Source: Blastomyces gilchristii SLH14081
Lineage: Eukaryota > Ascomycota > Eurotiomycetes > Onygenales > Ajellomycetaceae
Direction: 5' to 3'
Length of the DNA: 64,000 nt
Assembly (NCBI RefSeq): GCF_000003855.2
Contig: NW_003101679.1
Span: forward strand, 2,393,379 to 2,457,378
Of the stretch, positions 1 through 64,000 are shown piece by piece (positions within the stretch are counted from its first letter, which is position 1; each line of letters starts with the position of its first letter). The notes beneath the pieces are model-generated. The model saw only the letters and a list, made by a program, of their open reading frames with translations. It ran no database searches and was not told the origin of the DNA. The translations under genes were made by a program, and so were the position numbers.

Positions 1-2146
1 GTTTTTGAGCTGTAGACTAGATTAATATCATTCATATAACTTGAAGATCACACTATTCTTATATTTCTATTTTTGAATAGATATGCAGTGTATATTACAA
101 ATAAAATGAGTGAGATTGAAGATCTCTGTGATACTTCTATTTGTATCTCAGTCTTGTCTTGTTTCATTCCATCAAAGAAAAGTTGTATAATTCTTTTAGA
201 TATAAAACAGTTAACTCATTTTATTAGAGAAAGTGACAGTTTTAATATCTTTAATGTCTGAATTAACTTTGACTTTGAAACATGATCAAATGCTTCTTTT
301 ATATCAATAAAAACTGCAGTTGAGACCAGACTCTCATACTTTGCTATTTAAATATCATGAACAACTGAGAGAACAGTATCAATTACAGAACACTGTTTTC
401 TATCTTTCATTTATTCACTGAATAAAAGAGAATCATCTATAGAGCTTATAAAAGATAGTTAAGTAGCTATTATCTTTTCTAAAACCTTTTCTAGGCAGTT
501 CAATAGAGATATTACTCTATATGACTTAGGAATTAAAGTTTTTCTATTAGGTTTTACAAGAATCACTCCAGTGACTTCTCTTCAGCATTCAGAATGATAT
601 TCATTTTTCAAGAGATTGAAAAAGAGCTCAAAATATTCATTTCTTAAGTAGAAATATGTATTTTGAATAATCAAGTGATTAATTGAATCAGGATCTGCAG
701 CAGTTTTAACAGAACTTGAGAAGATAGCTGACTCTAATTCATCTTATGTAAGATCAGGCCATTCTCAGTTATTTTCATCAATATAGTTGAGAAGTGATAT
801 ATTCTCTTTCTCTGAATCTGAATCTGAATCTGATGAGTTCTGAAAGAGAATTCTTATAAAAGCTTGACATTTTTTCTCAAAAGAGTTTGCTGTATATGAT
901 TCATTCTGAAACTCATATTCTAAGTCTGGAAGTTTTGCTACACTTCTTGTTTTAGTATAGTTAAAAGCTTTAAAAACTTTCTTCTCTTGTGCTTCTTCAA
1001 GAAATTTATTCCAGCAGTCTGTTTTAGCTCTTTTAATATCTGAAAAATATTCATTTCTGACAGCTTTGAACTCTTCATCAGATATTACATCATTCTTTCA
1101 ATCTCTTCTAGCAGTAGCTAATTCTTTTCTTTTAGATGAGATATTCTCATTTCATCAAGATTTTGAATACTCAGAAGATTTTCTCTTTGAAATATTATCT
1201 CTAACACTTGTTAAAATAATAGATGTAATAAGCTTCACTCTACTCTCAAGTATTTCATTTGAGATATCTTGATCAGAATTTCAATATAGCTCATTGTGTC
1301 TTTCAGATTTTAACAGTTTTATGCTTTCTTCAACTGCTTTTCAATCAGCTTTTTCAAAGTTATACTGATTAGAGAGAAGAGGATTTTCACTCATTTGTTT
1401 TTCACTCAGTTCAATATTAAATTGAATAATCTCATGATCTGATTCTGATGTCTCATTTGAATCAATAAACCAGTTTACAAGTCTTCTTTTCATTAGATTT
1501 TGTGACATGAAGATTAGATCTATAATAGACTTCTATTTCATGTCTTTTCTAAAGAATGTTTGTTGATCAGACTTATTAATCAAATTTATTGAATGCTTAA
1601 AGATTTATTCAATCAGATTATCAGCTCTCACTACTCTCTTGCATTCTGAATTTCATCAGAAATGATGTGCATTGAAATCTCCTGCAATTATAGAGTTTCT
1701 TGATGAAGTTATGTTCAGAAATCCTCTATCAATTGTTCAGATATTGTTATTTTCCTTCAATGACTTTTCATTATAGATATTTATGAGCTGTATAGTATCA
1801 AACTCATTTTCTTTATCTATAATATCATCCACCAGAATATCAGGGTCAGACATGATATCAAATCTTTGATTAAATTAATATCTTAATCTCTTTCTTTCAT
1901 AGATCACTACTCTTGACTTTATCTCAGACTTTTGAGATAGAAAGCAGTAGTAGCTTGAATAAGAAATGATGTAATTTTACTCAGCATCAAAATTCAGTTT
2001 CTGAAGTAGTATAAAATCAACTTTTTATTCAAATACAATTTGAAGATAAGAATAAATACAATTTAAGTTTCTATTCACATTATTTTAAATAAATGTGATT
2101 TTTGAAGAGTTTTTAAACTTTTTTTATTGTTTTTATTGTATATTCA
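1..2146 (-). pseudogene. LINE ORF2 (endonuclease/reverse transcriptase), mutated and cut by window edge
   Basis: Degenerate ORF2 of copy C. Reading from the minus-strand ATG at 2144-2146, the first 800-900 bases carry an APE-type endonuclease relic; the segment around 1640-1700 matches the endonuclease metal-site region of copy B (asparagine-alanine-histidine-histidine). The remainder matches the first half of the RT up to the catalytic YVDD region, which lies near base 20-30. Aligned with copy A (32401-32726), I count 17 transitions in about 326 bases, all toward A/T, plus one transversion. Tryptophan codons have mostly become TGA. The protein cannot be made. RNase H and the 3' tail would lie left of the window. 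Confidence 0.8.
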
Positions 2147-2176
2147 TACTAAAAGAGAGTAGAGATAGAGTAGAAT

Positions 2177-3781
2177 CTAGTCACTATTATCAGATAGTAG
2201 ATTATAACTGTTTTGAAAAGTAGGAATCTCAACTGCTTGCATTATATCTAGTTTCTCATCAGAGTCATTTCTCAATTCTCTAATCTTAACAGGAGTTTGA
2301 GGATTCAAATTCTGTTTATATTTAGCTGAAGAATTGAAGTTTGAAGATTTAGATAGTTGAGAGTTTCTTCTTTTTGAGCTTGCAGTTATAAGTCTACTGA
2401 CTTGACTCTTCTCTTCAGTTCTAGATTGACTTTGAGCTTCATCTTTTCTCCAGTTCTTTTAAGTTCTAGAAGTAGACATACATTCTTTTGAGCTAGATGC
2501 ATGTTTTTCTTTGCAATTCAAGCACTTAAGCAGAGTATATTGACAAATTTCATCTCTTTTTGAGCATGTTTCATATTTATGCTCACTAGTTTTGTGATCT
2601 CTGACACAGAATGCATATTTTGAGCCTCTAAAACATGAGATTGCAAAGTATTCATATCTTTGACAGTTTGAACACTGTGTTTGAGCTTTGAGATTCATTC
2701 TTGAGTCTTTGTATTCATGAACTCTCAGTTTCAAATCTACTACTCTTACTTCAGAGATCTTTGACTGTTCAAGTGTTTTTGTATATACTAGAACAGAGGC
2801 ATTTCTCCTGCTTTGTCTGAACTTAATTAAATTTAGTTATACAGGCTTCTTTCTCAGTTGAATAGAGTTGTATTCTTCTAATTCATTTTTGAGAAGTAGC
2901 ATTTCTTCTTCACAGTCAAAAATTTCAACTGAAATATTATAAAGAATGAATTTATCTCACTTTTCATCTCTTTCAGATAGAATTATTGTGTTTAGCAAAG
3001 ATTCTACTACTGACTTTCAGAGATTCTCATTCTGAATAAGGAATTCAGTACTGAATTCAGGCATTGTAGTCAGAATAATGAAGTTTTCAAAGAATGATGA
3101 CTTAATTAAAGCTATAACTGATTTTTGAACTTTAATATCAGTCATTAACTGAGAAAAGAACTGCTGATTAATTTCATTTCTGATTCTGAAAATGAGATTT
3201 GAGTTTAGCTTGTTTCTTTGCAGAATGTCCTGATTTGAGACTTTGAGAATAAGTCTTCTATTTCTGAAGATTTGAAAGTTTTTCTCTTTTTGCATTTTCT
3301 TTTTCACTTTTCTATGAATAGAGACATGAGCAGTATTCTTCTCAGTTTTCTCAGAATTATGAGCAGGTTTTGAGACAGCAGGTTTAGAGACAGCAGATTC
3401 AGCTGCTTGAGTATATGTTTTCTTCTGATTCAAAGAAGAAGAAGAAGTAGAAAAAAAGAAAGAAGAAGAGTAAGATGAAGAGTCAGTGATTGTACTAGGA
3501 ATTTTCAATGTTTTTTAAACTATGTTTGAGATTCTAAGTTGAAACTTGATCATCTCCTGTAGTTGTCTAGTCTGAGCATGAAGAATTAACAGAACTTCTT
3601 CATTCATCTCACTCAGACACTGCTTTCCAAGAATCTTGCTTGCTTTTTCAAGTTCCTGTATTTCAAGAACTTGTTATTTCTCTATTTCTTCTTTCTTTCT
3701 TCTCTTCAGAATTTCAATCTCAGGAATAGTATTTGAGAAAGCATCTTTTTCCCCATCAACTGAGTGTACTTTTGAACTCAT
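2177..3781 (-). pseudogene. LINE ORF1 (gag-like, CCHC zinc knuckles), mutated
   Basis: Nucleic-acid-binding ORF1 of the LINE, about 534 codons from ATG (3781-3779) to TAG (2179-2177), broken by several stops. An N-terminal charged, probably coiled-coil segment rich in Glu/Lys is followed by a Ser-rich run (about 3430-3500), a central domain, then clustered cysteine/histidine motifs (about 2500-2680, e.g. CSNCQRYEYF and CLNCKEKHA) of the LINE ORF1 zinc-knuckle type. ORF1 proteins of this type bind the element RNA. Start and stop match copy B (46892-48493). The same ORF is present but truncated at 44809-45264. Confidence 0.75.
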
Positions 3782-4770
3782 TATTCTTACTCAATGAAAA
3801 GTTGATCAGACTAATTCAATTGAGATATTTATTAAACTCTTTTACATTGAAAAGTTGGTCAGACTGTTTCAATTAAGAGGTTTCTAAGTCTGTTTTCAAT
3901 TGAAAAGTTGATCAGACTATTTCAAAAGAAGAATAACAGACTTTTATGTATAAAATATCTGATTTTTTTCACACTAGTTCAGTAACTAGGTTAGATTTTT
4001 GAAGAGAATCTAATAAACTTAAATTGATTTTTAAGATAAATCAATAAAATCTTTATAATCTCTTTCTTGGAATACAGTGAGGAAAAGTATGATATCAATT
4101 GATAGTAAATCAGATAATGTGACAGTTTTTGAGAGAAAAACTGACAAAAAATAAATCAATTTTTTGCAGAGAAATTGATTAAAACTATTCAATTTTATTC
4201 TAAATTATTCAATTCTTCTCACACAATAAGTGTGCAACTCAAATCAGTTAATAAAGAGTGTAAAAAAGAATTAAGTATTAATGAAAGCTCTTCAGTCACT
4301 GAAAAAGTAATTCTTACTTAAAAGAATATGAAATTATGACAGAAAATAACTCTGTTTTTAATTCTTTGTAAGAATATTGTGTAAAACCCAGAGAAAAACA
4401 TCTTACTTTTTCAAGAGAAGTAAAAAACTATTTCTGAAATCTTTTTTTTTTGCATTAACTGCTGTAGAAGAATGAGATAGAAACTACTAAGATATGCACT
4501 ACTGTATATTCTCTATCAAGACTTTCTCTCTTCAGAGTCTTGATATTATAGAGAATATAAGTCTGTTTCTACATAATAATGTAAATATTGTCAGTGAGAT
4601 GTAGAGAAACTGATTATTTATATCTCAAAATAGAAGACTTTGTCAATGATTATATCAATATAGAGTTAATTCTCAAATTCAATAGAAATCTAGTGTTGCT
4701 GTTCTCAATTCCTTGCAGAATCTATTGAATATTGAGGTATTAAAACTAGATTTAATATATCTCACTGTGC
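3782..4770 (-). other. LINE 5' untranslated region, AT-rich part
   Basis: No ORF. The stretch matches base for base, with scattered transitions, the sequences upstream of ORF1 at 43900-44808 and 45961-46891. It contains a short repeated motif near ORF1 in which 'agtctgatcaacttttca'-like units recur (3790-3920 on this copy). It is strongly depleted of CC, GG and CG. Confidence 0.7.
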
Positions 4771-5445
4771 AGGGATCAAAGGCTCAGTCAGACCTTGGGG
4801 TATACTGATTTTATAGTTGTCATGTCTGCCGATTATGTATCGAGTACAGTTGCTGAGGTATCTTTTTGTACTTTTCTGTCGGGGATGGGCCAGATTGAGA
4901 GGGGTGGTACGAGGGTGAGACTTGGCGTTGATGTCTAGATACACTGAAGACAGACCGCGGAGGTTGCACTTCAGAAGTGGCCGTTGGTTATATGCTTGAT
5001 ATTATCGCCGAGGTATCTTTTTGTATTTTTCTGCCGGGGATGGGCCAGATTAGGAAGGGCGGTACGAGGGTGGGACTTGGCGTTGTTGTTTTGGAACATC
5101 AAAGATGGACAGGGTTTTCGCGGAGGTCGCTCCTCAGATATCTCCACAACTACAGATCGGGGATCTTCCAAAATCGAGAAGATTGGTGCATATGGCTAGG
5201 TCTCTTCACCTTACAATTTGTATGGCACTTTGGCCCGGGGTTGTGGTGTGGTAGGGGTGAACGGGGGATAATCCCACACGGGAGTTTCGAACAACGTCTA
5301 GTTCACGTTTGGCTGGATATCTCCACCACCACACGGGGTATGCGGTCGGCGATGGGGTCCAAATGCTCGTATGATCGAGGGCTTTTCGATGGATCTATCG
5401 GCGGGTTCTTATTCGAAAAATCGAGCGAGTTCGTGATGGGGCGGT
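4771..5445 (-). repeat. GC-rich LINE 5' unit with internal duplication; antisense ORF on + strand
   Basis: A block of near-normal GC content at the 5' end of the LINE, with counterparts at 45265-45955 (well preserved) and 43224-43900 (mutated). It contains a degenerate internal tandem duplication: the segments at about 4774-4940 and 4971-5100 both encode, on the minus strand, a peptide with the shared core AKSHPRT and LAHPRQK. The plus strand has a 159-codon ORF (4977-5456), and the equivalent strand of the 45265 copy has a 177-codon ORF (45228-45761, minus). The roughly 11 amino-acid differences in the shared 150 residues show no sign of being conservative, so I do not call a protein. A promoter role is plausible for a LINE 5' end but unproven. 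Confidence 0.6.
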
Positions 5446-6720
5446 TGATATCATAGCTGTATTCTGCTGCAAATAATCAAAGAGATTATATTATATACTC
5501 ACCATCACAGATCTTATCTTATAAATATTCATACATATCTTTATAGTGAATATTATCAGATTACATAATATATCAGCAGTAATTATCTCTGACTGAGATT
5601 ATCTCTTCATCTCTAACTTCTGAGAAGCTTTAATAAAAAGTATATATATCAATCACTGACTATCAATCATCTATCATTCTCAAATAGATGAATAGATAGA
5701 GAGATAAAACAGAGAATTGAAAGTCTATCTACAATTGTACACTAACTATCTATAGCATGACTGAACAGATCTACTGTTATAAGCAGAATTTATATGCAGT
5801 AACTCAATTTATTTCATACTGAGAATATTCTCATTTCTTATAAATCTGAAATATCAATCACTATTTCTCATTGTCTCTGACATATCAATGAAAGCAATAG
5901 ATAAATGTTAAGTGAAATACACAGCAGTTCTAGTATGAAAGACACAGCAGACAGTATAAGAGAAACTACTATATACTCAAGATCTTATGAAGAAGTATGC
6001 TAAAGATAACTCATAAGAATTTCAAGTTAAATATAAAGTCTATTTAAATACAAAGAATCTCTCTATATAAAGATCAAATACAAAGTTAAATCACAAATTT
6101 CTGAGTCTCTTTCATATAGAAGTGCAAATCAGATCATAAGTATATTAGCTAAATCTCTTATCAAGCTATCAGATTCATAATATATTTTACATCTCTCTTC
6201 TTAAATTATGTATATCATGAAATGCTCATGCACAGTCACACACTCAGAGAAAGATAACTGAGATATAGAGAAAATAATGAACTTCTGAATAATTAGAGAG
6301 AGAGTCAAATACAGAGTATAATAATAACACAAAGAATCAGAATTTGATGAATGAGTAAGTAGACTCAACTCAACTTGTAAATACAGATTCATTTATATAT
6401 TAATATTATCACTGTTATTCAACACAACTCAAATCAACAGATCAAGATCTAGAACAATCATCAATTTCAGATGTAATAAACTTACAATTAGAAATATTAC
6501 TCTCATTTCACACTGCAGCATAGTAAGTATGAGAATACATTCATTAAAATCAGCTACATTAACTGATCTCTTTCAACTGAGACAGCTGTCTGCATGAGGA
6601 GAAACACATAAAAAAAAAAAAAAAAAATCTTAAAAACAAACAATGATGATGCTTTGCATCTTCTAAAAACATATTAATAACCTATGCATACATACAAACT
6701 GCTTTACAATACATTCTAGG
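5446..6720. other. AT-rich stretch without recognisable gene
   Basis: Low-GC sequence almost lacking CC, GG and CG, so probably an old hypermutated repeat. Short ORFs (e.g. 63 codons at 6201-6392, minus) look like chance openings. A run of 18 A at 6610-6627 marks the transition to the GC-balanced island. I see no domain, LTR or target duplication. Confidence 0.5.
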
Positions 6721-6960
6721 GCAGGGCTACTGCCAACCGCGGGTTGGGGCAGGTGCTCCCACTAGTGATACACGCTGGGACAGGCACAATGCCGCTGGCA
6801 ACCATAAGGCAGGCTACAATGCTGCTATATGTATGGGGCAGGCACAATGCCACCGGCAACCATAGGGCAGGCTACAATGCCGCTATACATACAAAAAGGG
6901 GGGAGAAACGGATGAGGAGGGGCAGGGTGAAAGGACCCTGTGATCAGTGATCACATGATG
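6721..6960. repeat. 58-bp tandem repeat (minisatellite-like) at island edge
   Basis: Two adjacent units with a 58-bp period start at 6783 and 6841, each holding GGCACAATGCC, GGCAACCATA and GGCAGGCTACAATGC. A shorter related piece lies at 6721-6770. The 68-codon ORF over it (6744-6950) is a by-product of the repeat. It lies about 250 bp beyond the ING stop codon. Confidence 0.7.
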
Positions 6961-7211
6961 CTCCGCATCCATCCTGTAAATAGCAATATCACCACACTGT
7001 GGTCAACAACCTCCTTTCCCTTTCTCAAGGATTAGATTAGCCACCAATGCAATACTAGCTACTGCCAACCATCTCTATAGCTTTCCCCCTGGTATTAGAT
7101 CTCGCGTACTAACACTGCCCTCCATTTGTCTGATTCCATTCCTGTCGTCACTCATTAGTGTACATCAACCGTTATATGGTTAATATTATGTTTAACACGT
7201 GATAATACCGT
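6961..7211. other. 3' flank of the ING gene
   Basis: GC-balanced sequence between the minisatellite and the ING stop codon, probably the 3' untranslated region and flank. No further ORF or RNA gene is evident. Repeat mutation appears absent. Confidence 0.5.
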
Positions 7212-9783
7212 CTATGGGCATCGCCGTCCACCGCCAGTTCGAACTATGCCGTCCGTTAATGCTTTCCCAAGCTTTTTCCGACATTCTGGGCAGTACCACT
7301 TCGCCGTCCGACTTGGAACTTCTGAGAGGCCGACACAGTCGAGATGGAACCATTCTTTGTCGCACTGAGAAAAATAAATTAAATCACGTTAGTTTTGTTT
7401 GTTTAATTAGTACTGTGTGTTAGTAAAAGCATTGGCAAAAAAAGAGGGGATAAAACACGATTGGAAGGACGCCTAATTGTGAAGTGCAAGATACAAAACA
7501 TGTTACAATCATGAAAATGGTATAAAAGTAAGGAATAAAAAAGCAGAAGCAGTACACTTAAAGAGGACATTTACGATGGCCACTCACATCATTATCCTCG
7601 CAGCAGATCATGGTACCGAAACTCACGTCTCCACAGAGACAGTATCTTGGTTCGTTCGGGTCGATTTCTTCCAGGAAGCCATCCTCATCCATCCGTATAT
7701 CCTCGGTCCTGGGAGCCATGTTCTGATCCTTCCTTTTCTTCACTGGTTTGGCCTTGCGACGGCCTACACTTACGGCAGCGCCGCCATCCTGGCCAGATGT
7801 TACGGGTCCTGGCGCAGGGCGCCTGCTACGGCGACCAGCTGCGGTTGTACCGGCGGGTTGATCCGCTCCAGGTGTGGCCTTGGCAACTGCTGGGGTTGCG
7901 CTCTTCCTTCGAGGTCGATCTCGGCCAATCGATTCTCCAGAGGCTCCAGTGGCGGAACGTGGTCGAGAGCCTGCTCGAGTAGCAGGCGGTGTGGGGGTGG
8001 GACGGATCCTGGCAGCCACGGAACCTGTTGTTCGGCGCAATTTCGCCGGAGATAAAGCACGCGGTGACCGTTTCGAGATAGCGGATGGGCCAACAGAAGG
8101 AGAAGTTCGAGGGCCTATACCCATCGCTGCACTTTCCACTAAAAATTCATCTCCAGCTGTGTTCACGGCACTTGTAGAAGCAGATTTGCTAAGCTTGCGC
8201 TTTTTAGTTGACGGCCTGACTGTAGCTAAGGAGATAGGAGCGGGAGATTCAACATCTTGTGATGATTCTAAAACGGCCGTCTCCTCAAATTTTCTCTTCT
8301 TCATGGTCTGCTTTGATACCTTTGGCCTATCTTTCACTGCAGGACCGTTAGCTTTGAAAGGTGTACCTAAAAGTCCAGATTGAACGTTATTGTAAAGATT
8401 CTGCTCAGCAGGGCTTGGAAACAAGCTTTTAAATGTAGACCCGATGTCCCCGAGTCGTCTCGCCGCCATCTCCGCTTCGGCCGCAGCGAGAGCTGCCTGT
8501 TCCCGTGCAAGGTTTTCGCGTTTCAGCTTCTTCGCCTCGTTAAGTTTCATACCTCGGTTACTTAGTTTGGTTTCCTCCACCCCCGAAACATCCGCGTTTA
8601 CTTCGCTTTTTCGGACAAGTTTTCCTGGAACATAATTGTTCGTTATGTCGTCGCAGTCTACAAACTCAGCGCCGGTTGCTTCAGCGTTCAGCTTGGCTGC
8701 TCTGTAGCCTTCCCATCCTCGACCACGCAGCGCAAGTTCTCGGTGGATCATAATTTCACTAGGTTGCCAAATATTGTTCTTCTTCATCTTCTTTCGAAGC
8801 TTGGTCATTTCCCATTCAGTCAAACGGAGCCATGGGAAATGTTCGCTTCCGATTTTTGCATCGTCCGGGGGAGGTTTTAGCATTGCCAAAGCATTGCTAG
8901 TAGAGGTATCGATTTGACTTATCTCCGCATTCCCACTAGAATCTGACGGCTGAGAGATGTGACGGCTGATCACATGTTTCTGCTTTTTCGACTTTCTTTT
9001 GTTCTTGGATGTGTCGAGCGACTGGGCGGCTTCGGCAGCATGCGACGAGCTGGGCCCAAGATCATCGTCTGATTGCTCCGTGCTGGCAATAGGTGAGTCC
9101 GGATTTCGCAGAACATGGTTAGGACCTCGGGTCGCTACGCCCTGTGGCTTTCCATTTTGTGGGCGTGTTTCATTAACGGTCGAACCAGCCACAACTTGTC
9201 GGGTTCCATCGATATGCAAAGTTATCCTTTGTGTAGAACGTGTCTCGCCAGCTTTACGGCCACTTCTTTCTCGTTTTGTTTCAAGTGATGATTCGGCTAG
9301 AGGAGGGGCAGACTCGTCGCGGGAAATTGCAGTACAAGTCTTTAGTAGTGCATTCAACTTGGATTTGATGCTCCCAAGGCGGTCAAAGTGGCGATCAACC
9401 ACATCGTAGAGGCGACATGCTTCCGCGTAGGCAGACTCTCGCGCATTCATCACGCGCCCCAATTGTTCTGATATTTGTCTTCGTAGAACGACGGGGTCAG
9501 GCCGCGAATCTGCTGGCAGATTGGGTAGTTGTCCATAGATCTTTGTAAGCTCGTGTACGGAGGCTGCAGCGTCCAGGTAGGTCTCATCCAGGCCACGAAT
9601 CAGGGTCAGGGAACGAACGAGGTCTGAAGGGAGGTATTCGGTATAGTCGATAAAATCGGTCACGGTAGCCTGCGCATCCGGATCTGAGGGCCCCTCCATG
9701 ATGCCACGCTCATCCGAATCGTCAGATATCATGGAGATCACGAGGCGCTCGAGGGAAAAGGTGAAAAGTTTCCGCTCGGTCAA
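7212..9783 (-). CDS. ING-family PHD-finger chromatin protein, join(7212..7364,7588..9783)
   Basis: A 782-residue ING (inhibitor of growth) homologue. Family members read trimethylated H3K4 as subunits of nuclear histone acetyltransferase or deacetylase complexes. Residues about 40-165 form the N-terminal helical ING domain; 170-700 are low-complexity with basic nuclear-localisation-like clusters (KNKRKSKKQK, KKRKFEE, KKRKLSKS, KPVKKRK). The C-terminal PHD finger is complete only after splicing a 223-nt intron (7365-7587; GTGAGT...CTCAG). Zn ligands are C715, C717, C728, C733, H739, C742, C757 and C760, with exactly the ING spacing (CxC-x10-C-x4-C-x5-H-x2-C-x14-C-x2-C). The aromatic-cage positions Y714, M725 and W737 are kept. 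The unspliced frame stops nine codons into the intron. The 5'-most ATG was used; ATGs at codons 18 and 29 are alternatives. It is longer than yeast Yng1, Yng2 and Pho23, mainly in the disordered middle, and which of these it corresponds to is not settled. Codon use and GC are unlike the surroundings, as expected for an unmutated host gene. Confidence 0.9.
7365..7587 (-). other. Intron of the ING gene
   Basis: On the minus strand exon 1 ends ...GAT AAT GAT at 7588, followed by GTGAGT. Exon 2 begins at 7364 after ...TTTTCTCAG. The phase is 0 and the junction restores the PHD spacing Asp-Asn-Asp|Cys-Asp-Lys. The intron contains in-frame stops and its AT content is higher than that of the exons. 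Confidence 0.88.
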
Positions 9784-10112
9784 GGCTCCGTTGGAGACAA
9801 TGTGATAGGAGAGTGGGGTGTCACCATCAGTGCGATAGGGGTGATCATGCAGTCACAGGTGACGCATTGGGAAGAGGCTCGCATTAACAATAGGAGCTCA
9901 TACGAAGCGTATTTCACGGCGACAAAGTATTAGAAAGCTTCAAAAGAGAAGAGTTATACTTCAGGGGAGGAGGGGAATATCAAGCGCTGGAGGTCTGGGG
10001 AGAGAGCTCCCAGTCACGAGGTAGAGGTATTGCTTTGCCGGATTTAGTTAACGTGAACCATGGGAGACAAACCGGATAAAGTGTTATTCCCAGAGTCCAT
10101 CATGTGATCGGG
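9784..10112 (-). promoter_or_regulatory. Proximal upstream region of the ING gene
   Basis: GC-balanced sequence between the ING start codon and the target duplication at 10113. It should hold the core promoter and 5' untranslated region, although I see no unambiguous TATA or initiator. Its original upstream continuation is displaced to 41249 by the nested insertion. Confidence 0.55.
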
Positions 10113-10117
10113 GAGGG
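10113..10117. repeat. Target-site duplication GAGGG of copia-1 (left)
   Basis: GAGGG immediately outside the copia-1 3' LTR end. The identical 5-mer is at 41249-41253, immediately outside the start of its 5' LTR. Confidence 0.85.
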
Positions 10118-10176
10118 TCTTGGAGGATAACGTTGTTGTGTGTGTGTAATCTATCTACGCGAGTTACACTAAATGG
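10118..10176 (-). repeat. Copia-1 3' LTR, distal piece
   Basis: Matches LTR positions about 50-104 of the intact copia-2 LTR (41100-41203), including the conserved core TTAGTGTAACTCGCGTAG. It is little mutated, unlike the matching piece at 28664-28730. The proximal piece is at 17862-17911. Confidence 0.85.
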
Positions 10177-10669
10177 ATCCATACCGGAAAAACGTAGGCT
10201 TATTATACGACCGGGTTATGGTTGTTCCGCTGTGCCAGTCACTGACACCATCACTGAACTGTAAAACTTAATATAATGATGAATTAGCTGTGAAATCACT
10301 GTAAATGAGTTATGAACAGAATAAAATCATCATTATATTGATAATATTGCTGATTTCTATCTATATAATCACTAATTCTAAAAAATATCTTATTTACTGA
10401 AATCATTCTCTATTGAAAATCTGTTATATTTCTCTATAATTTCTCTTAAATTCTCTGAATCATCTCTATATTATTATTATCATTTTCTGTCATATTCACA
10501 TCAACATTTATTTCAGAGAACTTGTGAATTGATATTAAAGTTAATGAAGAATCAGTGTTAATAATTATTTACTGTTTAAAAGAAGAGATTTCAGAGAGAT
10601 TAAGAGTTATATATTTATTTATCTATATTATTATTAACTTCTGTATAAATCTGAGAATTATTTCATTGA

Positions 10670-11480
10670 TTCTAACTTACTTTTTCACTGAGAATATTGA
10701 GAGTTTCAGTGCTGCTTATAGTCAGAGAATCAATCAGAGTTAGAAGATTAGAGAAGAAAGAGAGAGAAGAATTAATAGTAGCAGTAGAAATATTAATAAA
10801 AGAGATGAAAAGAGAATTATCACTGTTATTAAATTTCTCATCACTGCTACTACTATTACTGACTATAACTGAATTCTTATCAAGATAATCTATAAGTCTC
10901 TGAATATACTTCATTGTTTTACACATCTTAATGATAATATAGCTAGCTTCAGTATTGACATTATTTATTAAATTTATAAGATTCTTCATCACTGATTTTT
11001 ATTCTTCAATATAACTAACTATTATTCTCAAAAGTGTATAATATACTTCAAGCTTGATAGTTCTAATATCAAGTTTTATTTTTTTAATTGTGATTTTCTT
11101 CTTTTCTATGATAACTTTTTTCTTTTCAATTTCTAATTTTATTCTTTCAATATTCAACTGAATCTTCTCAATCTTGATTTTAGCTTTTTCAGTGATACTG
11201 ATAATAATATTCAGAGCTTTCAGAGCAATAGTGATACTCTTTATATATTAAGCTTTTACTTTCTATTAGTGAGTTTTGACTTTCTTAATCTATTTTAAAA
11301 GATTTTTCACTAATTTCAATATAGCTCTCTTTATTGTTTTCTTAAAATCATTCAATATAGAAAGATAAAAGTCATGAATTCAAATTAAATTATTAACTTA
11401 TTCTTTTAATTCTTCAGAGATAATTATACATCTCTTTTTCTTATAATTATAATTTATGTAAGACTTTGAGCTTCTCTCTA
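10670..11480 (-). pseudogene. Coiled-coil-like ORF relic, unknown function
   Basis: A degenerate minus-strand reading frame. The clearest parts are a Lys/Ile/Glu heptad-like run (about 11030-11200; repeats of EKIQL, IERIKLEIEKKK, IEKKK) and a 106-codon open piece (10672-10992) starting MMKNLINLINN and ending in a Ser-rich segment. Several stops break it. I do not recognise a family. It lies inside the KDZ-like element in opposite orientation to the transposase relic and may be a second gene of the element or captured cargo. Confidence 0.35.
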
Positions 11481-12369
11481 TCTCATTATAAGTAGGAATT
11501 TAAATGATGAGAAAAAATATACTTAATACAGTACTTATATATTATTTATTTATCAGACTGCTTTATCAGAGTATTCAGACAGTTACTTATCTCTTTCTTC
11601 TGAGCTTTTACAGTGATAGCATAGATACACTTAAGTATATTATCAGTCATTTTTACTGTTACTGCTACTATTGTTACTAATGTTACTAATGTTAATATAA
11701 TGAATAAATTACTGATATTCTTAATATGCTGTGAATAAGATATCTTTGAAATTAGAACTTTTCTTATTAAAAGCTTTCTATTGCAACTGACAGAATACTA
11801 ATCTTGCTAAAGATGAGAGAGAATAGAGTGAACTGAGAATAATCTTCATAATATAATATAATTATAAGAAGAAGAAAGAAAGAAAGAAAGAAAAAGAAGA
11901 TGATAAGTTATTCTCTCTATATACATTATTGATTTATCTTTGTAGATTGTTATATAATAAATGTGAATATTTTCATATTTCACTCTTATATAATCAGTGC
12001 ATCTGACAGATTTCATCTATATCTTATTTTCAGAATAAATACTCTCTGTACAGACTATTACTGAATGAATTACTACTATTTTAAATATAAAATCATTTCT
12101 ATTAACTAAAAACATATGTTCAATACACTGTCAGAAATATATCTACAGAATTTAAGATTTATAAAAAGATTTCTCAGTACAGTGAAATCAGTGAATTCTT
12201 CACAGTCATGACTATATAAATTGAAAGATAGAGAATATAGCAACTTTCTTTAATGAATATCAAGACAAATATATTCTAATTATGTATATTAAAGTATATA
12301 TTAATTAATTTATATATAAAACTCATGAAAAATTAAATATATTAAATAGAAATAGATTGTGTTAAAAAT

Positions 12370-13260
12370 CTCTATATTAATCTATCTTTCACTGAAAGTG
12401 TCTCTGAAAATTTGATCTTTTTCTACATCTTCTCTCATACATCTGTCATCAGATATCTCTTTTTCACTGTCAGAGTATTCTGAATTGTCTCAGTAAAGTC
12501 ATCTCTGACAATTTACTGATATTTGAGAATATCACTTATAAGATCTTAGAATGTTAGAATATTTTATCATTGTAATATAACTGCAGTGAAATTTTCATTT
12601 GTGTCAGTATCATTGAATATTTTAAGCTGAATTGTAAGATTTGTATATATCTCTATTTTTCAGAATCAGTTTCTAGTTTTTCAATCTGAAGTTTTCAATT
12701 CAATGTCTTTAACTAATGAATATTCAACTTATATTTCATATATCATTGTTCTCACTCAGAGAATTGATCAAAGTCAATAACTTTTCACATTCAGTAAAAA
12801 ATCAGAAAGAACTTTTCAGTGATAAATGAATTACAGAAGTATTTAAAGATGATTGATTCTTCATAGTAGTTATGTAATTCAATTACTATCAAACTTTCTC
12901 TGCTCTTTATCTTTTCTCATTGAATATGATTCTATATTAATATATAGTTCACTAAGTTAGTCAGAAAAGTTTAGATTTCTCTGAGATATCTGACTGAAAG
13001 AGTAGAAATTTTTCTAAGATTTCTCACTGAAAAGTTGATATTTTCTATCAGTGATTTGTCATAACTCATCAGAGATTTAAGATATTTCACTGACAGCTCA
13101 AGATTTTCACTGACAGCTTAAGATTTTCACTGACAGCTCAAGATTTCTCATCAGAGACTTGATATATCTCACTGAAAAGTTGAGAATTCTTATTAGAGGT
13201 TTAAGATATTTCACTGAAAAGCTGTTATTTTTGCTAAAATCTAAATACTGAGTGAGAATA
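12370..13260. repeat. Degenerate short tandem repeats ('ttcactgacagctcaagat')
   Basis: Between about 13070 and 13160 a 23-24-bp unit recurs three times almost exactly, with looser relatives before and after ('tctcactgaaaagttgag'). The wider stretch is AT-rich with no usable ORF. It lies within the KDZ-like element, between its two coding relics. Confidence 0.5.
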
Positions 13261-13999
13261 CTACTTGTCTTCATTTCTTTTAGAGTTTGAAGCTTTCATA
13301 TTTTAATCACATTCAGCATCATGATCCTGCTGAATGAAAATATGTATGAAGTTTTATCTTTTATTTTTATCACACTTGCAACTGTCTGATTCAAATTATC
13401 TTTATTAAAAGAAAGAAAATACATTCACTTTGTCTTCAGATGCAGACACTGCTCTGTTGACTGAATGTTCTTCTCATACATTTCTGCATTCAGATGCCGG
13501 GTTCAGTGATGCCTTTTTAATAGACTGCTTAATATCAGTGATGTGTTTGACTTCTTCTCATCTAACTGATATTTATCATTGCTATCATTATATTCATTCT
13601 ATATTCAGATATATCAATATCAGATTTCTTTTGAAATCAGTGATTTGTCTTATTAAATCTATCAGATGAGAGAGTTTGAAGAGATCTAGTAGAGTAGAAT
13701 TCATGATAATATTCATTTTCAGAATCTTGATAAAACTCTGATAAATTTATAATATGAATTTTAACAAATTGCAGGAATATAATTTTGAAACAAAGAAAGT
13801 AGTTTGATTATTAATATTAAATTAATGTACATTGTCACTGATTACAGCTCTTATTAATATATCTCTTTTTAATAATTCAATCACATCTCTTTATTTTATC
13901 AAGATTACTCATTCACTTCATTTATATCTTTTCAACTACGCAACTTTTTTCTACAAATCATATCAGAAAGTAACATGTTGTATCTGTTTAATTAAAATC

Positions 14000-16900
14000 T
14001 GAAACACTATCTGCTATCTGTCTCTAGACAAGAATTTGAGAATGATCAATCAGAATTTCAATCTCAGAACTCTCTTTTTCCAGAAACTGCAAATGAAGAT
14101 TTCACTGAAAGTGATTCTGATAATGATGCTTCTGATGAAGAAGTATTGCTATTTTCAGTAAGTTTATTACTTTTGATATCTCTATTGTTATAATAACTAA
14201 CATTCTCTAAAGACAGAGTCATATAATGAGAATGCTGCTGATAATATTAAGTATATTGAGTGACTTTTGAACACAGCTACTCAGAAGAATATTTTCAAAA
14301 ATGATGATTAAGAGAATTCTGATAAGTCAGTCACTGATGATATTAAAATATCAGTTGCTGATGCAATTGCTGTTACTATTACTGATTAATTTGTTGATTC
14401 TGATTTAGCAATTGGTATATCTCATAAACATAGTAACTTTGAAATGAATTCATTTATTCTGATAATGAGACTCTGAGCTGAACAGTCAGATATTTCTCAA
14501 AAAAACTACAAATCATTAATGTAAATTCTGCATTTATTGAAGAATACATCACTGATAAGTCTACTCTCAGAAGATCTCTCAACTCTGAAAAAGTAATACA
14601 GAGCACAATTTCTGATTTTATCAGTTAAGAAAACCTCAATTTCAATAGTATTATCAATACAAATATCAACTCTGAGTTCTGCTCAGAAAAATCTCACTGA
14701 ATTCTTTATGAGATTACTCTACTTCTAAAATCTGATTCTCTTGATATCTGCTCTTCTCAAATTCCCAACTTTTCAGCAATAAATGCATATAGAAATGACA
14801 GAAATTGTCAACAATTTCACAGAGTTATGATAATCTCACAGTTAAGAAAGCTTAGTTAAATATTATTCTAATGACTTTGCATGATATTCATCAAATAAAC
14901 CTATTTTTTCTTCTGATTTTATTCAGTATCAGTGTGAGAATCTTGAATGTGTTTGCAAAGCAGAGTTAAATGATACATCTCATATTGAGAGAGTGTATTT
15001 TATCAGACATGATCACTGACATTCGGATATAAGGTCTTATATAATAGTTCTGAAAGTTTAAGAAGCTGTTCACTATACTCTGCAGACTGTACAAAGATTA
15101 CTGTTCTTGAATTCATCATTTAGTCTCTTCAAAATAATCACAATAAAGAATGAAATGAAATATATCTCAATTACTCAAGTTCTTGATTAACTTAATATTT
15201 ATATAAATACAGTATTTGAATCAGGTTCTGATCTGTCAGTATATGAGAGTCAAGATCAGTATTTTCTTCACTGAGTCATGAGAATTGAAACTGAAGTTGT
15301 TAAGATATAACTATATTACAAATCTTCACTGATTCAGACTGAGTTGAAAATTGTAGCATATGAATAAGATCTTTTGAAAAGCATGTTTTATTCTGATATA
15401 CAAGTTATTTTCCTGTCATATCAATTATTTATTGATGAATTTGATTTATATCAGAACATGTATCAAAGCTTGATGAGTTTTTATTTAATTTCTGCACTGA
15501 GTGCTGTTGAACATTTAAAGTAAAATAATATTTTTACTCTAATCTTTGATTTTCATAATATCAATTTTTCTGATACAGTTGCTGCATTATCACAAGACTT
15601 ATCTATATTGAATTGTGAGAGAATTATGATGAATATTGATGAAAAAAAGAAGAGAGTGATTGCATTTTATATTGCATTTCTTGAAGATATGCTGCGGTAA
15701 AATAGTAATACAGAGATCAAAGAATTAACAGTAAGAAGATCATGCTGAAACTGCTTTATTAATGATAAGAATCAACTGAATCTGAACTATAATCTATACA
15801 ATAACAGCTGATTTCACTACTATATATAATATCTTCTGGCTAAACTGAATGATCTGCTGAATCTCACACATAGAGACTAAATATATCAAGAGCAAGAAAT
15901 GATATCACAGACTGTATCTCTTTTTCAGATATATTTAAGTTTGAATTTAATCTCTTTTTTCTCATCTGATTCATGTCATAGTGAGTTCACTGATATATCA
16001 GAGATTTTGCACTTATTGCTGATCAGTACTGTCTTATCACTGTATAATCAGCTAGAATACTTTTAAATACTGTAGATATTCTCTTTTTCTCACAGTTGAA
16101 ATCATCTACAGTCACTGATCACTCATCTTAAGAAGTATCAGCTTCAAGAACATGCTCAAGCTTCAATCATTATATCTCTTATCTTGCAGTGTAAGCTCAG
16201 AGAGAAATGACTCAGTTCAGTGATTAAGTAGATTATTTCTGCAGCATTTTCAGCATCAAATCAATCATCTATTGATTTTATTATTCAGATATATGCAGTC
16301 ATTATAAGAAGTAATAATCTATTAATATCTCAATTACTGAGAGAAAATGATTCTGAAGTGACTTATTAAATTATACGGAGAGCTCACTGATAACTACAAT
16401 TTCTTATTAAAGTAGCAGTAAGAGTAGCAGTGATATTTAAGCTATCTTAAGCTAGTTCAGTTGTTAGTCATCAGTCATTCCCTGCTCTAACTATGAGCAC
16501 TGTCATCACACATATCAGTGATTATATAAAAAAACCAAAGCTTATATAATATATTAAGAGATAGCTGAATATGCATATTAATTTATACTATATTAAGTAG
16601 ATTAAAGAATATATAGTATTCAATAACTGCAATGTTCTGATGAAAGAGAACAAGCATCAGAACTATAAGAATCTAGTACAGTGAATAAATTATTAAGATA
16701 TATAAAAGACACTGCTCTTACAGAAGAGCTTTTACTGAACTTTGTAACTAGTATTAAAAGATTTCTTTGACAGCTCTGATATATGTCTGATATATAAGAT
16801 TCAAGATTTGTATACAGTTTATTCAGTACTGTTTAATAATCTGCTGAGAATGAATAAAGAAGCTGAAGATAAGAATAATAATTTACTAAACTACTCTATC

Positions 16901-17520
16901 AAGTTAAAGTTAATAAAAGATTATATTACTCTGAACATTTTTGATCATCTATTATTAAGTAAGATATCAGAGAAAGTCAGTATATAATATATAAATCTCT
17001 TCAAGCTTGAATTACTTCATTCATTTCTTAATAAGCTACAAGAATTCTATGACACTGATTGAAATAAGTTCTCAGTTTTGAAACCAGATTATTATTCAAT
17101 ACTTTTCTATAATAAGTTAATATTCTCAGTTCAGTATGTCTATTCAATCAATTAATTAATCAATCAGTTATTGACTTGCTATCATATAAATCAGAGATCA
17201 CATTCACTGAATCTCTCTCATGAAAGAGAATATTATTCAATATCAGAGAGCAGAGCTTGATCAGATTATAATTATATTTATTCATGAAATAAGTGAAGTT
17301 AAGTGAATTTTCTTTACACTTATTTCTCTACATCTTGTCATGCATGATTATCTACTGAATCTGCTGATTTTACAAGAGAATTCTGATAATTACACTATTA
17401 TTAGACTGTCAGTGATTTGAAAGACAGTATTGTATAACATTTTAATACAGAATAGTGATAAAAATGATAATCATTTAATATATAAGTCTTGAGTAATAAA
17501 ATATTTGTATTACAATTGAA
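14000..17520 (+). pseudogene. KDZ-type (Kyakuja-Dileera-Zisupton) transposase-like relic
   Basis: Joined over stops and frame changes, the plus strand gives segments that I recognise from memory as a large fungal protein family of this type: around 15440-15680 (residues SLMSFYLISALSAVEHL, then VIAFYIAFLEDML); around 16110-16200 (HLKKYQLQEHAQASIII); and around 16560-16700 (HINLYYIK, NNCNVLMKENKH). Upstream is an acidic Ser/Asp-rich segment near 14020-14150. About 1,100 codons would be covered. Family assignment rests on pattern memory only; a profile search is decisive. The gene is dead. Confidence 0.5.
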
Positions 17521-17861
17521 ATATCTCATTTCTTTAAATAGATAGTTGATGAATAGTAGCTGAGTAATAGCTAACTAGCTTAATAGTATATTGATTTCAC
17601 TGATAGAACAGTATACAGTATCTCATATTATCTTAGTAGTATTCTGATGATAGCATCTGTCAATTATATAGTTACTGAGTAGTGTCATGATAATATTAGA
17701 AAGTTCTGCACTATCTCAACATTATCTTGATATTTAATATTCAGTAATGTGTTACTGAATATAATGATGGAATATGTGTTACAATCAGTGACATATGACA
17801 TGAGTGAAACGGTGAATTTATAGTGTAATCACTGTAAATTAACCCTACATTCTTCCCGTAT

Positions 17862-17911
17862 GAATAGGTTAGGGTGGCACGTGACTAGAATAAATGTAGT
17901 AATCATCAACA
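17862..17911 (-). repeat. Copia-1 3' LTR, proximal piece
   Basis: On the minus strand the LTR begins TGTTGATGATTAC at 17911, preceded by the purine tract AAGGAGAGG, and breaks off after CCTATTCAT at the KDZ-like insertion. Confidence 0.85.
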
Positions 17912-19928
17912 CCTCTCCTTGCTACACTGTGACCTATAAGCCGCCACCCGGAGCCTTTCCCATTCTCAAATCTTTCAAAAATGTAATAATAATTAATTAC
18001 ATCAATCAGACTCTGATTTCTGCATTAGAAAAGACATTCATACAGTAATAACTATAAAAATCAAGAAATACATGCAAAATTCATTGATCTGCTATATCAT
18101 TATTATCATTCAATTATTTCTTCTCAATTTTCTGAATGTTAATTCTTTTGATAAAATCTTCACATGCAGGCTTCATCAGTGACTTGATAAGTCTATCAGC
18201 TATGTTCACTATAGAATTAACATGTTTTATCATGATTTCTTCTTTTTCAGTCAAATTGTGAAGAATATAATATCTCATCTCAATGTGATATAATCTTTAT
18301 GTTAAGAATTTCTCCTTTACTAGATTGATTACTTTCTTATTATCAACTTATAGATGTGAGTATATTTTTGCTTTTTCATCATTCATCAATCTGATGTCAT
18401 ATAATATATTATTCAACTAAATTATCTTATAAGCTATCTCACTAGCTACAATATATTCAGCTTCTGTGATTGATTTAGTGATAGATGTCTGTCTCTGCAA
18501 TTATTATGAGACTGATGACTTATTAATCAATATATTATAATCAGTAGTCAATTTGTATTAAGAATCTGCTCCTGCTCAGTCTGAATTGCAGTATATTACA
18601 GAACTCAGACTCTTATCACTGATCTTCTTTCTGTATAATATATTATAATTTTTCATCTTTTTGACATAATATAGGACATGCTTCAACACTGTCCAACATG
18701 CTTTGTATGAATACAAGTTAAAATGTGAGAGATAGTTGACTGTGAACATCAGATCTGATCAGCTGCTCGAGACTAAATATTACAATAATTTCAATTCTTG
18801 ATGATATCTTGTAGCTGTAAAGTTATCATTCAATTCTCTCTTCTCATCAGGTGAGAATTCCAGTTATATGCTGACTGTCATCAGAGTGTCAGCTGGATTT
18901 ATCTTATTCAAGCTGAAATCTTCAAGAATCTTCTTAATATAACAGCTCTGTGTAACTGCTAGATCATCATTTCTCTGGTATTTGATCTTCATTTCAAGAT
19001 ATGACTTAGTCTCTTTGATCTTCTTTGTCTTAAATCTCTTTGCAATCTTTCTTAATACTCAGTTTAATTGCTGTTCTTGAGATTCTGTCATCTGACTATC
19101 ATTGACATGCAATATTAGATAGATCTTATAAACAGAGTGATATAGAAATCTACTGTCATAAGATGATATCTTGAATCTCAATGTAGTCAGATGCTCTGTT
19201 ATGAGTAAATATTATATTCTTATACCTTGCTTCATTTTATATAGACTCTGATGAAGTAGTCTCACTTACTCTTCTATATTATGTTTAATATCTATGAGCA
19301 GTTGTATATAGATAATCTCATTCTGAGATAATATATCATTCAAAAACGCGGATACATAGTCAATTGATTTAATATTCCATTCTTTAACAGTTGATATAGT
19401 GAATAGAATATGTGATATAGACTCTGATATCACTGCAGTATACAATCTTGTATAATTAATACTCTGCTGTTGTAAGAATTCTCTAATTATTCAGTAAGTT
19501 CTGAAATGAATGATTTCTTCCTTATTATTGAATTTCTGATCATATACTCATTTATCTGTAAGAATATCTATTTTCAGAGCCTTCTCAATGATAATATATA
19601 TCTTCTTCTATTCAAATATCTTAATCTTCTTTTTCATTGTCTTATGTCAATAGTCTCAGTCTGAGCTTCTCTTGACTTCTGTCAGTGTAGTTGATCAGTC
19701 TGTCAGAATACTTAGAACAGAATCATTCTTATTAACAGAGTCTTCAGACTCTTTATTCATAACAAGCTATGTCTCATTATTTAGAAGATAGATTGAATCA
19801 ATTGCACTCTTCAAGTTCTCATTGACAATTATCTTCAAAACATCTGACTTTTTCTTTATAAGTCTTCTTAGAAGGCAGTATTACTATCTCTCTCTGACAT
19901 TCAGAATATTCAATTTATTAGACAATTC
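17912..19928 (-). pseudogene. Copia-1 pol, RT and RNase H part, mutated
   Basis: Aligns in opposite orientation with copia-2 39170-41099. Order on the minus strand: end of integrase (19840), RT (about 19600-18950, including the ...LTLYVNDYQ... catalytic region equivalent to YVDD), then RNase H (about 18700-18150) and a C-terminal Lys-rich tail. Many TGA and TAA stops result from G-to-A changes. The 17860-18048 plus-strand ORF is a shadow. Confidence 0.75.
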
Positions 19929-20248
19929 TGTAAGAGGTCTACGCTGAATAGATTGATATGATATTGATAGGTCTTATATAACAAAGAGAAAAACATTAGA
20001 GAAGGAAAGAAAGAGAAAGTGTGAGAATCAGTGATCAGAGTGAATATTTATACATGTACACAGTAGCGTACACAGTGGAACTTCAGAGTGAAAGAATAGG
20101 GGTTTTTGTACATGATGAAGCTTCAGAGTGAAAGAATAGAAATTCTGTAGATTTTTAACTGAGGATCAGTGACTGAGAATCAGAGCAGTAGAAATCTGTG
20201 AAGTGTAATGAAATAGTCTATATGATTGATTGAGTGCAGCCCGTCACA
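19929..20248 (-). repeat. Gypsy-1 3' LTR (320 bp)
   Basis: Same length as the 5' LTR at 25394-25713 but more heavily mutated: GC-rich words such as 'ggaacttcggggtggaag' in the 5' LTR appear here as 'ggaacttcagagtgaaag'. Confidence 0.9.
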
Positions 20249-20299
20249 TTAGTCTTCCCTCTCTTTCTTGATCATATGTAGCTCTCATTGATCAAGAGC

Positions 20300-23200
20300 T
20301 GTGATCTCAGATAACACAGAACACAGAGTTGAGATCAGACAATTATAGCAGACTCATTTCATAAGATATTGTCAGCTGCAGCTGCAGAATCTCTTATCAA
20401 GAATATCTTCAATCTCTCATTCAAGTTTATTATCTTCTTCTATGATTTCTGGCAGCTGTCAGTTGAAAGTCAGTTAAGAAGAAAATGAATTAGTGACAGT
20501 GCAGCAGAGCAAGCTTGTATGAAAGATATTATAAATCTCTGATAATGTATCAAGACAGTAGTTATGACTGTCTAGAACTTCTATCACTTTATACTTTGTG
20601 AAATAGTAATTCAGTATGTGAGATGAGTGTGTGATTTATATATTCTTAAGATTCAATTATATCAGATCTTCTATCTTATATTGCTTAGCAGAGTCTTGAT
20701 AAACATTGATTCAATCTTCTTAATTTCATTTATCACTCATCATTAAGGCTTCTGCTTAATCACAGATATCTCAGAGTTTTATTACTACATTGTCAATAAT
20801 CTGAATTGAACTGCAGAAATTCAGTGTGAAATGTATGATCTTTAGAAGATTCAGTACTTTCATATAATATTTATGTATAAGAAAGAACAGGCTCATACCT
20901 GTTGAAACAGCATCTCAGTCATTGATAATAACTTCAGTGTGTAGAAGAAGATCATATCAATTATCTTATAAGTAGTTACAGAACTTATAAAGATAATTCT
21001 TTATAATCTGAATTGTTTATTCTGATGCATCATTGATCTCAGAGTGATAGACAGTTAACAGACAGTGTATAATCTTGAGAACTTGACAGATTCTTGTTCA
21101 GAGAATGCTTATGAATTGACAGCTCTAATCTGATACTATAGATCTCAGTAATTCATATATCTGATAGAATAGACTTCTTAGAAATGCTTCAGTGACTTGT
21201 TCAGTATTTATCTTATCACAGAGTTTCAATATTATACTCTTACTCAATCAGTTCACAATGATCAGAACATTTCTACAGTTCTTACTCTGAGAGAGATCAA
21301 CAGTAAAGTCAATTATCACATCTCATCAGATTCTATCAGAGATATTAAGTGATTTCAGCAGGTCTTTTCTATGATTCTTTCACAAGATGATGAAGAAATA
21401 ATAGTTACAGTTTCAGATGAAATGTCTGATACTGTTTAATATCTCAGATCAGTAGAACTCTTAAGAGATTATTTAATACAGTTATTCTCACTCTGAATAG
21501 CTGATCATACAAGAGTCATGTATCTCTTATATTTTTCAGATGTATAAGAGTTCAGAGTGAGAGACTCAGTGTCATTTACAGAATCATAGAGTGTTATTAT
21601 TATCAATTAAACATTCTGAGATATTGATTCTTATATGTAGTTCTGAGAGAAATCAGAATGCTTCTTATTCTACTGTTTTGATAAGTGCTTGAAGAAGCTC
21701 ATCAGTTTGAGCTGCTGTATATCATAGTTCATCTAATATAGATTCAGAAGAAGTTGAGATATCAGTGACAGTTCTAATCTGAGAAGTATGTATAGTGTCA
21801 TAAGCTATTTTATCTTGATTAACTACTATCTTCAGATTCAAGAGCTGATGCTCTCAGTTCATTCAGTGAGTATCTGTTACATCAGATAGCATATCTTGCT
21901 TCTATTATAAGAGAGCATCTGTCATTGAGTTCTGACTGCCAGAACAGTATTGTATTGTAAAATGAAAGTAGCTTAAGAACTTAGATTATTACATCTGTTA
22001 TTCAGTGAGTTTACAGATAGTTATAAAGTGCTTGAGATTCTTATGATCTGTAATTATCTCAAATTTGAAGATGCTTCAGAGTTTAAAGTCTCATTCTTCT
22101 AGACAGTATGCAATTATGAGAAGTTTCTTGTCATAGATTTCATAATTGCATTCAGTGAGACTCAGTTTCTTAGACATGAAGACACATAATTGTAAGATAT
22201 CTTTATTATCATATTGCAATATAGCTTCTTCTGTGATATAGTCAGAGAAATCAGCTTTAATAACTATCTCACAATCAGAATTGAATGTTATCAGTAGAGA
22301 AGTATTAATGAATATCTTCTTTATCTGTATAAATGCAGCTTCAGTGTCTGCTGATCATTGAAATACTGAGTCTTTCTTAGTAAGTTCTGTGAGTGATCTT
22401 ATAATATCTGAGAAGTTTTGTATACACTGATAGAAGTTAGTGAATTCAATGAAGCTTTATACATCTTTCACAGTATGTGAAGCCTCTCACTTGAGAATGA
22501 CAGAGACTTTCTCAGAATTCATTTGAATTTCCTTATCAGCTTCTATGATGAAACCTAGGTATTTTATACTCTTGACTTTGAAGTCATACTTGTCAATATC
22601 TATTAATAGTTCTGTCTCTTGTAATTATTGTAATATCTTTTACACATGTTCTTGATATTCTTTTCAGAATTCATCAGTGAAGATGAGAATGTCATCTAGA
22701 TATACAGATATAAACTTATTAAGAAAATCTCAGAGTACTCAGTTGATATACTTCTGAAATGTACTGAGAGTTTTAGTCAGTTCAAAGAGTGTGACTACTC
22801 ATTTGAAGAGACTGTAATATGTTTCAAATACTGTAAGCTATTCATCTTCTTCAGTGATATGAATCTTATGAAATGCAGTGATGATATCTAGCTTTGTAAA
22901 TCATTGAGCTCATCTGATACATGCTAGGGTTTCATTGATAAAAGATAAGAGATAGTAATCTTTCTTTGTCAATCTGTTCAGATCTTAATAGTTCACACAG
23001 AATCAGAGTTCTTCATCTGACTTCTTTGCAAAGAGAATAGAAGCTGCAGTGAAAGAGTTGTTAATATGTATAAATCTCTTATTCAACAGATCATTGAGTG
23101 TCTTTCAAAGAAGAAGAAGTTCATCTTGAGACATATTATAAAGAAAGTCTCATGATAATTCAGAGTTCTTATTATTCTTCTTTTCTAACTTGATACTATG

Positions 23201-25080
23201 ATTCACCCCTGAGTCTTGTAAAGAAGATATATTTATAATATTATCTTGTCAGAAGATATCTAGATATTCATGATATTATTGAGAGAGTTTTATGTAAGAA
23301 TCTGTTATTATAGTACAGAATAACTTATCTGAAGCTTTCTTGATATTGACCAGACTGATGAAATAGATTGATATATAATCTTGCTATCAGTGACTTTATC
23401 AGTGACTCTATCAGTGATTTTGATGATAACTTCTTTTTCAGAGTATTTTATAAGTGTTGACAGAGATCTGTGTAAGATTCATAGTCTTGTGAATATTATC
23501 TTTGTGAATTCTATCATTGTTAGAGAATATTAAGCTCCTGTTTTAAGTATTCAATAAGATGACTTGTTCAGATAGTCAGATAAGTTCTAGTATGAGATTA
23601 TAGTCAAGATTATTAACTTTGTATGCATAGACATTTTCACATTGATGTTCTTTAATATCTATGTTTAGTTTCACCATGTAATGAGTGTAATTGTCTTTTA
23701 AATCATCAAATCCTGTGAGGAGTCAGGGTCTTGATGAGAGAATACACTGAAGGTTATAATATCTTATGATTGAAGATTTAATCATTGTGTAATGACATAG
23801 ACTGCTGTCTATCATGGCTTTTATATTATACATATTATCTATCACAGTAGATACAAGAATTGCATTCATTGTCATTTTCTCTTTAAATCATTGTTGTCTG
23901 ACCTCTTCAAGATCCTGCTTGTGAATTTGAACAGAAGCTAATCTTTTCCCTGTTTCATCAGAGTATTCTTATAGTTCTCTTCTGAATTCTTCTCTAATGT
24001 AATATGATTGACACAGACAGATGTTGATTCATTCTTTGAGTGAGAAGGCATATAGACTGATTGATAGTTGAAAGCAATGTGTCTTGATCAGTTACAGTTG
24101 ATGTACACTTCTCATTAACATTGATCAGTGACTTCTTTGAGAGTGATCTCAGAGACTCAGAAGCCTGTTCAGATGATGAAGACTCTTGCTTATATATAGA
24201 CATTTGAGTCTACTCAGTTCATAGCATCTGTATCATTATTGTTATTTCTCAGCACAGATGTATGAGTGACTGAGTTATTTCTCAGTGCAAGTGTGTAAAT
24301 GTTCCATCTTCTATCACTGTTCTGTATACTCTTGAGCTTGATAAGATAATCATTCAATGTTCAGAGCTGTGTGCAGAAGCCTTCATAAGTTAAGTCTTTA
24401 TTTATACTTATAAGAGTCTGTAAGAGTTTGAAAGTTAATGTCTTCTTGAGCATACTAATCTTTATTCAATTCTCTCAAGATTGATCACCTGCTTCTAAGA
24501 TCTTAATGTTGAAGTCAGAGATAAATGTTGTAAGAGAAGTGTTTCTCTCTCAGATGTTCTGTAATCAATCTAACACTTTCTATTATATGATAGTGACTCA
24601 GAACAGAATATCAAGATATTTGATAATATTATCAGATGTTTACAACACTGATTCACATGCTTTCATTTATGAATAAAACTTCTGTTTCACATGATACTTT
24701 AATCATTCATTGATATATCAATCTTGATTGATTAGTGAACTGATGACATCTTTATTCACACTCAGTTTCACAAGCATTTTCATTCTTCATGATGAGTAGA
24801 GAGTGAGATTAGAAGTATTGAAATATATAGAAGTATCTAAGTGTTCTTTCAGTACTTTTATATTTAATTCTGTCAGTATTGAAATTGTCTGTACAGAGGT
24901 TTCTTGTTGAGATAGTCATTAAATTTCTTCATGTTAATGTTGTTGAGTTGCATACATATCAGCTATTTATTGTTATTGTAATTTCAATATTGCTCAGAGT
25001 CACTGTGATATCACATCTATACTCACATTCAAGAGTTCTCTCATATTATTGTTAGACATAATTATATCATTTATCAGATG
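20300..25080 (-). pseudogene. Gypsy-1 gag-pol, mutated
   Basis: Order on the minus strand: gag relic (about 25080-23900, including a 69-codon open piece 23994-24203), protease/linker, RT (about 23200-22480), RNase H (22480-21950), integrase (about 21800-20700) and a chromodomain relic (about 20460-20330). The RT catalytic region still reads KFISVYLDDILIF near 22700, so the YLDD motif survives. The chromodomain relic resembles the better-seen one in gypsy-2. Numerous stops preclude expression. Confidence 0.75.
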
Positions 25081-25393
25081 TGAGATATCTGTGAAGTCAG
25101 AAGAAGCGTAATTGTATGAATATCTCATACATCTATAGTGTCAGAACTCTTGAGTCTTTTGCTGATATTCTCTTTATAAGATCTTCTTCTCTTCATAAGA
25201 TCTTGTTACCTAATCAGAGTGACTAATGAGCAAGCTTCTATCTAAGAACTCAGTGTCTGCTTAACTGTTTAACTGTTTCTCTATTTCTTATACATTGTTA
25301 TGTGTTCAGATATCTCATTGAGTAATCATTTCTAATGAGATGATGATATATGAATAATCATTTCTAATAAGAAGACAATGAATGTTTTTCTAG

Positions 25394-25713
25394 TGTAAGA
25401 GGCCTACACTGAATAGATCAGTATGATATTGATAGATCTTATATAATAAAGAGAAAATCATTAGAGAAGGAAAGAAAGAGAGAGTGTGAGAATTAATGAT
25501 TGAAGTAAATAATTATACATGTATGTAATAGTGTACACAGTGGAACTTCGGGGTGGAAGAATAGGGGTTTTCGTACACAGTGGAGCTTCGGGGTGGAAGA
25601 ATAGGAATTCCGTAGGTTTTCAGCTGAGGATCAGCAACCGAGAATCGGAGCGGTAGGAATCTGTGGAGTGTAACGGAATAGTCTATATGATTGATCAGGC
25701 GCAGCCCGCCACA
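25394..25713 (-). repeat. Gypsy-1 5' LTR (320 bp), GC-rich half unmutated
   Basis: Pair of the LTR at 19929-20248. Bases 25540-25713 keep CG, CC and GG words and show little mutation, whereas the other end is AT-shifted. Confidence 0.9.
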
Positions 25714-28663
25714 AATTCATTGAATTCTCTCACTGTATTTACAGATGTACTTGCACCCATGTTAAGAGCTTTATTAAATATGACATCTCATGCAATCTCA
25801 AGACAGCATGCAACAGGATTTCACACATAATATTGATATAATTCTTGATATTCAACCAGCTGTCATTCCTTGCTGTCAGTTCTATTCATGAGCTTATTTA
25901 ATACTTTCAAATTCTTCTTGTAGATCTTGCACTTTCATTTTATATTCAATGAATAGAAGATTGCACTTCAGTTCAAGCTTTAAAAGATGTAAGTGATGTT
26001 TCTTCTCTGCATTCAAATATCTTTGTTGATATTGAGAATGTGTTAATCATTATAATCACAGCTTGTATTACTTCATCTCAAAGTTCTCTTTCTCATTCAC
26101 TATTAAATAGTAGACTTTATATCTTTTCTGCAACTATTTGATTCTCATGTTCTACTGAGTCATTTAATTGTGATATGTCAGATGTAGTCATTTCATATAC
26201 TATTTCTTTACTCTGACAGTAGATCTTAAGTTCTTAACTTTTGAACTCTTCTTCATCATCTCAGTGTAGAATCTGAACTTGACATTGTATAGTTATCTCA
26301 ATATCTGTGATGAAATTCATTAATCTTATAGTAGATTCTCTCTTTCTCATTATAAGAATTACTCATCTATAACAGATTGCATTATCTGTTATATTCAATT
26401 AATAACTTGCATCTCTTCTAGTGAGAGTGTCATTCTTGTTAAAAAGTGTTTTTTCACCCTCTGTCAGAGCAATGAAGAATCTCATTACTGACTTAACAGC
26501 TCATATCATAGATGTGAAGATTGAATATGTTATTTTTATCTGAACACAGACTTTGCAGAATAGTAAAGCTCATTGATTAATAATTCTTATCTCTAGACAT
26601 GAATCTGCTGTCATTTTTGCAATATCTGTGAGATTTAGATGTTCTAGCTTTTAATGTCATTGCATCATCATAAGTTCTATAATCTTTGTATTATTTCTGT
26701 CAGATAGTGTTAATATTGTGTCATCTTTCATCTGTAATATATTCACAGGTTCAAAATCATTACTAAGTATAGTAAACTGAATCAAGTCTCTGTATATAAC
26801 TGGCCTTTTCATATCATAGATTTCATTCTCATTTAATCTTGCTGTAAATGAGAATATGTAGTCAGAAGACATAATCAATATAGCATGATTATTCTCATAT
26901 ATTAACTGCTTATAGGTATAACTCTGATATACAAGCTTATTCATACTCATGAGGTTGATTTCTAACTTCAGGACATAGCAGACATTATTTAACAGTATAT
27001 TCATTTCTTTCACTGAAATCTTTGTATCTTCTATAGCTGCAGTGAGGACTATTATTTCATCTGTTATTTTTAACATCACTTTCATCTTCAGAGGTTTTGT
27101 CATGATAAGATCTCTGTGAGATGTGATATAAGTGCTCAATTCAGAGTCTAGAATTCAGATATCTTTTTCTATCAGATCACTCACATAGGCCTTTTCTTTA
27201 ATGTAAAATACTTGCTTTATAATACTGTGAACAGAAGCAGTGTCTGTATTCTTCACATTCTTGTCTTTATTCTTGTTTCTATTGATATTAGAATTCAAAT
27301 TCAAAGAACATTTCTCAGAGTATTTCTTTCAACAGTCAGTCTGAATATGATCAACCTTTTGATAATGATAGCAGGTTCTCCTGTCATTACTTCTATGTTC
27401 AGCTTTGAATTCAGTGTTCTTGTTCTTGTCATTATCTTTCTTCTTGTTCTTGTCTTACGCGTTGTTGATAGAATTTCTAGATACATCAGTATTTACTTCA
27501 TTCACAGTAGAGAGCTGTAAAAGAATATCATAGCACAGATCTATAAAATTATTCTCTAAGAGTTAAGTATTATCTTTATCAATTTGATTCATTCAATTTC
27601 TTGTGAATGAGACTCAATCTCTGTTAACTTCTGTAAGCAGTCTGTTGAAAAACACAATATTCAGAATCTCATATTCTAGACAGCTATAATCAGTTCTTAT
27701 AATAATCAGATATTCAATGAAAGTGTGATCTGAGTCTTTCAACTTAGCAGTTATACTAATTAACTTCTTAAACAGACAGGTTCTGCAGACAGCAGGTCTC
27801 TTAGAAAAGTTATTCTCTATGATAGTTCATAGAGTATAAGTAGATAACTTGAATTTCTTAAGTATAGTGAAATGAGTCTTGATCTGCAGAGTAATTACAG
27901 ATTATATATAATTATATAATCAAAGATTGCATGCTTTTCAGAAATATTATATGTTCATGATAATATTCTTATCAAGATTATTATCTTTAAGAATATTATC
28001 AGTTTCAGACTGCTCTATAGTCAAAAGAATTTCCTCTCTTCATATTGAGTAGTTAATGAATTCAGTGAGAACTATTAATCTTTTGATAAGTCTTACTTAA
28101 CTTCTGAATTCTTCAAGAACTTTTATTATAATAGATATCTTCTCTTTTCATTGAAGATATTCTGTCACATCTTCTCTTATCTCATTATCTACAGAGTCAT
28201 CTCTACTGATCTTCATCTACTCAATTTCATACTGAAGTCTTGCAATTTCTAGTCTTATGCAAGTCTTCTCACTCACTGAGCTATTGTTGTTTCAGTCACT
28301 TGAGCTCTCTGTATTGTTTGACATCTCACTGATATCTTCAACTGAGTCTTTGTAGTTATTGAACTTATCAGACTGTTTCTCTGCAATGATTTTAATCAAC
28401 TCAAACACTTCAGAAGCTGTCTTCTGATTTGTTATTAATATTGACAGTAATCTGTGATCTTGTGTTTACTGCTCTGACATTCTCTCATTTCTCTGTCTTG
28501 AACACATGTATTCTTTTGTTAAGTCAGATGTCTCCCTGAATCTTAGATTAATCATGAATTCAATTAATTAATAAATCATCTAGACACGCTTGTAATAATG
28601 TGTGAAGATGTCAATTTAGTACATTGTTGTAATTATTCATTGCATACAAAGAGCTTCATAACC
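25714..28663 (-). pseudogene. Copia-1 gag, protease and integrase part, mutated
   Basis: Follows the 5' LTR and primer site at 28664. Read on the minus strand: gag (about 28560-27300), a zinc knuckle (CYHYQKVDHIQTDC, second Cys lost) near 27350, the protease region (about 27160-26700; DSE...THITSHRDL where DSG is expected; open 160 codons 26657-27139) and integrase (about 26600-25714), where gypsy-1 interrupts it. Equivalent pieces of copia-2 lie at 28932-29408 and 36695-39150. Confidence 0.75.
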
Positions 28664-28730
28664 TCTTAGAGAATAATGTTATTATGTGTATATAATCTAT
28701 CTACGCGAGTTACACTAAATGAATAGATTG
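28664..28730 (-). repeat. Copia-1 5' LTR, distal piece
   Basis: On the minus strand it begins CAATCTATTCATTTAG directly at the copia-2 boundary and ends before the GGTTATGAAGC primer site. Its first 40 bases are displaced to 41209-41248. Confidence 0.85.
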
Positions 28731-28834
28731 TGTTAGTGATTACTACATCTACTCTAGTCACGTGCCACTCCAACCTATTCATTTAGTGTAACTCGCGTAG
28801 CTAGATTACAACATAACAATGTTATTCTTCAAGA
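28731..28834 (+). repeat. Copia-2 5' LTR (104 bp)
   Basis: Starts TGTTAGTGATTAC, contains the family core TTTAGTGTAACTCGCGTAG and ends CTTCAAGA. The same end is seen at 10118, 41203 and 56793. Confidence 0.85.
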
Positions 28835-28931
28835 GATTATGAAGCTCTTCACAAGCAATGAATAACTGCAACAATGTGCTAAATTGACATCTTCACACAT
28901 CATTACAAGCGTGCCTAGATGATTTATTAAT

Positions 28932-29408
28932 TAATTGAACTCATGATGAATCTGAGATCAGATGAAAAGCCTGACTTAATGAAGAATTACATGTCAATAT
29001 ATAGAAGAAGAAATTCACAAACATCTGAAGCACAAGAAGAATTGAGTGTGAGCTTATCAACATCTGCAATGAACTGAAAAGTGACTGCTTCAGAGATGTT
29101 TGAGCTGGATGAAATCATCACAGAGAAACAGTCTGATGAGTTCAACATATATAAAGACTCAGTTGAAGATATCAGTGAGATGTCAGACAATGCAGAGAGC
29201 TCAAGTAACTGAAATGATAATAGCTCAGTGAGTGAGAAGACTTGCATGAGACTAGAAATTACAAGACTTCAGCATGAGGTTGAGCAGATGAAGATCAGTA
29301 GAGATGACTCTGCAGATGATGAGATAAGAGCAGATCTGACAGAATATCTTCAATGAAAAGAGAAGACATCTGTCATAATGAAAGTTCTTGAAGAATTCAG
29401 AAGCTAAA
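28932..29408 (+). pseudogene. Copia-2 gag, N-terminal part
   Basis: Starts near ATG 28935 and runs to the gypsy-2 insertion with internal stops. An acidic Ser-rich region (about 29060-29230) is followed by a charged helix-like segment, matching copia-1 gag 28560-28100 in opposite orientation. The 86-codon minus-strand ORF here (28987-29247) is a shadow. Continues at 36695. Confidence 0.65.
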
Positions 29409-29739
29409 TGTAAGAGGCCTACGCTGAATAGATTGATATGATATTAATAAATCTTATATAACAAAGAGAAAAATGTTAAAGAAGGAAAAGAAAGAGAAAG
29501 TGTAGAAATCAGTGATCAGAGTGAATATTTATACATGTATGTAGTAGTATATGTGATGAAGCTTCAGGGCGGAAGAATCTATACGCGTTCATAGTGACTG
29601 AGAATTGATGATTGTGAATGGCTGAGAATCAGAGTGTACATGTTTAATAGTGAAATGAAAGAATCTATGAAGTGGAGCAGAAGAATCTATGAAGTGTAAT
29701 GAAATGATCTATATAATTGATCAGGTGCAGCTTGTCACA
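29409..29739 (-). repeat. Gypsy-2 3' LTR (331 bp)
   Basis: Mutated partner of the LTR at 36364-36694; its terminal 'gcagcttgtcaca' stands against 'gcagcccgccaca' in the 5' LTR. Confidence 0.9.
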
Positions 29740-29799
29740 TTAGCTCCTCTCTTTCAGAAGCAGTTCTCATCAGTCAAGAGCTGCTGTTTCAGATAACAT

Positions 29800-30136
29800 G
29801 AAACTCAGAGTTCAGATCAGTTGATTATAGCTGGCTTATTTCATGAGATATTATCAGCTGCAGCTGTGAGGTCTCTCATTGAGAATATTCTCAATCTCTC
29901 ACTCAAGCTCATTATATTCTTCTATGATGTCTGGTGACTGTCAGTCAGAAGTCAGTTGAGAAGAAAATGAATCAGTGATGACACAGCAGAGCAAGCTTGT
30001 GTGAAATATATCATGAATCTCTGATGATGTGTCAAGACAGTAGTTGTGACTATCTAGAACTTCTATCACTTTATACTTGATGTGATGGTAATCTAGTATA
30101 TGAGATGAATGTGTGGTTTGTATATTCTTAAGATTT
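29800..30136 (-). pseudogene. Gypsy-2 chromodomain-bearing C-terminus
   Basis: Read on the minus strand from about 30060: KVIEVLDSHNYCLDT, then HDIFHTSLL, a linker with EYNELE and NERPHS, then YLMK-stop-ASYNQ. Restoring TGG for TGA makes this the chromodomain core (YLVKWxGY type) typical of chromoviral integrase C-termini. The segment is separated from the integrase core by LINE copy A. Confidence 0.65.
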
Positions 30137-30152
30137 AATCATATCAGATCTT
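30137..30152. repeat. 16-bp target duplication of LINE copy A (left)
   Basis: AATCATATCAGATCTT, repeated exactly at 32727-32742. Gypsy-1 has the uninterrupted counterpart near 20655. Confidence 0.9.
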
Positions 30153-32726
30153 TATTATTATTATTATTCTTCAATTATAGATGTATGCAGTCAGAGACTA
30201 TGACATCTACCTGAGAACTTTAGTTCTCAGGGTTTTTTCTATGTCTGTAAAGTTAACTATTATACATTCATCAATTTCAGATATGCAAAATCAGAAAATT
30301 CCAGCCCAGAATACAAAAACTGTTTACAAATTGCAGTGTTTTAACATCTTTTGATACTTTGAAACCATTTGACAATATCATGACAAAAGAAAAGAGAAAA
30401 AGAACACAGTCTCAAAGATAGACACATTAAACAGATAGATAGAAAGAAATTGAAAGAAAAAGATAAAGAAAAAGATAAAGTAAAGAGAGACTATAACAAA
30501 ACAAATTATTAAAAGAGAGTGTATAGCTGTTTTAACAGACTATATCTGATTGATTTCCTCCTCTTCATATTCAGATAATTCTGAATTTAGCCATTTTCTT
30601 GTAGCTGCTTGAGTTTCTGATAGAAAGTCTATTAAGTATTTAATTCCTGTCTCAGTTGAGAATAAGAATCTCATATTTAATTGATTTAGATCATACTTCT
30701 CTTTCAATCTGGCTCTGAGACTATTGTATAATGCACAGTGCATTACAATATGCTCAGGATTCTCATTTGTATTGCAGAATGAGCATTCTATTGAGTCAAA
30801 TCTATCATCAAATCTTTGTATATAAGATTTGAAATAGCCATGTCCTAGTTTCAGCTGTATTATAGATGAGAATATTTTCTTTTTACATTTAATTGAACAA
30901 GATTTCCACTTGGGTTTTGTTTCAAATCTTGAATAATGTATACTCTTCTTTTGTTTCTGCCAGCTTTCATTCCACTTGTCTAAACAAGATTCTTTTATTT
31001 TTCTCCTTATAAAAGACCAGGACACAATTTTTTGAATAGATCTGCTTAATTCTGCACCCTTTTTTGCAGCTGAATCAGCCAATTCATTGCCATGAATATT
31101 CATATGAGCAGGAACCCAGTGCAGATGAATTATCAGCTTTGATATTCTTCTCTTTTGAATTTTCAAAACAGAGTTTAAGATCAGTTCAAGATTCATTTGA
31201 TCATTATGAATCTGACTATTTCTAAGTCTTTTTAAAGCAGCTTGACTATCAGAGAATATTCATGCCTCTTTCAAACAATTTCCTCTTTTATGAGATTTTA
31301 TTTCAATGAGTTTGAAAGCTTTCACTATTGCAAATAGTTCAGTATCAAAGACTTCACATTCAGAGCCTAGATTCCAGAAATCTGAGATAAAATTAATATT
31401 ATCTTCAGTATAAGCAATGCCTGCGCCTAATCTATTCAAGTTCTCATTTTTTGAGCCATCTGAATAAATCAGAATAGAGTCTTTTATATTGATTGTAGAA
31501 ATTCTCTTTAAATGCTGTTCATATTCTTTCCCTTTTGATAGTTCACTTATTTGTAAGTCTATAAGAGATTCAAGCTTTTCTCTCCAGGGAGATAGCTTCT
31601 CATGATCAACTTTTTCAACATTTAAAGAGGAAAATTGATTTTTAATCAGAGAGCATAGTCTGTACAGTTGAGAAGGCATTTTCTTTGAAGAATTATTTTC
31701 ATTCCAATCAAGAAATCTATTCCAATCCAGTTCATTTCCAGAGTTAATTGGTGGAAATGAAGAAGAGACTCTTTCTCTGATTATATGATTTGAGCTCATC
31801 TTTACAACTCTCAGAGCATAGTTCATACAGGCCTTTTCAAATCTAATAGCAGGAGGAGGAATTGAAGCTTCAATTTCCATTGCTTTAATAGGAGATGATT
31901 TGAATGCTTCCAGAATTCTTCTCAAGGCTCTGTTTTGCAGACTTTGAAAGAGTTCAGTGAAATTCCCTTGATTATTCCACCAAACTTGGACTCCATAATC
32001 AGCTACTGATGTAATACAGGCTATATATAACTGTCTCATAGCCTGGAAGGATAGACCCCTCTCTGTATTTGATAGTCTGATTATGTTGTTCAATAGTCTT
32101 TCTGCCTTGACAGTTCTTTGTTGAATGTGATATTTAAAATTCAACTTGGAGTTTAACCATACTCCTAACCATTTGACATTTACACTGGGTTTAATCTCTC
32201 TATTCAAAAGAGTTAGAGATAGTTCTTTCTCATTGAATCTAGGAAAGAAATGAATTAACTCAGTTTTATTCATATCAAATTGAATTTGATTGATATCTGC
32301 TCTAACAAAGATTTCCTTTGCAGCTTCTTCAATTACTTTCAAATTCTCTTTGATAGTTTTTGAGCTGTAGACTAGACCAATATCATCCACATAACTTGGA
32401 GATCGCACTATTCTCATATTTCTATTTTTGAATAGATATGCAGTGTATATTGCAAATAAAATGGGTGAGATTGGAGATCCCTGTGGTACTCCTATTTTTA
32501 TCTCAGTCTTGTCTTGTTTCATTCCATCAAAGAAGAGTTGTATAATTCTTTTAGACATAAAACAGTTAACCCATTTTATTAGAGAAAGTGGCAGTTTTAA
32601 TATCTTCAATGTCTGAATTAACTTTGACTTTGAAACATGATCAAATGCTCCTTTTATATCAATAAAAACTGCAGTTGAGACCAGACCCTCATGCTTTGCT
32701 ATTTGAATATCATGAACAACTGAGAG
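30153..32726 (-). mobile_element. LINE copy A, 5'-truncated, recent
   Basis: 2,574-bp 5'-truncated LINE, read right to left, ending in a (TAA)n tail (30153-30168 on the plus strand as TATTATT...). Flanked by perfect 16-bp duplications. It lies inside gypsy-2. It keeps CC, GG and CG words that copies B and C have lost, so it escaped most hypermutation. The 3' untranslated region (30170-30540) includes a perfect 10-bp stem at 30210-30231 (CCTGAGAACT / AGTTCTCAGG). Confidence 0.92.
30540..32726 (-). pseudogene. LINE ORF2 C-terminal part: RT, RNase H and CCHC knuckle; one stop
   Basis: About 727 codons open except for a single TGA (31260-31262), where the context (A-stop-IFSDSQAAL) suggests an original tryptophan codon; downstream reading resumes in frame to 30540. 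Motifs: RT block A AVFIDIKGAFDHVSK, block B GVPQGSPISPILFAIY, catalytic SYVDDIGLVYSS, then the thumb region; RNase H with LIYSDGSKN (catalytic Asp) and the later SDSQAAL and HIHGNELADSAAK (His/Asp) motifs; and a C-terminal CSFCNTNENPEHIVMHC knuckle. The endonuclease and ORF1 are lost by 5' truncation. Not functional as an autonomous element, but it is the best template for the family in this window. Confidence 0.9.
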
Positions 32727-32742
32727 AATCATATCAGATCTT

Positions 32743-35370
32743 CTATCTTATATTGTTCAGCAGAATCTTGATGAACATTGATTTGATTCTCTTGATCTTG
32801 TTTCACAGTTATCATGAAGACCTCTGCTTAATCACAGACATCTCAGAGCTTCATTACTATATTATCAGCAATCTGAATCAGACTGTGAGAGTTCAGTGTG
32901 AACTGTGTGATCTCTAGAAGATTCAACACTTTCATGTGATATCTGTGTATAAGAAAGAACAGACTTATATCTGTTAAAACAGCATCTCAATCATTGATAG
33001 CAATCTCTGTGTGTAGAAGAAGGTCATATCAATCATCTTATAAGTGATTGCAGAACTTACAGAGATAATTCTTCATAATCTGAATTATTCATTCTGACAC
33101 ATCATCAGTCTCAGAATGATAGGCAGTTGATAGATGACATGTAATCTTGAGAACTTGACAGATTCTTGTTCAGAGAGTACTCACAAATTGACAGTCTTAA
33201 TCTGATACTATAGATCTCAGTAATTCATGCATCTGATAGAATGAGCTCTGTAGAAAAGCTTCAGTAACTTGTTCAGCATTCATCTTGTTACAAGGTTTCA
33301 ATATTACATCTTTGCTCAATCAATTCATGATGATCAGAATGTTTCTATAACTCTTACTCTCAGATAGATCAATAGTGAAGTTAATTACTACATCTCATCA
33401 GATTTTATCAGAGATATTGAGTGATTTCAATAGACCTTTTCTACAGTTCTTTCATGAGATAATAGAAGAACAGTAATTACAGTTTCAGATGAAGTGTCTG
33501 ATGCTGTTTAATATCTCAGATCAGTAGAACTCTTGAGAGATCATTCTATACAGTTGTTCACAGTCTGAATAATCAGTTATACACAAATCATACATCTCTT
33601 GCATCATCTGAGTATATAAGAGTTTAGAGTGAGGAAGTCAGTATCATTCATAAAATTATGGAGTATTATTATCATTGATTGAATATTTTGAGATATTAGT
33701 TCTTATACATAGTTCTGAGAGAAATCAGAATGCTTCTTGATATACTGCTTCAGTGAGAATCTGAAGAAGTTCATCTGTCTGAGCTGCTGTATACCACAGT
33801 TCATTCAGTGTAGAGAAAGTGAAGATATCAATGACAGTTCTAACTGAAGAAGTATGTATAGTTCTAATCAGAGAAGCATATATAGTGTCATAAACTGTTT
33901 CATCTTGATCAACTAGTATCTTCAGATTCAAGAGTCAGTGCTCTCAATTCATTCAGTGAGTATCTGTTATATCAGATGGCATATCTTACTCTCATTATAA
34001 GAGAGCATCTGTCATCAAGTTCTGACTGTCAGAATGATAGTGTATTATAAAATGAAAGCAGCTTAAGAACTCAGATTATTACATCTATTATTCAGTGAGT
34101 TTATAGATAGTTATAAAGTATTTAAGATTCTTATCCTCTGTGATTATCTCAAATTCAGAGATACTTTAAAGTTCAGAGTTTCATTCTTCTAAACAGTGTA
34201 TGATTGTGAGAAGTTTCTTATCATAGATCTCATAATTGTATTCAGCAGGACTCAGTTTCTTAGATATGAAGATATATAATTATAGAACATCTTCATCATC
34301 ATATTATAATATCACTTCTTCTGTCACATAGTCAGAGAAATCAGCCTCAACAACTATCTTGTAATCAGAATTAAATATTATTAGCAGAGAGATATTAATG
34401 AATATCTTCTTCTTCTATGTAAATGCAGCTTCAGTGTTCACTGATTATTGAAATACTGAGTCTTTCTTAGTAAGATCTGTAAATGATCTCACAATATCTG
34501 AGAAGTTTCATATAAATTACTGATAGAAGTTAGTGAATTCAATGAAGCTTTGTACATCTTTCACAGTATGTAAAGCTTCTCATTCAAGAATGACAGAGAT
34601 CTTCTCAGAATTCATTCAAATTCTCTTATCAGCTTCTATGATGAAATCTAAGTATTTAGTACTCTTAACTTTGAAATTATACTTATCAATATCAATTGAT
34701 AGTTCTACTTCTCATAGTTATTGTAATACTCTTTATACATACTCTTGATATTCTTTTCTGAATTCATCAGTGAAGATGAGAATATTATCTAGATAAGCAG
34801 ATACAAACTTATCAAGAAAATCTTGAAGTGCTCAGTTGATATACTTCTGAAATATACTGAGAACATTAGCCAGTTCAAAGAATGTGACTATTTATTCAAA
34901 GAGATTATAACATGTTCAGAATACTGTAAGTCATTCATCTTCTTCAGCAATACAAATCTTATGAAACATGATGATGATATCTAGCTTTGTAAATCATTGA
35001 GCTCATCTGATCCATGCTAGAGTTTCATTGATAAGAGATAAGAGATATCAATCTTTCTTTATCAATCTGTTCAGATCTCAGTAGTTCACACAGAATCAGA
35101 GTTCTTCATCTGGCTTCTTTGCAAAGAGAATAGAAGCTGCAGTGAAAGAGTTACTAATACATATGAATTCCTTATCTAACAGATCATTGAGTGTCTTCTG
35201 AAGAAGAAGAAGTTCATCTCAAGATATATTATAAAGAGAGTCTTATGATGGTTCAGAGTTCTTGCTGTTCTTCTTTTTCAACTTGATACTATGATTCACT
35301 TCTGAACCTTGTAAGAGAGATAGATTTGTAGCATTATTGTCTTGTTAAAAGACATCTAGATATTCATGAT
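32743..35370 (-). pseudogene. Gypsy-2 RT, RNase H and integrase, mutated
   Basis: Minus-strand order: RT about 35260-34520 (catalytic YLDN where gypsy-1 has YLDD, near 34790), RNase H about 34520-34050, integrase about 33950-32743. The 68-codon piece 33725-33931 (LNELWYTAAQTDEL...) is a preserved fragment between them. Co-linear with gypsy-1 20650-23250. Confidence 0.7.
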
Positions 35371-35399
35371 ATTATTGAGAGAGTTTCATACAAGAATCT

Positions 35400-35893
35400 G
35401 TTGTTGTAATGCAGGATTACTTTTCTAGAGCCTTTTTGATATCAGCCAGACTGGTGGAATAGATTGACACATGGTTCTGCTGTTGATAATCCTTTCAGTG
35501 ACTTCTTTTTCTGAGCATTTTGTAGGTGTTGGCAGAGATCTGTGTCAGATCCATAGTCTTGTGAATGTCATCCTCGTGGACCCTATCATTGTTAGAGAAT
35601 ATCAAGCTTCTGTTTCGAGCGTCCAACAAGATGTTGTCAGGCGTTCGCAACGCTGGTTCACATGCTTTCATCCATGGATGGAACTTCTGTTTCGCGCGAT
35701 CTTTCAATAATCCATTGATGTACCAACCTTGATTGATTAATGCACCGATGGCATCTCCATCTACACTCAGTTTCGCGAGCATTTCCATCCTCCATGATGA
35801 GTAGAGAGTGAGATTGAAAGCATCAAAATATGCAGGAGCACCTAAGTGTTCTTTCAGCGCTTTTGTATTCAATTCTGTAGGTGTTGAAATCAC
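35400..35893 (-). pseudogene. Gypsy-2 gag fragment in an unmutated patch
   Basis: Open 132-codon stretch (35495-35893). The part WRMEMLAKLSVDGDAIG, WYINGLLKDRAKQK and HPWMKA is the conserved N-terminal part of gypsy gag proteins. After about residue 85 it departs from what I would expect of gag. Base composition here is close to normal with CC, GG and CG retained, in sharp contrast to the sequence on both sides and to the equivalent gypsy-1 stretch (24640-24880). Confidence 0.6.
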
Positions 35894-36363
35894 ATGGGTT
35901 AATTATTGAATCTCTTCATATTGATGTTATTAAGTTGCATGCATATCAGCTATTTGTTGTTATTGTAGTTTCAACATTGCTCAGAGCCACTGTGACACTG
36001 CATCTATGCTTATGTTCAGAGGTTCTTTCATATTATTATTAGATATGATTATATTGTTTATTGAATATGTGATATCTGTGGAATCTGAAGAAGTGTAATT
36101 GTGTGAGTATCTCATATGTCTGAGTGTCAGAACTCTCAGGTCTTTCACTGACATTCTCTTTGTAAGATCTTATTACAGAGTCAGAGTGACTGATAAGCAA
36201 GCTTCTATCTGAGAACTCAGTGTCTGCTTAACTGTTTGACTGTTTCTCTATTTCTTATATGTTGTTACATGTTCAGATATCTCTTGATGAATAATCATTT
36301 CTAATGAGAAGATAATATGTGAATAATCATTTTCTAATAAGGAGATAATCAATGTTTTTCTAA
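35894..36363 (-). other. Gypsy-2 leader between 5' LTR and gag
   Basis: AT-rich and mutated. Just inside the LTR the words AATGATTATTCA recur two to three times near 36280-36340. I could not match the primer-binding site to a tRNA. Confidence 0.45.
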
Positions 36364-36694
36364 TGTAAGAGGCCTACACTGAATAGATTGATATGATATT
36401 GATAGGTCTTATATAACAAAGAGAAAAACATTAAAGAAGAAAAAGAAAGAGAAAGTGTAGAAATCAGCAATCAGAGTGAATATTTATACATATATGTAAT
36501 AGTGTATGTGATGGAGCTTCAGGGCGGAAGAATCTATACACATTCATAGCAGCCGAGAATCGGTGATTGAGAATGGCTGAGAATCGGGGTGTACGTGTTC
36601 GATAGTGAAACAGAAGAATCTATGAAGTGAAGCAGAAGAATCTATGAAGTGTAACAGAATAGTCTATATGATTGATCAGGCGCAGCCCGCCACA
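36364..36694 (-). repeat. Gypsy-2 5' LTR (331 bp)
   Basis: Less mutated partner of 29409-29739; bases 36500-36694 retain CG, CC and GG words such as 'gcgcagcccgccaca'. Confidence 0.9.
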
Positions 36695-39600
36695 CTAAGT
36701 AAGACTCATCAAAAGACTGATAGTTCTCACTGAATTCATTAACTACTCAATGTGAAGAGAGAAAATTCTTTTAACTGCAGAGCAGTCTGAAACTGATGAT
36801 ATTCTTGAAGATAATGATCTTGATGAGAATGTCACTATGAACATACAATATTTCTGAAAAGAACACAATCTTTGATTATATAATTACATGTGATCTGCAA
36901 TTGCTCTGCAGATCAAGGCTCATTTCACTATACTCAAGAAGTTCAAATTATTAGCTTATACTCTATGAACTATCATAGAGGATAACTTTTCTGAGAGACC
37001 TGCTGTACACAGAACTCATTTATTTAAAGAGCTTATTGAAATAATCTTTAAAAGCAAAGAATCTGACAGAGCTTTCATTGAATAATTAATTATCATCAGA
37101 ACTGATTATATTCACCTGAGATATAAGATTGAAGATGTTGTGTTTTTCAATAGATTACTTACAGAAGTCAACAGAGATTGAGTCTCATTCATAAGAAATT
37201 AAATGAATCAAATTGACAAAGATAATACTTAACTCTTAGAGGATGATTTTATGAGCCTGTGCTGTGATATTCTTTTACAACTCTCTGCTGTGAATGAAGC
37301 AAATACTGATGTATCTAGAAATCCTATCAACAACGCGCAAGATAAGAATAAGAAAGACAAGGATAAAGACAATAACAAGAACAAGGACACTGAATTCAAA
37401 CCTGAACATAGAGGTAATAATGCGAGAACCTGCTATCATTGTCAAAAGATTGATCATATTCAGACTGACTGTTGAAAGAAATACTCTGAGAAATGTCCTT
37501 CAAACTTCAATATAAATAGAAACAAGAATAAAGACAAGGATGCAGAGAATACAGATGCTGCTCCTGTTCATAATATCATAAAGCAAGTATTTTACATCAA
37601 GAAAAAGGCCTATGTAAGTAATCAGATAGAAAAAGATATCTGGATTCTAGACTCTGAATCAGGTACTCACATCACACTTCACAGAGATCTTATTATGACA
37701 AAATCTCAGAAGATAAAAGTGATGTTGAAAATGACAGATGAAACAGTGATCTCTGCTGCAGCTATAGTAGATACAAAGATTTCAGTGAAAGAAGTTAATA
37801 TGCTGTTAAATGATGTCTGCTATGTTCTGAAGTTAGAAGTGAATCTCATAAGTATGAATAAGCTTGTATGTCAGAGTTATACCTATAAGCAGTTGATATA
37901 TAAGAATAATCATGCTATGTTGATTATATCTTCTGACTGCATGTTCTCATTTACAGTAAGATTAAATGAGAATGATATCTATGAGATGAAAAGACTGATT
38001 ATATACAGAGACTTGATTCAGTTTGCTATACTCAATGATAATTTTAAATCTGTGAACACATTACAGGTGAAAGATGACATAATATTGACACTATCTGAAA
38101 GAAATGATACAAAGATTATAGAACTTATGATAATACAATAACATTAAAAGCTAGAACATCTAAATTCTGCAGATATTGTAAAAATGATAGCAGATTCATA
38201 TCTAGAGATGAGAATTATTGATTAACAAGCTTTATCATTCTGCAAAGTCTGTGTTCAGATAAAAATGACATGTTCAATCTTTGTATTTATGACATGAGCT
38301 GTCAAGTCAGTAATGAGATTCTTCATCAATCTGACAGAGAATGAAAAAACACTTTTCAACAGAAATGACACTCTCACTAGAGAGAGTGCAAGCTACTGAT
38401 TAAGTATAATGAATAATGCAATCTGTTATAGATGAGCAATTCTTATAATGAGAAAGAAAGAATCTACTATAAGATTAATGAACTTCATCACAGATATTGA
38501 GATAACTATATAACATTGAGTTGAAACTCTACACTGAGATGATGAAGAAGAGTTCAAAAGTCAAGAACTTAAGATCTACTGTCAGAGTAAAGAAATAACA
38601 TATGAAATGACTACATCTGATACATCACAATCAAATGACTCAGTAGAATGTATGAATCAAATAGTTACAGAAAAGACATGAAGTCTACTATTTAATAGCA
38701 AATTAGAAAGAGAACTTTGAGATGAAGTAATACAAGCTGTAATTATGATGATCAATACATTTCTAATATTAACAAAGATATTTAAATGCAAGGAAGAAAT
38801 ATCACTTACATCTTTTAAAGCATGAACTGAGGTGCAATCTTCTGTTCATTGAATACAGAGATGAGAGTGCAAGGTCTATAAGAAGGATTTGAAAGTGTTA
38901 AATAAGCGTACAGATAGAACTGATGATAAGAAATAACAGCTGATTGAATATCAAGAATTATATTAATATTGTGTGTGAGATTCTATTGCACATTGTCTTA
39001 AGATTGCATGAGATATCATATTTGATGAAGCTCTTGACATGAGTGTAAATACATCTGTAAATATGATGAGAGAATTCAATGAATTGTCTAATGAATTGAA
39101 CATTCTGAATGTCAGAGAGAGATAACAGCACTGCTTACTATAACATCTAGTGAAGAAAAAGTCAGATGTTTTGAAGATGATTGTCAATGAAGACTTAGAG
39201 AGTGTAATTGATTCAATCTATCTTCTAGATAATGAGACACAGCTTGTCATGAATGAAGAGTCTGAAGACTCTATTAATGAGAATGATTCTATTCTAAATA
39301 TTCTGACAGACTGATCAACTACACTGACAGAAGTCAAGAGAAGCTCAGACTGAAACTATTGACATGAGACAATGAAAAAGAAGATTAAGATATTTGAATA
39401 GAAGAAGATATATATTATTATTAAGAAGACTCTGAAAATGAATATTCTTACAGATAAATGAGTATATGATCAGAAATTCAATAATAAAAGAGAAATCATT
39501 CACTTTAGAGCTTGCTGAGTGATTAGAGAGTTCTTATAACAGCAGAGTATTCATTATACAAGATCATATACTGCAGTGATATCAGAGTCTATATCACACA

Positions 39601-40890
39601 GTCTATTCACTGTATCAACTGCTAAAGAATGAAAGATTAAATTAATTGACTATATATTCACATTTTTGAATGACATACTATCACAGAATAAGATAATCTA
39701 TATACAACTGTTCACAGATGTTAAGCATGACAGAGAGAGCTTGATGAGACTACTTTGTCAGAGTCTATATGAAATGAAGCAAGCTGTGAGAATATGATAT
39801 TTTCTAGTAATGAAACATCTCATCACATTAAGATTCAAGATATCATCTTATGATGATGAATTTCTATATCACTCTGTTTACAAGATCTATCTGACATTAT
39901 ATGTTAATGATTATCAGATGATAAGATCTCAAGAACAGTAATTAGACTGAGTATTGAGAGAGATTACAAAGAGATTTGAGACAAAGAATGTCAAAGAGAT
40001 TAAGTCATATCTTGAAATGAAGATTAAATGCCAGAGAAATGATGATCTAGCAGTTACACAGAGTCATTATAGTGAGAAGATTCTTGAAGATTTTGACATG
40101 AATAAGATGAATCCTGCAGGAATCTCAATGATAGCAGACATATAACTGAAGTTTTCACCTGATGAGAATGATGAATTGAATGATAACTTTACAGCTATAA
40201 GATATTATCAAGAATTGAGATCATTGCAGTATTTAATCTTAAGCAGCTGATCAGATCTAGCATTCACAGTCAACTATCTCTCACATTTTAACTTGTGTTC
40301 ACATAAAGTATGTTAAGCAGTGTTGAAGCATGTCCTGCATTATGTCAAGAAGATGAAAAACCATGACATATTATACAGAAAGAAGATCAGTGATGAGAAT
40401 CTGAGTTCTGTAATATACTGTGATTTGAACTGAGCAGAGGCGGATTCTCAATACAAATTAACTACTATGTTATATTGATTAATGAGTCACTGATCTCATG
40501 ACAGTCACAGAGACAGATATCTATTATCAAATCAATCACAGAAGCTGAATATATTGCAGCTAGTGAGACAGCTTGTGAGATAATCTGATTGAATGATATG
40601 TTATATGACATCAGATTGATGAATAATGAAAAAGTGAAAATATACTCATATCTATGAGTTAATAATAAGAGAGTAATTGATCTAGCAAAGAGAGAATTTT
40701 TAATGTAAAGATCATATCATATTGAGATTAGATATCATATTCTTCACAATTTGATTGAAAAAGGGGAAATCATGATAAAATATGTTGATTCTACAGTGAA
40801 CATAGCTGATGAGCTCATCAAGTCACTGACAAAGCCTGCATTTGAAGAATTTGTAAAGAGGGTTGACATTCAGAAAATTGAGAAGAAGGA
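36695..40890 (+). pseudogene. Copia-2 gag-pol (remainder), mutated
   Basis: Continues copia-2 after gypsy-2. Gag to about 37420; zinc knuckle CYHCQKIDHIQTDC intact at 37428-37470; protease with DSE-S-GTHIT near 37650; an open 148-codon piece 37695-38141; integrase about 38150-39100; RT about 39400-39990 with LTLYVNDYQ (a Y-V-N-D form of the catalytic YVDD) near 39890; RNase H about 40380-40850 including ITEAEYIAASETACE (in a shifted frame) and ending EEFVKRVDIQKIEKKE. Stops and at least one frame change show it is dead. Confidence 0.78.
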
Positions 40891-41099
40891 ATAATTGAAT
40901 GATAATGATGATACAGCAGATCAATGAATTTTGCATGTATTTCTTGATTTTTATAGTTATTGCTGTACAGAAGCTGTTTCTAATGAGGAAATCAGGGTCT
41001 GATTCATGTAATTAATTATTATTGCATTTTTGAAAGATTTGAGGATGAGAGAGGCCCCGGGTGGCGGCTTATTATAGGCCATGATATAGCAAGAAGAGG

Positions 41100-41203
41100 T
41101 GTTGATGATTACTACACCTACTCTAGTCACATACCACCTCAATCTATTCATTTAGTGTAACTCGCGTAGTTAGATTACAACACAACAATGTTATCCTCCA
41201 AGA
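41100..41203 (+). repeat. Copia-2 3' LTR (104 bp)
   Basis: TGTTGATGATTACTAC...CCTCCAAGA, preceded by the purine tract AGCAAGAAGAGG. Less mutated than the 5' LTR. Confidence 0.88.
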
Positions 41204-41208
41204 GGTTG

Positions 41209-41248
41209 AGGTGGCACGTGACTAGAGTAGGTGTAGTAATCATCAACA
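41209..41248 (-). repeat. Copia-1 5' LTR, first 40 bases
   Basis: On the minus strand TGTTGATGATTACTACACC..., ending where the copia-2 target duplication lies. Together with 28664-28730 it reconstitutes one LTR. Confidence 0.88.
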
Positions 41249-41446
41249 GAGGGTCACTGAGGCCGCTGCGGCTATTGACTGTGGCAATGTGGCAATCTGT
41301 AGCTCTTTCACGACCAGCGCACTGCTGATAGAAGGGTCATCAACTCAGAACTCTTAACACTTCTTATCAGACCAGCTATCACAGAGTACTACTTCTCTCA
41401 GTGACTTCTCTCAGTGACTTCTCTTAGTCACTTCTAGACTGGCTGA
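41249..41446. other. Host flank: displaced upstream sequence of the ING locus
   Basis: Begins with the right GAGGG duplication (41249-41253). The first 90 bases are GC-balanced (CACTGAGGCCGCTGCGG and onward), like 9784-10112. It would adjoin base 10117 before the insertion. From about 41390 a short repeat of 'cagtgacttctct' (three units) follows. No ORF. Confidence 0.7.
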
Positions 41447-41952
41447 TAGACTAGCTGCTGAGATCATAAATTTCATATTTGATCTCATTTAATCTGATTT
41501 CATACATTTCTTGATGTGAATCCTGCTGGGACTAGTCATTAAAAAAACATGTAAAGTGACTATATATGAGATCTTAAAATGAAATCATGACTTGAAAACA
41601 ATGAGAAAGTAATCTCATTTAATCTTATTTAATCTCATTCTTAGTATAAAGTTACTATTTTTAGACATTTCAAGGTTTTTTTTAGACTATTTTTAATTTT
41701 TTAAAAAGGAACACTTTTTGATAATGCTTAAATGAGATTTAAAGTCATTTAAAGGAATAAAAATAATTTAAATTGAGAAGTGAAAATCATGATCTCATTT
41801 GAAAAATGTGATAAGAGTAGATAGTAAGTCTCACTGAGACAGTATAAGACTACTATCTAATGTTAAAACTGTGTAATGAGATCAGTTGAATTGATAATAA
41901 GACTATCAAAAAATCTGATTCTAATCTCAGACACAGTCACACGGTCAGTCTA
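41447..41952 (-). mobile_element. Short non-autonomous element, TAGACT family (506 bp)
   Basis: On the minus strand it starts TAGACTGACCGTGTGAC and ends GCAGCTAGTCTA. A 508-bp relative in opposite orientation is at 59484-59991, aligned from end to end. Termini share only a short inverted repeat (TAGACT/AGTCTA). CTGA flanks both sides, possibly a 4-bp duplication. No coding capacity. Confidence 0.7.
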
Positions 41953-42200
41953 CTGATCAGCAGAACTATAAATTTTACATTTAATTTCATTTAATCTGAT
42001 CTTCTACATTTCTTAGTATGAGTTGCATGAGAACTGAGTATTAAAAAATTCTGAAAATGAATTATTTTTTTCCGAAATGATATGAAAAATGACCAGATTC
42101 AATTCAAGAATAGTGAATAAGAGTAATTTCACAGAATAAACAGTAAAAGATAATCATTTTTGAAAAATTAGAATAAGACTGAGATTGAAAATTAAATTCA
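41953..42200 (-). mobile_element. Partial second TAGACT-family copy
   Basis: Directly abutting the previous copy, 'ctgatcagcagaactataaa' and the next 150 bases repeat the start of that element (plus-strand reading) in mutated form, ending in a T-run near 42070. The other end is not recognisable. Confidence 0.5.
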
Positions 42201-43165
42201 ATCTTTTTTAGTTTATTATTATTATTATTATTACAAGTCTCAATCACTCACTTACACTTACATATTCAGCTTGAAAAACATGCTGTTTAATCTCTCAGAT
42301 GAATGTAATAAGATATGAACAACTGTATATAATTTATATAGATAAATTTCATGTAATTCGCCGCTGTTAATATGTTAATAGAGAATAATCATATAAATGA
42401 AAAAGATAAATAACACTGTAGTAGTGTTATAGAGTAAATGTAGAAGCTCTAAGTAAGATGTAATTAAATATCAGATAGCTCATGTAAAGAATATAGTAAT
42501 TACAATTAAATAGTAAGTATTTGAAATATCACAATTTATATCTATTAATTCTCAAAATATCAAAGCAGATAAAATGACTGAATGTAAGTAGAGAACTATT
42601 AAAAAATCAAAAAAAACAGCTTAGAAATGATGAAATTATAACTAATAATAGTGCAGAGTAAGCTTAGTAAGCTCTAGAGACTTAGCAGTCTGTACTGTCT
42701 GTCAATCTACTCTCACTCTTCTCTCAGCAGTCTTAGCAGTCTGTTAACCTGTCTGCACCTGCCTCTCAGCAGTCATGTCAACAGCCTGTCAACATGTGAA
42801 TGTCTGAACATAGACTATAGCTGCTAATAGAACAGATTATTAAGAATAGTAGTGAGATTATTACACAGCTGTGAAAGATGAAGCTTAAGAGAGATATAGT
42901 ACTATATGAGAAGAATTTCAAGCCTCAGTTAAAAAGAGTAATAAATATAGAATTAGCACTTACTCACAGCTGTGATATTAAAGTTACTCTGCTGTGCAGC
43001 TTATGTGAGAAGAATTACAGTTCATTTATTAAGTATATTATAGTCTTTAGTATGTTGAAGAAAGTCTGTGTAAATTATTACTATAATTCACTGAGTAAAC
43101 ACTGTAGCTTGTAATCTGATAAGTAATGAATTGTCTCTACAGCATGTAAATTTATTAGGAAAATG
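42201..43165 (+). other. AT-rich stretch with a 78-codon cysteine-bearing ORF relic
   Basis: Mostly without recognisable content. A plus-strand open piece (42878-43114) encodes a peptide with cysteines spaced CDIKVTLLCSLCEKN...VCVNYY...HCSL and a basic N-terminus; the spacing recalls fungal Cys-rich cluster proteins but is too degenerate to assign. Before it, 42660-42800 is richer in C ('cagcagtcttagcagtctg' type words). An ATT microsatellite lies at about 42219-42233. Confidence 0.35.
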
Positions 43166-43190
43166 TGTTGATGATTACTACATCTACTCT
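43166..43190 (+). repeat. Copia LTR stub (25 bp)
   Basis: TGTTGATGATTACTACATCT and five further bases match the LTR start, then break off before the LINE 5' unit. No second half is found on the other side of the LINE. Confidence 0.6.
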
Positions 43191-43223
43191 CAAACAGAAG
43201 CTTATTTCTTGAAATGACAAAAA

Positions 43224-45264
43224 GCGCTCCACCACGAACTCGCTCAATTTTTTGAATAAGAACCCGCCGATAGATCCATTGAAAAGCCCTCGATCATACG
43301 AGCATCTTGACCCCATCGCCGACCGCATACCCCGTGTGGTGGTGGAGTTATCCAGCCAAATGTGAACCAGATGTTGTTTGAAACTCCTGTGTGGGATTAT
43401 CCCTCATTCTCCCCTATCATATCACAACCCCGGGCCAAATTGTCATACAAATTGTAAGGTGAAGAGACCTAGTCATATGCATCAATATTCTTGATTTTGA
43501 AAGATCTCTGATCTGTAATTGGGAAGATATCTGAGAAGTGATCTCTGTGAAAACCCTGTTCATCTTTCATGTTTCAAAATATTAACATCAAGTCTCATTC
43601 TCATACCGCCCTTCTCGATCTGGCCCATCTCTGACAGAAAAATATAAAAAGATATCTCAGTGATAATATTAAGTATATAATCAACAGACACTTCTGAAGT
43701 GTAATCTCTGCAGTCTGTCTTCAGTGTATCTAGATATTAACATCAAGTCTTACTCTCATACTACCTCTCTGAATCTCACTTATCTCTGATAGAAGAATAC
43801 AAAAAGATATCTCAATAACAGTATTCAATACATAATCAGCAGACAATAAGTTAATAGAACAAGTTAACAGCATATCAACAACTATAAATTCAGTATATCT
43901 CAAGATCTGACTGAGTCTTTGATTTCTGCACAGTGAGATATATTAAATCTAGTTTTAATATCTCAATATTCAATAGATTCTGCAAGAGATTGAGAACAGC
44001 AATACTAGATTTCTATTAAATTTAAGAATTAACTCTGTATTAATATAATCATTGACAAAGTCTTTTATTTTAAGATATAAATAATCAGTTTCTCTACATT
44101 CTGCTGACAATATTTATATTATTATATAGAAACAGACTTATATTCTCTATAATATCAAGACTCTGAAGAGAGAAAGTCTTGATAGAGAGTATATAGTAGT
44201 GTATATATTAGCAGTTTCTATCTCATTCTTCTGTAGTAGTTAAAGCAAAAAAAAGATCTTAGAAATAGTTTTTTACTTCTCTTGAAAAAGTAAGATGTTT
44301 TTCTCTGAGTTTTATACAATATTCTTATAAAGAATTAAAAACAGAGTTATTTTCTGTTATAATTTCATATTCTTTTAAACAAGAATTACTTTTTCAGTAG
44401 CTGAAGAGCTTTCATTAATACTTAATTCTTTTTAACACTCTTTATTAACTGATTCAAGTTACACACTTGTTGTGTGAGAAGAATTGAATGATTTAGAATA
44501 AAATTGAATAGTTTTAATCAATTTCTCTGTAAAAAATTGATTTATTTTTTGTCAGTTTTTCTCTCAAAAACTGTCATATTATCTGATTTAATATTAATTG
44601 ATATTATACTTTTTCTCACTGTACTCTAAGAAAGAGATTGTAAAGATTTTATTGATTTATATTAAAAATCAATTTTAGTTTATTAGATTCTCTTCAAAAA
44701 TCTAACCTAGTTTCTGAACTAGTGTGAAAAAAATCAGGTGTTTTATATATAAAAGTCTTTTATTCTTCTTTTGAAACAGTCTGATCAACTTTTCATTGAG
44801 TAAGAATAATGAGTTCAAAAGTACACTCAGTTGATGTGAAAAAAGATGCTTTCTCAAATGCTATTTCTGAGATTGAAATTCTGAAGAGAAGAAAGAAAGA
44901 AGAAATAGAGAAATAATAAGTTCTTGAAATACAGCAACTGAAAAAAGTAAGTAAAATTCTTGAAAAGCAGTGTCTGAGTGAGATGAATGAAGAACTTCTA
45001 TTAATTCTTCATACTCAGGCTAGACAACTACAGAAAGTAATCAAGTTCAAACATGGAATTTCAAACACAGTTCTAAAAACTTTGAAAATTCCTCATACAA
45101 TCACTGACTCTTCAGTTTACTCTTCTTTCTTTTCTACTTCTTCTTCTTCTTCTTCTTTAAATCAGAAGAAAATATATGCTCAAGCAGCTGAATCTGCTGT
45201 CTCTAAATCTACTGTCTCAAAATCTGCTCAAAATCCTGAAAAAACTGAGAAGAATACTTCACAC
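43224..45264 (+). mobile_element. Truncated LINE 5' end (copy B')
   Basis: GC-rich 5' unit (43224-43900, partly mutated), AT-rich leader (43900-44808) and the first 456 bases of ORF1 (44809-45264), cut where the next LINE 5' unit starts. Same orientation as copy B, directly upstream of it. Its missing remainder is not found beyond copy B's tail. Confidence 0.8.
44809..45264 (+). pseudogene. Truncated LINE ORF1 of copy B'
   Basis: Starts ATGAGTTCAAAAGTACACTC as in the other copies; stops occur in the first third. From 44983 it is open and runs without interruption into the next unit to 45405, giving a chimeric 140-codon frame (Ser-rich ORF1 part, then MNSLDFLNKNPP...). This fusion is a by-product of the junction. 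Confidence 0.7.
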
Positions 45265-46891
45265 CGCTTCACCATGAACTCGCTCGATTTTTTGAATAAG
45301 AACCCGCCGATAGATCCATTGAAAAGCCCTCGATCATACGAGCATTTTGACCCCATCGCCGACCGCATACCCCGTGTGGTGGTGGAGATATCCAGCCAAA
45401 CGTGAACTAGACGTTGTTCGAAACTCCCGTGTGGGATTATCCCCCGTTCACCCCTACCACACCACAACCCCGGGCCAAAGTGCCATACAAATTGTAAGGT
45501 GAAGAGACATAGCCATATGCGCCAATCTTCTTGATTTTGGAAGATCCCTGATCTGTAATTGTGGAGATATCCGAGAAGTGACCTCCGCGAAAACCCTGTC
45601 CACCTTTGATGTTTCAAAACATCAACGCCAAGTCCCACCCTCGTACCGCCCTCCCCAATCTGGCCCATCCCCGGCAGAAAAATACAAAAAGATACCTCGG
45701 TGATAATATCAAGCACATAATCAACAGACACTTCTGAAGTGCAACCTCCACAGTCTGTCATCAGTGTATCTAGACTTCAACACCAAGTCTCACCCTTGTA
45801 CTACCCCTCTCAATCTGGCCCATCCCCGGCAGAATAATACAAAAAGATACCTCAGCAACAGCATTTGATACATAATCAGTGAACAATGAGTCAACAGCAC
45901 ATCAATAACTATAAAATCAGTATATCTCAAGATCTGACTGAGCCTTGGATCCCTGCACAGTGAGATATATTAAATCTAGTTTTAATATCTCAATATTCAA
46001 TAGATTCTGTAAGAGATTGAGAACAGTAACACTAAATTTCTATTGAATTTGAGAATTAACTCTATATTGATATAATCATTGACAAAGTCTTCTATTTTGA
46101 GATATAAATAACCAGTTCCTCTACATCTCACTGACAATATTTATATTATTATATAGAAACAGACTTATATTCTCTATAATATCAAGACTCTGAAGAGAGA
46201 AAGTCTTGATAGAGAGTATACAGTAGTGTATATCTTAGCAGTTTCTATCTCATTCTTCTGCAGCAGTTAATGCAAAAAAAAAAAGATCTTAGAAATAGTT
46301 TTTTACTTCTCTTAAAAAAGTAAGATGTTTTTCTCTGAGTTTTATATAATATTCTTATAAAGAATTAAAAACAGAGCTGTTTTCTGTTATAATTTTATAT
46401 TCTTTTAAGTAAGAATTACTTTTTCAGTAGCTGAAGAGCTTTCATTAATACTTAATTCTTTTTTACACTCTTTATTAACTGATTTGAGTTGCGCACTTGT
46501 TGTGTGAGAAGAATTGAATGATTTAGAATAAAATTGAATAGTTTTAATGAATTTCTCTGCAAAAAATTGATTTATTTTTTATTGATTTTTCTCTCAAAAA
46601 CTGTTATATCATCTGATTCATTATCAATTGATATCATACTCTTTCTCACTATATCTTAAGAAAGAGATTGTAAAGATTTTATTGATTTATCTCAAAAATT
46701 AATTTTAGTTTATTGAATTCTCTTCAAAAATCTAACCTAGTTACTGAACTAGTGTGAAAAAAATCAGGTGTTTTATACACAAAAGTCTTTTATTCTTCTT
46801 TTGAAACAGTCTGACCAACTTTTCAATTGAAAACAGACTTAGAAATATCTCAATTGAAACAGTCTGATCAACTTTTCATTAAGTGAGAATA

Positions 46892-48493
46892 ATGAGTTCA
46901 AAAATACACTCAGTTGATGTGAAAAAAGATGCTTTCTCAAATACTATTCCTGAGATTGAAATTCTGAAGAGAAGAAAGAAAGAAGAAATAGAGAAACAAC
47001 AAGTTCTTGAAATACAGAAACTTGAAAAAGCAAGCAAGATTCTTGAAAAGCAGTGTCTGAGTGAGATGAATGAAGAAGTTCTGTTAATTCTTCATACTTA
47101 GACTAGACAACTACAGGAGATGATCAAGTTCAAACTTGAAATCTCAAACACAGTTTAAAAAACATTGAAAATTCCTAGTACAATCACTGACTCTTCATCT
47201 TGCTCTTCTTCTGTTTTTTCTACTTCTTCTTCTTCTTTGAATCAGAAGAAAACATATGCTCAAGCAGCTGAATCTGCCATCTCTAAACCTGCTGTGTCAA
47301 AATCTGCTCAAAATCCTGAGAAAACTGAGAAGAATACTGCTCATATCTCTATTCATAGAAAAGTGAAAAAGGAAATGTAAAAAGAGAAAAACTTTCAAAT
47401 CTTCAGAAATAGAAGACTTATTCTCAAAGTCTTAAATCAGAATATTCTGTAAAGAAACAAGCTAAACTCAAATCTCATTTTCAGAATCAGAAATGAAATT
47501 AATCAGCAGTTCTTTTCTCAGTTGATGACTGATATTGAAGTTCAAAAACCAGTTATAGCTTCAATTGAGTCATTATTCTTTGAAAACTTTATCATTCTGA
47601 CTACAATGCCTGAATTCAGTGCTGAATTCCTTATTCAGAATAAGAATCTCTGAAAGTCAGCAGTAGAATCTTTGCTAAACACAATAATTCTATCTGAAAG
47701 AGATGAAAAGTGAGACAAATTCATTCTTTATAATATTCCAGTTGAAATTTTTGACTGTGAAGAAGAAATACTACTTCTCAAAAATGAATTAGAAGAATAC
47801 AACTCTATTCAACTGAGAAAGAAGCCTGTATAACTAAATTCAATTGAGTTCAGATAAAGCAGGAGAAATGCCTCTGTTCTAGTATATATAAAAACACTTG
47901 AACAGTCAAAGATCTCTAAAGTAAGAGTAGCAGATTTGAAAATGAGAGTTCATAAATACAAAGACTCAAGAATGAATCTCAAAGTTCAAACACAGTGTTC
48001 AAACTGTCAAAGATATGAACACTTTGCAATCTCATATTTTAGAGACTCAAAATGTGTATTCTGTGCCAGAGATCACAAAACTAGTGAGCATAAATGTGAA
48101 ACATGCTCAAAAAGAGATAAAATATATCAACACACTCTGCTTAAGTGCTCTAATTGCAAAGAAAAACATGCATCTAGCTCAAAAGAAGGTATGTTTGCTT
48201 CTAGAACTCAAAAGAACTGGAGAAAAGATGAAGCTCAAAGTCAATCTAGAACTGAAGAGAAGAGTCAAGTCAGTAGACTGATAACTACAAGCTTAAAAAG
48301 AAGAAACTCTTAACTATTTAAATCTTCAAACTTCAATTCTTCAGTTAAATGTAAACAGAATTTGAATCCTCAAACTCCTGTTAAGATTAGAGAATTGAGA
48401 AATGACTCTGGTGATAAACTAGATATAATGCAAGCAGTTGAGATCCCTACTTTTCAAAATAGTTATAATCTACTATCTGATGATAGTGACTAG
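46892..48493 (+). pseudogene. LINE ORF1 (gag-like) of copy B
   Basis: 534 codons, starts and ends as in copy C. The N-terminal coiled-coil-like part (EIEILKRRKKEEIEKQQ) is open for 70 codons; then come a Ser-rich part and SIHRKVKKEM before a TAA. Zinc-knuckle region at about 47995-48190 in the 125-codon piece 47936-48313: CSNCQRYEHF, KCVFCARDHKTSEHKC and CSNCKEKHA. One expected Cys has become Tyr. Confidence 0.75.
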
Positions 48494-48522
48494 ATCCTAC
48501 TCTATCTCTACTCTCTTTTAGT

Positions 48523-51500
48523 ATGAATATACAACAAAAATAACAAAAAAAGTTTAAAAACTCTTTAAGAATCACATTTATTCAAAATAATATGAATAGA
48601 AACTTAAATTATATTTATTCTTGTCTTCAAATTGCATTTGAATAAAAAGTTGATTTTATACTACTTCAGGAACTGAATTTTGATGCTGAGCAAAATTACA
48701 TCATTTCTCATTCAAGCTACTACTGCTTTCTATCTCAAAAGTCTGAGATAAAGTCAAGAGTAGTGATCTATGAAAGAAAGAGATCAAGATATCAATTTAA
48801 TCTAAGATTTGATATCATGTCTGACTCTGATATTCTGGTGAGTGATATTATAGATAAAGAAAATGAGTTTGATACTATACATCTCATAAATATCTATAAT
48901 GAAAAGTCATTGAAGAAAAATAACAATATCTGAACAATTGATAGAGGATTTCTGAACATAACTTTATCAAGAAACTCTATAATTGCAGAAGATTTCAATG
49001 CACATCATCCCTGATGAAATTCAGAATGCAAGAGAGCAGTGAGAGCTGATAATCTGATTGAATAAACCTTTGAGCATTCAATAGATTTGATTAATAAGTC
49101 TGATCAACAAACATTCTTTAGAAAAGACATGAAATAGAAATCTATTATAGATCTAATCTTCATGTCACAAAATCTAATAAAAAGAAGACTTGTAAACTGA
49201 TTTATTGATTCAAATGAGATATCAGAATCAGATCATGAGATTATTCAATTTAATATTGAACTGAGTGAAAAATAAATGAGTGAAAATTCTCTTCTCTCTA
49301 ATCAGTTTGACTTTGAAAAAGCTGATTGAAAAGCAGTTGAAGAAAGTATAAAACTATTATAATCTGAAAAGCAGAGTGAGCTATATTAAAACTCTGATCA
49401 AGATATCTCAAATGAAAGACTTAAGAATAGAGTGATACTCATTACATCTATTATTCTAATAAGTGTTAGAAAAAATATTTTAAAGAGAAAGTCTTCTGAG
49501 TATTTCAAATTTTAATGAAATGAAAATATCACATCTAAAAGAAAACAATTAGCTACTACTAGAAGAGATTGAAAGAATAATGTAATATCTGATAAAGAGT
49601 TTAAAGCTGTCAGAAATAAATATTTTTCAGATATTAAAAGAGCTAAAACAGACTGCTGAAATAAATTTCTTGAAGAAGTATAAGATAAAAAAGTTTTTAA
49701 AGCTTTTAACTATACTAAAATAAAAAGTATAGCAAAACTTTCAGCTCTAGAATATGAGTTTCAGAATGAATTATATACAGTAAATTCTTTTGAGAAAAAA
49801 TGTTAAGCTTTTATAAGAATTCTCTTTCAAAACTCATGAGATTCAGACTCAGAGAAACAGAATATATCACTTTACAACTATATTAATGAAAATGACTAAG
49901 AATGATCTGAGCTTATATAAGATGAGTTAGAGTCAGCTATCTTCTCAAGTTCAGTTAAAACTGCTGCAGAGCCTGATTCAATCAATCACTTGATTATTCA
50001 AAATATATATTCCTACTTAAAGAATGAATATTTTCAGCTCTTTTTCAATCTCTTGAAAAATGAATATCATTCTGAATGTGAAAGAGAAATAACTGGAGTA
50101 TTTCTGACAAAATCTAATAGAAAAACTTCAATTTTTAAGTCATATAGAGTAATATCTCTATTGAACTGTCTAGAAAAGGTTTTAGAAAAGATAATAGATA
50201 CTTAACTATCTTTTACAAGCTCTATGAATAATTCTCTTTTATTCAGTGAATAAATGAGAGATAGAAAGCAATATTCTGTAATTAACACTATTCTCTCAGT
50301 TATTCATAATATTCAAATAGCAAAGTATGAAGATCTAGTCTCAACTGCAGTTTTTATTAATATAAAAGAAGCATTTGATTATGTTTCAAAGTCAAAGTTA
50401 ATTCAGACTTTGAAGATGTTAAAACTGTCACTTTCTCTAATAAAATGAGTTAACTATTTTATATCTAAAAGAATCATATAAATATTCTTTGATGAAATGA
50501 AATAAGATAAGACTGTGATAAAAATAGAAGTACTGTAAGAATCTTTAATCTCATCTATTTTATTTACAATATACACTGCATATCTATTCAAGAATAGAGA
50601 TATGAAAATAGTGTGATCTGCAAGTTATATGAATGATATTAATCTAGTCTACAGCTCAAAAACAATCAGAGAGAATTAAAAAGTGATTGAAAAAGTAGTA
50701 AAGAAAATCTTTATTAGAGTAGATATTAATTAAATTCAATTTAATATGAATAAAACTGAGTTAATTCATTTCTTTTCTAGATTCAATGAGAAAGAACTAT
50801 GACTAACTCTTTTAAATAGAGAGATTAAACTCAGTTTAAATGTAAAATAATTAGAAGTATGATTAAACTTCAAGTTGAATTTTAAATATCTTATTCAATA
50901 AAGAACTATTAAGACAGAAAGACTATTGAATAATATAATCAGACTATTAAAAACAGATAGAGATCTATTCTTCCAGGCTATGAGATAGTTATATATAGTC
51001 TGTATTATCTCAGTAGCTGATTATGAAGGTCAAGTTTGATGAAATAATCAAGAAAATTTCACTCAACTTTTTCAAAGTCTGTAAAATAGAGATTTGAGAA
51101 GAATTCTGGAAGCATTTAAATTATCTTCTATTAAAGCAATGAAGATTGAAGCTTCAATTTCATCTCCTGCTATTAGATTTTAAAAGAACTGTATGAACTA
51201 TGCTCTGAGAGTTATAAAGATAAGCTTAAATCATATAATCAGAGAAAGAGTCTCTTCATCATTTTCATCAATTAACTCTGAAAATGAACTAGATTAAAAT
51301 AGATTTCTTGATTGAAATGAAAATAATTCTTCAAAGAAAATGTCTTCTCAACTATACAGACTATACTCACTGATTAAAGATCAATTTTCTTCTTTAAATA
51401 TTGAAAAAGTTAATCATGAGAAGATATCTCTCTGGAGAGAAAAGCTTGATTCTCTTATAGACTTACAAATAAGTGAACTATCTAAAGAGAAATAATATAA

Positions 51501-52479
51501 ACACTATTGGAAGAGAATTTCTACAATCAATATAGAAGACTCTATTCTGATTTATTCAGATAACTTAAAAAATAAGAATTTGAATAGATTAGACGCAGAC
51601 ATTGCTTATACTGAAGATAAGATTAATTTTATTGTAGATTTCTGAAATCTAGACAGTGAATCTGAAGTCTTTGATACTGAACTATTTATAATAGTGAAAG
51701 CTTTTAAACTCATTGAAATAAAATCTTATAAAAGAGAAAATAGTTTAAAAGAGATATGAATATTCTCTAACAGTCAAGCTGTCTTAAAAAGACTTAGAAA
51801 TAGTCAGATTCATAATAATCAAATGAAGCTTGAACTGATTTTAAACTCTGTTTTGAAAATTTCAAAGAGAAGAATATTAAAGCTGATAATTAATCTACAC
51901 TGAGTTCCTGCTTATATGAACATTCATGACAATGAATTGGCTGATTCAACTGTAAAAAGAGGTTCAGAATTAAGCAGATCTATTCAAAAAATTGTGTCCT
52001 GGTCTTTTATAAAGAGAAAGATAAAAGAATCTTGTTTAGATAAGTGAAATGAAAGCTGACAGAAATAAAAGAAGAGTATACATTATTCAAGATTTGAAAT
52101 AAAACTCAAGTGAAAATCTTGTTTAATCAAATGTAAAAAGAAAATATTTTCATCTATAATACAGCTGAAACTAGAACATGACTATTTCAAATCTTATATA
52201 CAAAGATTTGATGATAGATTTGATTCAATAGAATGCTCATTCTGCAATGTAAATGAGAATCCAGAGTATATTATAATGCACTGTGCATTATACAATAGTC
52301 TCAGAGTCAGTTTGAAAGAGAAGTATAATCTAAATCAATTCAATATGAGATTCTTATTCTTATCTGAGACAGGAATTAAATACTTAATAGACTTTCTATT
52401 AGAAACTCAAGCAGCTACAAGAAAATGGCTAAATTCACAAATATCTGAATATGAAGAGGAGGAAATTGATCAGATATAG
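48523..52479 (+). pseudogene. LINE ORF2 (endonuclease, RT, RNase H) of copy B
   Basis: 1,319 codons with many stops. The endonuclease covers 48600-49270 (IIAEDFNAHH near 48985, SDHEI near 49230). RT covers about 50050-51100 (AVFINIKEAFDYVSK where copy A has FIDIKGAFDHVSK, and SYMNDINLVYSS for YVDD). RNase H lies around 51540-52000 (IYSDNLKN). The terminal knuckle CSFCNVNENP is near 52240. Catalytic D-to-N changes and G-to-E/D/S changes are what G-to-A mutation yields. Confidence 0.8.
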
Positions 52480-52768
52480 TCTGTTAAAACAGCTATATAC
52501 TATCTTTTAATAATTTGTTTTGTTACAGTCTCTCTTTACTTTACTTTTCCTTTCTATTCTTTTCTATCTATCTATTTAATGTGTCTATCTTTAAGACTGT
52601 GTTCTCTTTTCTTTTGTCACGATATTGTCAAATGGTTTCAAAGTATCAGAAGATGTTAAAATAGTGTAATTTGTAAACAGTTTTTGTATTCTGAGCTGGT
52701 ATTTTCTGATTTTGCATATCTGAAATTGGTGAGTGTATAATAGTTAACTTTATAGATATAGGAAAAAC

Positions 52769-52791
52769 CCTGAGAACTAAAAGTTCTCAGG
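52769..52791 (+). other. LINE 3'-end stem-loop
   Basis: CCTGAGAACT, a 3-base A loop and AGTTCTCAGG form a perfect 10-bp stem 58 bp before the end of the (TAA)n tail. It is conserved in copy A (30210-30231) and in degraded form in the SINE at 56935-58006. 3' stem-loops are recognised by RT in several LINE families; that role here is inferred. Confidence 0.7.
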
Positions 52792-55141
52792 TAGATGTCA
52801 TAGTCTCTGACTGCATACATCTATAATTGAAGAATAATAATAATAATAACAGCTAATTCTGAATAAAAGAAGATTATCTGTGAGTTACTCTCTAGTCAGA
52901 CTGCAGTGAACTACTCAGATTTAATTGTATATATTTTTATAATAAAGATTTTTCATTTTCTTAATATTCTTAAATCTGAAGAGCTGTTCAGGCTGATGTT
53001 AATCAGAGTATGAATAATTGAATATTAAAAACATGAACTGTCTCATATGTATTCATTAATCTGACTAGAGAACTCTAAGCAGTTTTTACAGTCTGAGATG
53101 ATTGATAAGATTATATCTGCAGAGCTGCTAAGCACTGCTGAGAATACACACAGATTGAGTGAATTGATTTATAAATTTATAATTCATGATTTATATAATA
53201 CTGGCAGGGTGAGCCTCTGCTACAAGAATGACAGATGTATGAAATATTTTCTTAAAACCTTTCAGAGTGCTACAGCTGTTGAAGAGAATGACTATTCTCT
53301 GTATAGACAGCAGTATGATTCATCTATCTTCTTCAAATATACTGTTAACAACAGTGAGATTATAATTGACAACTGCTGAGTTGTTTCATACAATCTCTAT
53401 CTTATTCATATATATAAAGCTTATATAAATGTTGAGATCTGCACCTTCATTGAAGTTATTAAATATATTAATAAATACATTTACAAGGGCTCAGATCACA
53501 CTACTCTTCATATCATTAGCTTTAATAATGAGATTGATATTCAACTGTATGAACATTATATCAGCTCAACTGAGGCTGTATAATATATATTTATATTTCA
53601 TATACATCAGGAGTTTTCATCTGTTGAGATATTATCTATTCATCTATCAGACTGTCAGATGATTTACTTCTCTGAATCTGAATATGAAGATTATAAATGT
53701 ATGACTGATTGTTTAATAAATAATATATCTAAGTTTATAGCATTCTTTGTCTACAACTATTCACATTCAGATGCTTAGTATTTCTATCAAGAATTTCTCT
53801 GTCATTTTGTTTGAGACAAACGTAACTAAAGATGAAAGAGCTGTGTGAAGAAGAGACTAGTTAATTGTCTGTCTCATCTCAGTTCATATAATGATGAGAA
53901 ATTCTTTTTACAGCTACTTCTTATTAATATATGTGATTCTCTGAGCTTTGAGACTCTGTGAATAATATATGATGTTCACTGCTCTATATTTCATATAGTA
54001 TGTCAGATGCTTGATCTTCTGTATAATAATAATGAGTGAATCATTACATTTGAATCTGCTGTTGTATTTATAACTGCTCACTGTATATAATCAGTATTTA
54101 TCACTGTATTAATTTATAACAATATTGCAGATTCATCTGCTCTCTGAACACATTTCTGCCATACTCTCTATGATAATCTTTCACATTAACTGTATCAGAT
54201 GAATTCAGACTGTATTAATAAGAGTTTTTCAGAAGATTTATATTATGACTATAGTCTGTTTCTTATTCAACAGCTGCTGCATGAGTTTGACAAGGCTCTT
54301 ACAGACTTCAATCTGCCTGTATACAGCTCTGTATAAGATAGTCTTATTAAAAACTGACTACTTTTTAAGAAGCAGAACTATGATCTTATAGAGAAAATTA
54401 TTACTGCAGATACTCTGCAGATGCAGTTGAATAATAATTAATATTATGTATATGATTTAATTCTGACTGCAATAGAATTACAGTCATCTCACTATTTTAT
54501 ACAGAGTTGAGATAACACTGATAAAACATTTTCTTTACAGAGCTCTGTATATCTGTCTATATATAGATGAAAAAGCAGTTCTTTGTGTAACTTTCTCTAG
54601 AATTGCATCTGTTCTTTTATTATATGATAGAATAGCTCACTCATATTATATCATTCTCATTGAATTGAATGCAGATTCTGTGTCAAAGATGACTATTTAC
54701 AGTGAACTGAGCTATCTGCTACAGGTTGTGAATTTAATTATTTAAGATAAGGCCTTCATGCAGTATCACTATTATATAAAGATTGTTAATCTTCTTCTTC
54801 AAAATTTATATTCATTAGATAGGCTTTTTGATGATATCTCTATTATATTTAATAATGATTTTGCACAGACTCTGTCTATTATATGATATAATAGCTGTGC
54901 TGCAGTTATTACAGCTTGTCTGCAATATTCATATATATAACAGCAATTAACTGTACTGTGCTTAATAAGAAATATAAGACTCACTGTGAATAATGGTAAT
55001 ATGATATTCATGAATTAACTTAGTTCAATATTATATAATCTGAACTGTATTAACTGTATTAATCTTTCATCATATATTTATCAGATTACTAACATCAGTG
55101 TGCTATGTAAGAGAGTGTTTTCTACAGCTAAATTTAGAACT

Positions 55142-55154
55142 ACAGCAGTCTGTT
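55142..55154. repeat. 13-bp target duplication of SINE-2 (left)
   Basis: ACAGCAGTCTGTT, repeated exactly at 55530-55542. Confidence 0.9.
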
Positions 55155-55529
55155 GCCCCGGTGATTGAATGATTAATGCAGTCACTCAGTAGCGCCTTGA
55201 TGTGGGAAATCAAGACATGTGAGTTTGAAACCCACAGGAGATACATTAAATCCAGAACTCAAGCATCTCAGGTTTCTAATAAATACAGAGATGTACAAAT
55301 TACTTCAATGAATTGCTCTATGTTTCTGAGCTGGGAAGTTATTATCACATGTATCTAATTTTCACTTCTTTGTATTTTCTTATGTTCTTGTTATCTTGAT
55401 ATGATCTTAACATCTGTATTTCCTTCTATATAATCAACAGTTAATCTGTATTTAACATCACACAAGGACTTATCATAAGCTCCGCTTGTATATGAATATA
55501 ATGAAAGAATAATAATAGTAATAATAATA
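55155..55529 (+). mobile_element. SINE-2: tRNA-derived SINE (375 bp) with (TAA)n-type tail
   Basis: Starts GCCCCGGTGATTG. Pol III box A-like TGATTGAATGA at 55162-55172 (consensus TRGYNNARNGG with two G-to-A changes) and box B-like AGTTTGAAACC at 55222-55232 (consensus GGTTCGANNCC). A 60-codon ORF inside is not meaningful. Near the 3' end an imperfect stem (ACAAG-GA-CTTAT pairing with ATAAG-TC-CTTGT, about 55462-55490) precedes an AATAATAGTAATAATAATA tail. Flanked by a perfect 13-bp duplication inside the Helitron relic, hence a target-primed insertion. Confidence 0.82.
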
Positions 55530-56450
55530 ACAGCAGTCTGTTCTGATTACTTTGAAAGCGGTGTTATTCTCTCTGTATTAAATCAGAATATATTCTACAT
55601 TTCATGAATAGATTATAATACTTATATCAGAGAACATTTATACATTCTATACTGTAAATATAACTTATACAGATGATCCGGCTCTGAGCTGTAAGAAGTT
55701 CTTTTATAAATATCTGACTATTATTAACTGTTTAGCTCTGTCATTATCTGTATTGAGATTAAAAGTAAGTACTTCTGTCATACTTCTGTCTAATCTTCAG
55801 TAATCTGAAGAGCTCTGCAATGATATAAGAACAATTATATAGTGAATAATAATCTGTTTACTTGAGATAAAGATTATATCTGATATATATAAGAGATTAA
55901 TTTATATACTGCTATGAATTGATCTACATACTTGATCTGTTGAGATTTCATTTGATATGACTCACTGTCAGTTTTCAGTTCATTCATGCTTTGTAATGAT
56001 AATTAACAAGTCTCAGAGACAGTCTCTTTCTACTGTTAATATTAATCTCAGAAATCCTGTATTCTTACATGATCAGCGGTATATTACACTTTCTTAAACT
56101 ATAGATATCAGTCAGTTAATCATTCTGCTGAATGAGAATGATGATAGATATATATTAAATAAAATATATTCAGAGATTCTACAGTTTCTTAATTAATTCT
56201 TCTACTACTGCTGTTTTTTCTTCATTGTCTACAGAATGCTATTTTCAGGTATTAAAATAGAGATCTTTGAATATGTAACAAACTGTCATTTCAAATTAAC
56301 ACTAACTATTAAAAAAATGATAAAAGTAATAATGTCTTATCAGGCTCATACAGCCCACTCATGTCATTCTTTATTTTTCAAATTTTTTAATCAGAGCTGT
56401 AATTTCTGTGAAGACACTCTGTTAACTGAGTTAAGTTATCTGTAACAGAC

Positions 56451-56792
56451 TCACAGTCTCACTCTACTCTCTATATAAATACTTCATCTCTTTCTCTATC
56501 TTATAGAGTCAGTGCATCTTCACTCACAGCTGTAATAACTTCAACTTTATAATCTTACTGTCACTTATCTCATCATTCTTCTCTTTATTCTTCAGAGTTA
56601 GAAACATTATCTGTTTCTTTTTAATCAGACTGAACAGCTTAGCTGTCTGATCTGACTTCACATTAATAGTCTACTTCTTCTTCTTTCTCTTCTTCTTCTT
56701 ATTCTCCTCTACAGTGATTGTATTGATGAGAGCAGCAGTCTGCTGATTCTCTGTTATTTACATGTCAAAATATATGTTTTACATATATATTT
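56451..56792. other. Helitron 3' flank or unassigned AT-rich sequence
   Basis: Pyrimidine-rich, with a 'ttcttcttctttctcttcttctt' type run near 56680-56700. Possibly the Helitron 3' end, but I see no CTRR-terminated hairpin. Confidence 0.3.
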
Positions 56793-56904
56793 TCTTGAAG
56801 AATAATATTATTATGTTGTATATGTGTAATCTATCTATATGAGTTACAATAAATGAATAGATTGAGATGGCATGTGACTAGAGTTAGTGTAGTAATTATC
56901 AACA
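56793..56904 (-). repeat. Copia-3 3' LTR (112 bp)
   Basis: Same family as copia-1/-2 (minus strand TGTTGATAATTACTAC...TTCTTCAAGA) with heavier mutation; the usual CTCGCGTAG core reads CTCATATAG. Confidence 0.82.
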
Positions 56905-56922
56905 TCTTTTCTTGCTACACTG

Positions 56923-56934
56923 TAATCTATAAAC
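56923..56934. repeat. 12-bp target duplication of SINE-1 (left)
   Basis: TAATCTATAAAC, repeated exactly at 58007-58018; the two flanking bases also match save one G/A difference. Confidence 0.88.
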
Positions 56935-58006
56935 GGCCCGGTGGCGTAGTGGTTAACTACACTATCATGGAGCCTCAATTAGCGGCCTTCCCCCCGGGGA
57001 ATGAATGCTAAGAGGGGGCAGGTTTGAACCCTGTGAGAGTCATCTTAACCACAGCTTTCACTGTTAAGTCATAAAACAGTACCAGGGGCCCCTGAGTGCA
57101 CTATAGTGAATCATTGTCAAGCTTAAGATGTCTACTCTGAGAGTTTCCAGACACTAATTCTCACTGATCTTAGAGTTAACAGTCCTTCAGGCACTTCAAG
57201 TTAGATCAGTACTAGAGTGATTGAGATCTAGAGTGCCCGCAGAATAGTGAATCATTATCAAGCTTAACTGGCCAGATCTCATCTTTCTCATACTAGACAC
57301 TCACTTCTGAGTAATTGACATTTAAAAACTATCTGATTAGAATACTTCAGGCCTAGTAAGAACCTAGATGAGATGAGATCTAGACACTCTTAATAGATGA
57401 TTAGTGCAAGCAAGATCATGACAGTCAATTGATAGACTGAAATACTGAGATTGACAGCTGAAAGATTAGAGACTTAACTAGAATTGAGTAGCTCTGATAT
57501 TATTCTTAGTGAGAATCTCACTTATAGATAAGCTAGTTACAGAAGCTAGCTGAGCAGCAGCTCTTTAGAGAGAATGATAATCTCTGAAGCAGGCCTGAGA
57601 GAACAGAGACAGCAGTCAATTATATAGAATGCTAAAATATATATATAGCTTAAGATGTAAACTGCAGAGATCTTATTCTGTAGATCTCTCTTTACTATAC
57701 TTATTTCTTTCTGTTCTTTTTTATCTATCTACTTAATATATCTATCTTTAAGACTATGTTCTCTTTTTCTTTATCACAATATTTTTAAATGATTTCAAAG
57801 TATCAGAAGATGTTGAAATACTGTAATTTATAAACAGTTTTTGTATTCTGAGCTGGAATTTTCTGATTTTGTATATCTGAAATTGATAAATGTATAATAG
57901 TTGACTCTGTAGATATAGGAAAAACTCTGAGATCTAAAGGTTCTTAGGTAGATATCATAGTCTGTGACTGCATACATTTATAATTGAAGAATAATAATAA
58001 TAAATA
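56935..58006 (+). mobile_element. SINE-1: 1.07-kb tRNA-derived SINE with LINE-derived 3' end
   Basis: Head: box A TGGCGTAGTGG (56942-56952) matches TRGYNNANNGG exactly, and box B GGTTTGAACCC (57021-57031) matches GGTTCGANYCC save C to T. Between them a TTCCCCCC/GGGGAA hairpin suggests a long-variable-arm tRNA ancestor or an insert. Body (57050-57680): no homology noticed; the motif ATAGTGAATCATTRTCAAGC occurs at about 57102 and 57246. Tail (about 57680-58006): co-linear with the last 320 bp of LINE copy B (52527-52849), including the stem-loop in degraded form and the (TAA)n terminus. Flanked by 12-bp duplications in copia-3. This is the layout of a SINE mobilised by a partner LINE. Confidence 0.85.
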
Positions 58007-58522
58007 TAATCTATAAACTATCACTCGAAGTCTTCTTCATTCTCAAATCTTTTAAAAATGCAATAATAATTAATTATATCAATCAGACTCTTATTTTCTC
58101 ATTTAAAAAGACATCTGTACAGTAATAACTGTAAAAATCAAGAAATACATGTAAAATTCATCGATTCACTGTATTATTATTATTATTTAATTATTCTTTT
58201 CTAATCTCTTTTAAATCAATTCTTTCAATAAATTCTTCAAATGCAGGCTTAATCAGTGACTTGATGAGACTGTCAGCTATATTCACTGTAGAATTAACAT
58301 GTTGCATCATAATTTTCTCTTTTTCAATCAAATTGCAGAGTATATAATATCTAATCTCAATGTGATATAATCTTCATGTTAAGAACTTCTCTTTCACTAG
58401 ATTGATTGCTTCCTTATTATTCACTTATAGAAATAAGTATATTTTCACTTTTTCATCATTCATCAACTCAGTATTATATAACATATTATTCAATTATATT
58501 ATCTTATAAGCTGTCTTACTAG

Positions 58523-59483
58523 TAGACTGACCGTGTGACCGTGTCTGAGATCAGAATCAAACTTTACAGTTATTACATTGTCTAAAAGTATTACTTCTGA
58601 TTATAATTTGTGTTCATTACATTGATCTCAAATCACATTATTTCAAATGTTAAAGATCTCAGATTCACTTTTCAAATAAAAATCTAGTCTTAGATAAAGA
58701 ATATGTTTAAATTCTTAGTCACATTTTCATTCTGATTTCATTATTGAGAATGACATTAAATGAGATTATGAAATCATTTCTCACTTATATAATATTATAA
58801 CATAGTGCTCATTTGTTGAAAATTTAACAGAAAGTATTATCAAATATCATTACTTTTCTAAACACAGATTGCAATTAAGATAATTTCAATTGTAAAAAAA
58901 AATATAAAATACAAGACTGCATGAACAAAAAAATAAAAAATAAAATAAAAACAAGAAAAAATCCCAATGAAAAAAAAAGAAGAAGAAAGAAAAAAAAAAC
59001 AAAAGAAAAAAAAATATAAAAAAAAAAATAAAAAAATCAAGATTGCAGAGCTGCAGTATTCTTAAAATACTTACTTCTCAGAGTCTTTACAATATTTATT
59101 TTTCACTGTGTATCTCTCATAGTGAGAGTAACATAGCTGTGATGAGTCATTGTCTTAATATCATCTAATAAATAATCAGTATATATCTGTATAAATGTGA
59201 ATAATTAGAAAATATACACTTAAAAAGTGTGGTCAGAGTGAACTCTGCTGTCACTTGAATAACATTAAGAGTAGAATACTGAAATTGATGATTCTTTTCA
59301 TTCATTTCCCAGACAAGGCATGTGAAGATGATCTTGAGAAATATAAGATCTCTTAACTTCTGATAAAAACAGATCTCACAGAGAGACTCTATTTTCATAA
59401 TATCAGAGACTGAGTATTGTCAAAAAGTGTTACTTTTATATAATGTATATACACTTACTTCAGTAATTCACTCTCTGCACATA
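58523..59483 (+). other. TAGACT-family terminus plus unassigned AT-rich sequence
   Basis: Starts TAGACTGACCGTGTGACC, sharing about 40 bases with the ends of the elements at 41447-41952 and 59484-59991, then only loosely similar. A long A-rich run (about 58896-59038) creates spurious poly-Phe/Lys ORFs. The other terminus is not defined; 'attgtcaaaaagtgttac' near 59416 recalls an internal word of the family. Confidence 0.45.
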
Positions 59484-59991
59484 TAGACTAACCGTGTGAC
59501 TGTGTCTGAGATCAGAATCAGAATATTTGATGATCTTATTATCAATTCAACTGATTTCATTACACAGTTTTAACATTAGATAGTAGTTTTATACTGTCTC
59601 AGTGAGACTTACTGTCTACTCTTATCACATTTTTCAAATAAGATCATGATTTTTACTTCTCAATTTAAATTCTTTTTCTTTTCCTTTAAATGACTTTGAA
59701 TCTCATTTGAGTGTTACCAAAAAGTGTTGCTTTTTAAAAAATTAAAAATAGTCTAAAAAAAACCTTAAAATGTCTAAAAATAGTAACTTTATATTAAGAA
59801 TGAAACTAAATGAAATCAAATGAGATCACTTTCTTATTTTTTCTAAGTCATGATCTCATTTTGAGATCTGATATATAGTCACTTTGCATGTTTTTTTAAT
59901 AATTAGTCTCAGCGGGATTCACATCAAGAAATGTATGAGACCAGATTAAATGAGATTAAACATGAAATTCATAGTCTCAGCAGCTAGTCTA
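59484..59991 (+). mobile_element. Short non-autonomous element, TAGACT family (508 bp)
   Basis: TAGACTAACCGTGTGAC...GCAGCTAGTCTA, aligned end to end with 41447-41952 in opposite orientation. Flanks GCACAT (59477-59482) and GCACAT (59993-59998) could be a 6-bp duplication if one extra base belongs to each end. No ORF. Confidence 0.72.
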
Positions 59992-60640
59992 CGCACATGT
60001 GAGTGAGAGTTGCAGCTTTCTCACATCACACAGCTCTCATTGAGATGCTGGTGCCAGTGTGTAACTTATACAGCTTCTCAATTCAGCACACACTGCGCAT
60101 ATGCATCCCTGCGTATTGAGGCTGTGTTAATCATTATGACCTGGCATAGTACTCTCCTTTCTCGCGCCATGTTTATTTGAGAAGAGAGAGAGATGTAACT
60201 GTTGTTTGATTAAAAGAGTGTGAATAATTGATTATTATAGAAGATAATTTGATTTCTGCTGCATTTATTAAAAATTTGATTAGTCTATACTCTTCAATTT
60301 GAGAATTTCTGAGAGTGTTTTAATAGTTTTCATACCAGCTTGAAATTAGTGATGATTTGAAGAAGAGAAAAGAGAGAAGAAAGAAATGAGAACAACTTAT
60401 CTTTATAATATGAAAACAGAGAATTACTGCAATTATTCATTCTAGTAATAAAGATCTGTTTTTTGCATATATCTCTGATACATATTACATAATAACTGTA
60501 TACAAAGAATATCAACAGTGTATGTATTGAATGAAGATAATATTACTACATAATACTGTAGCTGTTTCTATACATCTCTGAAAGCTGTTAATATTTTCTT
60601 TAAGTCTCTTTATATTTGATAAGTCAGTAATATATTTCAA
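59992..60640. other. Intergenic stretch, partly GC-balanced
   Basis: 60000-60170 is less AT-rich (CACACTGCGCATATGCATCC, CTCGCGCCATG) and may be surviving host sequence. The remainder is AT-rich with no recognisable gene or repeat. Confidence 0.4.
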
Positions 60641-60650
60641 TGCACTTCTT

Positions 60651-60770
60651 CTTTCATTATTATCATCATCATTATCATTATCATTATCATTATTACTGTC
60701 ATCATCATCACTATCATTATCATTATTATTATTATCATTATTATCATTATCATTATTATTATATTATTTC
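60651..60770. repeat. (ATC/ATT)n microsatellite
   Basis: About 120 bases of mixed tcattat/tcatcatc units; the 76-codon His/Tyr-rich ORF across it (60640-60870) is a product of the repeat. Confidence 0.9.
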
Positions 60771-60899
60771 TAACTGCCTCTGCCTTCACTTCTTTTCAAC
60801 ACTCACTGAAAATACTCATGTCATTCTTCTTCAAATATTCTGCAGTTCTGTGAATTATCAAGGCATGTAAGTGCTGTCACAGATTGAAGAGAGAGAAGA

Positions 60900-61680
60900 A
60901 GAAAGTATTTAAGTAAGAAGAGATAGATTATAAAATATGTTATAATATCTTGAAGAGACTCTGTAAGAGAGTAGAATGATAATAATTTTAAGTAATACTT
61001 CTGATGAATTTAGACTGAACTAAGTATAGAAATAATACAGATAATACTGTATATGAGAGAATGAAAAAGAAGACAGTGAAAAGTCTTATATAGTAGCAGT
61101 GAGATCAGAAAAAGTTCTGAAAATAATTTGAGATTAAGATAAAAAGAGAGAGAGAAGAAGAGTGTTACTGTAAATAAGTAACAGTATAAGAAGATTAAGA
61201 GAGTGTTAAAGTAGAAGATAAAGAAGTTAAAACTGATAAGTTTTTTATTTATTAAGAGATAATAATTTTTAATAATACTTCTATTCTCTAATTGATTAGC
61301 AGAAGCTGATAGAGAAGAAGAGAATTGAGATCTTATTCAGGTCTTGAATATGCTTCATGATTCAGAATATTAAGAAGATAGTTCTACTCTCTGAGTATAT
61401 TAATCTACTTACTGCTGAGGTGAAACCTGAGACAGCAGATCAGAAAATGCAGGATTTTGAGGCACAGATGAACCTGACTGAGAGAGAGTAGTAAGAACCC
61501 TTCTCTGAGAAGACAGCAGAGAGAGATTTTAAGATGATTATCATCTCAGATAAGAAGAAGAAGAAGAAGAATAAGAATAAGAAGTGAATTATAAAGAATG
61601 ATAAGAAGAATAAGAAAGAGAAGAAAGATAATAAGTAGAAAAAGTTTTTTTCTTTTTATATTAGTTAGTTATAAGTTTAT
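60900..61680 (+). pseudogene. Lys/Glu-rich protein relic, unassigned
   Basis: Around 61370-61590 a plus-strand frame reads KKIVLLSEYINLLTAEVKPETADQ, then KMQDFEAQMNLTERE, two stops, EPFSEKTAERDFKMII and a Lys/Asn-rich end of about 15 residues to a TGA. Upstream is purine-rich with many stops. This looks like the C-terminal end of a mutated protein, possibly from a transposon. I do not recognise the family. Confidence 0.35.
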
Positions 61681-62272
61681 AATTATTAATAATTGAAATT
61701 AATTTTAAGTTTTCAAAAATTATTGTACAAGTTGTAATCAATGTCAGAAATAATATATAAATATATATATTTAACTATCATGATTCATAAATCACTATAA
61801 TATATAAGTATCAATATTTTTTCAACATTAATATTTATAATATTAATATATTTTTAATGATATTATCTGATAATATAATTTGATAACACTCTCTTTCACA
61901 ATATTAATATATTTTAAGAAATATGATAGAGATTAATCAAGATTCTGTATTTACTTTTATATATTAATAATATTCAATCTGAGTTAGTACTAAAATTATA
62001 ACTAAGCTAAGAAAGAAGATTATTTTCTCTTATATTAATTCTTCTTATACATATCAGTGATTAATTATTAAATATAAATTATTATCTTTCTTAAATTATT
62101 ATTATATCTTCTGAATTCACTTCTTTCACTTCTTTCACTTCTATTGAAGATTTATAGAGTCTTTAACAAATTACTGTGAATCACAAAGTCTATATATTTA
62201 CAATTCAACACAGAATGCTCTCTTTATATTATGATGATAATCACTTTATTCTTCATATCTGATTTCAGGTCA
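61681..62272. other. AT-rich stretch, nothing recognised
   Basis: Very low GC; alternating AT runs near 61750-61900 and three 'cttctttca'-like repeats near 62116-62140. No gene evidence. Confidence 0.5.
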
Positions 62273-62832
62273 NNNNNNNNNNNNNNNNNNNNNNNNNNNN
62301 NNNNNNNNNNNNNNNNNNNNNNNNNNNNNNNNNNNNNNNNNNNNNNNNNNNNNNNNNNNNNNNNNNNNNNNNNNNNNNNNNNNNNNNNNNNNNNNNNNNN
62401 NNNNNNNNNNNNNNNNNNNNNNNNNNNNNNNNNNNNNNNNNNNNNNNNNNNNNNNNNNNNNNNNNNNNNNNNNNNNNNNNNNNNNNNNNNNNNNNNNNNN
62501 NNNNNNNNNNNNNNNNNNNNNNNNNNNNNNNNNNNNNNNNNNNNNNNNNNNNNNNNNNNNNNNNNNNNNNNNNNNNNNNNNNNNNNNNNNNNNNNNNNNN
62601 NNNNNNNNNNNNNNNNNNNNNNNNNNNNNNNNNNNNNNNNNNNNNNNNNNNNNNNNNNNNNNNNNNNNNNNNNNNNNNNNNNNNNNNNNNNNNNNNNNNN
62701 NNNNNNNNNNNNNNNNNNNNNNNNNNNNNNNNNNNNNNNNNNNNNNNNNNNNNNNNNNNNNNNNNNNNNNNNNNNNNNNNNNNNNNNNNNNNNNNNNNNN
62801 NNNNNNNNNNNNNNNNNNNNNNNNNNNNNNNN
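62273..62832. other. Assembly gap (560 N)
   Basis: Unknown bases; content and true length cannot be judged. ORFs spanning it are meaningless. Confidence 1.
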
Positions 62833-63300
62833 CTGAACCTTATTAGAGAGATATAATGAATTTGAATCATATTAGTAGTCATCTGAGAATTATATACAGG
62901 AGATTTATACTGTGATTATACATAACTATTGAGATATTAGTCTCAGTCTTCTTACAATTACAACTGATAATACTGTGAATAACTACACTATAATGAAGAG
63001 TTTGAAGCAAAAATTGACTTTGCATTTCTGAAATGATAAATAAGGTCATATTCTCTGTATTACTTATGTGATTTAACTTGTGATGTAAATACTGATAAAG
63101 AATCTTAATATTGAGATAAAGAATAATGAGATGACTGATTCTTGAGATAAGAATGAGATGAAAGTAGTTACTCAAGTAACTTTTGTATTCACTTTGTAAA
63201 AGATAATATTTTTTGATAATACTTTTTAGTATTGCTTTATGATACTACTTTTTAATAATACTACTGTTAATTTTGAATAGATTGACTAATAATTTAAATA
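62833..63300. other. AT-rich stretch, nothing recognised
   Basis: A 98-codon minus-strand ORF (62879-63175) has no recognisable domain and a composition typical of chance openings in this AT-rich sequence. The words 'gataatactttttagta' and similar recur near 63200-63260. Confidence 0.4.
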
Positions 63301-63389
63301 TCATAGATTCAAAACATTATTAATGTGATTTGTATCTTCTCTAAATAATAATAATGATTTCATGATATTTAATAAACAATCAAATCAGT

Positions 63390-64000
63390 CACATCACTGA
63401 ATATAATACAGAATATTAGAATATGATGAAGTTCAACATATAAGATAACTGTTCAGACTCTGTGATTGTGTCAGATAATTAATCATTGAGTGCAATACTT
63501 TAATTAGAAAAAGATTCAGATATTGACACTTTCTGATATAAAGTAAACTCAGTTGAAATATGTGATTGATTTACTGTTTCAGTTTTATAAGACAATGAAG
63601 ACAGTCTCAATCACTTATACATCAATACTGCAGTCAGTCTAATAAGTGTATAATAGTTTATTTACTTATCTTGAGAAGCAGTTGAATCACTTAAAAAGAA
63701 ATTCAGTCTGAAATGATGTTATAGTGCAGGCTATTATTACTGTAAGAAATAAACTGATATATTACTACAGTAAAACTGAACAATCTTTTACAGAGTACTA
63801 TGCTGTAGCAGCTCTACTAGATCTCTCTCATTGAGTTAATATCTACACTTCTCAAGATTGAACAGAGAAGAAATGAGACTTGTATATTAAATTAATCTGA
63901 GACTACTACAATGTCAACTATGAGAGATTTAAATCAGCAGATATTAAAGATATGAAGACAGTGAAATACAATTCTCTAATAAGTAATGATCTTTGATAAT
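63390..64000 (+). pseudogene. hAT-like transposase relic, cut by window edge
   Basis: Across several stops the plus strand reads FQFYKTMKTVSI near 63575-63610, then YLEKQLNHLKRNS near 63665-63710, then NDVIVQAIITVRNKLIYYYS, KTEQSFTEYYAVAALLDLSH near 63770-63830 and YTSQD, LYIKLI, DYYNVNYERFKSADIK. This resembles the C-terminal half of hAT transposases: a helical region, a YYxKT segment, a 'ALLDPS'-type motif, and a W that became a stop. It continues right of the window. Confidence 0.55.

What the first reader, a model, noticed from the sequence alone, without database searches (positions are those of the whole stretch)
56935..58006. SINE with a tRNA-type promoter head and a 3' end shared with the resident LINE
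The 1,072-bp insertion has a near-perfect box A and box B, a 12-bp target duplication and a final 320 bp co-linear with the LINE 3' end including stem-loop and (TAA)n. This is the architecture of SINEs that borrow a specific LINE's RT by sharing its 3' tail, known from vertebrates and plants. It is unusually long (1.07 kb), with an unexplained 600-bp central body. I am not aware of a described fungal case of this form but could not search.
Basis: partly seen in the sequence, partly recalled or inferred. Interest (0 to 1): 0.88.

Follow-up and report, generated by a model that had tools for sequence, protein, structure and literature searches.

The report
SINE-like RNA gluing on LINE tails
A fungal genome holds roughly two hundred copies of a 750-letter RNA-like sequence with a tRNA-type start signal, and the copies appear to have been pasted in after the enzyme of a larger jumping gene joined that sequence to one of several different jumping-gene tails, which lets a long-standing idea about how SINEs are born be tested directly.

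Summary
56935-58006 is a retroposed element with 12-bp target duplications, box A and box B, and a LINE 3' end. It is one member of a dispersed family: 205 first-look candidates, 92 copies read. 84 of 89 complete copies have target duplications (swapped flanks: 1 of 266). Substitutions are 96% transitions, RIP-like.

The interpretation needs changing. This is not a SINE with one inherited LINE tail. The first ~745 bp (head plus body) has almost no RIP-proof variation. The LINE parts differ in source: 35 of 89 are RIP-proof identical to one of 45 sampled LINE tails, and a single origin of the tails is rejected (AU p = 2e-8). They start in 11 LINE position classes, while the body ends at the same place (..GTAG or ..GTAGAT). 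A 12-copy body sublineage occurs in six different body-LINE joins.

Best explanation: the LINE reverse transcriptase starts on LINE RNA, then jumps to the 3' end of a separate ~745-nt RNA with a Pol III-type promoter, many times over. MINE (WEIRD-MGL) of Magnaporthe and vertebrate U6-LINE chimeras are the closest known cases. Promoter use, the free RNA and the jump are inferred, not shown. I rate it a new variant of a known kind.

The parts
56923..56934 (+). 5' target-site duplication TAATCTATAAAC
56935..57044 (+). head with Pol III type-2 promoter motifs
   Evidence: the head of a less-mutated copy (L128) folds with z -3.97; no tRNA call by ARAGORN or Rfam
56942..56952 (+). box A TGGCGTAGTGG
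57021..57031 (+). box B GGTTTGAACCC (consensus of 30 copies GGTTCGAACCC)
57045..57685 (+). central body of unknown origin; ends ..GTAGAT in this copy (body sublineage X)
   Evidence: longest open frame in five less-mutated copies 43-47 aa
57686..58006 (+). LINE-derived 3' part; nearest sampled LINE tail is L168 (one RIP-proof difference)
57927..57947 (+). hairpin (9 bp in the consensus, one pair broken in this copy) shared with LINE 3' ends
   Evidence: no compensatory changes
57990..58006 (+). (TAA)n-like 3' terminus
58007..58018 (+). 3' target-site duplication
50290..52846 (+). partner LINE copy, 3' part (strongly mutated family)
30155..32729 (-). partner LINE copy of a young subfamily; frames with RT (31260-32732) and RNase H (30540-31196, 24.1 bits against Pfam's cut-off 25.8)

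Best explanation
The element is a chimeric retroposon made of two RNAs. One is a ~745-nt RNA without a long reading frame, with internal box A and box B and a fixed 3' end (..GTAG, or ..GTAGAT in sublineage X). The other is the 3' end of a resident LINE with EN, RT and RNase H. The LINE RT nicks the target, starts copying at the (TAA)n end of LINE RNA, and after about 255-357 nt jumps to the 3' end of the other RNA and copies it to its 5' end. The insertion is closed with a 10-19 bp target duplication. This has happened many times with different LINE subfamilies. Some tail classes may also have multiplied as whole units, as a classical SINE would. Shown: family, target duplications, common body end, several LINE donors and breakpoints. 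Inferred: Pol III transcription, the free ~745-nt RNA, and the RT jump itself.
For: (1) Transversion (RIP-proof) difference is 0.0028 per site between bodies and 0.0175 between tails, although transition difference is higher in bodies (0.114 vs 0.073). (2) RIP-proof distance from each of 89 tails to the nearest of 45 LINE tails: 0 in 35, 1 in 24, 2 in 23, 3 in 5, 4 and 5 in one each; tail-to-tail distances inside the family average 5.1 and reach 18 (overlapping span only, first 3 and last 18 columns left out). (3) One clade for the family's tails is rejected: delta lnL 74.7, AU p 2.1e-8, KH and SH p 0.0003, with 45 LINE tails; delta 49.0, AU p 0.0085 with the first 41. (4) 71 of 89 copies use one LINE breakpoint class and 18 use ten others, two of these upstream of the main one, at the same body end. 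(5) Body sublineage X (12 copies) has its own 3' end ..AT in 11 of 12, against 1 of the other 77, and occurs with LINE groups A, C and F at the main site and in three other breakpoint classes; its members share body transitions (0 of 2000 permutations as high). (6) Target duplications in 84 of 89 copies, against 1 of 266 with flanks swapped between copies. (7) 25 combinations of body type, breakpoint class and nearest LINE group, 18 with an unambiguous group.
Against: No tail-less source locus was seen; 92 of 205 candidates were read. Junctions do not keep an oligo-U end, which a primary Pol III transcript would have. 36 of 89 copies share the main breakpoint and LINE group A, and some share tail indels not seen in the 45 LINE tails, so part of the family may be unit-amplified. 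Most junctions begin with CT on the LINE side, and several breakpoint classes lie a few bases apart in or beside a CTAT repeat, so slippage could account for some of them; clearly separate are the upstream ones, the main one, the CTAT repeat and the TCTATCTTTAAGACTG stretch. One X copy (L101) is assigned to its LINE group only weakly (distance 5). Depletion of T4+ runs in the body, expected of a Pol III unit, is not significant against dinucleotide shuffles (P 0.17-0.19), though base shuffles give 0.03; 135 of 2532 window stretches of that length also lack T4. LINE tails were chosen by similarity, not at random.
Confidence: 0.72

Rival explanations
1. Classical SINE: the tail was captured once, and whole 1.07-kb RNAs have been retrotransposed since.
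For: Constant 5' end, target duplications, one breakpoint class in 71 of 89 copies; tail classes with private indels, such as the class of 13 copies grouped by hand as A4.
Against: One clade of tails rejected; 35 of 89 tails identical in RIP-proof characters to a LINE tail while tails differ from each other by up to 18; ten other LINE breakpoint classes, two upstream of the main one.
Confidence: 0.08
2. SINE with an inherited tail that is overwritten by gene conversion or homologous template exchange with LINE copies.
For: About 2000 LINE candidates in the first look give many partners (2452, 1991); tails and LINEs are 88-93% alike.
Against: By eye, in the first 49 copies no tail switched type between columns 166/172 and 262, with one partial case (L016) and the copies deleted there uninformative; later copies were not checked for this. 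The left edge is always the body end, and 18 of 89 join non-homologous LINE positions, which homologous exchange would not produce.
Confidence: 0.12
3. One-off chimera of a 5'-truncated LINE with an unrelated sequence.
For: Would fit a single locus.
Against: 92 loci read with the same head and body; 84 of the 89 complete ones have a target duplication.
Confidence: 0.01
4. DNA-level artefact or segmental duplication of one locus.
For: The genome is repeat-rich.
Against: The 86 target duplications called, two of them weak, are 86 different sequences; swapped flanks match in 1 of 266.
Confidence: 0.01

Closest known systems
MINE (WEIRD-MGL chimeras) of Magnaporthe grisea (PMC2104539; passages and one section seen)
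   Same: Full-length copy of a ~1.1-kb non-coding RNA fused to a 5'-truncated LINE, 10-20 bp direct repeats, recurrent breakpoints, no solo copy of the RNA found.
   Different: Here the RNA part has box A and box B, the LINE part is short (about 255-357 bp) with one dominant breakpoint and several LINE subfamilies as donors, and there are 205 candidates against 31 MINEs. The GCC*A/U switch motif given for MINE does not fit the main site here.
U6-LINE chimeras of vertebrates (PMC4476161; passages seen)
   Same: Small RNA joined at its 3' end to LINE 3' parts by template switching, with target duplications; stringent-type LINEs take part.
   Different: No U6 here; the RNA is ~745 nt of unknown origin, and most copies carry one breakpoint class.
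SINEs with LINE tails; in fungi Mg-SINE/MGL (PMC2104539) and AfuSINE2-1a/I-1_AF (PMC5063351, passages)
   Same: Pol III motifs at the 5' end, LINE-like 3' end, target duplications.
   Different: The tail is not inherited as a unit in the family as a whole; the head is not recognised as a tRNA; 1.07 kb long.
HaSE1 and HaSE2 of Helicoverpa (PMC3272025, passages)
   Same: Similar 5' parts joined to different 3' parts; template switching offered as one explanation for HaSE2.
   Different: Two families with two 3' sources, one a mariner-like element; not many LINE variants on one body.

Membership tests
tRNA-derived SINE | internal Pol III promoter boxes A and B near the 5' end | tested here: met
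   (sequence motifs only)
tRNA-derived SINE | head derived from a tRNA | tested here: inconclusive
   No tRNA call; only the T-arm aligns with 20 host tRNAs
tRNA-derived SINE | multi-copy with different target duplications | tested here: met
tRNA-derived SINE | 3' end shared with a partner LINE | tested here: met
tRNA-derived SINE | whole element, tail included, inherited as a unit | tested here: not met
   for the family as a whole; it may hold inside some tail classes
tRNA-derived SINE | transcribed by RNA polymerase III | not testable with these tools
   no expression data
MINE-type chimera | full-length copy of a non-coding RNA joined to a 5'-truncated LINE | tested here: met
   no frame over 47 aa in five less-mutated bodies; that the body is an RNA of its own is inferred
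MINE-type chimera | variable LINE breakpoints with hot spots | tested here: met
   11 pattern classes, 71 of 89 copies in one
MINE-type chimera | homology to WEIRD or MGL | not tested
   I did not have those sequences
U6-LINE chimera | 5' part is U6 or another known small RNA | tested here: not met
   L022; six weak rows, none near its cut-off; L128; no row up to E 1

The most novel reading that the evidence does not exclude
The head+body is a tail-less parasitic (or host) RNA that never brings its own LINE tail to the reverse transcriptase: every insertion is a fresh chimera, and the tail is a record of which LINE subfamily was active at that moment. The family would be a SINE held permanently at the birth stage.
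Probability: 0.4. Interest if true: 0.82.

Novelty: new variant of a known kind. Interest (0 to 1): 0.7.

Why it matters
Template switching from LINE RNA has been proposed as the way tRNA-derived sequences acquire LINE 3' ends and become new SINEs (stated with its sources in PMC4476161, passage). Here one body sequence carries many different LINE tails inside one genome, RIP-like mutation hits transitions but leaves transversions and indels as a cleaner record, and donor LINE subfamilies are still present, one of them with near-identical copies. That makes donor choice, breakpoint choice and the required tail length measurable.

Tried and rejected
Single-copy chimera: rejected. tRNA identity by ARAGORN with introns and by Rfam: nothing. 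Known RNA for the body: no Rfam match above cut-off. Protein in the body: longest stop-to-stop frame 43-47 aa in five less-mutated copies. LINE relic inside the body: a 26-bp stretch at 687-712 of the consensus resembles the co-linear LINE stretch (4 of 1000 shuffles as good), but LINE L059 matches an overlapping 20-bp stretch (699-718) better at another place in the same call, so I do not build on it. Selection against Pol III terminators in the body: no T4+ run in the consensus or in 12 less-mutated copies, 8 runs in 30 copies; not significant against dinucleotide shuffles (P 0.17-0.19), 0.03 against base shuffles. Covariation in the 3' hairpin: none. My first view (notes) that tail class A was specific to the family was wrong: LINE copies L165-L168 carry that tail contiguous with LINE sequence. 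Sharing of body transitions within tail classes, permutation P: A4 0.14, A1 0.047, B 0.0095, D 0.0275, C 0.0475, CTATCTATT class 0.21, pair L053-L087 0.51; body sublineage X 0 of 2000; these classes were picked by hand. Copies left out: of 92 read, L048 (split by an insertion), L098 (body followed by other sequence) and L137 (3' end broken) are not in the 89. LINE locus L074 was dropped because my coordinates missed the tail.

Full report
HOST AND SETTING. The window is G000:C4:2393379-2457378 of a 74.8-Mb genome in 75 contigs. A 922-aa piece of its RPB2 (L079) is 99% identical to an unnamed protein, 96% to Trichophyton and 93% to Aspergillus, so the host is a eurotiomycete fungus, most likely of the Onygenales. 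Two resident LINE copies align over the whole 6.7 kb fetched, a third over 4.9 and 0.76 kb; the 5' end was not determined. tblastn with proteins bearing EN, RT and RNase H domains places these in that order. Pfam finds RVT_1, and RNase H just below its cut-off. Naming the clade Tad1 rests on recall and on that paper.

THE OBSERVATION. It belongs to a dispersed family. Head+body queries from two copies each gave 205 first-look candidates, of which 40 were scored per call. A head-only query gave 172 candidates, 40 scored. I read 92 copies: 30 chosen by similarity to the whole window element, 20 by head only, 22 from the head and head+body lists, and 20 by head+body of a less-mutated copy. 89 are complete at both ends.

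RETROPOSITION. 84 of 89 copies have a target duplication that passes the score; with the two flanks taken from different copies, 1 of 266 pairs passes. The five without or with a weak one are L016 (N flank), L087, L101, L035 and L005. The 86 duplications called are all different, 10-19 bp, 68 of them 12-15 bp. BLAST matches begin at position 1-12 of the element in the copies whose rows were printed.

MUTATION. In 30 aligned copies 2105 of 2197 substitutions are transitions. C>T is lowest before T (0.057) and 0.16-0.19 before A, C and G. I read this as RIP. Transversions and indels are therefore the useful record.

TAILS. In the first 49 copies, RIP-proof variants inside the LINE part recur in LINE copies, while the body has almost none. 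With 70 and then 92 copies the pattern became clear. The sequence up to ..GTAG is constant apart from RIP-like changes; what follows is LINE sequence from different subfamilies, starting at different LINE positions. Examples: L053, L087, L128, L134, L136 and L141 carry the 12-bp duplication seen in the young LINE of window 30155-32729; L018, L028, L091 and L005 carry the tail type of LINEs L073 and L107; L095 and L132 that of L077; L041 and eight others that of L076/L111. L133, L137 and L140 begin 16-19 nt further upstream in the LINE than the main breakpoint. Over 89 copies the LINE part is 255 nt or longer; the longest value, 662, I take to be L101 with its two tails in tandem, and the printed others reach 357.

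TESTS. The nearest-LINE distance is 0 in 35 of 89, 1 in 24, 2 in 23, 3 in 5, and 4 and 5 in one each, against 45 sampled LINE tails. Constraining the 89 tails to one clade costs 74.7 log-likelihood units (AU p 2.1e-8, KH and SH p 0.0003); the earlier set with 41 LINE tails gave 49.0 units and AU p 0.0085. The characters are few (102, of which 42 informative) and the LINE tails were chosen by similarity searches, not at random; the four of group A were found with a family tail as query. On the maximum-likelihood tree the label changes 16 times. Mean transversion difference is 0.0028 per site in bodies and 0.0175 in tails.

BREAKPOINTS. By pattern classes, 71 of 89 use the main LINE position and 18 use ten others. 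Several classes lie a few bases apart in or beside a CTAT repeat and microhomology blurs the exact base, so the number of truly separate sites is smaller; clearly apart are the upstream sites, the main site, the CTAT repeat and the TCTATCTTTAAGACTG stretch. There are 25 combinations of body type, breakpoint class and nearest LINE group, 18 with an unambiguous LINE group. The main position is used with LINE groups A, B, C, D, F and M, so it is a hot spot rather than proof of one event. The dominant class (36 copies, group A, main position) could be many events or unit amplification; I cannot tell.

BODY SUBLINEAGE. Twelve copies, including the window's own, share a transversion at alignment column 387, about 360 bp before the body end. 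Eleven of them end ..AT after GTAG; only one of the other 77 does (L045, where the AT can be LINE sequence). They occur with LINE groups A, C and F at the main site and in three further breakpoint classes (the group C copy, L101, at distance 5), and share body transitions beyond permutation (0 of 2000). So the body and its 3' end travel together while the LINE part changes.

MECHANISM. A fixed acceptor 3' end, variable donor positions, a complete 5' end and target duplications are what LINE RT template switching leaves, as described for U6-LINE chimeras and for MINE. In MINE the authors also report breakpoint hot spots, with a consensus GCC*A/U; the main site here does not fit it, and most LINE parts begin with CT. 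Pol III transcription is inferred from boxes A and B only. The head of a less-mutated copy folds more stably than shuffles (z -3.97), but neither ARAGORN nor Rfam accepts it as a tRNA.

STATUS OF LINE DONORS. The subfamily of window 30155-32729 has 40 of 40 scored places, itself included, at 99-100% identity over 821 bp, so it is young and hardly mutated. For 50290-52846 the 39 best other places are at 92-93%. Among copies with the least mutated bodies, L128 (GC 0.53) and L057 (0.49) carry the young LINE's tail type.

PRIOR REPORTS. LINE/SINE 3' sharing in fungi is described for Mg-SINE and AfuSINE2-1a. In the Onygenales, the Paracoccidioides genome paper reports that no SINE elements were detected in three genomes (PMC3203195, passage), and the word SINE has count 0 in the Blastomyces genome paper (listing). 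Searches listed no report of this family; the library holds open-licence papers only and I did not open most of the listed papers.

Noticed in passing
L124:237-608 (G000:C2:3857836-3858207): A second, shorter SINE-like family (372 bp) with a tRNA-like head that ARAGORN calls (unknown amino acid, 4-nt anticodon) though Rfam does not, and only the last ~50 nt similar to the LINE; 1148 first-look candidates, the 40 scored at 97-100% identity. It sits inside copy L048 with a 15-bp duplication.
   Followed up: partly
window 30155-32729 (-): Young LINE subfamily: 40 of 40 scored places 99-100% identical, unlike the strongly mutated LINE at 50290-52846.
   Followed up: partly
window 1-5445 and 45263-50663: Large inverted repeat (92% identity), with many further nested repeats across the window.
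   Followed up: no
window 7558-9732 (-): 724-aa reading frame with an ING N-terminal domain match, probably an ordinary host gene in the repeat-rich stretch.
   Followed up: no
L098 / L122: Body followed directly by another repeat that starts AGACTGACCGTGTGACC, also seen near window 58520 and, reversed, in L166; probably an insertion into the tail.
   Followed up: partly
L101 / L123: Two LINE tails in tandem after one body, perhaps an insertion into the (TAA)n end or a double event.
   Followed up: no
window about 62273-62832: Self-alignment breaks here and N letters are present in the window; the two ~200-aa frames listed at 62231-62882 overlap this stretch and are probably not genes.
   Followed up: no
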